DNA of 64,000 bases from Gammaproteobacteria bacterium (GTDB lineage: Bacteria > Pseudomonadota > Gammaproteobacteria > GRL18): positions 186,001-250,000 of the forward strand of contig JADGDG010000006.1 in NCBI GenBank assembly GCA_016744995.1. The letters run 5' to 3'. Made by a program: the position numbers and the translations under genes. The notes under the pieces were generated by a model that was not told where the DNA came from, ran no database searches, and saw only the letters and a list, made by a program, of their open reading frames with translations. Positions 1 to 64,000 of the stretch are shown here, one piece after another (the first letter of the stretch is position 1; each line of letters starts with the position of its first letter).

Positions 1-246
1 TGACTGCCCGAGGCCGTTTTCATCATGGGCAATCTGGCGCTGTAAATTATTTAACTCAACTTTATCATGATCAGCAATAATTATCTGACCAATACCACTG
101 GCAGCCAGATACAACGCCACGGGCGAGCCTAAACCACCGACACCAATAATTAAAACCCTTGCTGCTAATAATTTTTCCTGACCTTCAAAATCAATTTCAG
201 GAAGCATAATATGACGGCCATAACGCAATAAATCCTTATCATTCAT
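1..246 (-). CDS. ThiF/MoeB/HesA-family adenylyltransferase, N-terminal part (cut by window edge)
   Basis: The reverse strand from an ATG at 246 reads without a stop to the window edge (82 residues). The start contains RYGRHIMLPEI, the entry of MoeB/ThiF/HesA proteins, followed by a Rossmann nucleotide loop, GVGGLGSP. Enzymes of this family adenylate the C-terminal Gly-Gly of a ubiquitin-like sulfur carrier so that it can be thiolated. The MoaD-like protein two genes upstream ends in GG and is the obvious substrate, so the pair probably makes the dithiolene of the tungsten-pterin cofactor of the AOR enzyme in the same operon. A strong ribosome site (GGGAGG) lies inside the end of the preceding gene, and stop and start overlap as TAATG. 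The catalytic cysteine region is outside the window, so MoeB, ThiF and HesA cannot be separated. Confidence 0.88.
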   Translation of the reverse strand, partial: MNDKDLLRYGRHIMLPEIDFEGQEKLLAARVLIIGVGGLGSPVALYLAASGIGQIIIADHDKVELNNLQRQIAHDENGLGQS

Positions 247-524
247 TAGCCACCTCCCTTCTGAAAAGATCGATCAAACTTTTTTATAAATTCTTTTTGT
301 TGTTCATATGAATAATTGTAAAACTGAAATTGAACTAAAAGACGCGGCAGGACAAGAGAACCAATAATACGATCTGCAAGCTCAGTCAAAGAAATTATCA
401 ATTTCAATTCAACTCCGGATTGCAGGGTGATTTTATCTGCAGTGGTTTTAGTTCTTAAATTTTGAGGAAAATGCCTGGAAAAAAGTTCAAACTGAGCAAA
501 AAACTCAAGACGTGAATAGCCCAT
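246..524 (-). CDS. Unknown 92-aa protein of the tungsten-AOR operon
   Basis: I do not recognise the family. The frame stays open back to 647, but that part overlaps the MoaD-like gene, so I chose the ATG at 524, 31 bases after that gene's stop; a GAAAAAG stretch precedes it. The 92-residue product (starting MGYSRLEFF) is soluble, has no signal peptide, no cysteines and no membrane segment, and ends in KGGG. It has several amphipathic stretches rich in Phe, Tyr and Gln near the end. Position between the sulfur carrier and its activating enzyme suggests a role in maturation or cofactor insertion of the aldehyde oxidoreductase. That is inferred from context only. Confidence 0.6.
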   Translation of the reverse strand: MGYSRLEFFAQFELFSRHFPQNLRTKTTADKITLQSGVELKLIISLTELADRIIGSLVLPRLLVQFQFYNYSYEQQKEFIKKFDRSFQKGGG

Positions 525-555
525 TTCTTTTTCGATATTAATGATTTGAGAAGAC

Positions 556-807
556 TCAGCCACCAGCAACTTCCGGCCAAAGAGCCAGAGTATCATTCTC
601 TTTGAGGATCCTGGAATCACGATCAGGCGGGCATACAAACACACCATTTAAAATAACCAGATAAGCCTCTTCTCTATCAATATTAAAATAATCAATAGCC
701 TGATAAACACTGATATTATCATCCACTTCTACCACCGCCTGATTGGCCTTCGCATGGGGTGGCAGATGCCGTTTTAATCCGGCAAAACATTTAAGAGTGA
801 TATTCAT
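556..807 (-). CDS. aorD: MoaD/ThiS-like sulfur carrier (AorD-type)
   Basis: An 83-residue beta-grasp protein with the ubiquitin-like ending EVAGG, the Gly-Gly tail that MoeB/ThiF enzymes adenylate and thiolate. Such carriers supply sulfur for the dithiolene of molybdopterin or tungstopterin. The ATG at 807 has a GGAC ribosome-site-like stretch at the right distance; the longer frame to 828 needs a TTG start and is less likely. It lies 43 bases after aorC and is followed by the unknown 92-aa gene and the ThiF/MoeB-like gene. AOR operons elsewhere, including aorABCDE of Aromatoleum, carry such a dedicated small carrier, so the symbol is given by synteny. It could equally serve general molybdopterin synthesis. 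Confidence 0.85.
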   Translation of the reverse strand: MNITLKCFAGLKRHLPPHAKANQAVVEVDDNISVYQAIDYFNIDREEAYLVILNGVFVCPPDRDSRILKENDTLALWPEVAGG

Positions 808-850
808 TGATAAGTGTCCATTTAACAAGAGTCCATTGAATAAACCAGCG

Positions 851-2098
851 TCATAGATCCGCCAGATAAGCTTCCATCAAACGACTCGGATCCTTCATCA
901 TACGTTGTTTCCAGATGCCCAGCTTAACCTTAGACCGGATCAATCCACGCACCACGCCGATATTCTGAGTATGTCCTAAAGAACTCATGCCAACAAGACA
1001 CTCATCTTTGAATTGAAGATTTAGATAACGAAAGTTTTTTGCATCCAATAAAATACTTTCCTGTCCGCCTTCAACACCCATCCATTGACCAAAGGAGGCA
1101 GAAATCAATCCCATAGTATCAAGTATATTCATATTAATGCTGCCATGGTGTACGCAGCTATTGTGCTGGACCATATTAATTGCTGCAATACGACCATGTT
1201 CTACCGCTGTAGGCTGAATTGCCTGCACATGCAGGGATTGATCAGAAAAATCTAATCCCTGGGCAACATCACCCGAGGCATAAATATTATCTATATTCGT
1301 TTGTAAAAACTCATTAACAATAATTCCCTGATCCACAATGATCCCTGAGCCGTCAAGAAAATCAATATTTGATTTTACACCAGTAGCACAAATGACTAAA
1401 TCAGCTGACAGGTCTTGCGAGTCTTTAAGATTGACAATCAATGAGTGTTTATCACTGCTGTCCGCTTCACTGATAGATGTGACCTGCTCACTGGTTAAGA
1501 TTTTCACCCCTTTTGATTCACACCAGGACTTTAATAAGCCGCCGGCAGTATCATCCATCATTCTTGGAACCATGCGATCGCCCATTTCAACAATGGTAAG
1601 GTTAACACCCCGTTTTAGCAGAGACTCAAGAATAATGCAGCCAATAAAACCAGCCCCCATTAAAACAACCGATGAGCCAGAAACAGCCTTGGAAGCAATA
1701 TTTCGGGCATCCTCAAGTGTCCAGCAATTATGGACATCATTCAGACTGATCCCCTCAATCGGTGGCGAGACAGCATGAGCTCCAGTTGCCAGCAATAGTT
1801 TTTCATAGCCTAACTCTGTCCCATCAGCCAGTTTAATGGTGTTTTTAGGAGTCACAATAGCGGTGATTTTTTCATTAATCACAATAATATTTAAAGCACG
1901 AAAGTGCTCAGAATTGTGCCTGAGATAAGTGCCCGCCTCTGTGATTTTATGTTCCAGAAAATATGGAATGGCCATCCGTGAGTATGGCGGTTCTTTTTGC
2001 CCGGTGATCAAAGTAATCTGAGCTTTTTGATCCAGCTTGCGAATGGTTTCACAGGCAATAACCCCGGAAGGTCCTGCCCCGACAATAATATATTGCAT
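851..2098 (-). CDS. aorC: FAD/NAD(P)-dependent oxidoreductase subunit of aldehyde oxidoreductase (AorC-type)
   Basis: A 415-residue pyridine nucleotide-disulfide oxidoreductase fold. It has an N-terminal FAD dinucleotide loop (GAGPSG, residues 8-13), a second NAD-binding loop (GAGFIG, about 150) and the late FAD motif YASGDVAQ (about 272-279). In AorABC-type tungsten enzymes this subunit takes electrons from the FeS polyferredoxin and passes them to NAD+, or runs in reverse. It is cytoplasmic, with no signal peptide. Start and spacing support an operon: aorB stops at 2104 and this gene starts at 2098, with GGGTAG just upstream as ribosome site. The gene order matches AOR operons of denitrifying aromatic degraders. 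A stand-alone nitrite-reductase-like or ferredoxin reductase is the alternative, but the linkage argues against it. Confidence 0.87.
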   Translation of the reverse strand: MQYIIVGAGPSGVIACETIRKLDQKAQITLITGQKEPPYSRMAIPYFLEHKITEAGTYLRHNSEHFRALNIIVINEKITAIVTPKNTIKLADGTELGYEKLLLATGAHAVSPPIEGISLNDVHNCWTLEDARNIASKAVSGSSVVLMGAGFIGCIILESLLKRGVNLTIVEMGDRMVPRMMDDTAGGLLKSWCESKGVKILTSEQVTSISEADSSDKHSLIVNLKDSQDLSADLVICATGVKSNIDFLDGSGIIVDQGIIVNEFLQTNIDNIYASGDVAQGLDFSDQSLHVQAIQPTAVEHGRIAAINMVQHNSCVHHGSINMNILDTMGLISASFGQWMGVEGGQESILLDAKNFRYLNLQFKDECLVGMSSLGHTQNIGVVRGLIRSKVKLGIWKQRMMKDPSRLMEAYLADL

Positions 2099-2103
2099 AG
2101 AAT

Positions 2104-3960
2104 CTACCCTTTCAGACTAAGACGTTTTAATGTCTCATCAGTCGGAATTCCATCCTCACCCCAGCCCCTCAACTGATAATATTCGGGCATCATTGCTTCA
2201 ACCTGAGAAACAAGTCCCTTGGCAGGCCCAGTTTTAGCAGCTTCTTCTTTCAGGCGCGCGGGTAAAGTATCATCTGCACTGGTGATACCGGCTTTAAGGT
2301 TAAATTCACGTTCCAGATTCCAGATACGCTCACCCACTTCAAGTAAATAATCCACGGTCCACTCACTACCACAGGCACCCTGTATCTGCGGAGCAATGTT
2401 TTCAAGTGACCAGGCAAATGTAGTAAACAAACATAAACCACTTGAGTCAACCGATGCCGTAATATCCTGAAATGCTTTAACCAGTCCCGGTTTGCCAACA
2501 GCTGTAAGCGGATCGGTTTTTTCCGGAATACCCAGAACTTCAGATGCCACGGTATAACCTCTGACGTGACAGGCACCACGATTAGATGTGGCATAGTTCA
2601 AACCAATTCCCTGAATGCCTCGTGGATCATAGGCCGGGAACTCCTGACCTTTAACCGTCATAGATAACTCAGGGCGACCATACTTCTCACATAAGCGTTT
2701 TGATCCCAGAGCCAGATCCTGACCAAAACCTTCACCTGAAGCCACTAATTCAACTGATTGAGTCAATGCTTCTGCAGAGCCGAAATTAAATTCAATACCG
2801 CCGGTATCTTCCAGAGTCAGATCTCCGGCTTCAAACATTTCCATTGCAGCAGCAACTGTCGCGCCAAAAGTAATGGGATCAAAACCGTCTTCATTGCAGA
2901 TAAAATTAACATAAGTCAGGGCATCCAGATCATTAACCCCATTATCAGCACCCAAAGCCCAGGCTGCTTCAAATTCCAAACCACCGGAATTACCCCAGTA
3001 TTTGGCCTTATTTTTAACACTAAAGTGTCCCTGATCAATGGTAGAAATACGCCCACAGGCAATAGTACAGCCAAAACAGGCGGCATTTGTGGTTAGATTT
3101 GTTCGGCCATCAGACTTCCTGGGCTCACTCATAGCTTCACCGGAAATAGCATGCGCACCATCAAACTGTACATCTTGCATATTGTTAGTCGGCAAGGCAC
3201 CAATTTCATTAATAACGTTCATCAGTACCTGAGTACCATAAGCAGGCAAGCCCTGACCAGTCACGGCATTGTCTGCCAGTACAGCTTTACCTTCGTTCAC
3301 GGCTTTCATAAAGCCCGCTGGATCAGCAAGATTGCCAACCCCAAGAGTACCACGGATGGCTACAGCTTTAAGATTTTTTGAGGCCATAACAGTGCCCACA
3401 CCGGAACGCCCTGCTGCACGATGCAGGTCATTGACTATACCAGCATACAAACAGCCGTTTTCAGCCGGCCTGCCCACAGCAGCAATACGCAATGACGGAT
3501 CCTGATGTTTGTTATGTAACCATTCATCAGTACTCCAGACAGATGTCCCCCAGATTTCATCAGCAGGCAGCAATTCAGCCTTATCATTTTCAATATAAAG
3601 ATAAACCGGTTCAGGTGACTTGCCTTCAAATATAATCATATCCCAGCCGGCGCTTTTCATTTCAGCACCTATAAAACCGCCTGAGTTTGAACAAGCCACA
3701 CAATTAGTGAGCGGTCCTTTAGTGACGACTACATAACGCCCCCCTGTAGCAGCCATTGTCCCGGTTAATGGCCCGGTAGCCATAATCATTTTATTTTCAA
3801 TGCTTAAGGGATCACAGGCAGGATCAATTTCTTCAGTTAAATATTTTGTTGCCAGACCACGTGAGCCCAGATACTCCTTTTTCCACTGCTCATTTAATAC
3901 TTCAGTAGTGATATCACCGCTTGTCAGATTAATACGTAATATTTTTCCAGTCCAGGACAT
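2104..3960 (-). CDS. aorB: Tungsten-containing aldehyde:ferredoxin oxidoreductase, catalytic subunit
   Basis: 618 residues, the usual length of AOR family catalytic subunits (about 600-620). It opens with GKILRINLTSG, typical of the family. It contains the 4Fe-4S ligands CFGCTIACG (about 295-303) and the later fourth cysteine in SSGLCLF (about 507). The enzyme interconverts aldehydes and carboxylic acids at a tungsten bis-pterin centre, with electrons leaving by the FeS cluster. A good ribosome site (GGAG) precedes the ATG at 3960, 12 bases after aorA. The upstream tungstate-binding protein gene and the downstream FAD subunit, MoaD and ThiF genes make a tungsten enzyme of the AorABC type much more likely than an archaeal-style monomeric AOR. 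Substrate range cannot be read from the sequence. Confidence 0.93.
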   Translation of the reverse strand: MSWTGKILRINLTSGDITTEVLNEQWKKEYLGSRGLATKYLTEEIDPACDPLSIENKMIMATGPLTGTMAATGGRYVVVTKGPLTNCVACSNSGGFIGAEMKSAGWDMIIFEGKSPEPVYLYIENDKAELLPADEIWGTSVWSTDEWLHNKHQDPSLRIAAVGRPAENGCLYAGIVNDLHRAAGRSGVGTVMASKNLKAVAIRGTLGVGNLADPAGFMKAVNEGKAVLADNAVTGQGLPAYGTQVLMNVINEIGALPTNNMQDVQFDGAHAISGEAMSEPRKSDGRTNLTTNAACFGCTIACGRISTIDQGHFSVKNKAKYWGNSGGLEFEAAWALGADNGVNDLDALTYVNFICNEDGFDPITFGATVAAAMEMFEAGDLTLEDTGGIEFNFGSAEALTQSVELVASGEGFGQDLALGSKRLCEKYGRPELSMTVKGQEFPAYDPRGIQGIGLNYATSNRGACHVRGYTVASEVLGIPEKTDPLTAVGKPGLVKAFQDITASVDSSGLCLFTTFAWSLENIAPQIQGACGSEWTVDYLLEVGERIWNLEREFNLKAGITSADDTLPARLKEEAAKTGPAKGLVSQVEAMMPEYYQLRGWGEDGIPTDETLKRLSLKG

Positions 3961-3972
3961 GATTTTTCTCCT

Positions 3973-4461
3973 TTACGCGTTAGCTGATGTATTAGTTGAA
4001 GTATTGTCTGTCACGCTTGCCCATTTGCGCATCTTATCCATACCGGTTTGATTGGCATCAATATAGGTAATAGCCTGCGTTGGACAGGCAGTGGCACATT
4101 TTGGATCACCACCACAGAGATCACATTTGATCACCTTACCAGAACTTTGATTATAATTAATCGTCCCAAAAGGACAGGAGATAGTACAGACTTTACAGCC
4201 CACACAACTGCTGTCATTGACTTCTTTGGCACCCGTCACTAAATTCAGGCTGATGGCATCAACGGGACAGGCATGCTGGCACCAGGCGTCAGAGCATTGG
4301 GTACAGGTATAAGGAACAAAACGTCCTTCCTGATGAAAAGTAAAAACTTTAATTCGAGACTTAGAAGGGTTAAACACGCCTTCATTTTCATATGAGCATG
4401 CCATTTCACACTGCAAACATCCAGTACATTTGTCTGGGTTAATAACAAGGGACTTTTCCAT
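3973..4461 (-). CDS. aorA: Four-cluster 4Fe-4S ferredoxin-like subunit of aldehyde oxidoreductase
   Basis: 162 residues with cysteine sets for four 4Fe-4S clusters: CTGCLQCEMAC near the start, CTQCSDAWCQHACP (about 55-68), CVGCKVCTISCP (about 86-97), and CDLCGGDPKCATACP (about 113-127). This HycB/DmsB-like polyferredoxin layout is that of the electron-transfer subunit linking the tungsten subunit to the FAD subunit. There is no Tat or Sec signal, so it is cytoplasmic. A strong GGAGGATCC ribosome site sits just before the ATG at 4461. The last 15 residues are Thr/Asn-rich and probably a flexible tail. It is the first of the aor genes, 66 bases after tupA, with which it may be co-transcribed. 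Confidence 0.88.
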   Translation of the reverse strand: MEKSLVINPDKCTGCLQCEMACSYENEGVFNPSKSRIKVFTFHQEGRFVPYTCTQCSDAWCQHACPVDAISLNLVTGAKEVNDSSCVGCKVCTISCPFGTINYNQSSGKVIKCDLCGGDPKCATACPTQAITYIDANQTGMDKMRKWASVTDNTSTNTSANA

Positions 4462-4527
4462 TCAGGATCCTCCATCTTGGTTTATGAATGAAGTATTTAT
4501 TAACAGAGCGTTTCTATAAATACAATT

Positions 4528-5367
4528 TTATTGAGCTGAGGGGGTAAATAATACCTGTTGTTCAATTTTATACTGGCCAATTAACTGCTGACCTTTCTTC
4601 GAGATCATCCAGCGTATAAGTGCATCGGCTCCTGCATAATTAATGTCGGCATAACGTTTTGGGTTTACTGCAATAATTCCATATGGATTAAATAAAAAAT
4701 CACTACCCTGATAAAGAACTTTTAACTCAGTTTTATCTTTATAACTCAGCCAGGTGCCTCGATCAGCAATGGTATAAGCATTAAGTTCATTAGCCATTTG
4801 AATAGCCTTGCCCATCCCCTGACCTATTTCACGATACCAGCTTCCATTCGGTTTAATCTTAGTCGAAGCCCAGATTTTTTTTTCTTTTTTATGGGTTCCT
4901 GAATCATCACCGCGGGAGATAAATACAACTTGTTTTTCACTGATACGATGAAAAGCCTTCTGTAACGTTTCTGATTGACCTATGGAGGCCGGATCATTGG
5001 CAGGCCCGAGGATCACAAAATCATTGTACATCACCGGGTATCGCTTAATGCCATAGTTGTTATTCACAAAATCATTTTCAGCTTCAAGCGCATGGACTAA
5101 TAAGACATCCACATCACCATCCTTGCCCATTCTAAGCGCCTTACCTGTACCAACAGCAATGACGTGAACCTTATATCCAGATGAACGCTCAAATTCTGGC
5201 AATAGATAACGAAGCAAACCTGAGTTTTCTGTGCTGGTTGTTGTTGCAAGGCGAATAGTTGCGGGACGAGTAGTTTCCTGGCGAACAGTATTATCTATTC
5301 CTGAGGCAGCAGTGCTTATTGAAATGAAAAAAATAAGTAAAAAGATGCAAGGGTGTATAATTTTCAT
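4528..5367 (-). CDS. tupA: TupA-like tungstate-binding periplasmic protein
   Basis: 279 residues with an N-terminal Sec signal (hydrophobic LLIFFISIS). The start of the mature part carries LATTTSTENSG, the TTTS oxyanion motif of TupA tungstate receptors. Later family blocks are FISRGDDSGTHKKE (about 149-162) and TIADRGTWL. TupA delivers tungstate to the TupBC ABC importer. No permease or ATPase gene is next to it in this window, so they must be elsewhere or the protein shares a transporter. Its place directly upstream of aorA links tungsten uptake to the tungsten enzyme. A molybdate or vanadate receptor is less likely given the TTTS motif and the context. Confidence 0.88.
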   Translation of the reverse strand: MKIIHPCIFLLIFFISISTAASGIDNTVRQETTRPATIRLATTTSTENSGLLRYLLPEFERSSGYKVHVIAVGTGKALRMGKDGDVDVLLVHALEAENDFVNNNYGIKRYPVMYNDFVILGPANDPASIGQSETLQKAFHRISEKQVVFISRGDDSGTHKKEKKIWASTKIKPNGSWYREIGQGMGKAIQMANELNAYTIADRGTWLSYKDKTELKVLYQGSDFLFNPYGIIAVNPKRYADINYAGADALIRWMISKKGQQLIGQYKIEQQVLFTPSAQ

Positions 5368-5456
5368 AAAATAGTATTGATTGACCTCGTCATCTTTCAG
5401 ATTTAAGAATAGAGCAATTATTAAACTATAGAATAAAACTATTTATCCTTCAACTT

Positions 5457-5482
5457 GATATTACTATTTAATGAGTAATATC
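5457..5482. promoter_or_regulatory. Perfect inverted repeat between dacB and tupA
   Basis: GATATTACT, 8 bases, AGTAATATC: nine-base perfect arms in the 150-base gap, about 90 bases upstream of the tupA start and 34 bases after the dacB stop. No T-run follows on either strand, so an intrinsic terminator is unlikely. It could be an operator controlling the tungsten operon. No protein can be assigned. Confidence 0.35.
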
Positions 5483-5516
5483 CTTTTCACAAAGAGACTC
5501 TGAAAGAGAATGATAA

Positions 5517-6731
5517 TTAATCAATAAAAAGACCCTGATACAGGATATTGGCTACTTTTTTCCGGTGGTATTTCCAGTTGGCGCGATTAATCATAATGAC
5601 AAATGGATAACTTTTATCCAATGGAGAGATAAAGTAACCCGCATAGCTTGAAACCCCTTTCAGAGTCCCTGTTTTTGCCTGAAAACGTTTATTATCTATT
5701 CTCAATAAATATTGATACGGCTTAAAATGCACCAGCAGTTTCATCATTTGAGTGGCTGTAAACTGATTTTTTCTAGAGAGTCCCGAACCTTCCTGCAAGG
5801 TAAAATGTGCCAGCCCAATCTCATTCGATAAAAATTCAGCCACTACCTGTTTACCTTTATCCAGATCAGCCGGAGCCCCTTTTTGAATACCACCTAAAAC
5901 AATAAGTAATTGATTTGCAATTAGATTATTAGAAAACTGAAACAGTTTTCTAATAATCTCAGACACCGGCTGAGACTGATGAAGCAGAAGTTTTCTTGAA
6001 TCATCCGGGATCACCTGACTGATAATGCGAAGCGGAATATCAATACCTTCACGCTTTAAAAAAAATTGTAATAATTCAGTAAAATACCGTAATGCCAGAT
6101 CATTATCCTGACCAATATTAATACGGTGTTTTCCAGCTGGTAATTTTTTTGCTAATTGTATTGCAGTTGCCGTCAGCGGAGTTTGAGATTCTGCACTGGT
6201 AATTTTTCCATTTTTAGATTTATAAACATTAATGGTATTAAAATTAGCCAGCAAAGCCCCCACTGATGAGTCATAAGGGTTATTACTCTGTGACTGGCCA
6301 TCCACTTTCAGCTGAGGTTTAAAAAAACTGCTATCAAGTAAAAAACCTTTTAAATCATTGCCGTTAATAGCCTGCTTTGCCATATTGATTTTCAACTGTC
6401 GGGCAATTAATGCCAATGATTCTGAAACCAAAGTAGGATCACCAAAACCTTTGATGCCCAGATAATTGTCGCTGGTCAGGTAAAATTCCGTTTTAATTCG
6501 ATAACCTGCTCCAAGGTGAGTAATAACAGCATCTGCAGTAGCAATTTTCAAAATAGAGGCCGGCACCATTAATTGCTCAGCATTATGAGAAAAAATTATC
6601 TGACCTGATGGGTTCTGGACAATAGCTGAACCACCATTTAAATGTTTAATCGCTTGTGCCTGCCAGTTAGCCGCATAAATATTAATGGATACCAGGGAGA
6701 GCAAAAAGAACACATAAAGTTTATTATTCAT
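5517..6731 (-). CDS. dacB: D-alanyl-D-alanine carboxypeptidase/endopeptidase (PBP4, DacB type)
   Basis: 404 residues with a signal peptide ending near YAA (residue 20-21). The three serine-penicillin-recognition motifs are visible: SxxK as S59-I-L-K62, SxN as SNN (about 269), and KTG in AKTGTLKGVSS near the end. PBP4 enzymes trim the pentapeptide side chains and cut peptide cross-links in the periplasm. It is shorter than E. coli DacB (477), so the inserted domains are reduced, but all catalytic motifs are intact. It is transcribed alone, with 132 bases before the next gene and 150 after it. Confidence 0.9.
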   Translation of the reverse strand: MNNKLYVFFLLSLVSINIYAANWQAQAIKHLNGGSAIVQNPSGQIIFSHNAEQLMVPASILKIATADAVITHLGAGYRIKTEFYLTSDNYLGIKGFGDPTLVSESLALIARQLKINMAKQAINGNDLKGFLLDSSFFKPQLKVDGQSQSNNPYDSSVGALLANFNTINVYKSKNGKITSAESQTPLTATAIQLAKKLPAGKHRINIGQDNDLALRYFTELLQFFLKREGIDIPLRIISQVIPDDSRKLLLHQSQPVSEIIRKLFQFSNNLIANQLLIVLGGIQKGAPADLDKGKQVVAEFLSNEIGLAHFTLQEGSGLSRKNQFTATQMMKLLVHFKPYQYLLRIDNKRFQAKTGTLKGVSSYAGYFISPLDKSYPFVIMINRANWKYHRKKVANILYQGLFID

Positions 6732-6863
6732 TTATCCATTTTCATTATGTATTGTGCAATGGCTGCAGTGAAATTCATGATCCTGTAGGTATCCCTTTCC
6801 AGATAAGTGCCAACTGCCCAATAATCATCAGCAAGCTTTAATAATTTTTCTATTAGAAATAAA

Positions 6864-7283
6864 CTAATTCTCCATCTCAGTCAATAAGGAATTAGAATGA
6901 AGCAACTCTCTGACCCAAACCAATGCATTGGTTTGATTAGAAAATGACTTTGAGTGATGGATATAATCTTCAGTATACACCTGCCAGGCTTCAGTCAAAC
7001 TATATTTCAACATCGATGATTCAATAACTGCTTTAATTAGCTCGGGATTGAGCAATGAAGATTTATAATCAATTTCACAAATCACTCTCAACTCTTCAGC
7101 AGTCACATTGTATTCAGAACACCAGGAATTATCCATCAGATGGTATTGCTGCTGTACATTTTTATGCTGCTCATAAACTTCTAAATGAGCCTGAATCAAT
7201 TCTTTTCCATAGATCTGGTCACAAGCCCGTATTATGACACCTCTTCCATCATCCACATAGATTATATCTATAGCCATGTTCAT
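6864..7283 (-). CDS. Unknown 139-aa cytoplasmic protein
   Basis: No family recognised with confidence. The protein is soluble and acidic, without signal peptide or membrane segments. The alternation of a strand-like start (IDIIYVDDGRGVIIRA) with a long helix (KELIQAHLEVYEQ) recalls SpoIIAA/STAS-like small alpha/beta proteins, but this is only a fold impression. The next gene on the same strand is 30 bases upstream, so the two may be co-transcribed. They lie beside a divergent AraC regulator, which could control them. Confidence 0.6.
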   Translation of the reverse strand: MNMAIDIIYVDDGRGVIIRACDQIYGKELIQAHLEVYEQHKNVQQQYHLMDNSWCSEYNVTAEELRVICEIDYKSSLLNPELIKAVIESSMLKYSLTEAWQVYTEDYIHHSKSFSNQTNALVWVRELLHSNSLLTEMEN

Positions 7284-7313
7284 ATCCTGATTAATTTATG
7301 TTTTCTCAAATTA

Positions 7314-7613
7314 TTAATGAAACGATTGCTTGTGCAGTTTATTTAAGCCTTTAAGATTATTTTGTTTTTTATAATCTCTGATTGATTTCTTGAAGGATTC
7401 TTCCAGTACCAATAAAATTTCTTCAGGAACCGCACACTCATTTTCATCTTCCCAAATCTTGATAAAGATTAACCAATGTTCAACTTCTTCAAAAATTTCA
7501 TCATTCATATAATTTTCAACTGCTTTAGCATTTAATAACCTATGTTTATTGTAATAATAGTTTTGAATAAGTTCATGACAATTTGAGCCATAATTTATGA
7601 CATTATCAGCCAT
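7314..7613 (-). CDS. Unknown 99-aa protein, start uncertain
   Basis: The frame is open to 7718, but the extra 35 residues require a TTG start and overlap the divergent AraC gene by 32 bases, so I chose the first ATG (7613). If the TTG start were used, the extra part (VAFIALISLGQIIVYLL) would form a membrane helix, making a single-pass inner-membrane protein. The shorter form is a soluble helical protein rich in Tyr, Asn and Lys. No homologue recognised. It sits 30 bases before the 139-aa unknown gene, and both probably form one unit. Confidence 0.5.
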   Translation of the reverse strand: MADNVINYGSNCHELIQNYYYNKHRLLNAKAVENYMNDEIFEEVEHWLIFIKIWEDENECAVPEEILLVLEESFKKSIRDYKKQNNLKGLNKLHKQSFH

Positions 7614-7686
7614 TTGAAAAAACTTATAATATAGGTAATACTCTCTTAAAAGGTAAACTATAATCTGGCCTAAAGAAATTAAAGCA

Positions 7687-8679
7687 ATGAATGCCACAAT
7701 CTCAGCACCAACAAGCAAAATTCTTTATAAACTTATGAACAAGTATCATCTGGACAGTGAACATTTTTTTAATGAGGCTGGCATAAAACAAAGTGATTTA
7801 ACCAATGCCAGCAAACGGATCAGCTACAACACTTTACGTGAACTATGGGAAACAGCCTCAAGACATATAGATGATCCCTGTTTTGGCTTAAGAGGTAGTG
7901 AAGTTTGGCATCCTTCTGATTTAAGTGCCTTAGGTTATGCATGGCTGACCAGTGCAACATTAAGAGATGCGCTTGAACGTTTTAAAAACTATTTAAGAAT
8001 TGCCACTGAGTTTTACCAGCTGGAACTTAAAGAAACACAGGCCGGCTATGAATTAATATTTAACTTCGAAGATAAAGAAACACTTAATATCGCACAGGTA
8101 GATGCTTCAATGGCTATTGTTCTGGAAATGTGCCGTGTTAATCTGGAACAACAAATCACTCCCCTATCTGTGGCATTAATTCATTCTCAACCAGCCTGCC
8201 AACATTCATATGCATCCTATTACGGACACTCAGTTAAATTTTCACAATCGGTTTATAAAATAATTTTGCCCTTAAAAATCATTGATACGCCCTTGTTTAA
8301 TGGCGCTCCTGATCTTGCCATTCTCAATGATCAGGCCATCGTCCAGTATCTCCAGAAACTGGATGATACAGACATTGTTCATCAGGTTAAAACAATCATC
8401 ACAGAACACATATGTTCCGGGATCAGTAATGAGCAGGTGGCCAAAGCACTCAATATGAGTGAGAGAACACTTAATCGGCATTTGAATGAACATGGGATCA
8501 CATTTAAGGAGTTGCTCAAAGATGTCCGAATCAACCTGAGTAAGCTCTATATTAAAAAAGGACAATTTAATATCACCGAAATTGCTTTTCAACTTGGTTT
8601 TTCAGATTCAAGCTCATTCAGTCGGGCATTTAAGCACTGGACCGGCACCTCACCAAAAGGTTTTCAAAAAAAGACTTAA
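7687..8679 (+). CDS. AraC-family transcriptional regulator
   Basis: 330 residues. The N-terminal two thirds look like the AraC 'arabinose-binding-like' domain of the OruR/ArgR/VirS type regulators (ISYNTLRELWETA, FGLRGSEVWHPSDLSALGYAWLTS). The C-terminal about 90 residues are the two helix-turn-helix AraC DNA-binding domain, with VAKALNMSERTLNRHL and the signature IAFQLGFSDSSSFSRAFKHWTG. It is a cytoplasmic DNA-binding regulator; the effector is unknown. It is divergent from the two unknown genes at 6864-7613. The ribosome site before the ATG at 7687 is weak; a second ATG at 7735 is possible but would trim the conserved N-terminus. Confidence 0.9.
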   Translation: MNATISAPTSKILYKLMNKYHLDSEHFFNEAGIKQSDLTNASKRISYNTLRELWETASRHIDDPCFGLRGSEVWHPSDLSALGYAWLTSATLRDALERFKNYLRIATEFYQLELKETQAGYELIFNFEDKETLNIAQVDASMAIVLEMCRVNLEQQITPLSVALIHSQPACQHSYASYYGHSVKFSQSVYKIILPLKIIDTPLFNGAPDLAILNDQAIVQYLQKLDDTDIVHQVKTIITEHICSGISNEQVAKALNMSERTLNRHLNEHGITFKELLKDVRINLSKLYIKKGQFNITEIAFQLGFSDSSSFSRAFKHWTGTSPKGFQKKT

Positions 8680-8714
8680 ACTGATAGTACGAAAGTCCTG
8701 GATATCCATTATTT

Positions 8715-8757
8715 GTCATACATAATAATTTATTTCTTCAATAGAACCTTCAATTTA
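8715..8757 (+). repeat. Direct repeat copy 1
   Basis: The blocks CATAATAATTTATT and AGAACCTTCAATTTA occur here and again at 9344-9390 in the same order and orientation, with a few differences between. Both copies lie 40 or fewer bases after a stop codon, each flanked upstream by a CTGG-containing stretch. It is non-coding. Whether it is a regulatory element or a small mobile remnant is unknown. Confidence 0.6.
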
Positions 8758-8866
8758 AAGCTCGTCGGTATATTCTACTAGTACCCCAAAAGCATAATAG
8801 ACATTCATAATGAGAAGGAGCATACTCAATATATAGGTAAACTCTTTAGTGGCACAGTTATTTTGA

Positions 8867-8881
8867 TATTCCTAAGGAATA
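8867..8881. promoter_or_regulatory. Short palindrome upstream of the 77-aa gene
   Basis: TATTCCT-A-AGGAATA, a perfect 7-base inverted repeat with one central base, 50 bases before the ATG at 8932. It could be an operator half-site pair overlapping the promoter of the small gene. No regulator can be named. Confidence 0.25.
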
Positions 8882-8931
8882 ATTATTACAATTTTAGCTG
8901 ATAATGCATTTACAATATAAGGAGACAAGTC

Positions 8932-9165
8932 ATGACCACCAATCATGTTGATATCACGCTACATATCGATGAAAACCTAAGCGCTGAACAAAGAGAAACA
9001 ATAGAAGTGAGTCTTCGTGCTTTAGATGGGGTTGCTAGTGTACTAAATTCTGAAAAGACACCCCATCTTACTATTGTGCAATACAATCGTGACGAGGTAG
9101 ATTCACAGAAAATTCTAAAACGTGTTACAGATCAAGGTGCACATGCTGAGCTTATTGGTCTATAA
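8932..9165 (+). CDS. Small HMA-like (ferredoxin-fold) protein without metal cysteines
   Basis: 77 residues preceded by a clear ribosome site (AAGGAGAC). The pattern ITLHID-x-LSAEQRETIEVSLRALDGVASV-x-HLTIVQYNRD followed by a second helix/strand fits the beta-alpha-beta-beta-alpha-beta fold of heavy-metal-associated domains. The metal loop CxxC is absent, so metal transport is not supported. It is monocistronic between two copies of a short repeat. Function unknown; a sensor or protein-interaction module is possible. Confidence 0.65.
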   Translation: MTTNHVDITLHIDENLSAEQRETIEVSLRALDGVASVLNSEKTPHLTIVQYNRDEVDSQKILKRVTDQGAHAELIGL

Positions 9166-9233
9166 AATAATCACCCTATCATCCAGCATGTAACATCTAA
9201 TTAATCACTGCTATTTTATCAATGGAGGGTATT

Positions 9234-9326
9234 ATGCGGGTTCAACCTTGTCTTGAAAATTACATAAAAACCAGACTGTTTAATTCTATAGTTGATACCG
9301 CTAACAAACCTGAAATACTGAAGTAA
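9234..9326 (+). CDS. Possible 30-aa peptide
   Basis: A strong ribosome site (GGAGGG) stands 4 bases before the ATG, followed by 30 codons (MRVQPCLENYI...). The product is not hydrophobic and has no recognised homologue. The good ribosome site and short open frame suggest either a true small protein or the 5' remnant of a longer gene cut by the repeat copy that begins 18 bases after the stop. Confidence 0.35.
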   Translation: MRVQPCLENYIKTRLFNSIVDTANKPEILK

Positions 9327-9343
9327 GTAAGTTCTGGGCATTC

Positions 9344-9390
9344 GTCATTCATAATAATTTATTGATTCCTACAAGAGAACCTTCAATTTA
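9344..9390 (+). repeat. Direct repeat copy 2
   Basis: Second copy of the motif seen at 8715-8757, with the same two conserved blocks and a slightly longer middle. It lies between the 30-aa frame and the convergent 79-aa gene. Confidence 0.6.
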
Positions 9391-9426
9391 TAGTGGATCA
9401 GTAATACCCTGGTGTATTCACATCTG

Positions 9427-9666
9427 CTAGACTTTTTGTTCATAATTCCATCGTCCAGAAGAATCAAGACAACTATCAATTTGTATTTTATTATCAACAT
9501 AAACCACAAAAAACAAAACCAAAAAAATAATCGTAATTGCTAAAAATGCACCTATAAATGATGATAAATCACTTTCAGGCTCAATAATTTTCCCAAAAAA
9601 TTTTGGAAATAAATTGTTAATAACAAATGCACCAAACCATGTAGAAACTACCTGTAAATATTCCAT
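9427..9666 (-). CDS. Unknown 79-aa membrane protein
   Basis: A single strong membrane helix (FIGAFLAITIIFLVLFFVVYV, about 37-57) follows a shorter hydrophobic N-terminal stretch, with a 20-residue polar tail. No family recognised. It is convergent with the small genes upstream and 56 bases after the truncated yjdF gene. The start at the ATG 9666 has no obvious strong ribosome site. Confidence 0.5.
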   Translation of the reverse strand: MEYLQVVSTWFGAFVINNLFPKFFGKIIEPESDLSSFIGAFLAITIIFLVLFFVVYVDNKIQIDSCLDSSGRWNYEQKV

Positions 9667-9722
9667 TTAAATACCGAAGCCTGGATTCATGAGACAACTT
9701 TATATCTTATTAATTTTATCCA

Positions 9723-10184
9723 TCAGCATGCACTTGTTATATTTTTTAGCTGCTTATCGTGAGATTTAGAGAGCAATGCTATTGAGGATACTGCACCTAA
9801 TAATGCCAGTGCCATATCAGACTGTGTATCCCACACATAGCCTTGGGTACCTAAAAATGCTTCGGCACCTTCTCCAGTAGCTAAAGCTACCCACCACTCA
9901 ATAATTTCATAGAATGCACTAAAAGCCAGGCTAATTGAAACTATGAGCAAAGCCAGCCAGGCCTTACCATTAACCACTTGCTTTCGTATTAGTATTTCTC
10001 TTGTAATTAAAGCTGGTACAAAACCTTGAAAATAGTGACCAACTTTGTCGTAATTATTTCTCTCTGCACCAAACAGACCATCAAAAAATGGTACTTCCGC
10101 ATATGTATAGTGCCCACCTATCATGAGGATAATACAATGAGCTAAAATGAACAAATATAAAAGAGGTGTTAATCTAAAATTAAT
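9723..10184 (-). pseudogene. 5'-truncated DUF2238 (YjdF-like) membrane protein gene
   Basis: The frame encodes the conserved core of DUF2238 inner-membrane proteins: ILMIGGHYTYAEVPFFD, YDKVGHYFQGFVPALITREIL, FYEIIEWW and TQGYVWDTQSDM. Homology continues in frame upstream of the TTG at 10154 (reading RLTPLLYLFILAH) until a stop at 10185-10187. No start codon and none of the usual N-terminal membrane segments (about 60 residues) remain. The break coincides with the stop codon of the Rhs immunity gene (10180-10182). This looks like a gene decapitated when the Rhs/immunity end was inserted or exchanged. A functional short protein from the TTG cannot be ruled out. Confidence 0.7.
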
Positions 10185-10734
10185 TTACCAATAAAATTGT
10201 CTTACAGTTAGGACACTTTACTAACTCATCTTGGCTTTTGATTTCAACAGCCCATGCTTCACTACATTCAGGACATAAATACCAATTATCTCCTATATCT
10301 TCAGCATAAGACTCAATTCCTGGAAAAGCATATTCCAAATCCATCTTTGTTTTGAATGTTAAAAATTCATCCAAAGCAGTAGGCTCCCTATCCTCTAATT
10401 TAGAATAATAAAAAGCATCTTTTGCCCAAGAATCATATGATGTAATAATAACTTCATCACCATATACATTTAACTTTTCACAAAACCAGTATTTTGAATC
10501 TCTAGAATCTATAACCTTAAATAACTCTGATGGATAACATTTTGGAGTTCCCATAAAATCTTCATCAGCTATATAATAAAAAACAAGTTCATTTAAAATT
10601 TCTTTTGCATAAACCACATAGTCCTTTCCAATAACAACATTCTCAAATTTTCTATTTTTCCTTAATTGCCATCGAGACTGGAGATGTACATCCAACAATA
10701 CTTCACCTGTATCATATAAACATTCAATAATCAT
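10180..10734 (-). CDS. Putative Rhs immunity protein with C-terminal zinc ribbon
   Basis: 184 residues with no signal peptide, acidic overall, starting 18 bases after the rhs stop with an AGGGAT ribosome site. The C-terminal 35 residues hold two CxxC pairs (CPECSEAW and CPNCKTILLVN), a zinc-ribbon knuckle. The N-terminal 145 residues are not recognised. A small acidic cytoplasmic protein encoded immediately downstream of a polymorphic Rhs C-terminus is the standard position of the cognate immunity protein; the assignment rests on this. No interaction can be read from the sequence. Confidence 0.65.
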   Translation of the reverse strand: MIIECLYDTGEVLLDVHLQSRWQLRKNRKFENVVIGKDYVVYAKEILNELVFYYIADEDFMGTPKCYPSELFKVIDSRDSKYWFCEKLNVYGDEVIITSYDSWAKDAFYYSKLEDREPTALDEFLTFKTKMDLEYAFPGIESYAEDIGDNWYLCPECSEAWAVEIKSQDELVKCPNCKTILLVN

Positions 10735-10752
10735 TATGAATATCCCTACAAA

Positions 10753-13700
10753 TTAATTCTTAGTTTTAAATTTCCAATTTTCTGGCGGAATACCATCACT
10801 TCGAGGTTCTTTATTGACTTTAGTATTCGCACGACTATGACCTTCCTTATATTTATTAACAGCATTTCCTGTTTTCGTGTCATAGCGTTTAAATTTGTAC
10901 TCTACATTTTGCCCTGTATCTAAATTTTCATGCCAATGGATTTCTGTTATAGAACCATCTGCATTTTTCCTCTCGGTTCCTTTTTTCACCCATCTACCTT
11001 CACCATATACATTTTCAAGTCTAGGTTGATCCTTAAGTTTCTCTAGCTTAACTTCACCTGTACGTGATTTACCTATAGAACGTGCTTCTTTCATTGATAA
11101 CTGCTCTTTCAAGTCACGTGGCGTTCTATCATAACTATGATCTTGACCTTTTCTTTTATCTGAAATCTTTTTATTAAGTTCTTGTTTATAATCATCCTTA
11201 GATTTATCAAAATCAGTCTTTTCTTTTGATTTCTTTTTACCAGTTAATTTTTCTTTTGCATTATCATAAAAACGCTTCAGTGGTATCTTTTTAGAACCTT
11301 TTTCAATAATAATGCCTGAGGCACTAATAATAGCCCCATCCTCAAGCTGTTCCAGAATATCATCAAAGCCCGTTTGACCTTGTAAAACATCATCAGCTTT
11401 CTTCCACATTTTTTCAACACTTTGCTGACGTTTTGCAAATTGCTGTTGCTGTTCCGAACAAACTATATCGCCATTACAGGATTTGATAGAGTTTTCACTT
11501 TCAGTATTTAGAGGTACTTGATTTTTTCTTTGCTGAATCCGTTTCTTTTCTTCTTCCCTGTATTTTTCAAAAATACCATCATAATTTGTTGGTGTATCTT
11601 TGTGACCCTGACGAACCTTATCACTGTTTGCTTTCTGCTCATCAGTAATTTGAGGACTTTGTTTTTTGTCAGAAAAAACTTTCTTCCCATTTTCATCTGT
11701 CGATATATAAACCTTATGACCATCAGGATCAATATATTTAGTGGGGTTACTATAGGTATAGAGGTAACGATTAAGACTTGGTGGCAAGTCTTGTTGCCCA
11801 AGGTAGGTATCTTCCGTTAGGAACCGTCCACTGTCTGGATCATAAAACCGAGCCTTCATATAAACAAGGTTGGTCTCATCATCCATTTCATGCCCGGTAA
11901 ATCCAAAGTCATTCTGGGTATCGGCCTCAGTCTTAGAGCGATAGTTCCCAAAGGCATCATATTGATAAGATGCCTTAATCTGAGAGTCATAACCCAGCAG
12001 ATCAACCACGCTCCCCAGTCCATCATGCAGATAAAACTGGCTGATTTGGTTTTTATCCGTCAATGCAATTAAATGATACCCGCCATAGGTGTATCGATTC
12101 TGCGTGACGCCATTTTCATCGGATTGTAAAAGAACAGATTGATCGTCATAACTATAAAGTAAAACTTCACTATTGTCATCTTCTTTACTGATCCGCAGTC
12201 CCTGATAATCATAGCCATAACGCCCCAGAGTCACCAGTCCGTCTTTAACCTGAGATAACTGGTTTCTCACATCATAGCGATAAAATGTCGTCTCCCCGGC
12301 TTTTGTCTTACTGGTCTGATTACCATTGGGATCATGGGTGTAACTGATATTCTGGCTATTATCCAGATTATCGATGATACCCGTCAGTTTATTGCGATTG
12401 TCATTGCTGTACGTTTTATCAATAATTATGATGTCATTGGTGTTTTTAGTCTGCTCGCTGGTACGGTTGTAATTGCCATCATAGGCATAGGTGGTGGTTT
12501 TATCGGGGTAGATGACTGTTTCTAAGCGATCCAGCTGATCATATTCATAACGGGTGTCTTCATCCAGGCTGGCACGATGTTCACTCTGTTTGATTCGATT
12601 GCCGTTTTTATCGTAGTCATATAAAAACTCAGAAACAATGACACTATTGAGGCGATTGTTTCTTGTTTTCAGTCGACCGGCGGCATCGTAGACATTGCTC
12701 ACCTGACTGTGATTGGGGTAATCAATGGTTTTAACCCGATCACTGCGATCGTACTCATAGCTTGTGCTGCCCTGATTCTGGGTGGTGATGAAGCTGATCC
12801 GGTTGCGTTTATCATACTCATAACGGGTCTGTTTGCCATCGGGATCGGTCATGGAGAGACGATTGCCGTTGAAATCATAGCGATAAGCAATGGTTTTGCC
12901 ATGGCTATTGGTGACTTGTTCCAGACGATCAAAATGGTCATAGCGTTTCAGGGTTGTCCGTGTACCACTCACACCGCTATAGTTTTCATGCATGGCGATG
13001 GGGTTTGAGTTGGCATCGTAGTCGGTTGCTATCTGCTGCAGATCGTCTCCGGTGGGATCAACAGGTAATGGGTAGTGGCTGAGTTTCAGTCGATCCAGTT
13101 CATCGTAGTCATGGGTATTCACTTTGCCTGAAGGAGCGGTACGCTGGATCACATTTGAGTTTTCATCAAAAACACTGAGGCTTTTTAACAGACCACCGGG
13201 ATAGATGTAATCGGTCTGGCGATTGAGTGCATCAAATTCGAAGGACCAGCGTTCGCCATTGGCATCCACTGTGGCTGTTTGATTGTCATTGGCATCATAC
13301 TCATAAAGGCTGCTGCGTCCCTCGAGTGAACCCGCTGTCTGCAGTGCATCATCAATCTGAATCAGCCGATCGGCCCCGTCATAATGGTATTCTGTTCGCT
13401 GACCTTCGGGTAAGATAACGGCACGGCGGTTATTGTTTTCATCGTATTCAAAACGGGTGACTTCATCCTCATTACGAGTAGTGCTGTCCAGACGACTGCG
13501 CTGATCATAATGCGATAGTGTGATCCGTCCCTCACCATCCTGATGGCTGATCGGATTGCCCATGAGATCATAGCTGTAGTGTTCGTTAACATTGACTTCA
13601 CCCTGTTTCAGGAGCAATTGGTTGGCGGGATCATAACTGTAGACGGTATTGTTATGATTAGCGTCCTGGCTGCTTTTAAGGTTGCCCACGGGATCATACT

Positions 13701-16700
13701 CATTTCTCAGCAAGGTGATCCCGTCTTTTTCTGTGCTCAGCAGACGATTTTCTTTATCATAGCTATAGAGGGTGATCTGATCGCGGGGATCGGTTTCTGA
13801 ACGTTGATTGCCGATGCGATCGTAGCTGTAGCGCTGTTCATAGTTAAACGGGGCACTGGTGGTGACTTTTTCTAACTGGTTCAGTGCATCATATTGGTAA
13901 TTTGTGTGATGTCCCCGACGGTTGGTTACCTGTGTTTGATTGCCCACGTCATCATAGACCGTGGTTTCGCTATAGTTAAACGGGGCGGGATCGGTGATTT
14001 TGATCAGCTGGTTAAGGTCATTGTACTGGTATTTTTGTGTATTCCCCAGTGCATCTGTGTGACTGATAACATTATCCAGTACGTCATATTCACTGTGGCT
14101 GTTTCGATTTTCCGGCAGACGGCTTTCAATGCGTTGCTTAAGTACGTTGTAGCGAAATTCACTGCGCTGACCCCGACCATCGGTGCTGAATCGCAGATTG
14201 CTATTGGCATCGTACTGGCGATTGCTCAGTAGATCGGAGACGGCATCATACTGGTGGGTGAGTCGGTTTAAGGCATCGTATTCACTGTGAATTGCATTAG
14301 CATTGGCCTGAGTTTCTCTGATACGGTTGCCTGCGGCATCGTAATCGTATTCGGTGACCGAGTTGACCGGATCAGTTTTTTTGATCAGTCGATTTAATGC
14401 ATCGTAGTCAAAAAAGCTGCTGTGGTTGCGTGAATCGGTGCTTTGGATCAGGTTATTCGAGGGATCATACAACAAACGGCTTTCATAGCCCAACGCATCT
14501 GTTTTGATGATGAGCCGATTGTCCTGATCATAGTGATTGTGACGGATCTGTTGGTCTGACTCATCGTCAGTGACCCAGGCAATGGTTTTGATGACATTGC
14601 CACTGGCATCATATTCATATTCACTGATACGTCCCAGTGGCTGAGTTTTTTTCAGCAGCTGGTTTAAGTCATCGTATTGGTAATGAGTTTCACGCAACAG
14701 GGGATCGATGGTTTTGGTTTTATTTTCGCCATCGTAGTGTGTCTGGTAGACATGATCTTTACCCGAAACCAGTATCTGGCTGATTTGACGACCGAGGGGA
14801 TCGTATTCATAGCGGCTTTCCCGATTGGCAAAGTTGTCACTGGTACCCTGAATCTGGCTCCGGGTTTTATTAGCCAGGCCATCGTATTGATAGATAAAGT
14901 GGTTTCCCAACGGATCGGTTTGTTTCACCAGACGATTGGCGGCGTCGTATTGATAGAGCCACACTATGCCCGGATCATTGTTATAGTCGGTTTCTTTGAT
15001 TTTATTGCCTGAATGATCGTACGCCAGGGTTTTTATGTGATCATCGGGATCCTGAATTTGGATCACCCGACCGGCATCATCGTAGGTCCATTGAGTCTTA
15101 AACTCTCTGGCATCGGTTTCACTCAGTTTGAGACCATTTTTATCATAGCTGAAGTGAGTTTTTTGACCCAGAGGATTGTTTAACTGGGTCAAGCGATCAA
15201 GGCGATCATAGCGGTATCGGGTTTTATGACCACGAGGATCGATCCGGGATGTTTTCAATCCCCGCTCATTCCAGCTCAGTTGTTCACGATGACCTTGTGC
15301 ACTGATCTGTTCACTCAGATAACCCTGTGCTGTGTAGTTAAAACGGGTGATATTGCCGCGGCGGTCACGAGTCTGGCGACGATCACCATTATTATCATAG
15401 GTATGGTGAATCGTTTGCCCTTTAGCATCGGTGACTGAGAGCAGGTTGCCTTTGGTATCATAGGCATAAGAGGTCATATGGCCATTTCGGTCAGTTCGGG
15501 TCTTAATGCGATTACTGATGGGATGCTCAAAGTCGGCGGGTGGATACCAGGTATTGCTCAGGGTGAAAACAGGGCCATTGCTCTGGCCGGTTAGCATTTC
15601 ACGGGTGATGTTACCATAAGTGTCATAGTCCCACTGAGTCAAATGCCCATTGGCATCCTGACGGCTGGCCATCAGGATGTCATTGTTTTTCCAGGTGCTC
15701 AGAGTTGCACTGCCGGTGGCATCGGCAATACCAGGGGCTGCCTGGGCGATGGTGATTTTTTGTGGAGCACCATAGCGGTTTAAGGTATAAGTGGTCTTAT
15801 TATTGAGCGGATCACTGACGGTAACTTCAGTGGTGGGAGTATTTTGTGTGCTGAGCCACTGCTTGTCTCTGAGGATATGAGTCAGCGCGTGCTCACCGTT
15901 GCCGGTGGGTTCTTTTATTTCATCGTATTGATAAAGAAAACCAAGCACCGGATTATTTTGCCCATTGGTAAAAGCATAATTTTCACGAGAGCTATGGTAT
16001 TGGGTGATATGACCCTCGGGATCCTGATAGCTTTTGAGCAGGTAATGACTGAAGCGATCCCCGCCTTGCTCGTAGGTGTAGTGTTCTGATTTGAGTGCAT
16101 TGCCGTGCTCATCCTCTTCTCGGGTCGCGGCGATCAGGTTACCCAGTGTGTCGTAATCAAAATTAATCTGCACGCCATCTACAGAGGTCAATGTTTTAAG
16201 CACAGAAACGGTTTTTTCATGATAGGCAAACTGTTTGACTTCATAATCAAAAATCAGTTCCCGGCCATCATCAGCAATCACATTATTGAGTAATAATTGT
16301 TCTCTGGAGGGTGAATAAGCCAGACGAATACGATTATCATTGGTGTCCTGAATGTACTCCAGACGCCAGAATTTTTGTTTACCAATTTCAGTGTATTCAA
16401 AGTGATATCGATTGCCGTTACGGGCAAAGAAGTCATAACTATTTTGGGTCTCATTTTTTATCAGTATACTATGATAGCCTTTGCCAGATTTGAGAATGCT
16501 CAGGTTATCACCGGGGGCAGCCAGTGTGGGATAATCACTGGTTGCCACGCGCTCATTAAGAAAAAAGGTACCACCACTGCCATCACCACTACTGACAATA
16601 ACTTCACCACATTCATTTTCACTGATGCGGGCATTATAGTTATGACTCCAGCCCACGCCCATAACACCGGGAAGACTATTGTGACCACTATTGTAGCTGC

Positions 16701-19700
16701 GGGTAAAGTTCAACCCGGTCCCACGAGTGGACAGAGTCACATCTGAGGCACTGAAATTCAACCCACCACTGAACAAATCAATACCTTTCACTACGGCATG
16801 ACCTAAGGGCATATGATCGGTCACTGTCTGTCGGGAGGTAGCCTTGCCTTCATGGCTCTCCTCATAGGTGACCAGTTCAGATTCAGCTTTAATTGCCAGA
16901 TTATACTGCCCATCCGGAACATCATCGGGAGTGATGGACAGCTGGTGACTGCCTTTTTCATAGTGAGTATTATTCAGCAGAGTAAACCAGTAAGCATCAC
17001 TTTTTTCATTACCCTGATCATCTAAGGGTTTAAAGGTCAGGGTGATTTTGGCCGCCTGGCTGATTTCAAAATCAAAGTTAGATTGCATTTCACAGGATTT
17101 GGCATTATTAAAGTCCACCTGACGACTCACCGTGATCTGTCTATCCAGTCTGGTAAAAATAACCTGTTGTATATCTATATCATAGGGTTCAGATTCAATT
17201 TCAACCTTAGAGCCGCGATTCAGAACCAGTTTTGCAGTATAGTGCTTTTCAATATCAAATGCAGTGCCTCTGGGGATGGTGAATAAACCTTGTCTTTTAC
17301 ATAATCTGAACTGGGTTTCAATGGGTGAAGAACACTGTTCTGGTTTAATATTCTGCTCACCAGTTGGTGAATAGGCCTGCACTTCGATACCATTTTCAAG
17401 GATCAGTACCTGGCTACTCAGGGGGTTGTAAAGGCCTGACTGGAATTCAAAGGTAAGTTGGGTATTAAAACTTGTTTTGCCATTACCATCGAGTTGAAAA
17501 GCCTGAGAATCTCCCTGTGGGTTTTCAATGAGTTTAAAGCCAAAAGGATTATCATTATCAGGGACATAGTTTGGATCAAAAGAAAATCGGCTTTTTCCAT
17601 GGCCGGGAATCTGTTCTTTAATGCCGACATCTAGTGAATAATAACTCCCAACAATACTCTCGATTTCCAAGGGCGGATCAATGAGAACACCATCAGTGTC
17701 AAGAATCTCTGGAAATTTGGCCTTGATTAATATCTCATGAAAATTAGGCTCATTACTATCAGCTGTGAGATAAAAGACACTGGGTTTCTTGCCAAAAGGC
17801 CCTCGGATTAATCCTCCATTACCTGATATCCCTAAGGTTTTAATCTCAGCAGAAAGATTAACAGGTGTTGTTTCTTCAGTTGTTTCATAAAGACCATCAT
17901 TGCCATGTGCTTCATTGATAAAAAAGCGAACTTTAATGGGCTCATCCACAGTTTCACCCAGGCGCGCAGCTCTCAGAATCTCCCCATCAGTATTTAACGG
18001 TGTTTCAGATCTCATTGAGACTGTAATGCCAGAAAAAACAGAACATTCTCTGGTTTGGTACAAGAGATCTTTTGTCTCGGAGAGGGCGGACATACTCACA
18101 CGATAATGATAGGCAATCATATTGCCCATAATGACACCTATTGAAGCGACACCAGCACTATTTGTCTTAAGTGTTTGTGTCCGATGCCCACCACATTGCC
18201 CCAGGATACGACGTGATGAATTAGGGCATTGTTCAAACTGAAAAATTGTCGCATTAATTAACTTACTGGCATCAGATTGCTCCTTGCAGACTGATATTTC
18301 ATTTAATTTTGCTGCTTCAACCTGATAGCGAACTGTTTCATTAGCTACTGGATTCGCAAAGCGATCAATCACCTGAGTGATCACCGTATCAGTCCAGTGG
18401 TTAGGCGTTGCAGGTGCTCTGTGAGGGAGATGGTATCCCAGCGTTTTGGAATGAATTACCTCAGCCTTGTCCGCTTTATCTGGAAAAGCAAGTAATACAA
18501 AGGGATAGGAAATACCTTGAGTTTTTCCAGGATTAAAGTCTATTTGGGCGTCTACCAGTACATAACGAGCACGAGAAGGATATTGATCGCCATTCTTTTT
18601 CTTCAGGTAAGTGGGCTGAATTTGGGTGGATTTTGGTAATTTAACTGACACCTGTGCAATACCCAGGGCATTAGTGAAGACCTTGATTCGTCCTGAGGTG
18701 GATGTCCTGTTACTGGAGAGATCGGATAATTTAACATCTGCTTCTGAGGTAAACCACACCGGGGCCTGTTTAATGGGACGACCACTAAGATCTTTTACTT
18801 TAACGCCGATACCATAAGGCAAGGTGGTATTCACCACCCCTCGCTGACCATCTGAACCACGGAGCTTAAGCACCCGGATCCCATCCAGATAGTTTAAACC
18901 CGCAGGTACACTATAGGCATACTGCAGGGCATTCATAATAAAATTATTCTGCCATTGTTTTCGGACTGTCGAGCCCCCCGCCAGCTCACCCCTGATGAAA
19001 TACCCTATACTGCCAGTCAAGGGATCAACCACTTTCCAGACTGAACCCTGCCAGTCATCTAATTGACTTTGCTCACCGGGTATCGTCACGTGATAGTCTT
19101 GCTGCAGCCAATTGGCAATGATCGTTATAACCGCTTCAGGATGGTTTAATGAGGCTTTTAAACCCGCAAAATTATCCGCTGTTAATTCATAGAGGATTTG
19201 TCCTTGTTCATAGGCCTGAATCAATCCTTTATCGGCAGATATAGCTGGTTCATTAAAGAGTTCAGTAAATACCGTGCTTTCATATTGGGAGCCTTCAAAA
19301 GCAGCCAGTTGGAGCCATTGCTTTTCTACCCGATGCGCCTGTTCACTGTCCAGCTTTCGGGCAATGGGTGTGGCACGTTTATAAGCTGCATCAAGGGTCA
19401 CTCCCTGCCAGACAAGTTGCTGAGCCTGACCCATCACGGTATCAACACGAAGAGCATTGTTGACAATATGTATGGATGGTGAGGGTTCTGCCACAAGGAC
19501 ACTCAATAAATCAGAGAGTTCCTGTTCACTCTGTCGCCACCGCTGATTATAAGTCAGGGCAACTCGATTCAGTAAAGCCGCCGCTTCAAACTCCGTTTCG
19601 GCTGTATTATCACCACTTTGTTTGATATCATTAGATGGTTCTGCTTCAAACAGACGTTGTTCCTGAGTGCTGCGCGGCAGTGCCTGACCATGATTCAGAC

Positions 19701-21741
19701 TGAGCACATGGTAACTGCCTGCCAGCAGAGTTTGCGCCAGACTCGCTTCTCGTTCAGCATCCAGTAAAGTCAATTCAATGCGATGCATATTACCCAGAGC
19801 AACCATTCCTGCACCAGTTTTAATCAATCGCCCATTAATTTTTAGCTGAACTCTGAGTTGAATAAGATAGGCAGGCACGGCATCCAGACCGCCAAACTGG
19901 TTGACCAGGTTTTGATCACTCACTGTTGCAGGTAAATAGGATAAGGTCAGACGTTCATTAATCAATTGATGAGTGGCAATAGTGTGCTCTAATATCGGCT
20001 CACTTAAAGGATCATTCTGCTTTCGGATAATAATTTTTAGCCGCTGCTGTGCCCGTTTATTCAGTTCAGGGCCTTCAAAGGTGACCACTTTCACTGTAAA
20101 GGGCAAGGTATTGGGCAACAGACCTGTTTGTTGAGTGATGATCGTAGCTGAGGACCACCAATCATCCAGTTCACCTTGCCCCTCTGTGGTCAGATAGTTT
20201 TGTAAACGGTCTTTAATATCAGCCATTAAACTTTGTTGATTGGGTCGGTATTGCTGCTGATGGCTTTGGTACCATTCATTTACATCGATGTTAGCCAGTT
20301 GCAGCAGATCAGTTTTTTCTGGATATTGATATGTCTTAAAGGCCGGAGCAAGCGGGATCCAGATAGCTCCTTCCCGATTCACCGTGGTGCCACGATAATG
20401 ACGATAAGGGACATAAGCGGCCAGCCAGGTATGTTCCATTTCCAGGGCAGCAACCTGCCCCCCTCTGATCAATGTTTTATAGGCTACGCCTGAACTTTTC
20501 AGGTAGTTTAAGACGGCACTGGTTGAGCTCAGGTTGAGGTTATCTTTGAGTACCTTGATATCTTGTTCAATAACACCCTGTACAAAACGGGTCGCCACAC
20601 CACTGGCACGCAGCAAAGCACTGAGCAGTGCTGCTTGATCAACCGAATTGCCTTGCTTTTGGCGCAATGTGATGTGTGCCCCTTTAATGCTGCCATGATA
20701 CCATTGGGTGTGAATTTGATTCTGGACAAACTGATATATTTTGACGTAGTCATAATCCAGCAGTTTAGCCTGATTAATAATTTCCTGTGTGAGCCCCACG
20801 GTGTCTGAGGCCTGAAATTCTTTCAGGGTCGGGGCGGGTCGTACGTCAAGTTGATATACCGGGGTCAGCTCGGGGGTATACTGAGGGGCTCGGATGAGTG
20901 ATTGCTCTGCTTGATACGGCAAGACCTGTTGACCCAGCGTGATCAGTGTTTTATTACTTGCTTTGGCAGCCCCATCAACCTTCTGAGCTTGTTGATAGAG
21001 GCGAATTATCTGAGCCAGCTGTTGTTGATAAGCCACTTGCTCTCGTATTGTCTTTTGCCCTTCAGAACTCATGGCCAGGTAATTTGAAAAAATTAACTTA
21101 AAGGCATCATTAAGCCCTTTTGTGTGTTGATAATAGTCTGCCCGAGCCTGATTTAAGCGTGTGTAGAATATTGCTTCAACGCCCCGCTCTTTAAGCTGCC
21201 TCTCAGTGTCTTTAAAACGTTCAAGATAGAGCAATTCATCGGCTTGAAATTGCTGCCAGGCATTAATCAGACGAGTGATGTGGGTGTTTTTTATGGGCTC
21301 TTTAGTCTGTTCAACTAATTGGATAAAGCGCATCAGACTTTGCTGAACGTATTGAGCCTGTCTGGCTTTTAGTGGCGGTGATCCTTTAGCTTTTTCAGTC
21401 TGTTGTGCCTGATATTGACGCATTAACTCCTGAACATCCTGTCCCCGTTGAAAACCGGACAAAATTGATTGTGCCAACATTTCTGAATTCTGAATTCTGT
21501 CTGCCTCCGCATTCGCGGCATTGACAACTTCAGAAAGAGTCATATTCATGAACAGACACAATATCAGCACTGAGGTCAGTTTTTGTGTCAGAGAAATAAA
21601 ATCAAAATCATACACAGTGGACTTTTTTAAGCTGAGCAATGTTAAGCTGAATAATGTTAAGCTGAATAATGTTAAGCTGAACAATGGGCTTATTTCTAAT
21701 AAAGCCGCACGGATAAATGTACTGGTTTTTTTTATTATCAT
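10753..21741 (-). CDS. Giant exported Rhs/YD-repeat protein with C-terminal toxin-like domain
   Basis: 3,662 residues. Order: N-terminal export signal with a hydrophobic core (about 45-70, ending NAANA); helical region; transglutaminase-like domain (about 300-470) whose GN-S-VDQAALL has Ser where catalytic Cys is expected, with His at HTWLAAY retained; Ig-like domains (one at about 990-1100); DUF6531-like entry (GLNFTRSYNSGHNSLPG, about 1650); dozens of YD repeats (about 1750-3280); Rhs core ending in NPTKYIDPDGH (about 3340). A variable C-terminus of about 320 residues follows, basic, ending in an unrecognised domain with YGEGRW, IHWHENLDTGQ and VEYKFKR. Rhs shells encapsulate C-terminal toxins; here no PAAR, VgrG or type VI signal is seen, and export is by signal peptide. 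It lies 88 bases after the giant 6,171-aa gene on the same strand. Confidence 0.92.
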   Translation of the reverse strand: MIIKKTSTFIRAALLEISPLFSLTLFSLTLFSLTLLSLKKSTVYDFDFISLTQKLTSVLILCLFMNMTLSEVVNAANAEADRIQNSEMLAQSILSGFQRGQDVQELMRQYQAQQTEKAKGSPPLKARQAQYVQQSLMRFIQLVEQTKEPIKNTHITRLINAWQQFQADELLYLERFKDTERQLKERGVEAIFYTRLNQARADYYQHTKGLNDAFKLIFSNYLAMSSEGQKTIREQVAYQQQLAQIIRLYQQAQKVDGAAKASNKTLITLGQQVLPYQAEQSLIRAPQYTPELTPVYQLDVRPAPTLKEFQASDTVGLTQEIINQAKLLDYDYVKIYQFVQNQIHTQWYHGSIKGAHITLRQKQGNSVDQAALLSALLRASGVATRFVQGVIEQDIKVLKDNLNLSSTSAVLNYLKSSGVAYKTLIRGGQVAALEMEHTWLAAYVPYRHYRGTTVNREGAIWIPLAPAFKTYQYPEKTDLLQLANIDVNEWYQSHQQQYRPNQQSLMADIKDRLQNYLTTEGQGELDDWWSSATIITQQTGLLPNTLPFTVKVVTFEGPELNKRAQQRLKIIIRKQNDPLSEPILEHTIATHQLINERLTLSYLPATVSDQNLVNQFGGLDAVPAYLIQLRVQLKINGRLIKTGAGMVALGNMHRIELTLLDAEREASLAQTLLAGSYHVLSLNHGQALPRSTQEQRLFEAEPSNDIKQSGDNTAETEFEAAALLNRVALTYNQRWRQSEQELSDLLSVLVAEPSPSIHIVNNALRVDTVMGQAQQLVWQGVTLDAAYKRATPIARKLDSEQAHRVEKQWLQLAAFEGSQYESTVFTELFNEPAISADKGLIQAYEQGQILYELTADNFAGLKASLNHPEAVITIIANWLQQDYHVTIPGEQSQLDDWQGSVWKVVDPLTGSIGYFIRGELAGGSTVRKQWQNNFIMNALQYAYSVPAGLNYLDGIRVLKLRGSDGQRGVVNTTLPYGIGVKVKDLSGRPIKQAPVWFTSEADVKLSDLSSNRTSTSGRIKVFTNALGIAQVSVKLPKSTQIQPTYLKKKNGDQYPSRARYVLVDAQIDFNPGKTQGISYPFVLLAFPDKADKAEVIHSKTLGYHLPHRAPATPNHWTDTVITQVIDRFANPVANETVRYQVEAAKLNEISVCKEQSDASKLINATIFQFEQCPNSSRRILGQCGGHRTQTLKTNSAGVASIGVIMGNMIAYHYRVSMSALSETKDLLYQTRECSVFSGITVSMRSETPLNTDGEILRAARLGETVDEPIKVRFFINEAHGNDGLYETTEETTPVNLSAEIKTLGISGNGGLIRGPFGKKPSVFYLTADSNEPNFHEILIKAKFPEILDTDGVLIDPPLEIESIVGSYYSLDVGIKEQIPGHGKSRFSFDPNYVPDNDNPFGFKLIENPQGDSQAFQLDGNGKTSFNTQLTFEFQSGLYNPLSSQVLILENGIEVQAYSPTGEQNIKPEQCSSPIETQFRLCKRQGLFTIPRGTAFDIEKHYTAKLVLNRGSKVEIESEPYDIDIQQVIFTRLDRQITVSRQVDFNNAKSCEMQSNFDFEISQAAKITLTFKPLDDQGNEKSDAYWFTLLNNTHYEKGSHQLSITPDDVPDGQYNLAIKAESELVTYEESHEGKATSRQTVTDHMPLGHAVVKGIDLFSGGLNFSASDVTLSTRGTGLNFTRSYNSGHNSLPGVMGVGWSHNYNARISENECGEVIVSSGDGSGGTFFLNERVATSDYPTLAAPGDNLSILKSGKGYHSILIKNETQNSYDFFARNGNRYHFEYTEIGKQKFWRLEYIQDTNDNRIRLAYSPSREQLLLNNVIADDGRELIFDYEVKQFAYHEKTVSVLKTLTSVDGVQINFDYDTLGNLIAATREEDEHGNALKSEHYTYEQGGDRFSHYLLKSYQDPEGHITQYHSSRENYAFTNGQNNPVLGFLYQYDEIKEPTGNGEHALTHILRDKQWLSTQNTPTTEVTVSDPLNNKTTYTLNRYGAPQKITIAQAAPGIADATGSATLSTWKNNDILMASRQDANGHLTQWDYDTYGNITREMLTGQSNGPVFTLSNTWYPPADFEHPISNRIKTRTDRNGHMTSYAYDTKGNLLSVTDAKGQTIHHTYDNNGDRRQTRDRRGNITRFNYTAQGYLSEQISAQGHREQLSWNERGLKTSRIDPRGHKTRYRYDRLDRLTQLNNPLGQKTHFSYDKNGLKLSETDAREFKTQWTYDDAGRVIQIQDPDDHIKTLAYDHSGNKIKETDYNNDPGIVWLYQYDAANRLVKQTDPLGNHFIYQYDGLANKTRSQIQGTSDNFANRESRYEYDPLGRQISQILVSGKDHVYQTHYDGENKTKTIDPLLRETHYQYDDLNQLLKKTQPLGRISEYEYDASGNVIKTIAWVTDDESDQQIRHNHYDQDNRLIIKTDALGYESRLLYDPSNNLIQSTDSRNHSSFFDYDALNRLIKKTDPVNSVTEYDYDAAGNRIRETQANANAIHSEYDALNRLTHQYDAVSDLLSNRQYDANSNLRFSTDGRGQRSEFRYNVLKQRIESRLPENRNSHSEYDVLDNVISHTDALGNTQKYQYNDLNQLIKITDPAPFNYSETTVYDDVGNQTQVTNRRGHHTNYQYDALNQLEKVTTSAPFNYEQRYSYDRIGNQRSETDPRDQITLYSYDKENRLLSTEKDGITLLRNEYDPVGNLKSSQDANHNNTVYSYDPANQLLLKQGEVNVNEHYSYDLMGNPISHQDGEGRITLSHYDQRSRLDSTTRNEDEVTRFEYDENNNRRAVILPEGQRTEYHYDGADRLIQIDDALQTAGSLEGRSSLYEYDANDNQTATVDANGERWSFEFDALNRQTDYIYPGGLLKSLSVFDENSNVIQRTAPSGKVNTHDYDELDRLKLSHYPLPVDPTGDDLQQIATDYDANSNPIAMHENYSGVSGTRTTLKRYDHFDRLEQVTNSHGKTIAYRYDFNGNRLSMTDPDGKQTRYEYDKRNRISFITTQNQGSTSYEYDRSDRVKTIDYPNHSQVSNVYDAAGRLKTRNNRLNSVIVSEFLYDYDKNGNRIKQSEHRASLDEDTRYEYDQLDRLETVIYPDKTTTYAYDGNYNRTSEQTKNTNDIIIIDKTYSNDNRNKLTGIIDNLDNSQNISYTHDPNGNQTSKTKAGETTFYRYDVRNQLSQVKDGLVTLGRYGYDYQGLRISKEDDNSEVLLYSYDDQSVLLQSDENGVTQNRYTYGGYHLIALTDKNQISQFYLHDGLGSVVDLLGYDSQIKASYQYDAFGNYRSKTEADTQNDFGFTGHEMDDETNLVYMKARFYDPDSGRFLTEDTYLGQQDLPPSLNRYLYTYSNPTKYIDPDGHKVYISTDENGKKVFSDKKQSPQITDEQKANSDKVRQGHKDTPTNYDGIFEKYREEEKKRIQQRKNQVPLNTESENSIKSCNGDIVCSEQQQQFAKRQQSVEKMWKKADDVLQGQTGFDDILEQLEDGAIISASGIIIEKGSKKIPLKRFYDNAKEKLTGKKKSKEKTDFDKSKDDYKQELNKKISDKRKGQDHSYDRTPRDLKEQLSMKEARSIGKSRTGEVKLEKLKDQPRLENVYGEGRWVKKGTERKNADGSITEIHWHENLDTGQNVEYKFKRYDTKTGNAVNKYKEGHSRANTKVNKEPRSDGIPPENWKFKTKN
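21626..21685. repeat. Four-copy 15-bp tandem repeat in the rhs 5' end
   Basis: Units 21626-21640, 21641-21655, 21656-21670 and 21671-21685 are near-identical (GTTAAGCTGAATAAT and single-base variants; the two middle units are identical). On the coding strand each adds the five residues LFSLT, ahead of the hydrophobic export signal. Copy changes keep the frame but alter the length of the N-terminal hydrophobic segment. Confidence 0.9.
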
Positions 21742-21829
21742 GACAATGTCTTATTTTTTTTGCTATTAATGAATATCTAACACAGAACGGCTAAATTCCG
21801 TTCCGCTGGTTAATCAATTATTTCTGAAA

Positions 21830-24800
21830 TTAAAGCGCTGACCATTTCGCCTGATATACAACCAAAAGATAGCCCAGCTGAGTAACAACAAGCTGTTGTT
21901 TATCCAACTCACGCACCGCTAACATGGCCCACTTTATCTGCTCCATAGCGTATTCCAGACCAGCTTTTGTGGTATGGTCGCAAGCAATGGCATTATCCAG
22001 ATGGTACAAAGCCCAGTTCAATAAGTAATAATTAAAGAAGTTAGTTTCTAATTTGAGTAATTCAGTTTCAACATTAATGATCAAACTTGTCTCAGACTGT
22101 GTTGTACTGACTGATAACTGATCACTTGCAAGGCTGCGGGTAGTAAGCTCGGTTTTCTCAAACAATTGGGCATCAATTGAATAATCACCGGCTTGTAAAG
22201 GCAGTTTGATGAGAGAATCAAAATCATGAGTGTCAGTTTCAAGGGTCAGTTCCCATAACACATCCTGAAGATTTTGAATTACACCATCCCATGCAAAAAC
22301 AGTCGACATTAAAGGATCGATGCTTTGTTCCAGGCTGATATCTATTGGTGGAGTCATTTCAGAAGCGGTCCAGCGGATCCGGGCCAGAGTGCCGGGTAAC
22401 AAGAGTTGATCGCTATTGCCACTATAAGCTAATACATTCGATAACAAATCAATAGATTGCTGCATGTCCTCAAGCTTATCCACTTCAAAATTGAATGTGA
22501 CTACTTCACCCTGGCCAAATTTATTCAGAATCAATGCCGGATAATAATGATGCCCACGTTTAGGATAGAGTTTTCCAACTGCAATGCCTTGAGTCATAAT
22601 CGTACGCACTGCATGACCTGACGCTTGATAAACTGCAGCATCAGTTGCTGGACTCTGGGTTAATTCAACTTGAGAAATTGAATGGATAACTCCTCTAGAA
22701 TATGCACCAGTAATATCTTTCCAGTCACCGCTGAAATCATCCAGTGAACGCAGCCAAACCAAACCGGCACCTGCGGCAATATAAGCTCTGATTTCATACT
22801 GAGTTGACGCTGTCATACAGACAACATTATTACCATGATTCGGTCCCCAGACAGAACAGGGCCCAAAGAAAAATGGGCGTTGCAGATAGTCAGTCAACAT
22901 AATGGATTTGTAACGACCACTTCTTAAATGATTGATAAAATCAAGTTCGTTATAAACAATTTTATAATCACGTTGATTGTTTTGCATCACCGCTTCAATT
23001 AAATCACGTAATTTCTCTTTGCCATATTGTTGATGAGTGGGGCCCAAATGCGCCCATCGGTCAAACAATCTCATATGCTTTAAAAACGGATTACGGCATC
23101 GACGTATATGATGCTCTGGCGGCAACCAGATGAGCACACTGCTATGCATGGGAGAATTGATCACACCAGTTAATTCTGCTGAAACAGACGTGACCATAAC
23201 AGAGAGTGAAATCACCACACTTGAGTTGCCTGCCCGATCTAAGGCATAAAGTTGAAAAGTATTTTCACCCTCTTCAAAAGCCGCTTGAGAAAAGACAAAT
23301 TCACCCTGAGAATCTGCCAATACACTATAGGAAGCCCCTCCTAACTGAAGGTGAACAATTGAGTTTGGTTCACTGCTGCCTCGAATATCATTATGAAGCT
23401 GAGTCAACGTCGCATCATTGACTGGACTAATGACAACAGGGGCATTGGGCGGTAATTTATCAATATCAAAAGACACTGATTTAACAGTATGATTACCAGC
23501 TTTATCCAGGACATCCACAACGAGTTCATAATGATAATTATCACTGATCACAGTGCCACTGGTATAATCAACCCCATTGAGCTGAATACTTTGTGATGCA
23601 ATATTGACTTCGGTAATAGTGATGACTGGAGTCACATCAATATTGTAGAGACCACCTTCCTGAACCCCATCAATCTGAATAAGCGATGAAATTTTATCGA
23701 TATAGAAACCAACATGAAGATTGGATTCGTTACCGGCTTTATCAATTGCGGTCACAGATAAATGGTATTTATCATCCTCAGTGACAGGTAAGCCATCGTA
23801 TTCAGTACCATTTAAAACAATCAGGCTTTCCAACAGATTGGTATCTGCAATCGTGATCACCGGTAAGACATCAATATTATAATATTGATTATGCGCAACA
23901 TCATTTATCTCAATTTGAGGTGCTGTATTATCAACGGTAAAGTGAATGACTTCACTCATTGCAGTATTACCCCAGGTATCCCAGGTCTTTGCCTGCAATT
24001 GATGAATGCCTTCTGACAGGGTATCGAAACTGGAGAGATAATAGTTGTTCCCTGCCTGAGCCGATGAAATTTTAATCCAGTTGTCGTCATCCAGTTTTAT
24101 CTGGGTTTCAACTACCTGAGAATGAGCATCACTGGCATAGATTTTTATATCAGATGCCCCTGAAAAATAAGCATCATTAGCCGGTTCCAATATGGATAAT
24201 TGTGGGGCTAAGCGATCATTAACGACAAAACTGACTGTATCCAGCTCAATAAGGTTTGTCTCACTTTGATTGACAGGTACTTCAATAACCATTTGAACTT
24301 TATATTTCTCCAGCAGTAAATCGTTTGTACTAAAGGAGTATTCGCCCTGTACATTCTCACCGATAGCTGCGGACACATTAATTTGATGTTGCTGGACAAT
24401 CTGGTTGGTTTTCGCATTCATCAGCTCCAATCTCAGGGGGATATTAACAATGTCAAGAGTACCCGTATTAGTGATTGTATAAGTCAGTTTCACATCCATA
24501 CCAATAGCAGGCGCATCATCATCAATAGATAAATCACCTGATAACTGCACCCGACTGGAGTCAATATCAAAGACAGCCGATGATTCAGATAAAACCTCAG
24601 TCTCATCAGCACTAATGAATTTTATCATGACATGGTAAATATCATTTTTATTCAGAGCCGTGTTCCAGTTAAATGAAATAGCAGCTTGTTCCTCAGGCTG
24701 CATTTCTGAAACAATTTGTACTTTTTCTGCCAACAAATTAAATGCATCATCAAATACCTGTAATTTCAGTTGCGCATTTTTATAGATGATATTGCCCTGA

Positions 24801-27800
24801 TTGTATTGAATGGCTCCTGTTATAGTCACGTTTTCATTGGCATCATAACGGCTCTTATCTGTTTTTATAGTGCTTGAAAAATCATAAAATTGACCAATAC
24901 TAAATTCAGAGATGGCTTCATTGATCGGTTGATTACTTTGATCATAAAGGAGAACATGAATTCTATAACCATCAGCAAAGGTATTGCCCGTATTCCAGCG
25001 GCTGCTTATAGTTTGTGTTTTTCCAAATGCCAGCGCATTGATCGGTGTGGCGCCAAGACTCTGCACTAAATAACCAGAGAGATCTTCAACACGTATGACC
25101 ACTTTACCATCAAACAATGGTGTATGACTCACCACTTGAAGTTCAACAGATACCTCTTCACTCGTATTGTATTGCAATTTATCAGTATTTAATATCAGTT
25201 CAGGCATACCTTGCTGACCCACGTTTACTGTCATAAATACGGTGTTATTAACTTTGCTCAATTCTTTTTGCTTAAAGTAAGGGTCAACTTCTACCACAAT
25301 GGTGTAGTCGTCAATGGTGTCTGGTGTTTTCCAGTCGATACTGATAACCTGCTTTTGATTAATGGAAATACTACCAAGCAGTTGCTCAGTGAGGATTTGG
25401 CTTTCCCCCGAAGTATTAATGGCAATGATCTTAAGAAGCACCGGACTTGAATGTGCGAGCCCAATATTATGAACCACCGCACCTAAACGGACGGTTTCAC
25501 CCGCTGAAGGAAATGCCGGTAAAACAACAATATCTTGTCGGCTGATTTTGAGATCGGGTAAATCATCCAGATTTCGAGTGGCAACAGCTGGCATTGAAGG
25601 CCCACCCTGATTTCCAAAAATATCCGTTGCAACCGTGCTAAAAATATTATCACCAAGTTGTAAATCAATATCTCTGAATTCAAAATAACCGGGTAGAGTT
25701 ACCTTAATTCTTAAATCATTACGAAGTGTGATAAGGATCTGACCATTATTAAGCCAATCTAACGCTTCAACATGAGAGTTATTATATAGCTCATTAATAT
25801 CCCAGAGCGGTATCACTTTATTACTGGCTAAAATAAGTGAATAAATAATTCCATTGTCAGAAAAAATTATAGATCGGCCCTCTGGTGAGAGTTGAGCATA
25901 ATTAATCTGTCCCTCATAGTTATTATTAATTGAGGACAAAACATCTGTATAACTATTATCCGACAAGTCATAACGCCACAATTTTGATGTATTAGTTTCT
26001 CTTGATGAATAAAAAAAGACTGACTGATCATCAGTTGACCAAAAGGCATACATATCTTTGCGATAATTGTCTATGGACAGTTTTTCATCAATCAATAATA
26101 CGCTGCCATTATTCAGATTAACAATTTCCAATGAACCTGAATTACTATTACCTAATAAGACTTTTTGACCATCATCAGAGACTTTAACGGCATAAGAAGA
26201 ATAACCATACTGTGAATTTTGAAAAGCTATCACAAGAGAAATATCACCTGAATCCAGATTTTTACTCCAAAGCCCAACTTGTCCTGCTTGAGCATTATTG
26301 GCGATAACTAAATAGTCTGAATCATTAATGCGGACAAAAGCAGTAATTTCTAATGGCGAAAAATCAAGTGCTTTATCGGACTTAGTTATCAGGTCGTATT
26401 GATGAATGGAATCATCATTCCAGTTATTATAATAGACCATGCTCTTTTCAAGGTGTAAAAACTCACCATTTGACAATATATGTGTTTCTTCATTATCCCA
26501 TTGATAAAAGGAAAGTGGGTATTCATTCACATACGAATAGAGACCAGACTCTGAGATAAAATGAAAAGCTGAAGAGCCATCATAATCATCCACCAAATTA
26601 AAACTGCTGCTTGAGCGCGTGCGTAAGGGTTCTGAGTCATTGACATTCAGAATAATCTCAAGATCCGGTTCTAATGCCATCCCGGAAACAACGGGGAAAT
26701 TCTCTTCCTGCGTCACAATAACCACGCCTGATTTGATGGGATCGATCAACAAACCAGGCTCTGGAGCACGAGTATCAACCGGAATACCTTCCACAACATT
26801 TGATGAGATGCTGCGATTATTTAAGGCGTCGAGAATAGTGACACGATAAAAATAAGATATGCCATTCTCTAAGCCGGTATCATCCAGATAGCTTTTTTCA
26901 GAAAGTTCAGATGCCTTGAGCACCACAATACTCTGATAGCCATTATTCTGGCTTAACGAGCGTTGAATTTCATAAGCATAAACATCATCTTCAGTATAGC
27001 TGTTATTATTTATCTGAACGTTCCAATTGAGTAATAATGATTGACCAGCCGGCACAGTCTGAAGCGTCAAATCAATAGGCTGAAAAGGTAGGCTAATGTC
27101 AATCATGGCCGATATGGTATTTGAATCAATGCTCTCAAGGCCCACATTATCAACGACTCTAATAGTATAATTATAGACCCCATTTTTTATATCTGAGTCT
27201 GTATAACTTAGTGTATTCACGTCATTAATCAGGCTTAATAATTCACCATCACGATAGAGATTATAGGACACTGCATCATCAGAAACACTTTTTGACCAGC
27301 TCAGTTGAACGAAATTGTCCTGTGGGTTTATTGCAGCAGCACTGAGTATCACAGGCTCAGGAGCGGTCACATCTCCAGCAGGTACAGTGACTTTATCCGA
27401 AGGTTCACTGGCAAGAGCATATTCATTCAGAGCAATGATCTGATAATGATAGACACCATCAATCACAGTATCATTAAAAGAATTGATTGTAATGACTGGT
27501 TGCTCATAAACTTCAATATCATTTATAGTGATATTGATATAACCACCATAGGAATCATTTTGTCTGGGTTTATCAATTACAATCCGAATATCACTGGTGG
27601 CATAAAGCGTATCAAAAACAACCAAATTTTCACTTTCAGTATTGTTTTCAATTGTTTTTATAGTCAACCACTCAGTATCCGTCCAGACATCAATATAATA
27701 ACCATAAGGTGCAATTTCAGGTCCCCAGCTAAGCTGGAGCTTCGAGATAAATTTCTTTACAGGTCTCTGTGGATTGCCGGATAAACTGAGACTCAACCAC

Positions 27801-30800
27801 TCACTAGGATAAGAATTCTTAACACTTTTTGAAGACCAATAGCTGCTTTTATACGCATCCACTGCTTTATAAGAACCATAATACATGGAGCGGGTTGATG
27901 ATGACTTAGCACTGATCCCTGAGAGCTTTTTAAGTTCAGGAAGTAATGTCTCATTACGTAAGATGATATAACCTTTTACGTTTTCATTAACCGGATTTTC
28001 TGTCCAGTTCAGATTAACATCCAAGCCTGTCGCACTGGCAAGCAGATCAATGGGTTTTGACGGTGCCTCGGCAATGATTATGGTTTTAGTGGCCAACTTA
28101 CTGATGTTGCCATCTTCATCTCTTAATTTAATGTCAAGGCGGTTTTCACCATAAGAAAATTGAATAGCCTGAGAAAATAAACCTGAATCATCCGTTAAAA
28201 ATTCAGGCAGAACCGATGTGCCATTCTGGTTTTGTAATGTAGACATAACCGTTGTCTGTTTATTGCCATGACCAGAAAAGGGTTGGTTCAATACTTGAGA
28301 GGGTGTATAGATAGCATTTAAAATTGGTGTATAAACATCCGCTTCTACTGAAGGTGCCTCTAAATCATGATTTTCTGATGCATCATATGACACAACCGTA
28401 TAAATATAGTGTTCATCCTCGCGTCCTGTATCGATATAAGTTGTCTCTGTCAGCAGCGTGTTGGTAATACGGATTTTGTCACTATTGCTGGCCTGACGTT
28501 CGATATGAAAGCTCAATCCAGGTTCAGAACCGGCATCCCAGGTTAATGTAACCTGATCACCATCCACCAGAGATTTTAAGTTATTAACACTCTCAGGTGC
28601 GGTCATATCCTTATGTACCAGGATAATGCTTTCGGGTGATGGGTCAATGTTAGTGCTTAAATCCATTGCCACTGCCCGTATTTGATATCGCCCATACTCT
28701 AAGGCATTCATGTCTAATTCAAAAGCATAGGGTTCTTCCGTATCCGCAAGTCCTATATTCTCCCAAAGAGAGAGTAATTCAGCTTTATACTGGAATTGAA
28801 TCTGAGCAATATCCGTATCTTCAACATGGGCTTCGATATAAAGGTTATGTTCAAATTTGGTTTCTGTTTCAGGTGTAATGATCACAGCATGAGGAGCTCT
28901 CTCATCAATAGTGACATTGACTTTGTTTGAAATATTACTCTGATTACCGGCTTTATCGATAGCAACGATAAAAAATTCATACTGTCCATCAGGGAGATCT
29001 GTATCCAGATAAGCATTGGCTGTGATCACATAAGGCACCAGTGAACCGATCACTACACCCTGTGCATTTGCAATGGCTTCATTTCGATAAACAAGATAAC
29101 CCAGGAGATCATCTTCTATATTGGCACTCCAGTTCAACTGTATATTATTAGTATCCTGTGATAATTGAAGATTGATCGGTGCCGCAGGCGCCAGATTATC
29201 AACAATGACGATATGTCTGTCTTCAGCCATATTTTCATTAAGATCAAAGGCTTCAAGTTTTATCGTATATTGAGTATTGTTTTCTAATAAGAAAGTATCC
29301 CATGAGGCCAGTTTTTCTGACTGGCTGGGAACAGGCGACTGAGCCAGGGTTTCCCAAATGTTCGGATCATTTCCTTTGCCGACTGAGACCAGGAAAACTT
29401 TAAAATCATCGGGGCTGAATGCAGTACCCTCAATATTAACCACACCAGAAACCAATCCCTCATTATCAGGCTGATACAACTTGGTGATCGGTGGCGTTAA
29501 ATCAATGACCACTTCCAGAGGCTCTGATAGTGGACTTTCCCAGCCAGCTTTATCAACCGCTGTGACATTGTATTGAAAATGGCCATCACTTAAAGTTAAA
29601 TCAATATAGATATTTTCTGTCAAAAGCATATTATTTATCTTTTGATCAGCTCGGTAAATATTGTAACCCACGAGATCATCTTCGGTATTTTCAGTCCACT
29701 GAATGGTGGCTTTCTTTTCATCCAATGTATAAGAAAGATTAATTGGTGCAACTGGCGGTGTCTGATCCACATAAACTGTTTTTGTTAATTGTGAAATATT
29801 GTCAGCTAAATCAGTTGCGATTAACTTTAAGACATACTTGCCGTCTAAAGGCAAAACATTCCAGGGGTACAAACCAGAATTATCTGCTGCTTGATCGGAG
29901 CGAGTTAATAAACTCCAGTTTGGACTCTCTTGATCGGCTTTGGCCACATATAATTCATATTCAAAAAAGTTAATGTCCTTTGCAGTGCCTATAATATCAA
30001 TGGGTTTTAATACATAAGCATCATTTTCAGGCGTATTAAAGGTGACTGTTGGTGGTATTTTATCAAGTGTGATCTGAATTTCTGACTGCTGTTCATTGCC
30101 TGCCTTATCCACAGCAAGCACTTTAATCGTATAAAGACCATCGGTAATATTGCTCACATCCCAAAGAGTCACATCATCAGGGCCCGGCAAGGTTTCAGCT
30201 TCAGAAAATAAAATCCAGTTATTGGGAGCTTCGCCCAGACCATAACTGACTTGAAAATGCTTCAGGTGTTCTTCTGTAATCTTTATGTTAAACGATATCA
30301 TATCAATAGATTGCGTAGTTTGATTCTCCGGCGATTTAATCTGTACAACAGGCTTTGTTTTGTCCAATGTAAAAAATGATATTAATTCACTCTCATTCTC
30401 TGCACGATCCAATGCAACAAATTTAAGACCAAAGACGCCTTCTTCCAGCTCATTCAGAGTCACGAGAGGCTGGTTATTTTTTTGAGCATCATTGAAATCA
30501 ATTTCAGACCACTGCGGTGAATCCGCATTGCTGGCAAAAAAGGTTTTATAATTTTCAAAATGCAGATCCCGAATATTACCGATAATTTGAGAGGCATCAT
30601 TGGTAAATTCAGTATCAGGCTGAAGAACAGTGATTTCAACGGGCGTTGTATCAATCGTAATTTCAATAGACTCTGTTTGCTCCATTGAATTATTCGACAA
30701 TAATTTTGCCACTAACTGGAGTTTATATTGATTATCAGAAAGAATTTGCTCCAGTGTGTCTTCACCAGTCCATGCAAAAGTATGACTGCCTGACTGATAT

Positions 30801-33800
30801 TCAATGTCTGAAAACAGTGTTGTGATAATATTCCCATATTTATTTACCACATTCAGAGTCATCAAAGCACTATACTGCAATTCAAAAGTCAGTATAGTAT
30901 TATCAAGTAGAGTGTCATTATTGGGTGAAAATAAGCGGGGTTTTACATCCAGATAAGTCAGTAAGTCACCACGATTCTCAAGTTTGACCTGTGTTGTTAG
31001 TTCACTGGTATTGCCCACTCTATCCATTGATAAGAGCTTAAGTGTATATTCACCATCTTCATATAAATGATTATTCCAGGTAGCCAAAACATCATTATCA
31101 TGATTTATATTAATATTAATAGAGAGTAAAGTATGTTCATCTGTCGAACCCAACTGACTGACTTTAACCCGAAATAAGTATGGATATTTGTCATTAACTG
31201 TACCAACAATTTCTAATAAATTAGAAATTGGATCAAGCGGCTTAGGATAAGCAATTTCAAGTTGTGGTGGTGTACTGTCAACCTCAATGAGCGTTCCAAC
31301 AATGGTTAAATTGCCGCATGGATCGGTAAATTGCGCATAAATAATATAAATACCATCATCAACAATGGCACCTGATGTCTTCGTTGCATCCCATGAGACT
31401 TTATGACGGCCTTCAAGTATTGATACATTTTGGTTCAATGACTTGATAAATACATCAGGTTTTGGTGTAAATTTACCAATGTCATCCCCTGTAAATTTAT
31501 AAACATCAATTGTAGCATTTAATGATTCATCAATTTTATATTCGATTTCAGCAATATTATAATCCGACTCATCATTGGCAGAAATAATGTGATGCTCATC
31601 AAATTTAAGCGCACCATTGAGCTGATTAAATCGAGCCTGACTGGTATGATCAAGAAAGAAAACGCCACTATCAGTGCATTGTAGATAGCCTTCTTTATTA
31701 GTAACTTTTAAACGTAACTTTATATCTCCATCATAATTAAGATCCTTAAGCACGCTTTCCTCATTAGCAACACTAATTGGACCATTCATTTTATGACCTA
31801 GCATTGCACGTTTTATCAAAATCTTTGTTTCATCTATATATTTAAGACCGTTTCGAACGGGTATTTGTATTTCTTCATCACTGAAAGGCAATATGACATT
31901 AGTCATAACCTGACTCCAATGGTTTGAACCAATCTCCTTTTGCCAGTGTAGGGAATAATCATAATTATTTTCATCAATTGAAATTAGGACATTGGTATTT
32001 GCACAGATACGCTGCCCATCCTGAGGATACACAAATCGACTGTCTGGGGGTGTCTTATCAACTAAAATTGAATAATCATTTGAAAAAATACTATCTTCTG
32101 AATCTAACAAGTCAGACTTAAAAAACACACGGGAATTATCATCCAGTTCAGAAGTTTTAAAATCAACTAAATAACCAGATTTTGATTTTGGAAATTTAAA
32201 ATCAAATGGAATAATTTCTGGTTTCAAAATAGAAGAGAGCAGCTCATAGCTGACATTTTCATCAATATCGACAACTTGTTTATATAGACTCAATGATTTA
32301 GGTCTAAGTTTATTTAAACTCTCTTCAGAAAGAGCCTGTAATAGTAATGAACGACCTTGTTCATAGGGTGTATTACAGGTTTTAGAGGCAATGGGCAATT
32401 CTCCTATTTCAACACCTGTGCAAGAGACGGAGAGTTTAGTTTCAGTAGTAAATACTCGATCAGAGTCGGTCACGGCTACTGCGGTAAAATGATATTTCTT
32501 ACAAGGTATTAAATCATTGACTGTAAATAAATATTCACCGTTAATAAAAGTTTTACGTCCATTTCCTAATGAAACTCGAGACAAATACCGCTCATCACTG
32601 TCACTTTGCAGGTAGACATTCAAACTTTTATGCTCTTTTTTAAACAAGGCGTAGAGTGTCACAAAATCCTCAGTCCGAGGTTTTATCTTTTTTTCTACTA
32701 AATAAAACCATTCAGGAATCATTGAAAAACCATTTGAAAAATGGACTTTTCCAGTCTTAGATATGGCTTTTACCCGGACTTCATATTTTTCTCCTGCTTT
32801 CAGATAGTCTGATTGCCATAACATCATCATTTTTTGATCAATAAGTTCAGGAATATTAACAATTTCACAACCTGAAACTAATATATTACATTTTAAGTCA
32901 ATCTGCTGAGAAGCCTCTTCTGACCATTCTTGTGTTCCTGCTACTCGATATTGCATTATAATTGTCTGAAGCGGCTCTTTTATGGTTTCAGAAAGCATAA
33001 ACCTTATCTGAGATGAACGAACAGGACCTATAAGCAGTGGATACATTCCTTTCAATGATAAGGTATTAATAAAGGGTAATTGGGGCCATAATATTCGTGT
33101 AGATTGCACGACACCTTTTAATGGTTTAAATTCCTGATACCACTGTCCTCCCATAATTCTAGATCCAATAGCAAACAATGAATTTAAAACAATATTATTA
33201 AACTCTTTATCAGCAAAAAATAAACTGTTTGAAACTGCTGAAATGAGATCATTTTTTTGTATCTGTTTTATACCACTGTCACTAAAAGAAAAATAAGATT
33301 GTCTAAGATGATCACCTGCATTAATAATATAAATTTTTTCTTGATCTGAGCGGAGTACAATATTGGCTTCATTACCAGCAGCATCAACAGCTTTGATAAT
33401 AAAATCGTTTTCCATATAGCTTTTTAATGAGATTCTGGTTTCTCCCCTATCAACTTTATAAGATATATTGTTGTTACTCTCGCCTTTCTTTTTAGCTGTC
33501 TCAGTTGTAATTTTTTTATTTTCATTTCCTTCGCTGGAAAACAGCTCTATGGTAAATAGATTGTTATCAGTTCCTGAAAAAGTAATTGAAGGTGATAAAA
33601 AGGGAAATTGCTCCACATGAGGTTTAGGTACATCAACCGTAACATAGAAAGTATCCATATCATCAATAGAAGTTTTCAGAACAGGAGCACTCGTATCTAT
33701 CTCAAGTGGAAACTCAAAATCAAGTATCTTAATTGTGTATTGACCATCTGACACGGGTAAGCCTTTTGAATTTCGACCATCCCAGACCATAGATACTATT

Positions 33801-36800
33801 TCTCCAACTGTACTGTGATTGGCAGTGAAGGTCTTAATCAGTGTATTGTAATCGGTATTACCTTCATCATCCTGTGGATAGATGTCAATCGAAAAATGTG
33901 ATGGTTTAAGAACCTTATAGGAAATGGTGGTATTATCCAGGACTGTATCACCATTTGGTGAAAATAATTCTGGCTCTCGCTTCAAATCGGTGATCAAAGG
34001 CGTGTCTGAGAAAGAGAGAATTTTTTTGATGACATTTGAATTACCCGCTTTATCTCTGACGGTTAAACGAAGAAAATACTGACCATTAGATGGCGGTGCC
34101 CAGCTGGTAATAAAATTATCAATGACTTCAGTCTCACTGGTTTCCACCACCGGTATCCAAACAGGTGAATCACTGACAGGTGCATAGTCAATGGAATAAT
34201 TTTTAAAGTGCTTATCTGTTGCAGTGCCTTTAATAACAACACCAAGTCCGCCTGTTCGTATTAACTGCAGATCGCCCGTTAAGTTCAGTAAGGTTCTCAG
34301 CACCCACTCATCTCTATAAGCAGTGTTATAACATTGGCTTTGCTGATTGCTTGTATCAATATTGGATTGAAAGACTAAGCCTCGACCCGTTGGTGTAAAT
34401 CCTTTAATATCGATAAACCCTTCCCAGTCTGAAAATAATCTTCTAATTCTATCAGCACTGTCTTTCTCATCAGGAAAAATTGAAAAAAATGAATTATCCC
34501 CGTGATAATAAAGTATAGCTCGATCATAGGGTGCCCAACGCATATTACCACTTGACGGAAGCACAGTATCCCCACAGGCAGGACAATCATTATCAACAAG
34601 TGCCGCAGTACCGTATGCCTCAAAGCGGATATTAATGGTATCACCAATGTCTGCTTCTAATTCGGCCAGTGGAATTTTGAATTCATAATATTTATGTGGA
34701 TACAGCGCAAAGGCGGTTGGTATAAATCCAACCGTTCCATATTCCTGTAAAACCACATTAACTTTATACTGTTTCCACTGACCATTGATCTGAATAAAGA
34801 CACTTGCCCAATCCGCTTGTTTATCAAGTGTATTATCTACTGTAAAATCCAGTGCCGCATAAAGATGGGTATCATCATTGGATAAATAACCATTAACTTG
34901 AGCAGAAGGATGTCCAGTTTGAGGACGACTATAATGTTGAAACAAGCTTTTTTCTAATCGATCTGAACCAGTTTGCAAACCATCAACCTGCATAGGTTGG
35001 GATTCTGTACTTATTAAATAGCTATAATGGTTATTTCTATTTTCAGGGTAACTAAAAGGCCGGGTTTTTAATTTACTTAAACTTTCTTCTCTGGCAATTA
35101 ATGACAAGCTGATGTGTTGTGCTCTTGCCGATTGAAGCTCCCATTTCACTTCGAATTCTTTGCCAAAGGCATCAATCACCTGATTATCGACCTGTTTAAT
35201 TGACGCTAACAAGCCCTTATTTTCAGCGTCATTAATATCAATAATACTCTCTGGCATCAGACTATTTTGAGTGATACCCACATTAAGACTTATTTTTTCA
35301 ATATGCGCCGCTTCTTTACCTTGCTGTCTGATCCTGATCTTAAATTCACCATCCGCATCAGGCAAATAAGATGAAAAATCAGAAGTTTTCTCCTGGTAAA
35401 AACGTTGATAACTGATCACATCACGTTCTATCCAGTTCGAACCATTCCAGGTTGATATGTGATAAGAAAAATCGCATCCATATTCATTGTAAGTACTTGC
35501 AATTTTTTTAAAGGTATTGTCGTTCAGACTGTATAAAAAAATACCACTGCCATCATTATCACCACTAGAAGTACAGGTTACAAAATTAACCGCCAATTCA
35601 TTACTATCATTTGACCATTGATAATGTGCTAAACTTTGAACATAAGCGCCCTTTAATGGAGCCATTAAGTTTGACTGGTAAAGCTCACCATTTTGATTAA
35701 ATATCTTAACTGGAAAATCAATATTATAAGAATTGTAAGTTAAAATAAATTCTGAATTAGGTGACCATTGATGACTGGGGTGTTCCGATGTTGTATCCAA
35801 AACAATTTCTTGATCTGTCACCAGATCTAATAATATCAGTTTGTATTGGTTATTTTCATAGTTTGCATATGTGATTTTATTCCCCGATTGCAAACCTGAA
35901 GAAAAGTACCCCGTGGTCGTGAATAACTCTGTAACCGGGTAACCAGATATCAACTCAACTTTAAAAATTGAAGAATTACCAATAATATACAGCTTTTTAG
36001 AATCTTGAGTAAAATATATCTTACCATTATCAATAGAGAGTGTATTAGCAGCAATGGGATCATACCCGTCATTGGCTATCCATAACTGGGTGTCACCATT
36101 CATATCCTTGGCAATAAAGGCAATTGTTTCACCAAGCTCATCAGTGGCAAATAGTGGCACTGATGATGAATTAAGGTTTTGAGAAATCCATGTTTCAGTA
36201 AAAACAAAGTTGATACTTTGCCCCTTTTTATCCATTTTCAGAAGACCTTCTGGATAAAAATTATTATAATATTGACTGGAAATATTTTTGCTTAAGATGG
36301 TTCCATCATCCTGAGAAAATTGAATATCTGTGGCATTCAATTCACAAGTAAGATTGGTCAGCTGCTCATAATCAGTGCCGGCAATATCCAGTAAAGAAGA
36401 GTGATTGGTATCTAAATGGACAAGCAACTGACCTTTTTCAATGCTATTGGCTGTTATAACAATATGATAGTCACCATCAATAACCAATCGAGAATTGTCA
36501 TCCAGCCCATTCCATTTGAAACTGCCCTGCTTAATATTCTTAAATTCATTGACATCAAATGTTTTAACCTTTTTGTCATTTTTATCAATGATACTAATAT
36601 CCAGGTTTGCTTTTTCGCTGAATGAAAAGAAGACCTCAGTACTATCTTGTATTCCATCACCATTAGGTGAAATATATTTTTCACTCAGATACAACTCACT
36701 ATTTTGCACCGCATAAGAAAAATTAGCCTGGTTGTTGTTTTCATTTTGTTCTAAAACATTATCAGAGGGATCAACTTGAAGAAAAAGCGTATGGGCACCC

Positions 36801-39800
36801 GGTGAACCTCCTGTTTGCCAGGAAAAACTAATGGTTTCACCAGAGTTTGCCGCAATAGTCAGCAGTTTATCAGATTCGATTTGTTGACCACCCAGTTTCG
36901 GATCACCATCAAATAATCTGATCAAAACATTGTCAGCACTTTGTTGCCCCAAATTGTTAACAGGCACCGTCAATGTCACTAATTCATTTTCAGATGGGGC
37001 CTTTGGAAACAGGCTAAAATCCCCTTTTGCAACAATAAGATCCGGCAGAGAATTGACCTTCAATGTGTTGAACGCGTTGTTGTCTTGTTCCGATAGTTCA
37101 TCAATCACATTATCTGGGTCAACCACTACAAAGAGTATTTTTTCAGTGCTGTCAGGTACTTGATCCCAGGTTGTTTGAACCGAAACTTCATTTCCAGCAG
37201 TTAAAATATCTATAACTTCAGAGCCAATCAACAAGCCTGAATTGTAAGGATCGCCATGATAAAAATTAACTTTTATATTACTAATATCTTCTGTGCCAGT
37301 ATTACGAACAACAGAAGACAGCGTTAAAGCATTCATCTCTTTGGCTGGCGTTGGCTCAAAGGTCAAGGCGTTAAAATTAACAGCAAGATTAAATCCAATA
37401 GCCGAGGTTGCTGTCATTTCAAATTCAGCAATATTATTGGTTTCATCTTGCTCAGGCACCTGATTATCCGGGTCAATCGAGACTTGTAGTTTTATATTAC
37501 CAATTCTATCCACCCGCCAGGTCAGTGAGCGACTCAAAGTCTTTCCGGGAGCGATTGATGGGAGTTCAATTAACTCAATTTCGGATGTGCCCTGATTATC
37601 AACTATGGACACTTTTACCGGCGTAGTCGATATTGCTGTGGTGCCATTGTTATGGAAAATCAGGTTAAAATGCAGATCATCCCCTTGAAAAATAGTCGGT
37701 GAGCCCTGTGAAATATCAGTCTCTGAAATGGCAAGATCGACTGTTGATTTTATCGCTAGTGTTTTGTATGCAATATTATTAGTTTCATCTTGTTCATCGT
37801 ATTGCTCATTTTTATCTATGGTAACCTGATAATCATGAGCCATGTTTTGAGAAATATCTTGAGTAAAGTTAATTGCTCTACTTGTACGTTGAGACAGGTT
37901 GACTATTTGATTGTCGATGAATTCATAGTCTGCAGCATTCGATAATTTACCCCATAATTCAACCTGAACATTAGCGGCATTTTCCTTACCATAATTACGC
38001 ACTGTCACTGATATGCCAATACTACCAGGCAGTTGTGTAATAGCACCCGGAACAAAGTTTATATCCGCATCAACAACTGACAGCTCGGCTTTATCAGGGG
38101 CTGAAGCCACATTAATAGTAATTGACTTAATATTGTCTTGTTCATTTAACTCCGCGACCTCTGTATTGGGATCAATCACAGCATACAGTTGATGCTCTCC
38201 CGGTTGATCAAATGTGTCCCAAATTGGTGACAAGGTAATTTGTGCACTATAGGCCATTTCATTGATCGCATAATCAGAGCCTATCTGTATTCCTCCCGCA
38301 TTAGGATCACCATCATAAAGCCGTAAAATGGTTGCAGGTGAAGTGGCATTACCGGTATTCATCACAGACAGGTTTATTTTAATTTTTTCCCCGTCTTTAG
38401 GTGCTTCCAATGATGCATTCATGGCAATCAGTTCAAAATTAGGAAATTCATACGTTTTTATAGCACTGGCAACCAAAGAAGTAATAAATGAACTCTCTTG
38501 CCAACTACCGTTTTTATTCTGTCTGGATTGCAAGTAAAACACAGCTCGTTCTGAATCAATTCGGTCTAGCTCATTCCATAGCATTAAGACCGATAATACC
38601 TCAGAGGTACTGGTGATCCGACCCTCACCATTATCATCACCCGTCACACTAAAATAACCACCGGCTTGTTGTTGTATTTTAAGCCAGTTAAATGCTTGCT
38701 CTATTAAATTCGTCTTAGTTTGATCAATTTTATTTAGCGCTTTTAAAACGAAATAAGTGGTCTGTATATCACTTTGATTATTATCTCGATATCCCCAGCC
38801 TCCATCATTATTTTGTCTTTCTAATAGATAGTTTTGAGCAGATGTCTTAATCAGGCTCAAATTAATATTTTTACTATAGCCTAATGCTTCTAAAACCAGC
38901 GCAGTATCCTGGATATCACTTTTATTTGCATCTTTTATCCCCCAACCACCATCATCATTCTGGCTGTTTTTAATTTCATTATAAAGCTCATCGGGAGGCT
39001 CAAGGGCTGACAGTGTTGAAATAGAAATAATCTTTCGTGCCAAAAAATCAATATTGGGTGTTTCATTATCTGAAATCCAGTTAAGGGCTTTAAGATCACC
39101 ATCAAAATTAGTATCGATGGTTTTTAAAACGCTGGCAACATGGGTCGTATCTCGAAATTGTGACGCTGTTTTATCTCCCCAGGTTCCATTGACCTGCTGT
39201 TGATTTCTAAGCCATTGCAGGGCATCATTTAGAATAAATTTCTCAACCCGCTCTTCACCTTCACCCAGAATATCCGGCCTGCTTTGAATATTTTCATGAC
39301 GCACTTCTGGATAGACCTCAACAATTCCCCGGCCTCCGGTGAGAATACTAAAGCGCTTTGCAAATTCCTGGCGGACATTGTTTAGAGTGGCGATCTGTAT
39401 TTCACTGACTTCTTCATCCTTTTCTGTCAAAAGAATGAATGCCATTCTGAATTCTTTTTGGGCATCACTGGATGCAGGAACCCGTTCACCTTCTGCAGCA
39501 ATAATGTCATTGATGGTAATTATTTGTTCTTCAGCAGAAATTGTTTTATTAAGCTCTGAATATGATTGCCGATCAATTTCAGGATTGATTAATAATTTAA
39601 AAGGAGGGACTTCATCTTTACTCACAAAGCCCATGAGATATAAATCAAGAGGGCTATAAAATGTACCATGAGCTACAGAAGTATAACTTCCATCGTTATT
39701 ATCTCGCCATTTATGTCCATATTCTAGTGAAGCATTAGTATCAAGAAGATAGCTCCAGTGTGAATTTGCACTACCTAGAAGATTTTCACTGATATTACCA

Positions 39801-40345
39801 TTTTTATCCTCGTATTTAACCTGAATACCCCAGGTATGTAAGACTTCATGAGCCAATGTCGATAAGGCATATTCGAATAAGGGATCTTCAGGGTCTTGTG
39901 CCGTTCTGGATAAAGCCGCCATATCAATATATGATCTGAGTTTGCCATTGCTGCCAAAAAGATCGGAGTTGTCATATTGGTTAATACCAATTCCCTGCAC
40001 ATCATTTCGAACAGGAGAAGCAAAAGCCCAGACCTTTTCTCCCGTTTCAAATTCAAAGCTGGTAAAGACCACAAGAAAATCATAATTATCTTTATGGGTC
40101 TTATAAAACTCCTGTGCAACAAGTGCTCTTGGTTCAGTGTTGGCCTCCCCTCCATTTAAATTTTTATCATAGTTGCCTGAAAACTCAATAATAGAAATGT
40201 GCTCTCTATCCTCAAGATGCTTGGCACTGAAGCCACCCGTGATGGGAAAGATTTTTACCGGTCTGAACTCACCTGAAAAAGAAAGTTGTGATAGAAGACA
40301 TAACGATAGTACCAAAAGGAATATTTTTATTATTTTTTTAAGCAC
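21830..40345 (-). CDS. Giant exported multidomain surface protein (6,171 aa)
   Basis: Sec signal peptide (1-24). A protease-like domain has H166-E-V-L-H170-T-W-G173. An alpha/alpha toroid of squalene-cyclase/prenyltransferase-type repeats (about 370-640; several WG motifs such as DDGGWG) comes next. Five CARDB-type Ig domains (about 640-1205) follow. FlgD-like Ig domains start at FSPNGD-type motifs (about 1220, 2125, 3135), with beta-propeller-like stretches at about 1350-1620 and 4585-4895. Many Ig domains and at least six fibronectin-III-like domains (about 3530-4520) follow, with an F5/8C-like jelly roll at about 4150-4280. A further CARDB lies near 4930. A Rossmann-like C-terminal domain of unknown type (about 5740-5985) leads to a helical tail. 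No LPxTG, autotransporter barrel or RTX motif is visible. Position downstream of the pilus-like operon suggests cargo or a fibre of that system. Domain borders are estimates. Confidence 0.9.
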   Translation of the reverse strand: MLKKIIKIFLLVLSLCLLSQLSFSGEFRPVKIFPITGGFSAKHLEDREHISIIEFSGNYDKNLNGGEANTEPRALVAQEFYKTHKDNYDFLVVFTSFEFETGEKVWAFASPVRNDVQGIGINQYDNSDLFGSNGKLRSYIDMAALSRTAQDPEDPLFEYALSTLAHEVLHTWGIQVKYEDKNGNISENLLGSANSHWSYLLDTNASLEYGHKWRDNNDGSYTSVAHGTFYSPLDLYLMGFVSKDEVPPFKLLINPEIDRQSYSELNKTISAEEQIITINDIIAAEGERVPASSDAQKEFRMAFILLTEKDEEVSEIQIATLNNVRQEFAKRFSILTGGRGIVEVYPEVRHENIQSRPDILGEGEERVEKFILNDALQWLRNQQQVNGTWGDKTASQFRDTTHVASVLKTIDTNFDGDLKALNWISDNETPNIDFLARKIISISTLSALEPPDELYNEIKNSQNDDGGWGIKDANKSDIQDTALVLEALGYSKNINLSLIKTSAQNYLLERQNNDGGWGYRDNNQSDIQTTYFVLKALNKIDQTKTNLIEQAFNWLKIQQQAGGYFSVTGDDNGEGRITSTSEVLSVLMLWNELDRIDSERAVFYLQSRQNKNGSWQESSFITSLVASAIKTYEFPNFELIAMNASLEAPKDGEKIKINLSVMNTGNATSPATILRLYDGDPNAGGIQIGSDYAINEMAYSAQITLSPIWDTFDQPGEHQLYAVIDPNTEVAELNEQDNIKSITINVASAPDKAELSVVDADINFVPGAITQLPGSIGISVTVRNYGKENAANVQVELWGKLSNAADYEFIDNQIVNLSQRTSRAINFTQDISQNMAHDYQVTIDKNEQYDEQDETNNIAYKTLAIKSTVDLAISETDISQGSPTIFQGDDLHFNLIFHNNGTTAISTTPVKVSIVDNQGTSEIELIELPSIAPGKTLSRSLTWRVDRIGNIKLQVSIDPDNQVPEQDETNNIAEFEMTATSAIGFNLAVNFNALTFEPTPAKEMNALTLSSVVRNTGTEDISNIKVNFYHGDPYNSGLLIGSEVIDILTAGNEVSVQTTWDQVPDSTEKILFVVVDPDNVIDELSEQDNNAFNTLKVNSLPDLIVAKGDFSLFPKAPSENELVTLTVPVNNLGQQSADNVLIRLFDGDPKLGGQQIESDKLLTIAANSGETISFSWQTGGSPGAHTLFLQVDPSDNVLEQNENNNQANFSYAVQNSELYLSEKYISPNGDGIQDSTEVFFSFSEKANLDISIIDKNDKKVKTFDVNEFKNIKQGSFKWNGLDDNSRLVIDGDYHIVITANSIEKGQLLVHLDTNHSSLLDIAGTDYEQLTNLTCELNATDIQFSQDDGTILSKNISSQYYNNFYPEGLLKMDKKGQSINFVFTETWISQNLNSSSVPLFATDELGETIAFIAKDMNGDTQLWIANDGYDPIAANTLSIDNGKIYFTQDSKKLYIIGNSSIFKVELISGYPVTELFTTTGYFSSGLQSGNKITYANYENNQYKLILLDLVTDQEIVLDTTSEHPSHQWSPNSEFILTYNSYNIDFPVKIFNQNGELYQSNLMAPLKGAYVQSLAHYQWSNDSNELAVNFVTCTSSGDNDGSGIFLYSLNDNTFKKIASTYNEYGCDFSYHISTWNGSNWIERDVISYQRFYQEKTSDFSSYLPDADGEFKIRIRQQGKEAAHIEKISLNVGITQNSLMPESIIDINDAENKGLLASIKQVDNQVIDAFGKEFEVKWELQSARAQHISLSLIAREESLSKLKTRPFSYPENRNNHYSYLISTESQPMQVDGLQTGSDRLEKSLFQHYSRPQTGHPSAQVNGYLSNDDTHLYAALDFTVDNTLDKQADWASVFIQINGQWKQYKVNVVLQEYGTVGFIPTAFALYPHKYYEFKIPLAELEADIGDTINIRFEAYGTAALVDNDCPACGDTVLPSSGNMRWAPYDRAILYYHGDNSFFSIFPDEKDSADRIRRLFSDWEGFIDIKGFTPTGRGLVFQSNIDTSNQQSQCYNTAYRDEWVLRTLLNLTGDLQLIRTGGLGVVIKGTATDKHFKNYSIDYAPVSDSPVWIPVVETSETEVIDNFITSWAPPSNGQYFLRLTVRDKAGNSNVIKKILSFSDTPLITDLKREPELFSPNGDTVLDNTTISYKVLKPSHFSIDIYPQDDEGNTDYNTLIKTFTANHSTVGEIVSMVWDGRNSKGLPVSDGQYTIKILDFEFPLEIDTSAPVLKTSIDDMDTFYVTVDVPKPHVEQFPFLSPSITFSGTDNNLFTIELFSSEGNENKKITTETAKKKGESNNNISYKVDRGETRISLKSYMENDFIIKAVDAAGNEANIVLRSDQEKIYIINAGDHLRQSYFSFSDSGIKQIQKNDLISAVSNSLFFADKEFNNIVLNSLFAIGSRIMGGQWYQEFKPLKGVVQSTRILWPQLPFINTLSLKGMYPLLIGPVRSSQIRFMLSETIKEPLQTIIMQYRVAGTQEWSEEASQQIDLKCNILVSGCEIVNIPELIDQKMMMLWQSDYLKAGEKYEVRVKAISKTGKVHFSNGFSMIPEWFYLVEKKIKPRTEDFVTLYALFKKEHKSLNVYLQSDSDERYLSRVSLGNGRKTFINGEYLFTVNDLIPCKKYHFTAVAVTDSDRVFTTETKLSVSCTGVEIGELPIASKTCNTPYEQGRSLLLQALSEESLNKLRPKSLSLYKQVVDIDENVSYELLSSILKPEIIPFDFKFPKSKSGYLVDFKTSELDDNSRVFFKSDLLDSEDSIFSNDYSILVDKTPPDSRFVYPQDGQRICANTNVLISIDENNYDYSLHWQKEIGSNHWSQVMTNVILPFSDEEIQIPVRNGLKYIDETKILIKRAMLGHKMNGPISVANEESVLKDLNYDGDIKLRLKVTNKEGYLQCTDSGVFFLDHTSQARFNQLNGALKFDEHHIISANDESDYNIAEIEYKIDESLNATIDVYKFTGDDIGKFTPKPDVFIKSLNQNVSILEGRHKVSWDATKTSGAIVDDGIYIIYAQFTDPCGNLTIVGTLIEVDSTPPQLEIAYPKPLDPISNLLEIVGTVNDKYPYLFRVKVSQLGSTDEHTLLSINININHDNDVLATWNNHLYEDGEYTLKLLSMDRVGNTSELTTQVKLENRGDLLTYLDVKPRLFSPNNDTLLDNTILTFELQYSALMTLNVVNKYGNIITTLFSDIEYQSGSHTFAWTGEDTLEQILSDNQYKLQLVAKLLSNNSMEQTESIEITIDTTPVEITVLQPDTEFTNDASQIIGNIRDLHFENYKTFFASNADSPQWSEIDFNDAQKNNQPLVTLNELEEGVFGLKFVALDRAENESELISFFTLDKTKPVVQIKSPENQTTQSIDMISFNIKITEEHLKHFQVSYGLGEAPNNWILFSEAETLPGPDDVTLWDVSNITDGLYTIKVLAVDKAGNEQQSEIQITLDKIPPTVTFNTPENDAYVLKPIDIIGTAKDINFFEYELYVAKADQESPNWSLLTRSDQAADNSGLYPWNVLPLDGKYVLKLIATDLADNISQLTKTVYVDQTPPVAPINLSYTLDEKKATIQWTENTEDDLVGYNIYRADQKINNMLLTENIYIDLTLSDGHFQYNVTAVDKAGWESPLSEPLEVVIDLTPPITKLYQPDNEGLVSGVVNIEGTAFSPDDFKVFLVSVGKGNDPNIWETLAQSPVPSQSEKLASWDTFLLENNTQYTIKLEAFDLNENMAEDRHIVIVDNLAPAAPINLQLSQDTNNIQLNWSANIEDDLLGYLVYRNEAIANAQGVVIGSLVPYVITANAYLDTDLPDGQYEFFIVAIDKAGNQSNISNKVNVTIDERAPHAVIITPETETKFEHNLYIEAHVEDTDIAQIQFQYKAELLSLWENIGLADTEEPYAFELDMNALEYGRYQIRAVAMDLSTNIDPSPESIILVHKDMTAPESVNNLKSLVDGDQVTLTWDAGSEPGLSFHIERQASNSDKIRITNTLLTETTYIDTGREDEHYIYTVVSYDASENHDLEAPSVEADVYTPILNAIYTPSQVLNQPFSGHGNKQTTVMSTLQNQNGTSVLPEFLTDDSGLFSQAIQFSYGENRLDIKLRDEDGNISKLATKTIIIAEAPSKPIDLLASATGLDVNLNWTENPVNENVKGYIILRNETLLPELKKLSGISAKSSSTRSMYYGSYKAVDAYKSSYWSSKSVKNSYPSEWLSLSLSGNPQRPVKKFISKLQLSWGPEIAPYGYYIDVWTDTEWLTIKTIENNTESENLVVFDTLYATSDIRIVIDKPRQNDSYGGYINITINDIEVYEQPVITINSFNDTVIDGVYHYQIIALNEYALASEPSDKVTVPAGDVTAPEPVILSAAAINPQDNFVQLSWSKSVSDDAVSYNLYRDGELLSLINDVNTLSYTDSDIKNGVYNYTIRVVDNVGLESIDSNTISAMIDISLPFQPIDLTLQTVPAGQSLLLNWNVQINNNSYTEDDVYAYEIQRSLSQNNGYQSIVVLKASELSEKSYLDDTGLENGISYFYRVTILDALNNRSISSNVVEGIPVDTRAPEPGLLIDPIKSGVVIVTQEENFPVVSGMALEPDLEIILNVNDSEPLRTRSSSSFNLVDDYDGSSAFHFISESGLYSYVNEYPLSFYQWDNEETHILSNGEFLHLEKSMVYYNNWNDDSIHQYDLITKSDKALDFSPLEITAFVRINDSDYLVIANNAQAGQVGLWSKNLDSGDISLVIAFQNSQYGYSSYAVKVSDDGQKVLLGNSNSGSLEIVNLNNGSVLLIDEKLSIDNYRKDMYAFWSTDDQSVFFYSSRETNTSKLWRYDLSDNSYTDVLSSINNNYEGQINYAQLSPEGRSIIFSDNGIIYSLILASNKVIPLWDINELYNNSHVEALDWLNNGQILITLRNDLRIKVTLPGYFEFRDIDLQLGDNIFSTVATDIFGNQGGPSMPAVATRNLDDLPDLKISRQDIVVLPAFPSAGETVRLGAVVHNIGLAHSSPVLLKIIAINTSGESQILTEQLLGSISINQKQVISIDWKTPDTIDDYTIVVEVDPYFKQKELSKVNNTVFMTVNVGQQGMPELILNTDKLQYNTSEEVSVELQVVSHTPLFDGKVVIRVEDLSGYLVQSLGATPINALAFGKTQTISSRWNTGNTFADGYRIHVLLYDQSNQPINEAISEFSIGQFYDFSSTIKTDKSRYDANENVTITGAIQYNQGNIIYKNAQLKLQVFDDAFNLLAEKVQIVSEMQPEEQAAISFNWNTALNKNDIYHVMIKFISADETEVLSESSAVFDIDSSRVQLSGDLSIDDDAPAIGMDVKLTYTITNTGTLDIVNIPLRLELMNAKTNQIVQQHQINVSAAIGENVQGEYSFSTNDLLLEKYKVQMVIEVPVNQSETNLIELDTVSFVVNDRLAPQLSILEPANDAYFSGASDIKIYASDAHSQVVETQIKLDDDNWIKISSAQAGNNYYLSSFDTLSEGIHQLQAKTWDTWGNTAMSEVIHFTVDNTAPQIEINDVAHNQYYNIDVLPVITIADTNLLESLIVLNGTEYDGLPVTEDDKYHLSVTAIDKAGNESNLHVGFYIDKISSLIQIDGVQEGGLYNIDVTPVITITEVNIASQSIQLNGVDYTSGTVISDNYHYELVVDVLDKAGNHTVKSVSFDIDKLPPNAPVVISPVNDATLTQLHNDIRGSSEPNSIVHLQLGGASYSVLADSQGEFVFSQAAFEEGENTFQLYALDRAGNSSVVISLSVMVTSVSAELTGVINSPMHSSVLIWLPPEHHIRRCRNPFLKHMRLFDRWAHLGPTHQQYGKEKLRDLIEAVMQNNQRDYKIVYNELDFINHLRSGRYKSIMLTDYLQRPFFFGPCSVWGPNHGNNVVCMTASTQYEIRAYIAAGAGLVWLRSLDDFSGDWKDITGAYSRGVIHSISQVELTQSPATDAAVYQASGHAVRTIMTQGIAVGKLYPKRGHHYYPALILNKFGQGEVVTFNFEVDKLEDMQQSIDLLSNVLAYSGNSDQLLLPGTLARIRWTASEMTPPIDISLEQSIDPLMSTVFAWDGVIQNLQDVLWELTLETDTHDFDSLIKLPLQAGDYSIDAQLFEKTELTTRSLASDQLSVSTTQSETSLIINVETELLKLETNFFNYYLLNWALYHLDNAIACDHTTKAGLEYAMEQIKWAMLAVRELDKQQLVVTQLGYLLVVYQAKWSAL

Positions 40346-40428
40346 AGTAGACTCAGTTTTTATTAATTGGATTAATCAAAATATATTAAAAAATGGGTTA
40401 GCAGTCATTAAGAACTTTTCAAGGGTAT

Positions 40429-40833
40429 TTATTTTTTTGTTTCTAAAGTCGTATTTGAGGGGCTTTGAATCAATCGAGTCTCAGGATTTTTAGATGAGAG
40501 TCTAACGACCTTGGATTGACCACCGGGTGTGGTCACTTTGTATATCCATACGGTTTCGCTTTGAGATGCTATAGAAGGATCAGGAGGCTGTTTTTGAATA
40601 TTTTTTACAACAATATGATTGTTTAAAATCTGAAGAATTTTTACATTAGAATCAGGCAACATGTCGCCTGTTTTTAAGACTTGCAAGCCTCTGGTATGGT
40701 GTTTAATAACCACTTTTCCATCAAGCGGGGCAAGAGCCTGTACTGTATAATTTTCATAGTCAAAAGAAGAGGCTGGAGAACCATACCAGAAAAAACAAAT
40801 TCCTAGAGCAAACTTAAAAAATTTTTTCATCAT
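40429..40833 (-). CDS. Small exported protein, possible secretion-system accessory
   Basis: 134 residues with a signal peptide (ends near PASSF). The mature part has a beta-rich stretch, LAPLDGKVVIKHHTRGLQVLKTGDMLPDS, which resembles the homology region of GspC/PilP alignment proteins, then a Ser/Pro-rich tail. That resemblance is weak. It lies 83 bases before the giant gene on the same strand and 199 bases after the pseudopilins, so it probably opens a second transcription unit, small protein - giant protein - rhs - immunity. It could act as a periplasmic adaptor between cargo and secretin. Confidence 0.55.
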   Translation of the reverse strand: MMKKFFKFALGICFFWYGSPASSFDYENYTVQALAPLDGKVVIKHHTRGLQVLKTGDMLPDSNVKILQILNNHIVVKNIQKQPPDPSIASQSETVWIYKVTTPGGQSKVVRLSSKNPETRLIQSPSNTTLETKK

Positions 40834-40907
40834 ATCCGTATCAATTTATTTATCGTGTTTTTTTATACTATCACACCTTTTAGAACATGCAATGGTATTC
40901 CATACGG

Positions 40908-40930
40908 TTTGTAGGTGTTTTTCCTACAAA
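40908..40930. promoter_or_regulatory. Perfect inverted repeat upstream of the giant-protein unit
   Basis: TTTGTAGG-TGTTTTT-CCTACAAA: 8-base perfect arms, 75 bases upstream of the ATG at 40833 in the 199-base gap between the pseudopilin genes and the cargo genes. On the minus strand a weak promoter-like pair lies just downstream (TTGCAT, 16 bases, TAGTAT). The repeat is therefore well placed as an operator for the cargo unit. It could also act as a weak hairpin terminator for the pseudopilin operon. Confidence 0.4.
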
Positions 40931-41032
40931 AAGAAGAATTAAAAAGGACCAATCTCATTTTAACCGGAAAAACCCCTATATTTATTCTCTGATTTAATCA
41001 CTTAAATTTAGGAGTGTTATAAACTTAAGCAT

Positions 41033-41572
41033 CTATTGAATATTTATTTTGTTCTGAGAATGATTCAAATCAGAAGCTGGAAAAGCACGCTCAGTATGGT
41101 ATACAAAGCGCCATTGACTATAAGATTTCTTATTATCAAAGCCATCAATGTTGGGGGGGAAATTTGCCTGTTTTAAGGGTAAAGCCTGATAAGAACTGAC
41201 CACACCTATAATACGCCCATGTTCATTTAAGATCAGATCCCAATTTCTGTCATTTTTTAATACATGAGTATATTTTTGTCTGAGATGGTGTTTATTAGCA
41301 AATCGGGGATCATTCACCAGATCATTAAGGCTTTTGGGGTATTCACGACGTTTACCCTGAACATTATAATAAGATTCAATAGCCTTCATATAGGCCATAC
41401 CACGGAATAAATGTTCTTTCTCTTTTTCAGTTCGTGCTACATGAGAGGATAAAGTAGTCGTCACATTTAACACAATTCCTATGATCACAATAGACACAAG
41501 GACTAAAGTATAGGTGAACCCCTGATAAGCCCCCTGACCCCTTAGATTTTTAGCTGGAGATATCTTTATCAT
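41033..41572 (-). CDS. Minor pseudopilin-like protein lacking Glu5
   Basis: 179 residues from the ATG at 41572 (the frame is open further upstream, but that part overlaps gspG). A prepilin-like leader ends in AYQG, followed by FTYTLVLVSIVIIGIVLNV. This is a pseudopilin hydrophobic stem in which residue +5 is Leu instead of the usual Glu. The rest (YNVQGKRREYPKSLNDLV, GRIIGVVSSYQALPLK) matches my memory of a conserved 'type II secretion system protein' that accompanies cohesin-type secretins in betaproteobacterial clusters. Lack of Glu5 is typical of the tip pseudopilin GspK, so a tip role is plausible. It overlaps the preceding gene by 23 bases, which suggests translational coupling. Confidence 0.75.
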   Translation of the reverse strand: MIKISPAKNLRGQGAYQGFTYTLVLVSIVIIGIVLNVTTTLSSHVARTEKEKEHLFRGMAYMKAIESYYNVQGKRREYPKSLNDLVNDPRFANKHHLRQKYTHVLKNDRNWDLILNEHGRIIGVVSSYQALPLKQANFPPNIDGFDNKKSYSQWRFVYHTERAFPASDLNHSQNKINIQ

Positions 41573-41960
41573 CCTTATCTCCACCAGGTTTACCATCAGC
41601 ACCATATGAAATGATAATATAAGGCCGTCCATTTTCAGAGCGACGATAAAGATACTCATTACCCCATGGATCAAGTGGGATTGCTTTTTTTAGATAGGGT
41701 CCATTCCAGTTATTCACGCCAGAAGGTTTTTCTATAAGTGCACTCAACCCCTGCTGTGTTGAAGGAAACACCCCGGTGTCAACAAAGTAACTGTCAGTAG
41801 CTTTTTCCATATTTTTGATTTGAGCCGATGCCACGGATTGTTTGGCCGGATTAATTCGCTTATAGAGTGAAGGGCCAACTAATGCAGCCAAAAGTCCAAT
41901 TATGACAAGAACCACCAATAATTCCATCATAGTGAAACCAGTCATTTTATTTTTATTCAT
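41550..41960 (-). CDS. gspG: Major pseudopilin, GspG type
   Basis: 136 residues from the ATG at 41960, five bases after the previous stop. The leader MNKNKMTG is cleaved before FTMMELLVVLVIIGLLAALVG, with Glu at +5. The C-terminal part has the GspG hallmark: NNWNGPYLKKAIPLDPWGNEYLY, then a loop ending GADGKPGGDKDDKDI that resembles the calcium-binding tail of GspG. GspG is the main shaft subunit of the type II pseudopilus, assembled at the inner membrane after cleavage by a prepilin peptidase. No peptidase gene is present in the window. It is the best match to classical GspG of the four pseudopilins here. Confidence 0.9.
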   Translation of the reverse strand: MNKNKMTGFTMMELLVVLVIIGLLAALVGPSLYKRINPAKQSVASAQIKNMEKATDSYFVDTGVFPSTQQGLSALIEKPSGVNNWNGPYLKKAIPLDPWGNEYLYRRSENGRPYIIISYGADGKPGGDKDDKDISS

Positions 41961-41964
41961 GTTT

Positions 41965-42342
41965 TTACCATTCTTTGTAATTAATATTAGATTGAGAAAC
42001 CGCACCACTATGTATATCAGAAATACCTTCTTCATTTTCTGCTGGAACTTCTACCCAGGTTTCATGACTCTTTGTCAGTGGATCCTCTGGAATGGAGCGG
42101 ATGTATTTTTCACTGGCCAGTACCGACAGTTTTTCTGGGTAATGTCCTTTATCGGCATAATAATCATCGATGGCTTTTCTCATGACCAATAAATTTTCTT
42201 TTAAAGCTGATTCTTTAGCACTTTGAATCGAACGCAGCATTACCGGTGTCACCAGACTGGCTAGCAATGAAAGCAATGTCAGAACAACCATAAGTTCAAC
42301 TAAAGTGAATCCTGTTATCCTTTTCCATACCTTACCATTCAT
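41965..42342 (-). CDS. Pseudopilin, GspG-like
   Basis: 125 residues from the ATG at 42342. The leader MNGKVWKRITG precedes FTLVELMVVLTLLSLLASL, with Glu at +5. The later part (YYADKGHYPEKLSVLASEKYIRSIPEDPLT) resembles the GspG globular head, but the calcium loop is missing and the protein ends in NYKEW. The same YxEW ending occurs in the preceding pseudopilin, so the two look like diverged duplicates. It overlaps that gene by 11 bases and ends 4 bases before the next start, so the genes are tightly coupled. Confidence 0.85.
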   Translation of the reverse strand: MNGKVWKRITGFTLVELMVVLTLLSLLASLVTPVMLRSIQSAKESALKENLLVMRKAIDDYYADKGHYPEKLSVLASEKYIRSIPEDPLTKSHETWVEVPAENEEGISDIHSGAVSQSNINYKEW

Positions 42343-42832
42343 TATAATGAGTCCCATCCAGAGCCTGTTTCTCAGATTGAGAGTGAATATCATAGACATC
42401 ACTTCCACTCCATAAAAGGCTGTCCATATCATCTTGATAGCCTCTTATCTTCCAATGTTCTTCCAGAGATAAATCCTCAGTTGCAAAAGGATCTTCGGGG
42501 AGCCGTCTGAGATAACGTTTCTTTCCTCCCTTGATACCATTTTTTTCAACACCTTCAACCAGGATCATTAGAGAAACAGGATAACCATCCTCACTGGCTG
42601 CATCATCAAGGCGTGAAATCTTGCCAAACTTCCAGTCCTGATGAAACTCATCAATAGCATTTCTAACACCTCTTAAAACCGATCTCAACTCATATTCTTT
42701 ATTTCGGGTGATCACCAGATGTGAATAAGGCAAGGCAATGGATGCAAGAATAGATAAGATGGTCAGTGTGACCAACATTTCAATAAAGGTAAATCCTAGC
42801 CTTTTATTATTTAATTTTAATTTCAGAGACAT
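42332..42832 (-). CDS. Pseudopilin, GspG-like
   Basis: 166 residues. The leader MSLKLKLNNKRLG is cleaved before FTFIEMLVTLTILSILASI, with Glu at +5. The globular part has a GspG-like RRLPEDPFATEDLSLEEHW block, then HSQSEKQALDGTHYNEW. It starts inside the end of the secretin gene (26-base overlap) and is the first of four consecutive pseudopilins. Together with its neighbour it probably forms minor or alternative shaft subunits. Confidence 0.85.
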   Translation of the reverse strand: MSLKLKLNNKRLGFTFIEMLVTLTILSILASIALPYSHLVITRNKEYELRSVLRGVRNAIDEFHQDWKFGKISRLDDAASEDGYPVSLMILVEGVEKNGIKGGKKRYLRRLPEDPFATEDLSLEEHWKIRGYQDDMDSLLWSGSDVYDIHSQSEKQALDGTHYNEW

Positions 42833-45053
42833 TTGATTCTATTGTTATTTTTTGGCCAGACAAACTATAAGCCTCTTGAGTTTTAAGCACTAAAAACGAA
42901 TCTCCCTGTTTATTTCCCTTGAAAGTTAACGAAGCAAACAATTCATGATTTGTTTTAAGAGATTGATGAATATCAACAGAACGAATACTCAACTTCCCTT
43001 TTTGTTGCACTATTTCAATATTTTTGTTATCAGAATCAACAAATGAAACAATATCTGGATTATACATGAGCTCAAATTTTATATTGTCAACACCATATTC
43101 TTTGGCATTATTAAGTTCTAAATTAATATTAAATGGCTGATCATTATTTTTATCATATTGCGTTTTTGAAAAATTCAAATGGGTATTTCTGGAAATCAGT
43201 TTTCCACCACCTGAGGCCACTTCGTTCACCTTAAGACTTTTCATTGATTTTGGTATTAAATTAATATTATTTTTATTTAATGAATTCTTTTTTGATAATT
43301 TTTTAACAGGTTTCTTAAATGAATTATTTTCAACTTCATCAAAGATAAGAGTGGCATATTTCTTTTTGGTACCCGAGTGAAATTGCTGCAAATTTCCTTT
43401 GGAAACATTCCAACTTCGAAGAATTCTAGGGGCAATAGTTAATAAAATATCTGTTTGTTTGCTGGAACCTTCAGATGAGGCAAATAATTTATTGAATAAA
43501 GTAACTTCACCAAGGCCAGGCAACTTATTCTGAGTATTTGTAATTTCATCTTTTATTAACCCGCCCAGTATTGCCGTTTCGCCGTCACGCAACAGCATAA
43601 TAGTTTCAGCTTTACGAGTACCAATTCGATACGCTGGGTTATCTAATGTGCCCAGATTTTCTCCTAAGACACTCACTTCCAAGGATAACTTTATCTTAGT
43701 TGAGTTATCATAGTTAACAATAGGTTCCACCACCAGTTTGATTCCAATGTCTTTGTATTCATACAATGTTCGGATTTGCCCGGTTGATTCTGTAACTGTT
43801 GAAGACTGTAAAGGAATTTTGTCGCCGATATGAATGGATGCTTTTTTTCCAGATAGCACTCTTATTTTTGGATTAGCTAATGTTTTAGCATCCACATTTT
43901 GTTTAAAAAAATTAATTGAAACAGATGGTAATGTTAAGGTCGCTGTATCACGGATCGCATCACCAATCGAGCCTCCCAGCGGGATGGGATCAGGTATTCT
44001 GATCAATGCTTTATAACTGCCATAATCAACACCCAAACGTTCCGCTTTGGTACGATTCACTTCAAGAATTTCAACTTCCATTAAGACTTCTGCAGATTTT
44101 GTATCATTAAGAGAGACTAAACGATTGACAATATTAATTACATTCTTTTTTTCCCGAAGATGAAACGAATTCATACTTTCATTGATAACAACTTTATCAA
44201 GCGGAACAATACCTTTTAAAACTTTAACCATGTCATTTGCTGAAATGGAATTAAGATGATAAGTTTTTATAATATATTCTTCATATTGACCTCGTTTATC
44301 CGAGGTATCCTGAGCGATCAATAGTGTCTTAGAACCAACACGCTGATAAAATGTATTGGTGGTGGTTAGCATCAACTCCAGCGCTTGAATAAAGGTCATA
44401 TCTTTGGCAAATAAGGTAATTTGAGTATTTTTTACGCTGTCATCAAAAACCACATTGATATCAAATGATTTAGCTATGAACTCAAAAGCAGTACGAATGT
44501 CTGTATTGTTGAAATTTAATGAGATCAGCTCTTTTGAGTCAAATATTGTTGAACGCTGCTTTTTTTGTATCGCAGTATTTAGACGTTTTATTGCCGCTTT
44601 TGAAGCATTATGTTCGGAGTCGGCATATAGAACCCGTTTGTAAGTTTTTAGAGATTCGTTTAAGTTGCCACTGCGTTCTAACAACTGTGCTTCTTGAAAG
44701 AGCAATAATGCTTTTTCTTTTGCTAATACTTCATTAAGAACTTTGGTCAGTTTTGCATGATTTGGAAAAGCAGACAACCCAAACTGAAATTGCTCAATGG
44801 CTTCTGGATCTCTGTTTTCACTTAGATATAACATCCCCTTTTTATAATAATAATCAGCCGCTTTGAGCTCTGTTTGTCTCAGTTTTGATTTAACCCCCAC
44901 ATCATTTGGATTTTTTTCAAACATCATTCGGTAGTGCAATACAGCATCTAACCAGTTATCATCAATTATATGCTTTTCTGCGTCCCCAACTTTAATCGAT
45001 GAGCAAGACAGAAGAAAGAGCATTAATAAATAAACAAAATACTTCACATACAT
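42807..45053 (-). CDS. Lipoprotein secretin with TPR and cohesin-like domains
   Basis: 748 residues. A lipobox (LLSC, about 14-17) marks it as a lipoprotein. Order: TPR-like helical repeats (about 25-165); an STN/N0-like domain (ISLNFNNTDIRTAFEFIAKSFDINVVFDD, about 178-206); an N-domain (IKTYHLNSISANDMVKVLKGIV); the secretin barrel (about 325-560, with VPG-type LPGLGEV, DILLTIAPRI at the end); a linker; and a C-terminal beta domain (about 625-748) resembling cohesin modules (FNINLELNNAKEYGVDNIKFELMYNPDIVSFV). Secretins form the outer-membrane channel. The lipobox suggests self-targeting without a pilotin. The MshL/PilQ/GspD families lack a cohesin tail, so this is a distinct branch. Start chosen at the ATG five bases after the previous stop. 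Confidence 0.9.
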   Translation of the reverse strand: MYVKYFVYLLMLFLLSCSSIKVGDAEKHIIDDNWLDAVLHYRMMFEKNPNDVGVKSKLRQTELKAADYYYKKGMLYLSENRDPEAIEQFQFGLSAFPNHAKLTKVLNEVLAKEKALLLFQEAQLLERSGNLNESLKTYKRVLYADSEHNASKAAIKRLNTAIQKKQRSTIFDSKELISLNFNNTDIRTAFEFIAKSFDINVVFDDSVKNTQITLFAKDMTFIQALELMLTTTNTFYQRVGSKTLLIAQDTSDKRGQYEEYIIKTYHLNSISANDMVKVLKGIVPLDKVVINESMNSFHLREKKNVINIVNRLVSLNDTKSAEVLMEVEILEVNRTKAERLGVDYGSYKALIRIPDPIPLGGSIGDAIRDTATLTLPSVSINFFKQNVDAKTLANPKIRVLSGKKASIHIGDKIPLQSSTVTESTGQIRTLYEYKDIGIKLVVEPIVNYDNSTKIKLSLEVSVLGENLGTLDNPAYRIGTRKAETIMLLRDGETAILGGLIKDEITNTQNKLPGLGEVTLFNKLFASSEGSSKQTDILLTIAPRILRSWNVSKGNLQQFHSGTKKKYATLIFDEVENNSFKKPVKKLSKKNSLNKNNINLIPKSMKSLKVNEVASGGGKLISRNTHLNFSKTQYDKNNDQPFNINLELNNAKEYGVDNIKFELMYNPDIVSFVDSDNKNIEIVQQKGKLSIRSVDIHQSLKTNHELFASLTFKGNKQGDSFLVLKTQEAYSLSGQKITIESNVSEIKIK

Positions 45054-45058
45054 ATCAA

Positions 45059-45586
45059 TTATTCACTTCTCATTGTTATTACTTTTGTTATTTTATAATT
45101 ATCATTTGTCAGTTCAATAGTATCAACACCAATTTGAGCAATTACAAACACATCACGATAAGTACTATTTTTTTTAACAATTTCAGTTTCATCTTTATAA
45201 CGAATAAGTGCATTTAACTGATTTGATTTTTTTATCACACCTAGAAGTTCAACATCATTAAGCATTGAGATAAAGGATTTTTTTTTCTTTTCATGCTCAG
45301 ACACTTCATTTTTTTTAATTACTTTCGGTTGAGACTTTATTTTTTTTGGCTTCATCAACCGTGGGTCAACTGCACTTGCCAAATTAAAGATATTTCGTCT
45401 TTTATAGAGCTGGTTATAATTTACTGAAACATCATATCTTTGGATCTTAAAATCATCTTTATTAAATGCCAATGGAGTTTTTTTAGAAATTTTATCTACC
45501 TCCGTAGAACCATCTGACCAATTGATATAATAGTTGGCTAGAAGTAAAACCATAATAAGTACTGAGATAAATATTTTTTTCATCAT
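45059..45586 (-). CDS. GspC/PilP-like inner-membrane periplasmic protein
   Basis: 175 residues: one N-terminal membrane helix (ISVLIMVLLLANYY), a lysine-rich linker, then a beta-rich C-terminal part (VELLGVIKKSNQLNALIRYKDETEIV) with the layout of the homology region of GspC or of PilP. An NLF-like motif (RRNIFNLA) precedes the linker, as in GspC. These proteins couple the inner-membrane assembly platform to the secretin. Its ATG overlaps the stop of the PilO-like gene and it lies directly before the secretin gene. Confidence 0.7.
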   Translation of the reverse strand: MMKKIFISVLIMVLLLANYYINWSDGSTEVDKISKKTPLAFNKDDFKIQRYDVSVNYNQLYKRRNIFNLASAVDPRLMKPKKIKSQPKVIKKNEVSEHEKKKKSFISMLNDVELLGVIKKSNQLNALIRYKDETEIVKKNSTYRDVFVIAQIGVDTIELTNDNYKITKVITMRSE

Positions 45587-46116
45587 GAAGAGCGACCTTC
45601 GACGACGGTGACTAATTTTAAACTCGTGGTTAATTGATTATTTTTCTTTCTTCTGGTTTTTAAACTACTAACATAAGTCCAGGTACTTCCACGTTGAATG
45701 GCAAAAAGAAAACTTTTCAGTGACTGATATGATGAATTTATTGTGATTTTTATTGTCATAAATTGAAAGTTATCTTTTTTTATAATCGCATCATAATCCT
45801 GACTTACAATGGTCAATTTATATTTTTTAGACAATGATGAGATATTATTCAGCAGTTGAAGTTGAACATTTTTTACTGATAACAACTGATCAATTTGCCT
45901 GATTTCAGGCAGCACTTTAGAGTAAGCATTGGAAACTTCAGTCAGGCTCATCATTTTAAATAGTTCTTGTTTCGTTTGTTCTGTCTGTTTGACAATGTGG
46001 CTATAGCGTTCAGATTCTGGCAGCCATAATTGTTGATAGACATAGCCACTGGAAAACAAAGAAAATAATGCGAGCAGACAGAAAAACAATAATATTTGAT
46101 GTTTAAAAACAATCAT
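45583..46116 (-). CDS. PilO/GspM-like inner-membrane protein
   Basis: 177 residues: an N-terminal membrane helix (HQILLFFCLLALFSLFSSGYV), a coiled-coil segment, then a small alpha/beta ferredoxin-like domain (QFMTIKITINSSYQSLKSFLFAIQRG), as in PilO and GspM. Its place between a PilN-like and a PilP/GspC-like protein supports this. It would be part of the inner-membrane alignment complex of a type IV pilus-like machine. Confidence 0.75.
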   Translation of the reverse strand: MIVFKHQILLFFCLLALFSLFSSGYVYQQLWLPESERYSHIVKQTEQTKQELFKMMSLTEVSNAYSKVLPEIRQIDQLLSVKNVQLQLLNNISSLSKKYKLTIVSQDYDAIIKKDNFQFMTIKITINSSYQSLKSFLFAIQRGSTWTYVSSLKTRRKKNNQLTTSLKLVTVVEGRSS

Positions 46117-46132
46117 TTAGTTTGCCATCATG

Positions 46133-46669
46133 CTAGTGTATTGAATATAATATCTCATAAATAAATCCCTTTTTATTTCCTTTTTTTTGTGACATTTGTT
46201 TAACCAGAGAGACTTCGGTGAAAACAATAGATTTTTTCATTTTTGTTAAAACTTCTGATAAACGTTGTTGATTTTCATCATAGATTCGAATCGTACCGCC
46301 TGATTCAATCCTTTCATAGCCCATCATTTCGATAAAACTATGCTTTGACAACATTTTTTCCAATTCAATCATCATTTTTAGTATCGCTAAGTCTTTATCC
46401 ACTTGAAGTTTATTAATTTTTATAATTTTATCTTTAAGTTCAGTTAATTTTTCAACTGACACCTGTTCCAATTGACTGAAATCAGAATGACTTTTTTTAT
46501 AATCAATCAATTCATGATTCAGTTGAACAATATCTTTTTGTTTTGTAGCAATATCTGAAAATAACAAAATAATAAAAAATATCATTACAACAATAAATAT
46601 TATTAATCCATACAAATAGAAGTTCATTTTTATAAAATGACAGTTTGTAAAACTAGTTGTTAACTTCAT
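46133..46669 (-). CDS. PilN/GspL C-terminal-like inner-membrane protein
   Basis: 178 residues: one N-terminal membrane helix (YGLIIFIVVMIFFIILLFS, about 19-37), a coiled coil (about 40-100), and a C-terminal ferredoxin-like region. Its start overlaps the end of the PilM-like gene (ATGA), the usual pilM-pilN arrangement. It would bind the PilM-like protein at the cytoplasmic face and pair with the PilO-like protein in the periplasm. Confidence 0.72.
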   Translation of the reverse strand: MKLTTSFTNCHFIKMNFYLYGLIIFIVVMIFFIILLFSDIATKQKDIVQLNHELIDYKKSHSDFSQLEQVSVEKLTELKDKIIKINKLQVDKDLAILKMMIELEKMLSKHSFIEMMGYERIESGGTIRIYDENQQRLSEVLTKMKKSIVFTEVSLVKQMSQKKGNKKGFIYEILYSIH

Positions 46670-47589
46670 ACTTGATTGGCAGCAATGACTGCGGATTGTA
46701 TTATTGGATAATGCTCATGTTTTATATCTTGCATAGGAAGTGTATCTTTAATTATTTTTTTATTCAGTTTGTGATCCAAATTATCTTTAACCTGTTCAGA
46801 TAAAGGACAATGCCCAACCAATATTATATCTTCAATGGAATGGCTGCTGTTTTCATAAAGGTATGAACGGATAATTCGCTCAATTTCCTGACTAATAAGT
46901 TGTGCACTCTCATTAGAAGAATTATGCCTCTGTGTTCGAATAACACTGATTTGAAATTCATTGTCAACTAATTCTAAACTCCAATAGGTTTTATAGATGG
47001 CAATAATTCCCATACTTCTTTGAAAATGGCTGTATTTATTCTCCATGTAGTTATGCAGATTAATTGCATACGGTTTTATAGTGCAAATTGATTCCTGATA
47101 ATCTGAGAATAAGTCATTAATTGCATCCAAATTATTTTTTTCAATTGCACTCACCAGTAACTGGTATTTATTGTCTTTAAACCCAACTTTTTCATATTCA
47201 ATTATAAAGGCAAGTGCATCATCAACTTTTAACTCCCTCCTAAAACGCCATTCAACTAATGCATTCAGGTCGGAATGCTTTTCTGGTAATTGATCAAATT
47301 CCATCATATATAACACAAATAATGAATCGGGTAATACCACATTAACTTTATTTTTAATACTTTTTAAATCTTCAGTTATACTCTTATCAAATAGCTTGTC
47401 CAGATCTAATTGAGCATTATTTTCACCCTCATTATTTAATATTTCACCGCAGAGTATGTAATGAGAGCTATATACTTTTGTCTTTCCAAAAGGAGAGTGA
47501 TTTACCACGATGGAGATATAATCATCACCCACTTCAACACCAATACTTTTTTTCTCTCTGATTAGAAGTTTGGCTAACAGGTTATTCAT
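46666..47589 (-). CDS. PilM/GspL-like actin-fold protein
   Basis: 308 residues from the ATG at 47589, 8 bases inside the gspE end; the frame is open further upstream, but that part overlaps gspE. The start GVEVGDDYISIVVNH matches the first strand and loop of the PilM/GspL actin-like fold, and SLFVLYMMEFDQLPEKHSDLNALVEWRFRRELK resembles the part that contacts the ATPase. It has no membrane helix and so is the cytoplasmic PilM-type protein rather than a full GspL. It links the ATPase to the inner-membrane PilN-like protein. Confidence 0.75.
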   Translation of the reverse strand: MNNLLAKLLIREKKSIGVEVGDDYISIVVNHSPFGKTKVYSSHYILCGEILNNEGENNAQLDLDKLFDKSITEDLKSIKNKVNVVLPDSLFVLYMMEFDQLPEKHSDLNALVEWRFRRELKVDDALAFIIEYEKVGFKDNKYQLLVSAIEKNNLDAINDLFSDYQESICTIKPYAINLHNYMENKYSHFQRSMGIIAIYKTYWSLELVDNEFQISVIRTQRHNSSNESAQLISQEIERIIRSYLYENSSHSIEDIILVGHCPLSEQVKDNLDHKLNKKIIKDTLPMQDIKHEHYPIIQSAVIAANQV

Positions 47590-49276
47590 GGAAGGTGACC
47601 CGATTAATCTCATTGAGGGATGTAATACCATGTTTGATCAGTTCTATCGCAGATTCACGTAATGAAAGCATGCCATTTTCCAATGCAAATTTATGGATCT
47701 CATGAGATGGTTTTTTATTTAATATCATCTCTTTGATCTCATCAGTCATATAAAGCAATTCAGTGATGACATTCCTGCCTTTATAGCCTGTATAATTGCA
47801 ATAATCACACCCCTTTGCTTCATAATAAATGATTGAAGTATCTTTAATTTCTTCTGAAAAAGACTGCGTTTCCTGTTTGCAGTTTTCACATAGTTTTCGA
47901 ACCAGTCGTTGCGCTAACACGCAGTTGAGTGAGGTAACAAAATCAAATGTATCGACACCCATATGATTAAAGCGTGAAATCACATCAACTGCATTATTAG
48001 CATGCACAGTGGACAGTACTAAATGCCCTGTTAATGCTGATTGAACGGCTATTTTTGCCGTTTCAATATCTCTAATTTCTCCAACCATAATTTTATCCGG
48101 ATCATGCCTCAGCATTGAACGCAGTCCTTTTGCAAAAGTCAGCTCTTTTTTTTCATTAACTGCAATTTGAACAATTCCATCAAGTTGATATTCTACGGGA
48201 TCTTCAATAGTAATAATTTTTTGATCACCGCTATTAAGCTCCATAAGGGAAGAATAGAGTGTCGTGGTTTTTCCACTGCCGGTAGGCCCAGTGATCAGTA
48301 TCAGACCATAGGGCTCATGTATGCTTTTTATAAATTTATCATATTCATTTTTTGGCATCCCAATAGATGCCAGTTTCATTCCCTGGCTTCCTTGAACAAA
48401 AGAGGATTTGTCTAAAACTCGAATAACGACATCTTCACCATAACTGCCCGGCAATATCGATACCCTAAAATCAATATCATGGTTTTTAAATCGAATTTTA
48501 AAGCGCCCATCCTGAGGAATGCGTTTTTCTGCAATATCTAATTCAGACATTACTTTTATGCGTGCAATTAAACTACTATGATGCTTCTTATCTAATGTTT
48601 CTACAGCTGGATAGAGTACACCATCAATCCGGTATTTTATGACTATTCCTTGTTCATAAACTTCAAAATGAATATCACTGGCATTCTTTTGTAATGCTGC
48701 AACTAAGATACTATTAATTAATTTGACAACCCCCTGACTGGTGTCATCCAAAGAGTCAAGTCGAATGCATTTTTCATCTCCTGCTGCATCTTCAACAACC
48801 ATCATCATTTCAAAATCCTTTGAAACGCCCTTTAATAGTTGAGATTCCCCTTCACTTCTCTTGAGAAAATCCATTATTTCATTTGCGCATGCCACGCAAA
48901 GATGAATTTCCCTTCCAGTTAAAAATTCAAAAAGCGATAAAATTTTTAAATCGTAGGGGTTTGAAACGGCAAGAAGTAACTGGTTCTGTTCAAGGCTGAC
49001 TGGGGCAGCCATGTATTGATACAAGAGATCAATCGGAATTTCTGAAAAAACTTCAGTATCAGGCTTAAGATGTTCCAGTGAAAAATATTCAAGACCACTT
49101 TGTTCAGCCAACACTTGAGATAATTCCAGTGATGAAATATGTTTATTCTCAACAAGGTACTGTCCAATGGGCTGAACGTCACACTCTTTAAGAAATCCAT
49201 CAACCTTGCTGGATGTTAATACTCCACGTCTACTTAGAATTTCACCAATGAGTTGGTGCTTGAAAGGATGACTCAT
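47582..49276 (-). CDS. gspE: GspE/PilB/MshE-type assembly ATPase
   Basis: 564 residues. The N-terminal 130 residues look like an MshEN domain (IGEILSRRGVLTSS, IGQYLVENKHIS, LAEQSGLEYFSL), which in MshE binds cyclic di-GMP. The ATPase core has Walker A GPTGSGKTTTLYS (about 330), an Asp box, Walker B IMVGEIRDIETA and a His box (LVLSTVHANN). A four-cysteine zinc site follows (CENCKQET... CDYCNYTGY). It powers pseudopilus assembly at the cytoplasmic face. It overlaps gspF by four bases. If the N-terminal domain does bind cyclic di-GMP, the adjacent HD-GYP phosphodiesterase RpfG could influence it; that is inference. Confidence 0.93.
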   Translation of the reverse strand: MSHPFKHQLIGEILSRRGVLTSSKVDGFLKECDVQPIGQYLVENKHISSLELSQVLAEQSGLEYFSLEHLKPDTEVFSEIPIDLLYQYMAAPVSLEQNQLLLAVSNPYDLKILSLFEFLTGREIHLCVACANEIMDFLKRSEGESQLLKGVSKDFEMMMVVEDAAGDEKCIRLDSLDDTSQGVVKLINSILVAALQKNASDIHFEVYEQGIVIKYRIDGVLYPAVETLDKKHHSSLIARIKVMSELDIAEKRIPQDGRFKIRFKNHDIDFRVSILPGSYGEDVVIRVLDKSSFVQGSQGMKLASIGMPKNEYDKFIKSIHEPYGLILITGPTGSGKTTTLYSSLMELNSGDQKIITIEDPVEYQLDGIVQIAVNEKKELTFAKGLRSMLRHDPDKIMVGEIRDIETAKIAVQSALTGHLVLSTVHANNAVDVISRFNHMGVDTFDFVTSLNCVLAQRLVRKLCENCKQETQSFSEEIKDTSIIYYEAKGCDYCNYTGYKGRNVITELLYMTDEIKEMILNKKPSHEIHKFALENGMLSLRESAIELIKHGITSLNEINRVTFHE

Positions 49277-50469
49277 TGAATAATATCTGCCATTTGAAAA
49301 ATAGGCAGGTACATAACGATAATAATGCCCCCGATCAATATGCCCATGATCAGCATCATTATTGGCTCAACGAGAGACATGGCTTTAGTCAACCGGTCAT
49401 CCAGAATACCTTCATAAAAATCAGCTATGTCTGAAAACATCTGCCCAAGTGACCCTGATGATTCTCCAACTTCTATGAGTTTAAGTGCATTATTTGGAAA
49501 AATACCCGTGGCAGTCATTGACTCTTTCAGTGATATTCCTTCAGAAAGACTCTGACTTGCTTTATGAATTTTTTTTGAGTAGAACTCACTTTTTATCATT
49601 CCAGTTAAAACAGTCATTCCTTCAACCAGAGGTATCCCACTTTGTATTAAGCTGGATAATGTCCTGGAAATTTGTATGACATTCACATAGCGATTTATAT
49701 TTCCGGCAATAGGAATATTGTTGATAAATATGTGGAGATATTCATTGCTTTTTTCATTTTTTTTAGAACTATGATAGAGCACAATTAGAACCAAAAAAGA
49801 TAGAATACAGAACAGCCCATATAAAGCAATATTATCAACAAAATTCAATAATAATGAGGTGGCATAAGGCAGCTCTGCATCAAAGTCTGAATACATATTG
49901 ATGAAACTGGGCATGACGAAGGTGAATAAAATAAAAAGAATGAGTACCAGCACAAAAACTAAGAAGAAAGGATAAGTTAAGGCTTGCGAGACTTTTTTTC
50001 TTAATGCCAATTTTTTTCGAAAGTAAGTATCAAAATAAACTAATCCCTGAAGGTAATTTCCAGTTTTTTCACTAATTTTTAATGTAGTAATATAGAAGTT
50101 ATCAAAGATATCTGGATACTTTGAACAAGCAATAGAAAAGGCAATTCCAGCTTTCAGGTCTTCAAGAATGGAGGCGATCGTTTTTGCTAATATGTTGTTA
50201 TCTTGATCATCAGAAATAAGAAAAAGTGCATCGGGGAGGTTCAAACCCGCTTTTTGTAAACCAATAAGCTCTTGATTAAACAGTAAGAAATCTTCTGCTT
50301 TAATTTTCTTTTTTATATATTGAATGACAAGCTTTTTCTGTTTAATGGATTTAGGCATCAAACCTTTAGTAAGTAAAGCCGCCTGTAAGGAATCTTTTGA
50401 TTCTGCAGCCAACTCACCTTGGATTAGCTCTCCATTTTCAGCAATCGCCTGGTATACGTACAGAGGCAT
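49273..50469 (-). CDS. gspF: GspF/PilC-type inner-membrane platform protein
   Basis: 398 residues, standard length for GspF. It has two cytoplasmic repeats, around AEDFLLFNQELIGLQKAGLNLPDALFL and SRTLSSLIQSGIPLVEGMTVL. The three expected membrane helices are around 170-195, 215-235 and near the end (MLIMGILIGGIIIVMYLPIF). It anchors the pseudopilus base in the inner membrane. It is the first gene of the secretion operon, with a GAGGGAGC ribosome site, and reads away from rpfF. Confidence 0.93.
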   Translation of the reverse strand: MPLYVYQAIAENGELIQGELAAESKDSLQAALLTKGLMPKSIKQKKLVIQYIKKKIKAEDFLLFNQELIGLQKAGLNLPDALFLISDDQDNNILAKTIASILEDLKAGIAFSIACSKYPDIFDNFYITTLKISEKTGNYLQGLVYFDTYFRKKLALRKKVSQALTYPFFLVFVLVLILFILFTFVMPSFINMYSDFDAELPYATSLLLNFVDNIALYGLFCILSFLVLIVLYHSSKKNEKSNEYLHIFINNIPIAGNINRYVNVIQISRTLSSLIQSGIPLVEGMTVLTGMIKSEFYSKKIHKASQSLSEGISLKESMTATGIFPNNALKLIEVGESSGSLGQMFSDIADFYEGILDDRLTKAMSLVEPIMMLIMGILIGGIIIVMYLPIFQMADIIQ

Positions 50470-50852
50470 TAACGCTTAAGCTCCCTCAAAGATAAATCAC
50501 CGAGTTTTTATTAAGTGAATTATTGATATTGTTTTATTTTTATGGTTCAAATCTATGCATTGCGAAGGCATCATCACAAATAAATTCAGGTAAGTCTATA
50601 GAACTTATCCTACATAACTGAAAAAAATAGTGTGTTATAAATAATAACCATACAAATCACCCTATTATTATATTCTTATTATGCAAATAATCAACAATTA
50701 TAGGATGCTTCAAACGAAGATACTAATTCATATTGTGAGGAGTGTCTGTGTACTTTCTTTGAAGGAACTCCTTAACTATTTTTCAAATTAGTTTATCCTA
50801 GTTATATGTTATATGGGATGACACTCCATCTCTATTTACATTTTTAAGCACC
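50470..50852. other. Divergent intergenic region, gspF / rpfF
   Basis: Very AT-rich stretch between the divergent secretion operon and rpfF. On the minus strand a loose promoter-like pair (TTGAAC, 16 bases, TATCAA) lies upstream of gspF. On the plus strand a short inverted pair, AGGAGT and ACTCCT, occurs near 50740-50775. No gene, tRNA or recognised riboswitch is visible. It must hold the promoters of both units. Confidence 0.5.
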
Positions 50853-50969
50853 ATGATGAGCCTGTCTGAGAATAGAGAAACTACTCCGAAAAAGCTATTT
50901 TGGCTATGGTTACTTTTCCAGGACAGGCTTCCAGATGTTAACTTCAAAGAGGTAATGAAAAATGTCTAA
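50853..50969 (+). CDS. Possible 38-aa upstream ORF overlapping the rpfF start
   Basis: An ATG at 50853 opens 38 codons (MMSLSENRETTPKKLFWLW...) ending at a TAA that lies inside the first codons of rpfF (8-base overlap). No strong ribosome site precedes it. It could couple translation of rpfF or be a leader peptide. An 8-base inverted repeat (AGCCTGTC / GACAGGCT) spans most of it and could fold the rpfF leader. It may also be chance. Confidence 0.35.
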   Translation: MMSLSENRETTPKKLFWLWLLFQDRLPDVNFKEVMKNV

Positions 50970-51849
50970 CTTGAATATTCTCCAAAAACAACCTTTCAGC
51001 ACATACGATCAACTTGATGTGGTACTTGATGAAGAGCAAGAGATCCTCTGGTACTACATGAATCCTGAAAATCGTCCCTGTTTTACTCCAGAATTACTCT
51101 CTGATTTACGTAATTTTCAAAAAGAGGCAAGCACACGTATTCGTAATGAGCAGCTGCCTGCAAAATATCTGGTTGTCGCCTCCCGTATACCATCAGTATT
51201 TAATCTAGGCGGTGATCTTAATTTATTTAAGAGGCTAATTGAAAATGGCGACCGTGATGGCCTGGCCGCTTATGGTAAAGCGTGTATCGATATTCTGTAC
51301 CCCAACTATACATCCATGGACTTACCTATTACCACAATCTCCCTGATTCAGGGCAAGGCACTTGGTGGAGGAATGGAGGCTGCCATATCATCAAACGTTA
51401 TTATTGCCGAACGCAGTGCTCAGATGGGGCTGCCAGAGACCTTATTTAACATGTTTCCTGGTATGGGTGCATACAGCTTTCTGTCACGCCAGGTTGGCCC
51501 GAAGATGGCAGAGCGCATTATCCTCTCTGGCAATACCTATAGCGCTGAACAGATGTATGAAATGGGTATTGTCGATATTGTCTGTGATGATGGTGAGGGT
51601 GTTGCTGCAGTACATAATTATGTAAAACGCCAAAGGCGTATGGGCAATAGCACCAGAGCAATGCAGAAAGTGGCACGTCTGGTAAATCCAATTCCTTATC
51701 AGGAATTGATTGATATTACTGAAATTTGGGCTGATGCTGCACTAAAGTTAACTGAAAAAGATTTGAAAAAAATGGAACGGCTGGTACGTGCACAGAACAA
51801 GCTGGATAAAGCGTCAAATCCTGCTGCAGCCGCTCAGCACGTAGCTTAA
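50962..51849 (+). CDS. rpfF: DSF synthase RpfF (crotonase-fold enoyl-CoA hydratase/thioesterase)
   Basis: 295 residues, the length of RpfF proteins. Crotonase fold with an oxyanion region at SVFNLGGDL and the two catalytic glutamates expected of RpfF at E139 (GGGMEAA) and E159 (LPETLF), equivalent to E141 and E161 of the Xanthomonas enzyme. It converts 3-hydroxyacyl-ACP to cis-2-unsaturated fatty acids, the diffusible signal factor. The ribosome site is GAGGTA. It is convergent with rpfC, and rpfG lies upstream of rpfC, the same relative layout as rpfF versus rpfGHC in Xanthomonas. The presence of the whole signalling set makes a general enoyl-CoA hydratase unlikely. Confidence 0.93.
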   Translation: MSNLNILQKQPFSTYDQLDVVLDEEQEILWYYMNPENRPCFTPELLSDLRNFQKEASTRIRNEQLPAKYLVVASRIPSVFNLGGDLNLFKRLIENGDRDGLAAYGKACIDILYPNYTSMDLPITTISLIQGKALGGGMEAAISSNVIIAERSAQMGLPETLFNMFPGMGAYSFLSRQVGPKMAERIILSGNTYSAEQMYEMGIVDIVCDDGEGVAAVHNYVKRQRRMGNSTRAMQKVARLVNPIPYQELIDITEIWADAALKLTEKDLKKMERLVRAQNKLDKASNPAAAAQHVA

Positions 51850-51876
51850 CTAAACAGTGAAAGACAATAAGCAACA

Positions 51877-51912
51877 AGCAGCCTGGTTAATAGCCAATGT
51901 GGCCAGACTGCT
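51877..51912 (+). terminator. Probable rpfF terminator
   Basis: AGCAGCCTGG and CCAGACTGCT can pair (9 of 10) across a 16-base loop, followed by TTCTGTTTT. It starts 27 bases after the rpfF stop and overlaps the last codons of convergent rpfC. Confidence 0.45.
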
Positions 51913-54457
51913 TTCTGTTTTCCAGATATTGGGATAAGTGCTTTTTTGTTAACTTGTAAGCATTGATTGTGTTGCTATAAAGCACCTGTCCTGTACGTCT
52001 GAATTGTTCACTGCCGATACCAGAGCTGGTTTCGCAGGCTTTTCGTAAAACCAGTGCACCTATGCCTGCGGCATTGCCTTCCAGTGCATGTGCGCACTCC
52101 CGGTAAGCTGTAGCACTATCTTGCTCTACAGCCTCACCCATTGCAATAAACAGTTTCTCGGAGTCCACAAAAAAATCCGTAATAAGGTTTTCGAGGAAAT
52201 TCAAATCAGAGTCCAGTTCAGCCAGAGCATTGAGAGTTAAAATATCCAGTACATATTCCCCATTAGCAAAATGACTCTGTCTATAATCACTATTGCTGTT
52301 TTTTTCCTGCTCTGCATCCTGTTTGGCCGTTAGCTTATCAATGGTATCCAGCAGGTCACCAGTTCTTACTGGTTTTGTCATGTAGGAATCAACACCGGCA
52401 TCTTTACATTCCCTGGCTGCCTCCACTGTAGCATTAGCAGTAAGGATCATGAATGGTATTTCCGGACCACTGATGTTGACTGCACGATGAATTTTAATTA
52501 TTTCAATACCACCATAGTCAGGCATCTGCATGTCCAGTATAGCCAAATCGAAGGGGTAGGCTTCCAATGCATCCAGTGCTGCTTCTCCGTTATCAACCAC
52601 GGTGACATGATGGCCTGCATTATCAAGAATTTTCTGAATAACTTTCTGATTGGTTGGATTGTCCTCGGCCAGCAGAATCTCCTTTTTTTCACGCTGTATT
52701 TTTTCTTTGGCAAAATGGTGAATAAAACTGGCGACACCGGGTATGTTTTCTGTTTCATCAGGGAGATGCCTGATACCGTGCAATGCATTAAAGAGAAAGG
52801 TCTTATCTATCGGTTTGCACAGTAGCATGCCAAAGCCTGCATTGTGCATACGCTCCTCATAATCGCTATCATGCTTATTTGACAGAAGGATCAGGGATAG
52901 CTCCTGTAAATTATCCTCAGATCGAATGGTCTCTGCCAGCTGAACGCTGGAGGCTTTTGCTTCATTGTCGACAATTAAAATCTGGTAAGGTTTACCTTCT
53001 CCATAACCATTAACAAGCGCAGCTAAGGCCCTTGCTGTGGTTGTACAAACACTGGTGTCTGCTTCCCATGCACCTAGCCAAGAAAGCAGTTGATCTTCTA
53101 CCTGGTCGTTTGTTGTCAATATTAGCACGCGAGACTTATTCAGTTTTAGCCTGTTTATTTCTTCAACAGCTCGTGACTGCAAGGCAACCGGCATTTCAAA
53201 CCAGAACTCACTGCCTTCACCTAACTCACTATTGACACCAATTTCACCCCCCATTAATTCAACAAGCTGGCGCGAAATGGTTGTCCCAAGCCCGGTTCCC
53301 CCATAATTACGGGTTGTTGATTCATCAGCCTGAGTAAAGCTTTCAAATATACGCTCTAAATCTTCACTGGCAATGCCTATCCCGGTATCCTTTATTTCAA
53401 ATCTTAACGGCACATGATTGTCAGTGCACTCCTTATTAGCTGGAAATATACTAAGGGTTACGCCACCTCTTTTAGTAAACTTGATGGCATTGTTCACAAG
53501 ATTAATCAATATCTGGCGCAGCAGCTGTGGGTCGGTTTTAATGTAAACCGGCACCTGAGAAGAAATCTGCAGATCCAACGTCAATGTTTTTTGCTGTGCT
53601 AATGGCTTAAGCATATTGATGGTGGTGTTAAGTAATACATAAAGATCGACATTGATCTCAGATACATCAATTTTACCTGCTTCGATCTTTGAAATATCCA
53701 GTATTTCCTCAATCAGCGACAAAAGTGTTTCACCTGAGGCATGTATTGTTTCAGCAATTTCCTTCTGCTCATTGTTCAAGGGGGTATTAGCCAACAACGC
53801 ACTCATACCAATTACTCCATTGAGCGGTGTACGTATTTCATGACTCATATTGGCCAGAAAGCGGCTTTTTGCCTGACTCATTTCTTCTGCATGCTTCTTT
53901 GCGGCATATAATCGTTTCAGCAGACTTGATATATACGAAGGTAATATAAGCAAGCCTATCCACAATCCAGAGGCAAGTACCAGATGCTGATGCCAGTATT
54001 CATTAAAGCTCACAACCAGTGTGAAACCAATCAGACTGAGTCCCATTGCATAAAAAAGGTGCTTAGTGCCGTACCGAAAACCATTGCCAAAGGTGATCCA
54101 CAGGTACATAGTATAGAATGGCGCAGTTATCTCACCGTACATCCACATAACTAGCGTATTAATTCCTAAATCAGCTATCATGCCGATAGCCTGCCGGATA
54201 TTTACGTAACCTGGTTTCAAGGCAATTGCAGCAAGATACAAGAGAGAGAACAACAAATAGCCACTGCATATCACAAATAGCACGTGGTTTTGAGCTGGAG
54301 AATTAGTGCTAAACAGGGTAAGTAACAGATAAGCATCGATAAACAGAACTAATGCCAGGCGCAATAATGCCTGTTCCCGTTCCGGAGCATCACACATCTT
54401 CAATCTTTCCCAGACAAACTGGAAAATTTTTATGTATTTGCTTATTTGTATCTGCAT
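51887..54457 (-). CDS. rpfC: Hybrid sensor histidine kinase RpfC
   Basis: 856 residues. Five or so membrane helices fill 35-180. The dimerisation/phosphoacceptor helix follows ([13 protein letters not shown]206), then the ATPase domain ([22 protein letters not shown]). A first receiver-like domain (about 440-570) lacks the usual acidic pair (TTNDQ at its start) but keeps IVDNEA and CKPID. A second, canonical receiver comes next ([26 protein letters not shown]), then a C-terminal HPt domain ([15 protein letters not shown]). Xanthomonas RpfC has the same order with one receiver. It senses DSF and drives phosphorylation of RpfG. It starts 18 bases after rpfG, in one operon. Confidence 0.9.
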
Positions 54458-54475
54458 TTTTTTGACTGATAGAAC

Positions 54476-55612
54476 TCAGGTGGACTCATCATGCAATTCA
54501 TTGTATATATTACGAATCAAATCTTCTATTGACAATAGTGCCTTAACACATTCAGGGTCAAAATGGGTGCCGGACATTTTTTTTATATGATCAAGACTAT
54601 CCTCCATTGACCAGCTCAATTTATAGGGACGGCTTGTTGTCAATGCATCTAATACGTCAGCAACAGCAACAACCCTGGCCTCGATGGGAATTTCCTGAGC
54701 TTTTAGCCCATGAGGATACCCGGAGCCATCGAACCATTCATGATGTGACAGTGCAATTTTAGCACCCAGATTCAGGTAGGGTGATTTACTGCCTTCAAGA
54801 ATATCATGCCCAATAATCGTATGTTTTTCCATTATTTCACGCTCTGACGGGGTTAAACTCCCAGGTTTAAGCAGAATTTTGTCCGGAATACCTATCTTGC
54901 CGATATCATGCATGGGAGCTGATTGCCAGATGTGATTGCAATGGTCATTATCTAAACCGAGTTCACTGGCAATCTCCATGGAATATTTCGCCATGCGGAA
55001 AATATGCTTTCCAGTGTTATCATCGCGGAACTCCCCGGCTCTGGCAAGACAAATTAATGCGTCTGCCTCTCTGCTTTTGATATCTTCTGTTGCTTGAGTA
55101 ACACGGTACTCCAATAGCTTTGCGCGTTTGAAGCTGGCTTTCTGGTATTTATATAAATCCAACAGGTTTTTGCAACGTGCCTGGCATTCATAGTGATCAA
55201 ATGGCCTGGCCAGAAAATCAGTAGCACCTGCTTCCAATGCTGTATACATTACATCCCTGTCCTGTACGATGGTTACCATCACCACTGGAATATTTTTGCA
55301 GCCACTAAATTGTCGGAATTTTTTGATTACACTGATACCATTCATAGTCGGCATTCTGTAATCAGTGATGAGTAGATCGGGCGGGTGCTTTTCACATGCT
55401 GCCAATGCATCAATGGGATCGGAGAAGGAATAACACCTGATTTTGGAGGAAATCTTTTTGATAAGGGCTTCTATAATGGTGCGCCCTGTTTTTTGATCAT
55501 CAATAATAACCACATGTTGATGCCCGTTATCTAAATGTAAAGGAGTTACGTTGTTACTACGATTAGATTTATCAAGGCTAAAAAAATGATTATTAGATTG
55601 TAAAGATGCCAT
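54476..55612 (-). CDS. rpfG: HD-GYP response regulator RpfG
   Basis: 378 residues, as in Xanthomonas RpfG. N-terminal receiver (IIDDQKTGR, LLITDYRMPTMNG with the phospho-Asp) followed by a HD-GYP phosphodiesterase domain (MHDIGKIGIPD, HHEWFDGSGYPHGL, ARVVAVADVLDALTTSRPYK). It hydrolyses cyclic di-GMP when phosphorylated by RpfC. It is the first gene of the rpfG-rpfC pair. All metal and substrate motifs are present, so it should be active. The likely local targets of lowered cyclic di-GMP include the MshE-type ATPase next door, by inference. Confidence 0.93.
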   Translation of the reverse strand: MASLQSNNHFFSLDKSNRSNNVTPLHLDNGHQHVVIIDDQKTGRTIIEALIKKISSKIRCYSFSDPIDALAACEKHPPDLLITDYRMPTMNGISVIKKFRQFSGCKNIPVVMVTIVQDRDVMYTALEAGATDFLARPFDHYECQARCKNLLDLYKYQKASFKRAKLLEYRVTQATEDIKSREADALICLARAGEFRDDNTGKHIFRMAKYSMEIASELGLDNDHCNHIWQSAPMHDIGKIGIPDKILLKPGSLTPSEREIMEKHTIIGHDILEGSKSPYLNLGAKIALSHHEWFDGSGYPHGLKAQEIPIEARVVAVADVLDALTTSRPYKLSWSMEDSLDHIKKMSGTHFDPECVKALLSIEDLIRNIYNELHDEST

Positions 55613-55778
55613 CAGCTTACCACTTAATTAAACGTATAAACAGTATAACCCAAAGGGCAAGAAATTCAATGTTGATGCGGTGCAATGTATTAATATATCC
55701 ATCAATTAATCCCACATTGACCTGTTAATCCAGCTGCTGTGAATACTGAATTTGTTTAGTACACTTCCATGGTAGAAG

Positions 55779-55928
55779 TTAAGCAATTTCATCAGGCTCA
55801 GCATATCGTCTCAACTTAGGCAACTCAGCCAAAATATATCTGAGATAAGCATAAGGTTCCAGGCTGTTAGCTTTTGCCGTTTCAAGCGCGGCACTGGTTT
55901 GAACATCTTCAGGTGCTTGTCGGAAGAG
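55779..55928 (-). pseudogene. IS66-family transposase C-terminal relic
   Basis: On the minus strand this 150-base frame reads LFRQAP...TSAALETAKANSLEPYAYLRYILAELP, matching the conserved tail of IS66 transposases (ETAKANGLEPYAYL). A few residues of the usual SAxIYSLIETAKAN block are missing, and a stop lies just upstream, so only the last about 48 codons survive. A second open frame of 71 codons overlaps it but reads as a shifted frame of the same sequence and is not a gene. Confidence 0.75.
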
Positions 55929-55989
55929 TCAGTTCTTTCTTCCAATGACAAAGGGGGGCTAATGCATGGTTCAGCCGCATCATTATCAA

Positions 55990-56055
55990 CATCTAACGAA
56001 TAATATTGGATTTTGCTTCGTTTCATTCTAAAAATCCAATATTATTCGTTAGATG
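55990..56055. repeat. 25-bp perfect inverted repeat with 16-base loop
   Basis: Left arm 55990-56014 (starts CATCTAACGAATAAT) and right arm 56031-56055 are exact reverse complements. It would form a long hairpin. It lies 61 bases beyond the IS66 relic. It may be a fold-back (MITE-like) insertion, a remnant of facing element ends, or a transcript-end structure. The 226 bases beyond it, up to the next gene, hold no recognisable gene. Confidence 0.8.
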
Positions 56056-56281
56056 CTACCTCTGCTTATTCTTTATAGTAGTCTGAGGAGCAATACCAGG
56101 AACTTTTATCCTTCTTTCTTTTTTCTACATAGCATATTTGATAGAATTTGGACTCATTTTTCAACTCCAGGTAATTTTTCCAACACTAGATGATCCTGAC
56201 AAACAATAGGAAGAACCGCTCTTTCACCTAATGCTTTTCTCAGCTACGTGCGCCTTTAGCACGCCCACAGGAGGATTTGTG

Positions 56282-56770
56282 TCAGGGCGTAAGATCTGCA
56301 TAAGTGTACCCGGTAGGTTTCCATCCAAAATCATCTAGCACATATAAAGATTGCTTTATTGATGTATGTTTATAGAAATCCAGGTACTCTAAACTCTGAT
56401 AATCTTTTTCGATAGACCACCCAGATCGTGATGAAGTATCGGCTAAAACACAGGAAATTGCATATACTTTTTCTATACGGCCAACATTCTCAAACTCTAT
56501 TCTCCATTTATTAGATGAGATTTTTGTTGGTTTAACTAGTTTGCCATTATATTTTGGCAGAAAAAACCCTGTTGTTTGTTTTTTTTTAACCAATATCACA
56601 ACTTCTGGGAAATGGCCTCTGATATTAGCAACAGATACTATAAGACGTGTCACATTGTTTCGGTTATCAATTTCATCGATTTTAATTTCGTTATATGAAC
56701 TGCCATAAGCCCCTGATGATAACAATAGAGTAACGATGAAGATGGAGCGTAAGAACGATATTATATTCAT
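56282..56770 (-). CDS. Unknown 162-aa exported protein
   Basis: Signal peptide (FLRSIFIVTLLLSSGAYGS, cleavage near 24), then a beta-rich secreted part with two cysteines at most. No family recognised. It overlaps the upstream 104-aa gene by four bases (ATGA) and is the last gene of a three-gene unit (57501 to 56282). All three products face the envelope. Confidence 0.6.
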   Translation of the reverse strand: MNIISFLRSIFIVTLLLSSGAYGSSYNEIKIDEIDNRNNVTRLIVSVANIRGHFPEVVILVKKKQTTGFFLPKYNGKLVKPTKISSNKWRIEFENVGRIEKVYAISCVLADTSSRSGWSIEKDYQSLEYLDFYKHTSIKQSLYVLDDFGWKPTGYTYADLTP

Positions 56771-57081
56771 TGTATAATCCTTGGCTTCGATAAAGTAAAT
56801 AATGAGGACTCAGAATTTTCAAAATCAAACTCAATTTCATTGGGTTTGATCCGTAATTTTTTTTCAGAGGTTCTTTTTTTATACTCTTCAAGAACTGCAA
56901 CCTTAACTGATAAGTTATCAACTTGTTTCCGCAAAGTGGAAGTATTGGATTCCAGCAATTCAATACGAAGGGAGTATTGTTGGTAAGCTAAAGTCCATGT
57001 TGTAGGAGCAGCTATTGCGATGGCAATAAGCACTGCTGGCCAATGCTTCCTTAAAAAAGTTTCTTGTTTTTCTATATCCAT
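56767..57081 (-). CDS. Unknown 104-aa membrane protein with coiled coil
   Basis: One membrane helix (AVLIAIAIAAPTTWTLAY, about 16-33) followed by a heptad-like helix (about 38-70; ELLESNTSTLRKQVDNLSVKV) and a polar tail. The short charged N-terminus is cytoplasmic. No family recognised. It lies between a secreted protein gene 12 bases upstream and another that overlaps its stop. Confidence 0.6.
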   Translation of the reverse strand: MDIEKQETFLRKHWPAVLIAIAIAAPTTWTLAYQQYSLRIELLESNTSTLRKQVDNLSVKVAVLEEYKKRTSEKKLRIKPNEIEFDFENSESSLFTLSKPRIIQ

Positions 57082-57093
57082 AAGCCCCCACTC

Positions 57094-57501
57094 CTATTTC
57101 AATATTGACTCAACGACATTCTTTATCTTTTCTTCGTATTTATCTGGAGTAGTTAATAAATTCGTAAACTTCTCGATAGAGATACCACCATCCTGATTAT
57201 TTTCTACCACCAAAACAGCAATAGACAGCCCTATGACTTCATCGGTTGCTTCAGGATTTCTAATAGGTAAAATTGCTAGTTTTATTTGTTTGTTTGCCAA
57301 ATCGCTCGTATCTAATTTGTACTTCTCTGTACTTTTTATTGATGAGTGTATCACTTTTTCTACGTTGTACTTTATCGTGTCGTCTTTACACTTTACATCC
57401 ACATGTACCCCAATTGTTGGTGCCCCAAGTGCATTATTTGAGCATAAAGTAGCCATTAATAGAAAAGCGAATAAACTAAGAGTAGATTTGTTGAGAATCA
57501 T
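57094..57501 (-). CDS. Unknown 135-aa exported protein
   Basis: The ATG at 57501 has an excellent ribosome site (AAGGAGG, 7 bases before), which decides the start over the longer frame to 57525. Signal peptide ends near NALGA. The mature part (TIGVHVDVKCKDDTIKYNVEKVI) resembles no family I know. First gene of the three-gene unit. Confidence 0.65.
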   Translation of the reverse strand: MILNKSTLSLFAFLLMATLCSNNALGAPTIGVHVDVKCKDDTIKYNVEKVIHSSIKSTEKYKLDTSDLANKQIKLAILPIRNPEATDEVIGLSIAVLVVENNQDGGISIEKFTNLLTTPDKYEEKIKNVVESILK

Positions 57502-57849
57502 GATGCCTATCCTCCTTCGTTGCAATTTTGTTCTGTTTGATAAGCTCTAATAGCTGCTATACGGAATTTTTCTTAATCTCCGTTATCAACTATATCAAAC
57601 CAGGAAAATTCTTTGTATCAGATTTTGATTACAGCCAAGCCATAAATATTCCTCATATTTATTGCCAGATTATAATGTACCTTATATTTCTTTCAGGCAA
57701 AGAAAAGGTAATACCACACTAAACTAGTGTGTTTTTAATCACAGATAAACAAAACAGTTAGTGATAGAGTACAAAACATACTAGATTTAGAAATATTTAC
57801 TGAAAACTAAATCAAAAAAATTTATTATTAATTGTATGAGGAAAATATT
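57502..57849. other. Intergenic, no gene seen
   Basis: 348 AT-rich bases between divergent genes. Besides the ribosome sites at both ends I see no open frame with a start and ribosome site, no RNA gene and no clear hairpin. Confidence 0.5.
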
Positions 57850-57966
57850 ATGAACTTAATTATGGTAAAAGAATTGTTATTCTCTATCTCGCTTGGTCTC
57901 GCTGTTATATCAACTGCAGCACTAACCATGGCATTTGTTATTCCATCTGACTGGCTTACGATCTAA
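57850..57966 (+). CDS. 38-aa single-helix membrane peptide
   Basis: ATG with GAGGAAAA ribosome site, 38 codons, product MNLIMVKELLFSISLGLAV... with one membrane helix and a short tail ending SDWLTI. Size and form fit a small inner-membrane regulator or subunit. No homologue recognised. The terminator at 57982-58007 follows its stop, though its U-run suits the other strand better. Confidence 0.55.
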   Translation: MNLIMVKELLFSISLGLAVISTAALTMAFVIPSDWLTI

Positions 57967-57981
57967 TCGCTGTTCGTAAAG

Positions 57982-58007
57982 AAAAAAGGATGGCTCTTCG
58001 CCACCCT
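57982..58007 (-). terminator. Terminator after tRNA-Val
   Basis: Read on the minus strand: AGGGTGGC-GAAGA-GCCATCCT, eight pairs with one G-U, then TTTTTTCTTT. It lies about 180 bases downstream of the tRNA and would end its transcript. On the plus strand it has one mismatch and a poor T-run. Confidence 0.65.
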
Positions 58008-58190
58008 AATTTGTCATAAAAAAACTACAATTCGATGAAAAAATAGGGCTGGAAACGTTCTCAATAGATAAAATCTATAGGTATCATGAATCAGGACAGC
58101 TAATTAAATTTTGGAATGAACTGAGAAAGCAAAAAGTATTATTTTTTATAAGGATTTTGTGCCACTCTTCAGGAAGGATTATAAAAAGAG

Positions 58191-58267
58191 TGGTGGGTGA
58201 TATAAGATTCGAACTTATGACCCCCGCCTTGTAAGGGCGATGCTCTAACCAGCTGAGCTAATCACCC
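58191..58267 (-). tRNA. tRNA-Val (UAC anticodon)
   Basis: The minus strand folds as a full cloverleaf: acceptor GGGTGAT with ATCACCC, D arm AGCTCAGCTGGTTAGAGC, anticodon loop CTTACAA on a stem TCGCC/GGCGG, T loop GTTCGAATC, and an encoded CCA (58191-58193). The TAC in the loop reads valine codons GUA and others by wobble. Confidence 0.97.
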
Positions 58268-58337
58268 ACAGCAGTTAAGTGGTGCGTATTCTACCTTACT
58301 TTTAGAAAAATGCAAATAAAAATTTACTTAACCAACG

Positions 58338-58973
58338 TTAACCGACAATATCCAGAACTCTGCGCCTGAATTTAACGCCTAATTCATTAGCTTTTGCCTC
58401 ACAAGCAACAATATCCACACCTTCCAGACCATCTATAGCAGTCGCTGTTGTATCTGGAATATAGTCCGGCGCTAAGCCTAAAAATTCCATCATGCTATCA
58501 AACGAGCCTTTGACCGCAGGGACACAGTGCTGATCATAGACTGCTTCATTCTGAGCATTCATGGAAATTGACAGAGAATCCACACATTTGGCAAGTTCTG
58601 GAAGAATATTACGCTTATTAACCAGATTGCCCAAACCGTCTGAATTGACCCGAACTCGAGTCCCTGCATCTTTACAATAACAGGCAATCTTAACCAGCTC
58701 TTTAACTCTTAACGTCGGTTCACCAAAGCCGCAAAAGACAATTTCATCATATTGCCCCGGATCGCCAATTTCTTTGATATATTCTTCCACAGAATGTCGA
58801 CTGGATAATAATAAATTATACTCATGGACATCCATACTCCCCTGTATTTTTGGGCAAAATTCACAGGCCAGTGTACAGCGATCGGTGAGATTAATGTAAA
58901 GGTTGCTGCCAATAGTATAAACTAAAGTTTCTTTGGACACTTGTTTGAGCGGCTGTATAGTCGGTTTACTCAC
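58338..58973 (-). CDS. Radical SAM protein, TatD-linked type
   Basis: 211 residues with the radical SAM cluster motif C33-x3-C37-x2-C40 (CTLACEFC) and a GFGEPTLR strand. It is short for the superfamily, as are the 'TatD-linked' radical SAM proteins it resembles. The enzyme would cleave S-adenosylmethionine with a 4Fe-4S cluster; the substrate is unknown. It ends with RRVLDIVG and has no extra cluster domain. It lies 12 bases after the cytochrome gene on the same strand. Confidence 0.8.
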   Translation of the reverse strand: MSKPTIQPLKQVSKETLVYTIGSNLYINLTDRCTLACEFCPKIQGSMDVHEYNLLLSSRHSVEEYIKEIGDPGQYDEIVFCGFGEPTLRVKELVKIACYCKDAGTRVRVNSDGLGNLVNKRNILPELAKCVDSLSISMNAQNEAVYDQHCVPAVKGSFDSMMEFLGLAPDYIPDTTATAIDGLEGVDIVACEAKANELGVKFRRRVLDIVG

Positions 58974-58985
58974 AATGATCTCCGC

Positions 58986-59846
58986 TCAATCAAAAAGAAA
59001 TTTTAAGTCAGAAGGAAGCCTGTGAATTGAATGGCATTTGGCACAGACTTTTACCGCAAATTCACCTAATTTTCCGCCTGCTGGTCTTTGCTCTTTTAAT
59101 TCAAGAAGTTCTGCCAGTTCAGGCAATAATGATTGGGAAGCACCCATTATGCGCTCAACAGGAATTTCATCTTCCTGATGACAATCACCGCAACTGGTCG
59201 ACAAGTGCTCTAGTTGCTGTTCCAGAGGTTCAATTAATTCATGCGCTTCAGTATAATAACCATCTTTAATCGCAATATTAATCCGATTCACTGAATCCGA
59301 AAGCTGAAGCATATTATCATCATAAGCAATTTTCTCACCAGAAAAACCTTCACTAATGAAGCGTTTAGAAAAAATCGGGCTGCGAAACATCAAAGTGGCC
59401 ACAGTCTGATAATCATCATGACAGTGCATGCAGCTCTTTGAGGTTTTCTTTAATATCATCGAAATTGATGAATAATCCTTATTTTTAACAGCATTTTTTA
59501 AATCATCAAGTTTATCCAGGTAAAGGTAATCCTGCCATTGGGGCACCATTTCCGCAATACTCTGGTAGTCTTTGATGAACTTTTGTGACCATTTTTCCAA
59601 TTCAGCCTGTTTACCCTTTGCTGAATAATCATTCATAGCCAGGATTTCTCTGCGTAAACGAAACATAGTATGCAGCCATACCTGACGTTTATTAGCCGGT
59701 TTATACCATTTGGCCAGAATCTCAGGCGGTTTTTTGAGTGTAATTGTTGATGCACTTTCAGAAGCTGTTTTTTGATCTGCGCTCACAGAAATTGCTATAC
59801 TTATTACGAACAATGCACTGATCAACTGAATTAGAATTCGAGACAT
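58986..59846 (-). CDS. Exported triheme cytochrome c-like protein
   Basis: 286 residues with a signal peptide (to about 23). Three heme-binding motifs are visible: CMHCH (about 138), CGDCH (about 220), CAKCH (about 270). The C-terminal ending SIHRLPSDLKFLFD follows the last heme. Helical content and the spacing recall cytochrome c'/c_556-type four-helix proteins fused in tandem. It is periplasmic and probably an electron carrier or sensor. No partner enzyme is encoded nearby except the radical SAM gene. Confidence 0.85.
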   Translation of the reverse strand: MSRILIQLISALFVISIAISVSADQKTASESASTITLKKPPEILAKWYKPANKRQVWLHTMFRLRREILAMNDYSAKGKQAELEKWSQKFIKDYQSIAEMVPQWQDYLYLDKLDDLKNAVKNKDYSSISMILKKTSKSCMHCHDDYQTVATLMFRSPIFSKRFISEGFSGEKIAYDDNMLQLSDSVNRINIAIKDGYYTEAHELIEPLEQQLEHLSTSCGDCHQEDEIPVERIMGASQSLLPELAELLELKEQRPAGGKLGEFAVKVCAKCHSIHRLPSDLKFLFD

Positions 59847-59876
59847 TATTGTTCCTTATTTACTGAGGTTTTAATT

Positions 59877-60443
59877 TTAAGCTCTTGAAGCAAACTTGCC
59901 TGTAGCTGTTAGTACGCGAATTACTTGACCTTCCGCTAAATATTCAGGCACCTGAACCACAAGACCAGTTTCAAGTTCTGCCGGTTTCGTTCTGGCCGAT
60001 GCTGAGGCACCTTTAATTGCTGGGTCTGTGTGAATGATTTTGAGATTCACCGAGGCTGGTAATTCGATACCAATAAGATCCCCCTCATAGAGCATACCCA
60101 GCACCCCTTCCTGGCCATCAGGCAGGTAACCTGCATCTTTATCAATATCTTCAACAGAGAGAGTGTACTGATTATAATCTTCACCGTCCATAAAGGTATA
60201 AAACTGATCATCCTTAAATAAAAACTGCAGCATAAGCCGCATAGTATCTGCTTCCTTAATAAAATCAGTCCCTCCAAGGGTTTGTTCCAGCTTCTGCTTT
60301 TTCTGGATATTCATAAAAGTCACCTTATATAAGGTATTGGCACCACGTGAGGATGGGCTTCGGACATCAATATTACGAATTTTATACAATTGATCATCAA
60401 TCTCAACAATTGTTCCTCGTTTCAGATCGGCGGCTTTTGGCAT
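59877..60443 (-). CDS. efpL: Elongation factor P-like protein EfpL (YeiP)
   Basis: 188 residues in three beta domains as in EF-P. The loop SPSSRGANTLYKV carries Arg where EF-P has its modified Lys/Arg, in the EfpL form SPxxRGAxTLYK. The rest matches YeiP (FMDGEDYNQYTL, PAIKGASASARTKPAELETGLVVQVPEYL). It helps ribosomes stalled at proline and some other motifs. It is divergent from adk. Confidence 0.92.
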   Translation of the reverse strand: MPKAADLKRGTIVEIDDQLYKIRNIDVRSPSSRGANTLYKVTFMNIQKKQKLEQTLGGTDFIKEADTMRLMLQFLFKDDQFYTFMDGEDYNQYTLSVEDIDKDAGYLPDGQEGVLGMLYEGDLIGIELPASVNLKIIHTDPAIKGASASARTKPAELETGLVVQVPEYLAEGQVIRVLTATGKFASRA

Positions 60444-60603
60444 TGGATTTTTTCCCTGAATTTATATAAATTAGCGCTATTCTAGCAAATTGCTGGAAAA
60501 TAAAAACACATGTAAAAAGTACTGTCATATTGATAAGAAAAAGTGTATATTTGCCAGTTAAATTTTTCTCATTCGGTAGCGATAAACGATTAACCGTAAG
60601 TTA

Positions 60604-60631
60604 TTGATTTTTACCGATATATTCTTAACAT
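60604..60631 (+). promoter_or_regulatory. Tentative adk promoter
   Basis: TTGATT, 16 bases, TAACAT, with the ATG 16 bases after the -10-like box. That distance is very short for a leader, so another promoter farther upstream is equally possible. The ribosome site TTGGAG is clear. Confidence 0.25.
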
Positions 60632-60647
60632 ATTTTTTGGAGTCACA

Positions 60648-61289
60648 ATGAAGCTTATTCTTTTAGGTGCACCAGGTGCTGGTAAAGGTACTGTCGCTAA
60701 ATTATTAACAAAAATGGACGGTTCTGTTCAAATTTCAACTGGTGATATTTTACGTGCAGCAGTTGCAGCGGGTTCTGACCTAGGCAAGCAGGCTAAAGCA
60801 GCTATGGACGCAGGCGATCTGGTTTCTGATGATCTGATCATGGGTATTATGGGCGAGCGTCTTAAAGATGATGATTGTAAAAGCGGTTACTTATTAGACG
60901 GTTTCCCTCGTACTATCCCTCAAGCTGAAGCTCTGAAAGTATTATTAGCAGACATGGGTGAAAAGCTTGATGCTGTGGTTAACATTGACGTGCCTCGTGA
61001 TGTAATTCTTGATCGTTTAACTACTCGTCGTACCTGTACTTCCTGTGGTGAGATTTACAATGTTAAATCTAACCCGCCTAAGGAAGAAGGCAAATGCGAC
61101 AAGTGTGGCGGCCCAGTTGTTCAGCGTGATGATGAAACCGTTGAAGTGATCAGCAACCGCCTGGAAGTTTATAATGAAATGACTGCACCTCTTGCTGGTT
61201 TCTATGAAAAAGAAGGCATGTTATTGACTGTTGAAGCCACTTCAAGTGATGCTGTAATTGATGCCATTAAAGCAAAATTAGGCATATAA
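60648..61289 (+). CDS. adk: Adenylate kinase with zinc-finger-type LID
   Basis: 213 residues. P-loop GAPGAGKGT (7-15), AMP-binding STGDILRAA and GFPRT, and LID with two CxxC pairs (CTSCGEIY, CDKCGG), the zinc site common in Gram-positive and some proteobacterial enzymes but absent from E. coli Adk. It catalyses ATP + AMP to 2 ADP in the cytoplasm. The ribosome site is TTGGAG, followed by an intrinsic terminator 45 bases after the stop. Confidence 0.97.
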   Translation: MKLILLGAPGAGKGTVAKLLTKMDGSVQISTGDILRAAVAAGSDLGKQAKAAMDAGDLVSDDLIMGIMGERLKDDDCKSGYLLDGFPRTIPQAEALKVLLADMGEKLDAVVNIDVPRDVILDRLTTRRTCTSCGEIYNVKSNPPKEEGKCDKCGGPVVQRDDETVEVISNRLEVYNEMTAPLAGFYEKEGMLLTVEATSSDAVIDAIKAKLGI

Positions 61290-61333
61290 GTTATTGTCAC
61301 TTCATTGCCACGCACTATTGTGAAAATGCTAAA

Positions 61334-61370
61334 AAAAAAGCGGTTAGTTGTCAAAACTAACCGCTTTTTT
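61334..61370 (+). terminator. Intrinsic terminator after adk
   Basis: AAAAAAGCGGTTAGTT and AACTAACCGCTTTTTT are perfect complements across five bases, with flanking A and T runs. It would work on both strands. Confidence 0.9.
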
Positions 61371-61381
61371 TCATATTTTTC

Positions 61382-61395
61382 GTAACTACTCAGCG
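61382..61395 (+). repeat. Solo copy of MITE-like terminal repeat
   Basis: GTAACTACTCAGCG is identical to the reverse complement of the right end of the element at 62797-62936. No partner end is seen nearby, so it is a lone end or degenerate copy. Confidence 0.6.
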
Positions 61396-61575
61396 AATTT
61401 ATGCAGAATTCCAGCACCAATACCGGTCAATTAAGCAGTATTTGAAACAACTAAATTTTAGCACCCGCTCTTCTAAATCAATATTATTGTTTGCTAATTA
61501 TGCGCCAGTCACTTAAAATTTGCGGTCGAGTATGGCTTTGAGCCTTTTTATTTTAGTCCGGTATGTATAGAAACA

Positions 61576-62790
61576 ATGATTGATGATAAACAGAATTTAA
61601 GTGTCCAGATTGATATTCAGTGGAATGATGGGCTGGCAAGCTATAAAGATCGCTATTTTGTACTGAAAACCAACTTTTGGCGGGATTTCTATCCGGAACA
61701 ACTGGATTATCAGATAAAACGCTCTGAACTCAATCAAACACTGGGTATCAATTACAAACCCGGGGCTTTATTACAGTTTGAGATAAGTCCATCTAATATA
61801 AAAACCATCCCGATTAACAAGTTTGATCAGTATTATGGTGGATCCATCCCAGTATTACCAACGGTAGGACGGTTTTATCCCCGAGGTATGTTAGAGGATG
61901 TAGAAGACTGTTTTAAGATGGACAATCGCCCTTTTCGGATACTGGACAAAACTGATGATACACTGACTGTTGATTTAAACCACCCTCTGGGCACATTTCC
62001 AATCAGGCTAACAGCAACTATTACGGATGTATTTGATGCCAACCAGCAAAATGGTGGACGCTGTAATGATATTGCAGAAACCATTACCGTCAATGGGCCC
62101 GGTTTACAAAACTTATTGATAGATAAAACATTTGATTTTACTCAGGGAATGCCTTTTTCACGAAAGATTGAAGATGATGATGCTTTATTTTACGAAGCAA
62201 TTGACAGCACTATTCCTATTGTTGATCAAGTCTCAATTGAACAATTAAATCAGTTTTATAGTGAGCATCTACAGGGAAAAACTAAGATCCTTGATCTGAT
62301 GGCCGGTCCTGAGTCCTACCTTCCCAAAACTCTTGGTGATCTTGATGTCACTGGACTCAGTATTAAAGAAAAAGATTTACAATCCAATACGGCACTCAGT
62401 CAATTTAAGGTTCACAACTTAAATAAACAGCCTGTATTGCCATTTGATGATCAACAATTTGATGCTGTAGTATGCGCATTCTCAGTGGAATATATGACAC
62501 AGCCTATTGCTGTTTTTAAGGAAATTGCCAGAATTTTAAAACCAGGAGGCATTTTTCTAATCAGTTTTTCCGAACGTTTTTATGAAAAGAAAGCCATTGC
62601 CCTGTGGGATGATCTACATACCTTTGAACGTATGGGTATTGTGCTGGAATATTTTCGCCAATCTGATAAGTTTGAAAACTTGTACTCAGAATCTATTCGT
62701 GGTCTTATTCGACATGAAGACGATCCTTTTGTTAATAAAACCGTCCATTCCTGCCCTATGTTTATGATCTCTGGGAATTGTAAAGCTTAA
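61576..62790 (+). CDS. FKBP-like domain fused to class I SAM methyltransferase
   Basis: 404 residues. The N-terminal region (about 50-175) contains VLPTVGRFYPRG and LNHPLGTFPIRLTATI, which look like the SlyD/SlpA-type FKBP strands and the NHPLAG signature. The C-terminal 150 residues are a Methyltransf_11-type domain: ILDLMAGPESYLP (motif I), a DVTGLSIKEKDL strand, LPFDDQQFDAVVCAFSVEYM and RILKPGGIFLISFS. The likely role is methylation of an unknown protein or small molecule. I believe related proteins exist in sulfur- and methane-oxidising gammaproteobacteria. The start has a weak ribosome site; a later ATG would remove the first strand. Confidence 0.75.
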   Translation: MIDDKQNLSVQIDIQWNDGLASYKDRYFVLKTNFWRDFYPEQLDYQIKRSELNQTLGINYKPGALLQFEISPSNIKTIPINKFDQYYGGSIPVLPTVGRFYPRGMLEDVEDCFKMDNRPFRILDKTDDTLTVDLNHPLGTFPIRLTATITDVFDANQQNGGRCNDIAETITVNGPGLQNLLIDKTFDFTQGMPFSRKIEDDDALFYEAIDSTIPIVDQVSIEQLNQFYSEHLQGKTKILDLMAGPESYLPKTLGDLDVTGLSIKEKDLQSNTALSQFKVHNLNKQPVLPFDDQQFDAVVCAFSVEYMTQPIAVFKEIARILKPGGIFLISFSERFYEKKAIALWDDLHTFERMGIVLEYFRQSDKFENLYSESIRGLIRHEDDPFVNKTVHSCPMFMISGNCKA

Positions 62791-62796
62791 AAAATA

Positions 62797-62936
62797 GTAA
62801 CTACTAAGCGCATTCATCTTTTACCCGATTTCTGCGTTATTTTTGTACTCAAATGGTCACATATACTCATATGCTCACATTCTCCGTGCAAAAATGCCTT
62901 GAGCTCAGGCAAAATCTAAACACGCTGAGTAGTTAC
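62797..62936. mobile_element. 140-bp MITE-like element with terminal inverted repeats
   Basis: Ends GTAACTACTAAGCG and CGCTGAGTAGTTAC are complementary at 13 of 14 positions and enclose 112 bases with no coding capacity. The identical end sequence appears alone at 61382-61395. It lies between two genes, seven bases after the methyltransferase stop. No transposase is inside. Confidence 0.7.
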
Positions 62937-62955
62937 AAAAAATATTGGAATAACC

Positions 62956-63288
62956 ATGAAACCATTACTTTTAATCACTCTATTGTTTCTTTTATCTGCC
63001 TGCACACAAGAGTCACAAAATAAATTCAATCGTTCTCTGCAAAACTGGACGGGGACCAATGGTGTCCTGGATATTTATATGGGAGAAAAACTGGTTAAAC
63101 GATTTATCAAAATTGATAAGCTGTCAACAGCTCAAAGCACCTCTGGTAATACTTCCCGCGATTATCGATATGGTTATGGTGTGCTGGATACTAATCTAAA
63201 TATGAAAGCAGACCCCGATGAAAAGAAAATTTATTTTGAGATCAGCGGTTATGCAACACCCTATATATTCTATGACTCACCTTTATAA
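62956..63288 (+). CDS. Unknown small lipoprotein
   Basis: 110 residues with a lipobox LLSAC at about 13-17, so exported and lipidated. The mature part is beta-rich (VLDIYMGEKLVKRFIKIDKLS) with no recognised family. It starts 20 bases after the MITE-like element and overlaps the convergent sensor gene by 19 bases at the 3' end. Confidence 0.7.
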   Translation: MKPLLLITLLFLLSACTQESQNKFNRSLQNWTGTNGVLDIYMGEKLVKRFIKIDKLSTAQSTSGNTSRDYRYGYGVLDTNLNMKADPDEKKIYFEISGYATPYIFYDSPL

Positions 63289-64000
63289 TCAGGCTGATTT
63301 TTATTTTGCTCCATAGTGATAGCAAAAGATATGGATTTAGAAAGCTCCTTAAATAATTGTTGTTCATGTTCTTCAAAGGATTCCATTCTTGAACTAAAGA
63401 AAAATAAACTGCCATAATGCTGTGATGTAGACTCATCAATCAGAGGTAGGACCAAAATTTTTCTTATTGAGTATTTTTTAAAAACTTTCAGAAGCCGGTC
63501 TAATTTCTTTTCTGTTTTTAAATCATCAATAACAATTAATTCAGTATTATTTTGTTCATTAAAATAATGCATTAACTTTAATACTTTTTCACATATTGTT
63601 TTTTCATGGGAACTGAATTTCTCACAACTATCTGAGTAAAAAATATATTTACCATCAAGATTGACAGAAATAATAGAAAAAACACAGGATGGTAATGTGG
63701 TAAAAATATTAATACAATATTTAAAGACTGATTCCAATTTTGTATTCTGATATATTTTTTTATTAACGGCGTTAATCACATTCAATAGTTGAATATATCT
63801 TTTTTCTTTCTCAAGTGCTTCATTTAGCTGTGCAGTTCTCTGAATAACTTCATCTTCCAGATAAGCTGCCTGTTTTTTTATAAATTGATTCTTATAAAGT
63901 AAAAAATAAAAGAAAAACAAAACGCTGAATGTAACAATAGAAATAAAAACCAGGCGGCTGATAAAATTTGATTTGAGCTGAGGATAGACAGTGTCATCAT
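63270..64000 (-). CDS. Membrane sensor with GAF domain, C-terminal part (cut by window edge)
   Basis: The minus-strand frame is open to the window edge; no start is required at the TTG at 63920. A membrane helix (FISIVTFSVLFFFYFLLY), a coiled-coil linker (AYLEDEVIQRTAQLNEALEKE) and a GAF-type domain (VFKYCINIFTT... IRKILVLPLIDES... ISFAITMEQNKN) follow in order, then a stop. No kinase, GGDEF or other output domain follows, so the protein ends with the GAF domain. The missing N-terminus lies beyond the window and may hold a periplasmic sensor. Confidence 0.75.
   Translation of the reverse strand, partial: DDTVYPQLKSNFISRLVFISIVTFSVLFFFYFLLYKNQFIKKQAAYLEDEVIQRTAQLNEALEKEKRYIQLLNVINAVNKKIYQNTKLESVFKYCINIFTTLPSCVFSIISVNLDGKYIFYSDSCEKFSSHEKTICEKVLKLMHYFNEQNNTELIVIDDLKTEKKLDRLLKVFKKYSIRKILVLPLIDESTSQHYGSLFFFSSRMESFEEHEQQLFKELSKSISFAITMEQNKNQPDYKGES

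Follow-up and report, generated by a model that had tools for sequence, protein, structure and literature searches.

The locus raises the question of what the basic end of a very large Rhs protein does and whether the small acidic protein encoded directly behind it is its partner. Within the window, by which we mean the whole 64,000-nucleotide stretch analysed, the Rhs open reading frame lies at 10753-21741 on the minus strand and encodes 3662 aa. Its delivery part (11716..21741, minus strand) has, by Pfam, a transglutaminase-like domain (PF01841), DUF6531 (PF20148), RHS repeats (PF05593; RHS_repeat match at E 5e-130), and a core ending in DPDGH (residues 3338-3342, window 11716-11730). We propose that the last ~100 residues of this protein are a toxin domain and that the next gene encodes the cognate immunity protein. 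We think it likely that the whole is an exchangeable Rhs cassette, with a toxin tail of an unnamed family that would act as an RNase, its own immunity gene, and a stand-alone counterpart elsewhere.

The basic features of the two genes are as the initial annotation described them. The tail after DPDGH, given there as about 320 residues and strongly basic, is 320 residues long, with a pI of 9.43 and a charge of about +16, and the three motifs assigned to its end domain are found at residues 3579-3584 (YGEGRW), 3601-3611 (IHWHENLDTGQ), and 3613-3619 (VEYKFKR). The next gene, here called P0002 (10180-10734, minus strand), begins 18 nt after the Rhs stop and does encode an acidic CxxC/CxxC protein, of 184 aa and pI 4.46, with CPEC at 154-157 and CPNC at 174-177. 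Between the Rhs core and the toxin is a linker of low GC and without family (11131..11715, minus strand); a subthreshold match there to DUF4124 was at chance level and was rejected as an identity.

Neither protein is named by any library searched. The Rhs tail matched no family in Pfam, NCBIfam, PADLOC, or the PDB sequences, in keeping with the initial view that the toxin belonged to no nameable family, and matches to cullin and DrmA were at chance level and were discarded as identities. P0002 gave only zinc-ribbon matches below the cutoffs in Pfam, NCBIfam, and PADLOC and none among the PDB sequences. In the same three libraries, there was no match above the cutoffs for the window tail, P0002, the tested stand-alone genes, or the L131 pair discussed below, and profiles of the enlarged toxin and immunity families found nothing convincing in the PDB. 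Judged by sequence, then, the toxin and immunity families appear to be named in none of the catalogues searched, where the literature covered was open-licence papers.

That leaves the question of whether the two genes form a real pair. P0002 alone as the query found L130 and L131 (BLAST E 5e-8 and 1e-6), and a three-member profile of P0002, L130, and L131 found L134, L135, and L136. At four of these loci (L131, L134, L135, and L136), the immunity gene lies directly behind an ORF that ends in a toxin tail of the same family as the Rhs tail. A toxin HMM built without those tails matched them, in five tests, at E 5e-7 (L131), 3e-14 (L134), 3.5e-4 (L135), and 3.3e-4 (L136). L134 is the same place as an earlier toxin match, L037, and was thus reached by two independent searches. 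The initial annotation had made the pairing depend on homologous pairs in other Rhs loci, and L135 is one, being itself an Rhs. L136, on another contig of the window's own genome (G000:C35, about 1043121-1043471), is a second pair of the same two families. Since searches with the immunity protein only led to four further loci with toxin tails, this is a real and recurring toxin-immunity pair. It is therefore very probable that the Rhs tail and P0002 make up such a pair, with toxicity and immunity predicted, and the pairing originally suggested for them holds.

The immunity genes also occur apart from this toxin. L130 is an orphan in an array of immunity genes that follows another cassette, and L132 is apparently one too; at L132 (Burkholderia multivorans NZ_CP143551.1), the P0002-type gene at 2450-2824 has no evident toxin of the same family adjoining it. 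L136 is seemingly an orphan cassette, in which the stretch before the toxin, SLGYITDAVTSPEYIFTAITSTMGASAYLGRS, has a copy in the different toxin that precedes it.

Base composition also sets the two genes apart from the rest of the locus. At a GC content of 0.34, the tail lies below the Rhs core (0.46), and P0002 is lower still (0.30); the lowest value for any 375-bp segment in the remainder of the Rhs gene is at least 0.389. The low GC of the tail and its neighbor looks usual for a swapped C-terminal cassette. Together with the pairing of the same two families behind other delivery proteins, it marks the two genes as an exchangeable toxin-immunity cassette. An orthologous Rhs chassis with another tail, sought in 18 genus and family relatives, gave one match, partial and 30% identical.

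How far does the toxin family extend? The tail used in searches comprised residues 3538-3662 (125 aa; 10753..11130, minus strand). Searched against a sample of its class, it gave five relatives, all weak, and a subsequent profile gave more. These relatives are partly tails of other large toxins and partly free-standing genes of ~77 aa. Among the tails, one ends a Pre-toxin-TG protein (L006) and another a MafB protein (L036; PF06255, E 2e-52); L004, L038, and L039 are others. Two of the tails are followed by a protein of a different type from P0002 (L004:1713-2069 and L036:1716-2039). That of L004 matches PDB 8tzm (E 9e-7), an entry named "Type I site-specific deoxyribonuclease", and is immunity-like by its context. 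An HMM made from 80 stand-alone relatives, with the window excluded, matches the Rhs tail at E 7e-9 (6,574 ORFs searched), and one made from the six other immunity proteins, with P0002 excluded, matches residues 27-125 of P0002 at E 1e-9. The relationship thus goes beyond chance for both proteins. In the window's genus, the Rhs tail itself was the sole match, and with either the window tail or P0002 as the query, no relatives came up in phages, plasmids, or viral contigs. In BFVD, a 244-aa Siphoviridae protein fragment (A0A8S5M8W8) matches the model of the stand-alone toxin (Foldseek E 5e-4, 34% identity); going by the model, it would be a phage-encoded member of the toxin family.

The family is not confined to Rhs proteins but also occurs as a module of two genes that stands alone. 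When one genome per species was scanned with a profile from a three-row alignment (the full 14-row alignment being too divergent), at least 101 relatives of the toxin came up, of which 80 were kept. They are spread over more than ten phyla. By record titles, the carriers include Planctomycetes, Acidobacteria, Chloroflexi, Nitrospirae, Verrucomicrobia, Alpha- and Gammaproteobacteria, and Myxococcales, as well as Desulfuromonadales, Thermodesulfobacteria, Bipolaricaulota, Rokubacteria, Ignavibacteria, Hydrogenedentes, and Elusimicrobia; Bradyrhizobium, Methylobacter, Candidatus Thiosymbion (L125), and Methylovulum (L102) are among the hosts. In all 80 loci, the ~77-aa toxin gene has an acidic partner of ~75 aa directly downstream, identified by its motif in 79 loci and by eye in L096. 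The median gap is ~2 nt, the median pI is 10.4 for the first product and 5.0 for the second, and the partner consensus includes DESGEDYLYP. The tested members belong to no family in Pfam, NCBIfam, or PADLOC. A stand-alone query also found one such pair on a Thiodictyon plasmid, where both genes carry the annotation "hypothetical" and lie close to a transposase and a DUF433/PIN-like pair. In L003 and L015, the stand-alone pair is followed by further small gene pairs that, by eye, resemble toxin-antitoxin modules of the HigBA/RelE type.

Whether the partner of the stand-alone toxin is related to P0002 is a more difficult matter. With P0002 as the BLAST query, there was no match among the stand-alone partners, and an HMM of those partners does not find P0002. 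Aligned as profiles with hhalign, the P0002 family and the stand-alone partners gave E 5.7e-4 and 30% probability, with a score of 26.1 against a maximum of 21.5 in 300 permuted controls; when P0002 was left out, the score was 19.2, not above the controls (maximum 20.6). The two partner types are weakly linked at the profile level. L019 bears on the same point. Here, a free-standing gene downstream of a secF-like gene encodes a toxin of the stand-alone type (E 2.7e-13; listed GTG start at 1516); in our manual alignments, this toxin begins with M where the DNA frame reads R. The gene after it encodes a P0002-type protein (E 6e-12; BLAST to P0002 2e-6 and to L131 4e-9), which retains the LYP..LF motif found in the stand-alone partners (E 8e-4; BLAST to L052 3e-4). 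Taken with the hhalign comparison and its permuted controls, L019 makes a common ancestry of the two partner types likely, if not proven. One can go further and envision a single lineage that takes in both an unnamed toxin-antitoxin family, present in more than ten phyla, and a polymorphic toxin tail together with its immunity protein, toxin and inhibitor moving together between intracellular addiction modules and delivered weapons; we regard this as an evenly balanced proposition.

Small adjacent genes for a basic and an acidic product, as expected of a type II module, are present in 80 of 80 loci, and it is quite likely that the stand-alone pair is a type II toxin-antitoxin-like module, its toxicity being predicted. 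It could instead be an ordinary cellular pair, the delivered form being the only toxic one. Both genes are highly conserved, and most of the loci come from metagenome-assembled genomes, as that reading would have it. However, the pair is scattered across many phyla, the window's genus has no match besides the Rhs tail, the basic and acidic genes are tightly paired, the plasmid neighbors are mobile and toxin-antitoxin-like, and ancestry is shared with the toxin-immunity pair via L019. We therefore consider an ordinary cellular function unlikely.

What would the toxin domain do to its target? The AlphaFold model of the window tail, built with 62 sequences, has an ordered core at residues 3568-3635 (10837..11040, minus strand; pLDDT ~85-92 over most of it) made of one helix and a four-stranded meander. 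The model of the stand-alone protein (mean pLDDT 92) has the order strand, helix, three strands. Lys3586 (10984..10986, minus strand) and His3602 (10936..10938, minus strand) are invariant in the family, in 62 of 62 sequences and in both the delivered and stand-alone forms. Lys3616 (10894..10896, minus strand), in the last core strand but one, is also conserved in 62 of 62; it is invariant in two of three alignments and alignment-dependent in the remaining one. The initial annotation had suggested that a His/Glu/Lys-rich motif could be a nuclease site. His and Lys are indeed kept across the family, but the Glu, invariant in the stand-alone set, is replaced in several delivered relatives.

Our best guess is that the toxin is an RNase that needs no metal and is similar to those of the BECR type. 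BECR RNases are described as having a helical segment and, after it, a meander of four strands, and as being common to polymorphic toxins and toxin-antitoxin systems (PMC3482391). The predicted helix and four-stranded meander, the conserved Lys and His, the basic character, and the use in both delivered and stand-alone forms would all suit that type. Unlike them, the window toxin is smaller, has no detectable sequence or structure match, and lacks a conserved Ser/Thr in strand 4. An active-site Ser/Thr in that strand is common in the BECR fold but not universal (PMC3482391); in our alignments, no invariant Ser/Thr was seen in the last strand, whereas Lys and His are invariant. Foldseek and VIA, run on both toxin models, returned no significant PDB match and no BECR structure. 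We imagine that the small basic domain of helix and four strands would cut RNA, most likely tRNA or mRNA, without metal and by means of the conserved Lys and His. The balance leans modestly toward an RNase.

The same residues could be read as the site of a DNase or other metal-dependent nuclease, with the pair otherwise as proposed. DNases are frequent among Rhs tails, His and Lys do not vary in the family, and in the stand-alone set the Glu does not vary either. The replacement of the Glu in several delivered relatives speaks against this, as does a domain of ~70 residues of helix and sheet with no HNH-like or PD-(D/E)XK match. Because the motif Glu varies among the tails, a metal-independent RNase is favored, and we find a metal-dependent enzyme doubtful. 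Slightly less probable still is that the domain is not an enzyme but binds and blocks a nucleic acid or protein, in which case the stand-alone pair would be regulatory or a toxin-antitoxin system without cleavage. The domain is small and very basic, with many conserved Gly, Trp, Arg, and Lys residues, and the fold searches matched it to no enzyme, all of which would suit such a role; yet the Lys/His pair is kept across tails that are otherwise very divergent, as expected of an active site.

In the producing cell, the acidic 184-aa protein would bind the basic tail of the putative RNase and block it. The conserved immunity core lies at about residues 27-125 (10360..10656, minus strand; also recovered by BLAST). 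The initial annotation spoke of a zinc-ribbon immunity protein; its role as the conserved partner of the toxin is borne out, but the ribbon is no feature of the family. The extension with CPEC and CPNC (10204..10275, minus strand), matched by ribbon models below threshold, is absent from the six other members, so that the ribbon (residues 152-180) is seen in P0002 only, one of seven aligned proteins. It is an add-on outside the conserved core. That P0002 is instead an unrelated zinc-ribbon regulator that follows the Rhs gene by chance, as its CxxC/CxxC ribbon and weak FmdB- and regulator-like matches might suggest, is very improbable, given that the core and not the ribbon is conserved beside the toxin in L131, L134, L135, L136, and L019.

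For the toxin to act on others, the Rhs protein would be exported and its released tail would enter a neighboring cell. A type II-secretion-like set lies upstream on the same strand (minus), with a secretin (42807-45053), a GspE-like protein with MshEN (47582-49276), and a GspF-like protein (49273-50469), and is a possible export route. That strand also encodes, upstream of the Rhs gene, a protein of 6171 aa (21830-40345, minus strand) that contains Ig-like, CARDB, and alpha-alpha-toroid domains. The gene after the immunity gene (9723-10154, minus strand) encodes a DUF2238 membrane protein (E 3e-49) and is apparently unrelated to the cassette.

The arrangement is like that of Rhs/CDI polymorphic toxins, with a large delivery protein, a conserved core, a variable C-terminal toxin, an immunity gene directly downstream, and a low-GC cassette (PMC3482391, PMC3150448). 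It differs in that the toxin and immunity families are in no searched library and the toxin is also found as a stand-alone pair. That pair resembles type II toxin-antitoxin modules in which, as in HigBA, the toxin gene precedes the antitoxin gene, having two tiny, tightly packed genes, basic then acidic, scattered over phyla, except that neither protein is in a named family. Among Neisseria-type MafB/MafI systems (PF06255; PMC4287609, PMC9970974), one MafB, that of L036, ends in a tail of the window family, but its downstream neighbor is of a different, unrelated-looking type. Characterized MafB tails are EndoU or RNase A-fold enzymes (PMC4287609, PMC9970974). MafB2, whose toxin is RNase A-like (PMC9970974), showed no sign of a relation and was rejected as a fold model for the window toxin. 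In Salmonella, main and orphan Rhs toxin-immunity pairs can work intracellularly like toxin-antitoxin modules (PMC7043789). The Salmonella orphan adjoins its Rhs gene (PMC7043789), whereas the stand-alone module of the window family is independent of Rhs and widespread.

Our analysis describes both halves of a predicted toxin-immunity pair absent from the catalogues searched, with candidate catalytic residues for the toxin. It also exposes a stand-alone two-gene module, annotated only as hypothetical on the Thiodictyon plasmid, whose hosts range from Bradyrhizobium and Methylobacter through to members of the Acidobacteria and Chloroflexi. Should the delivered and stand-alone forms act alike, a common ancestor of a toxin-antitoxin inhibitor and the immunity protein of a delivered toxin would become directly testable.
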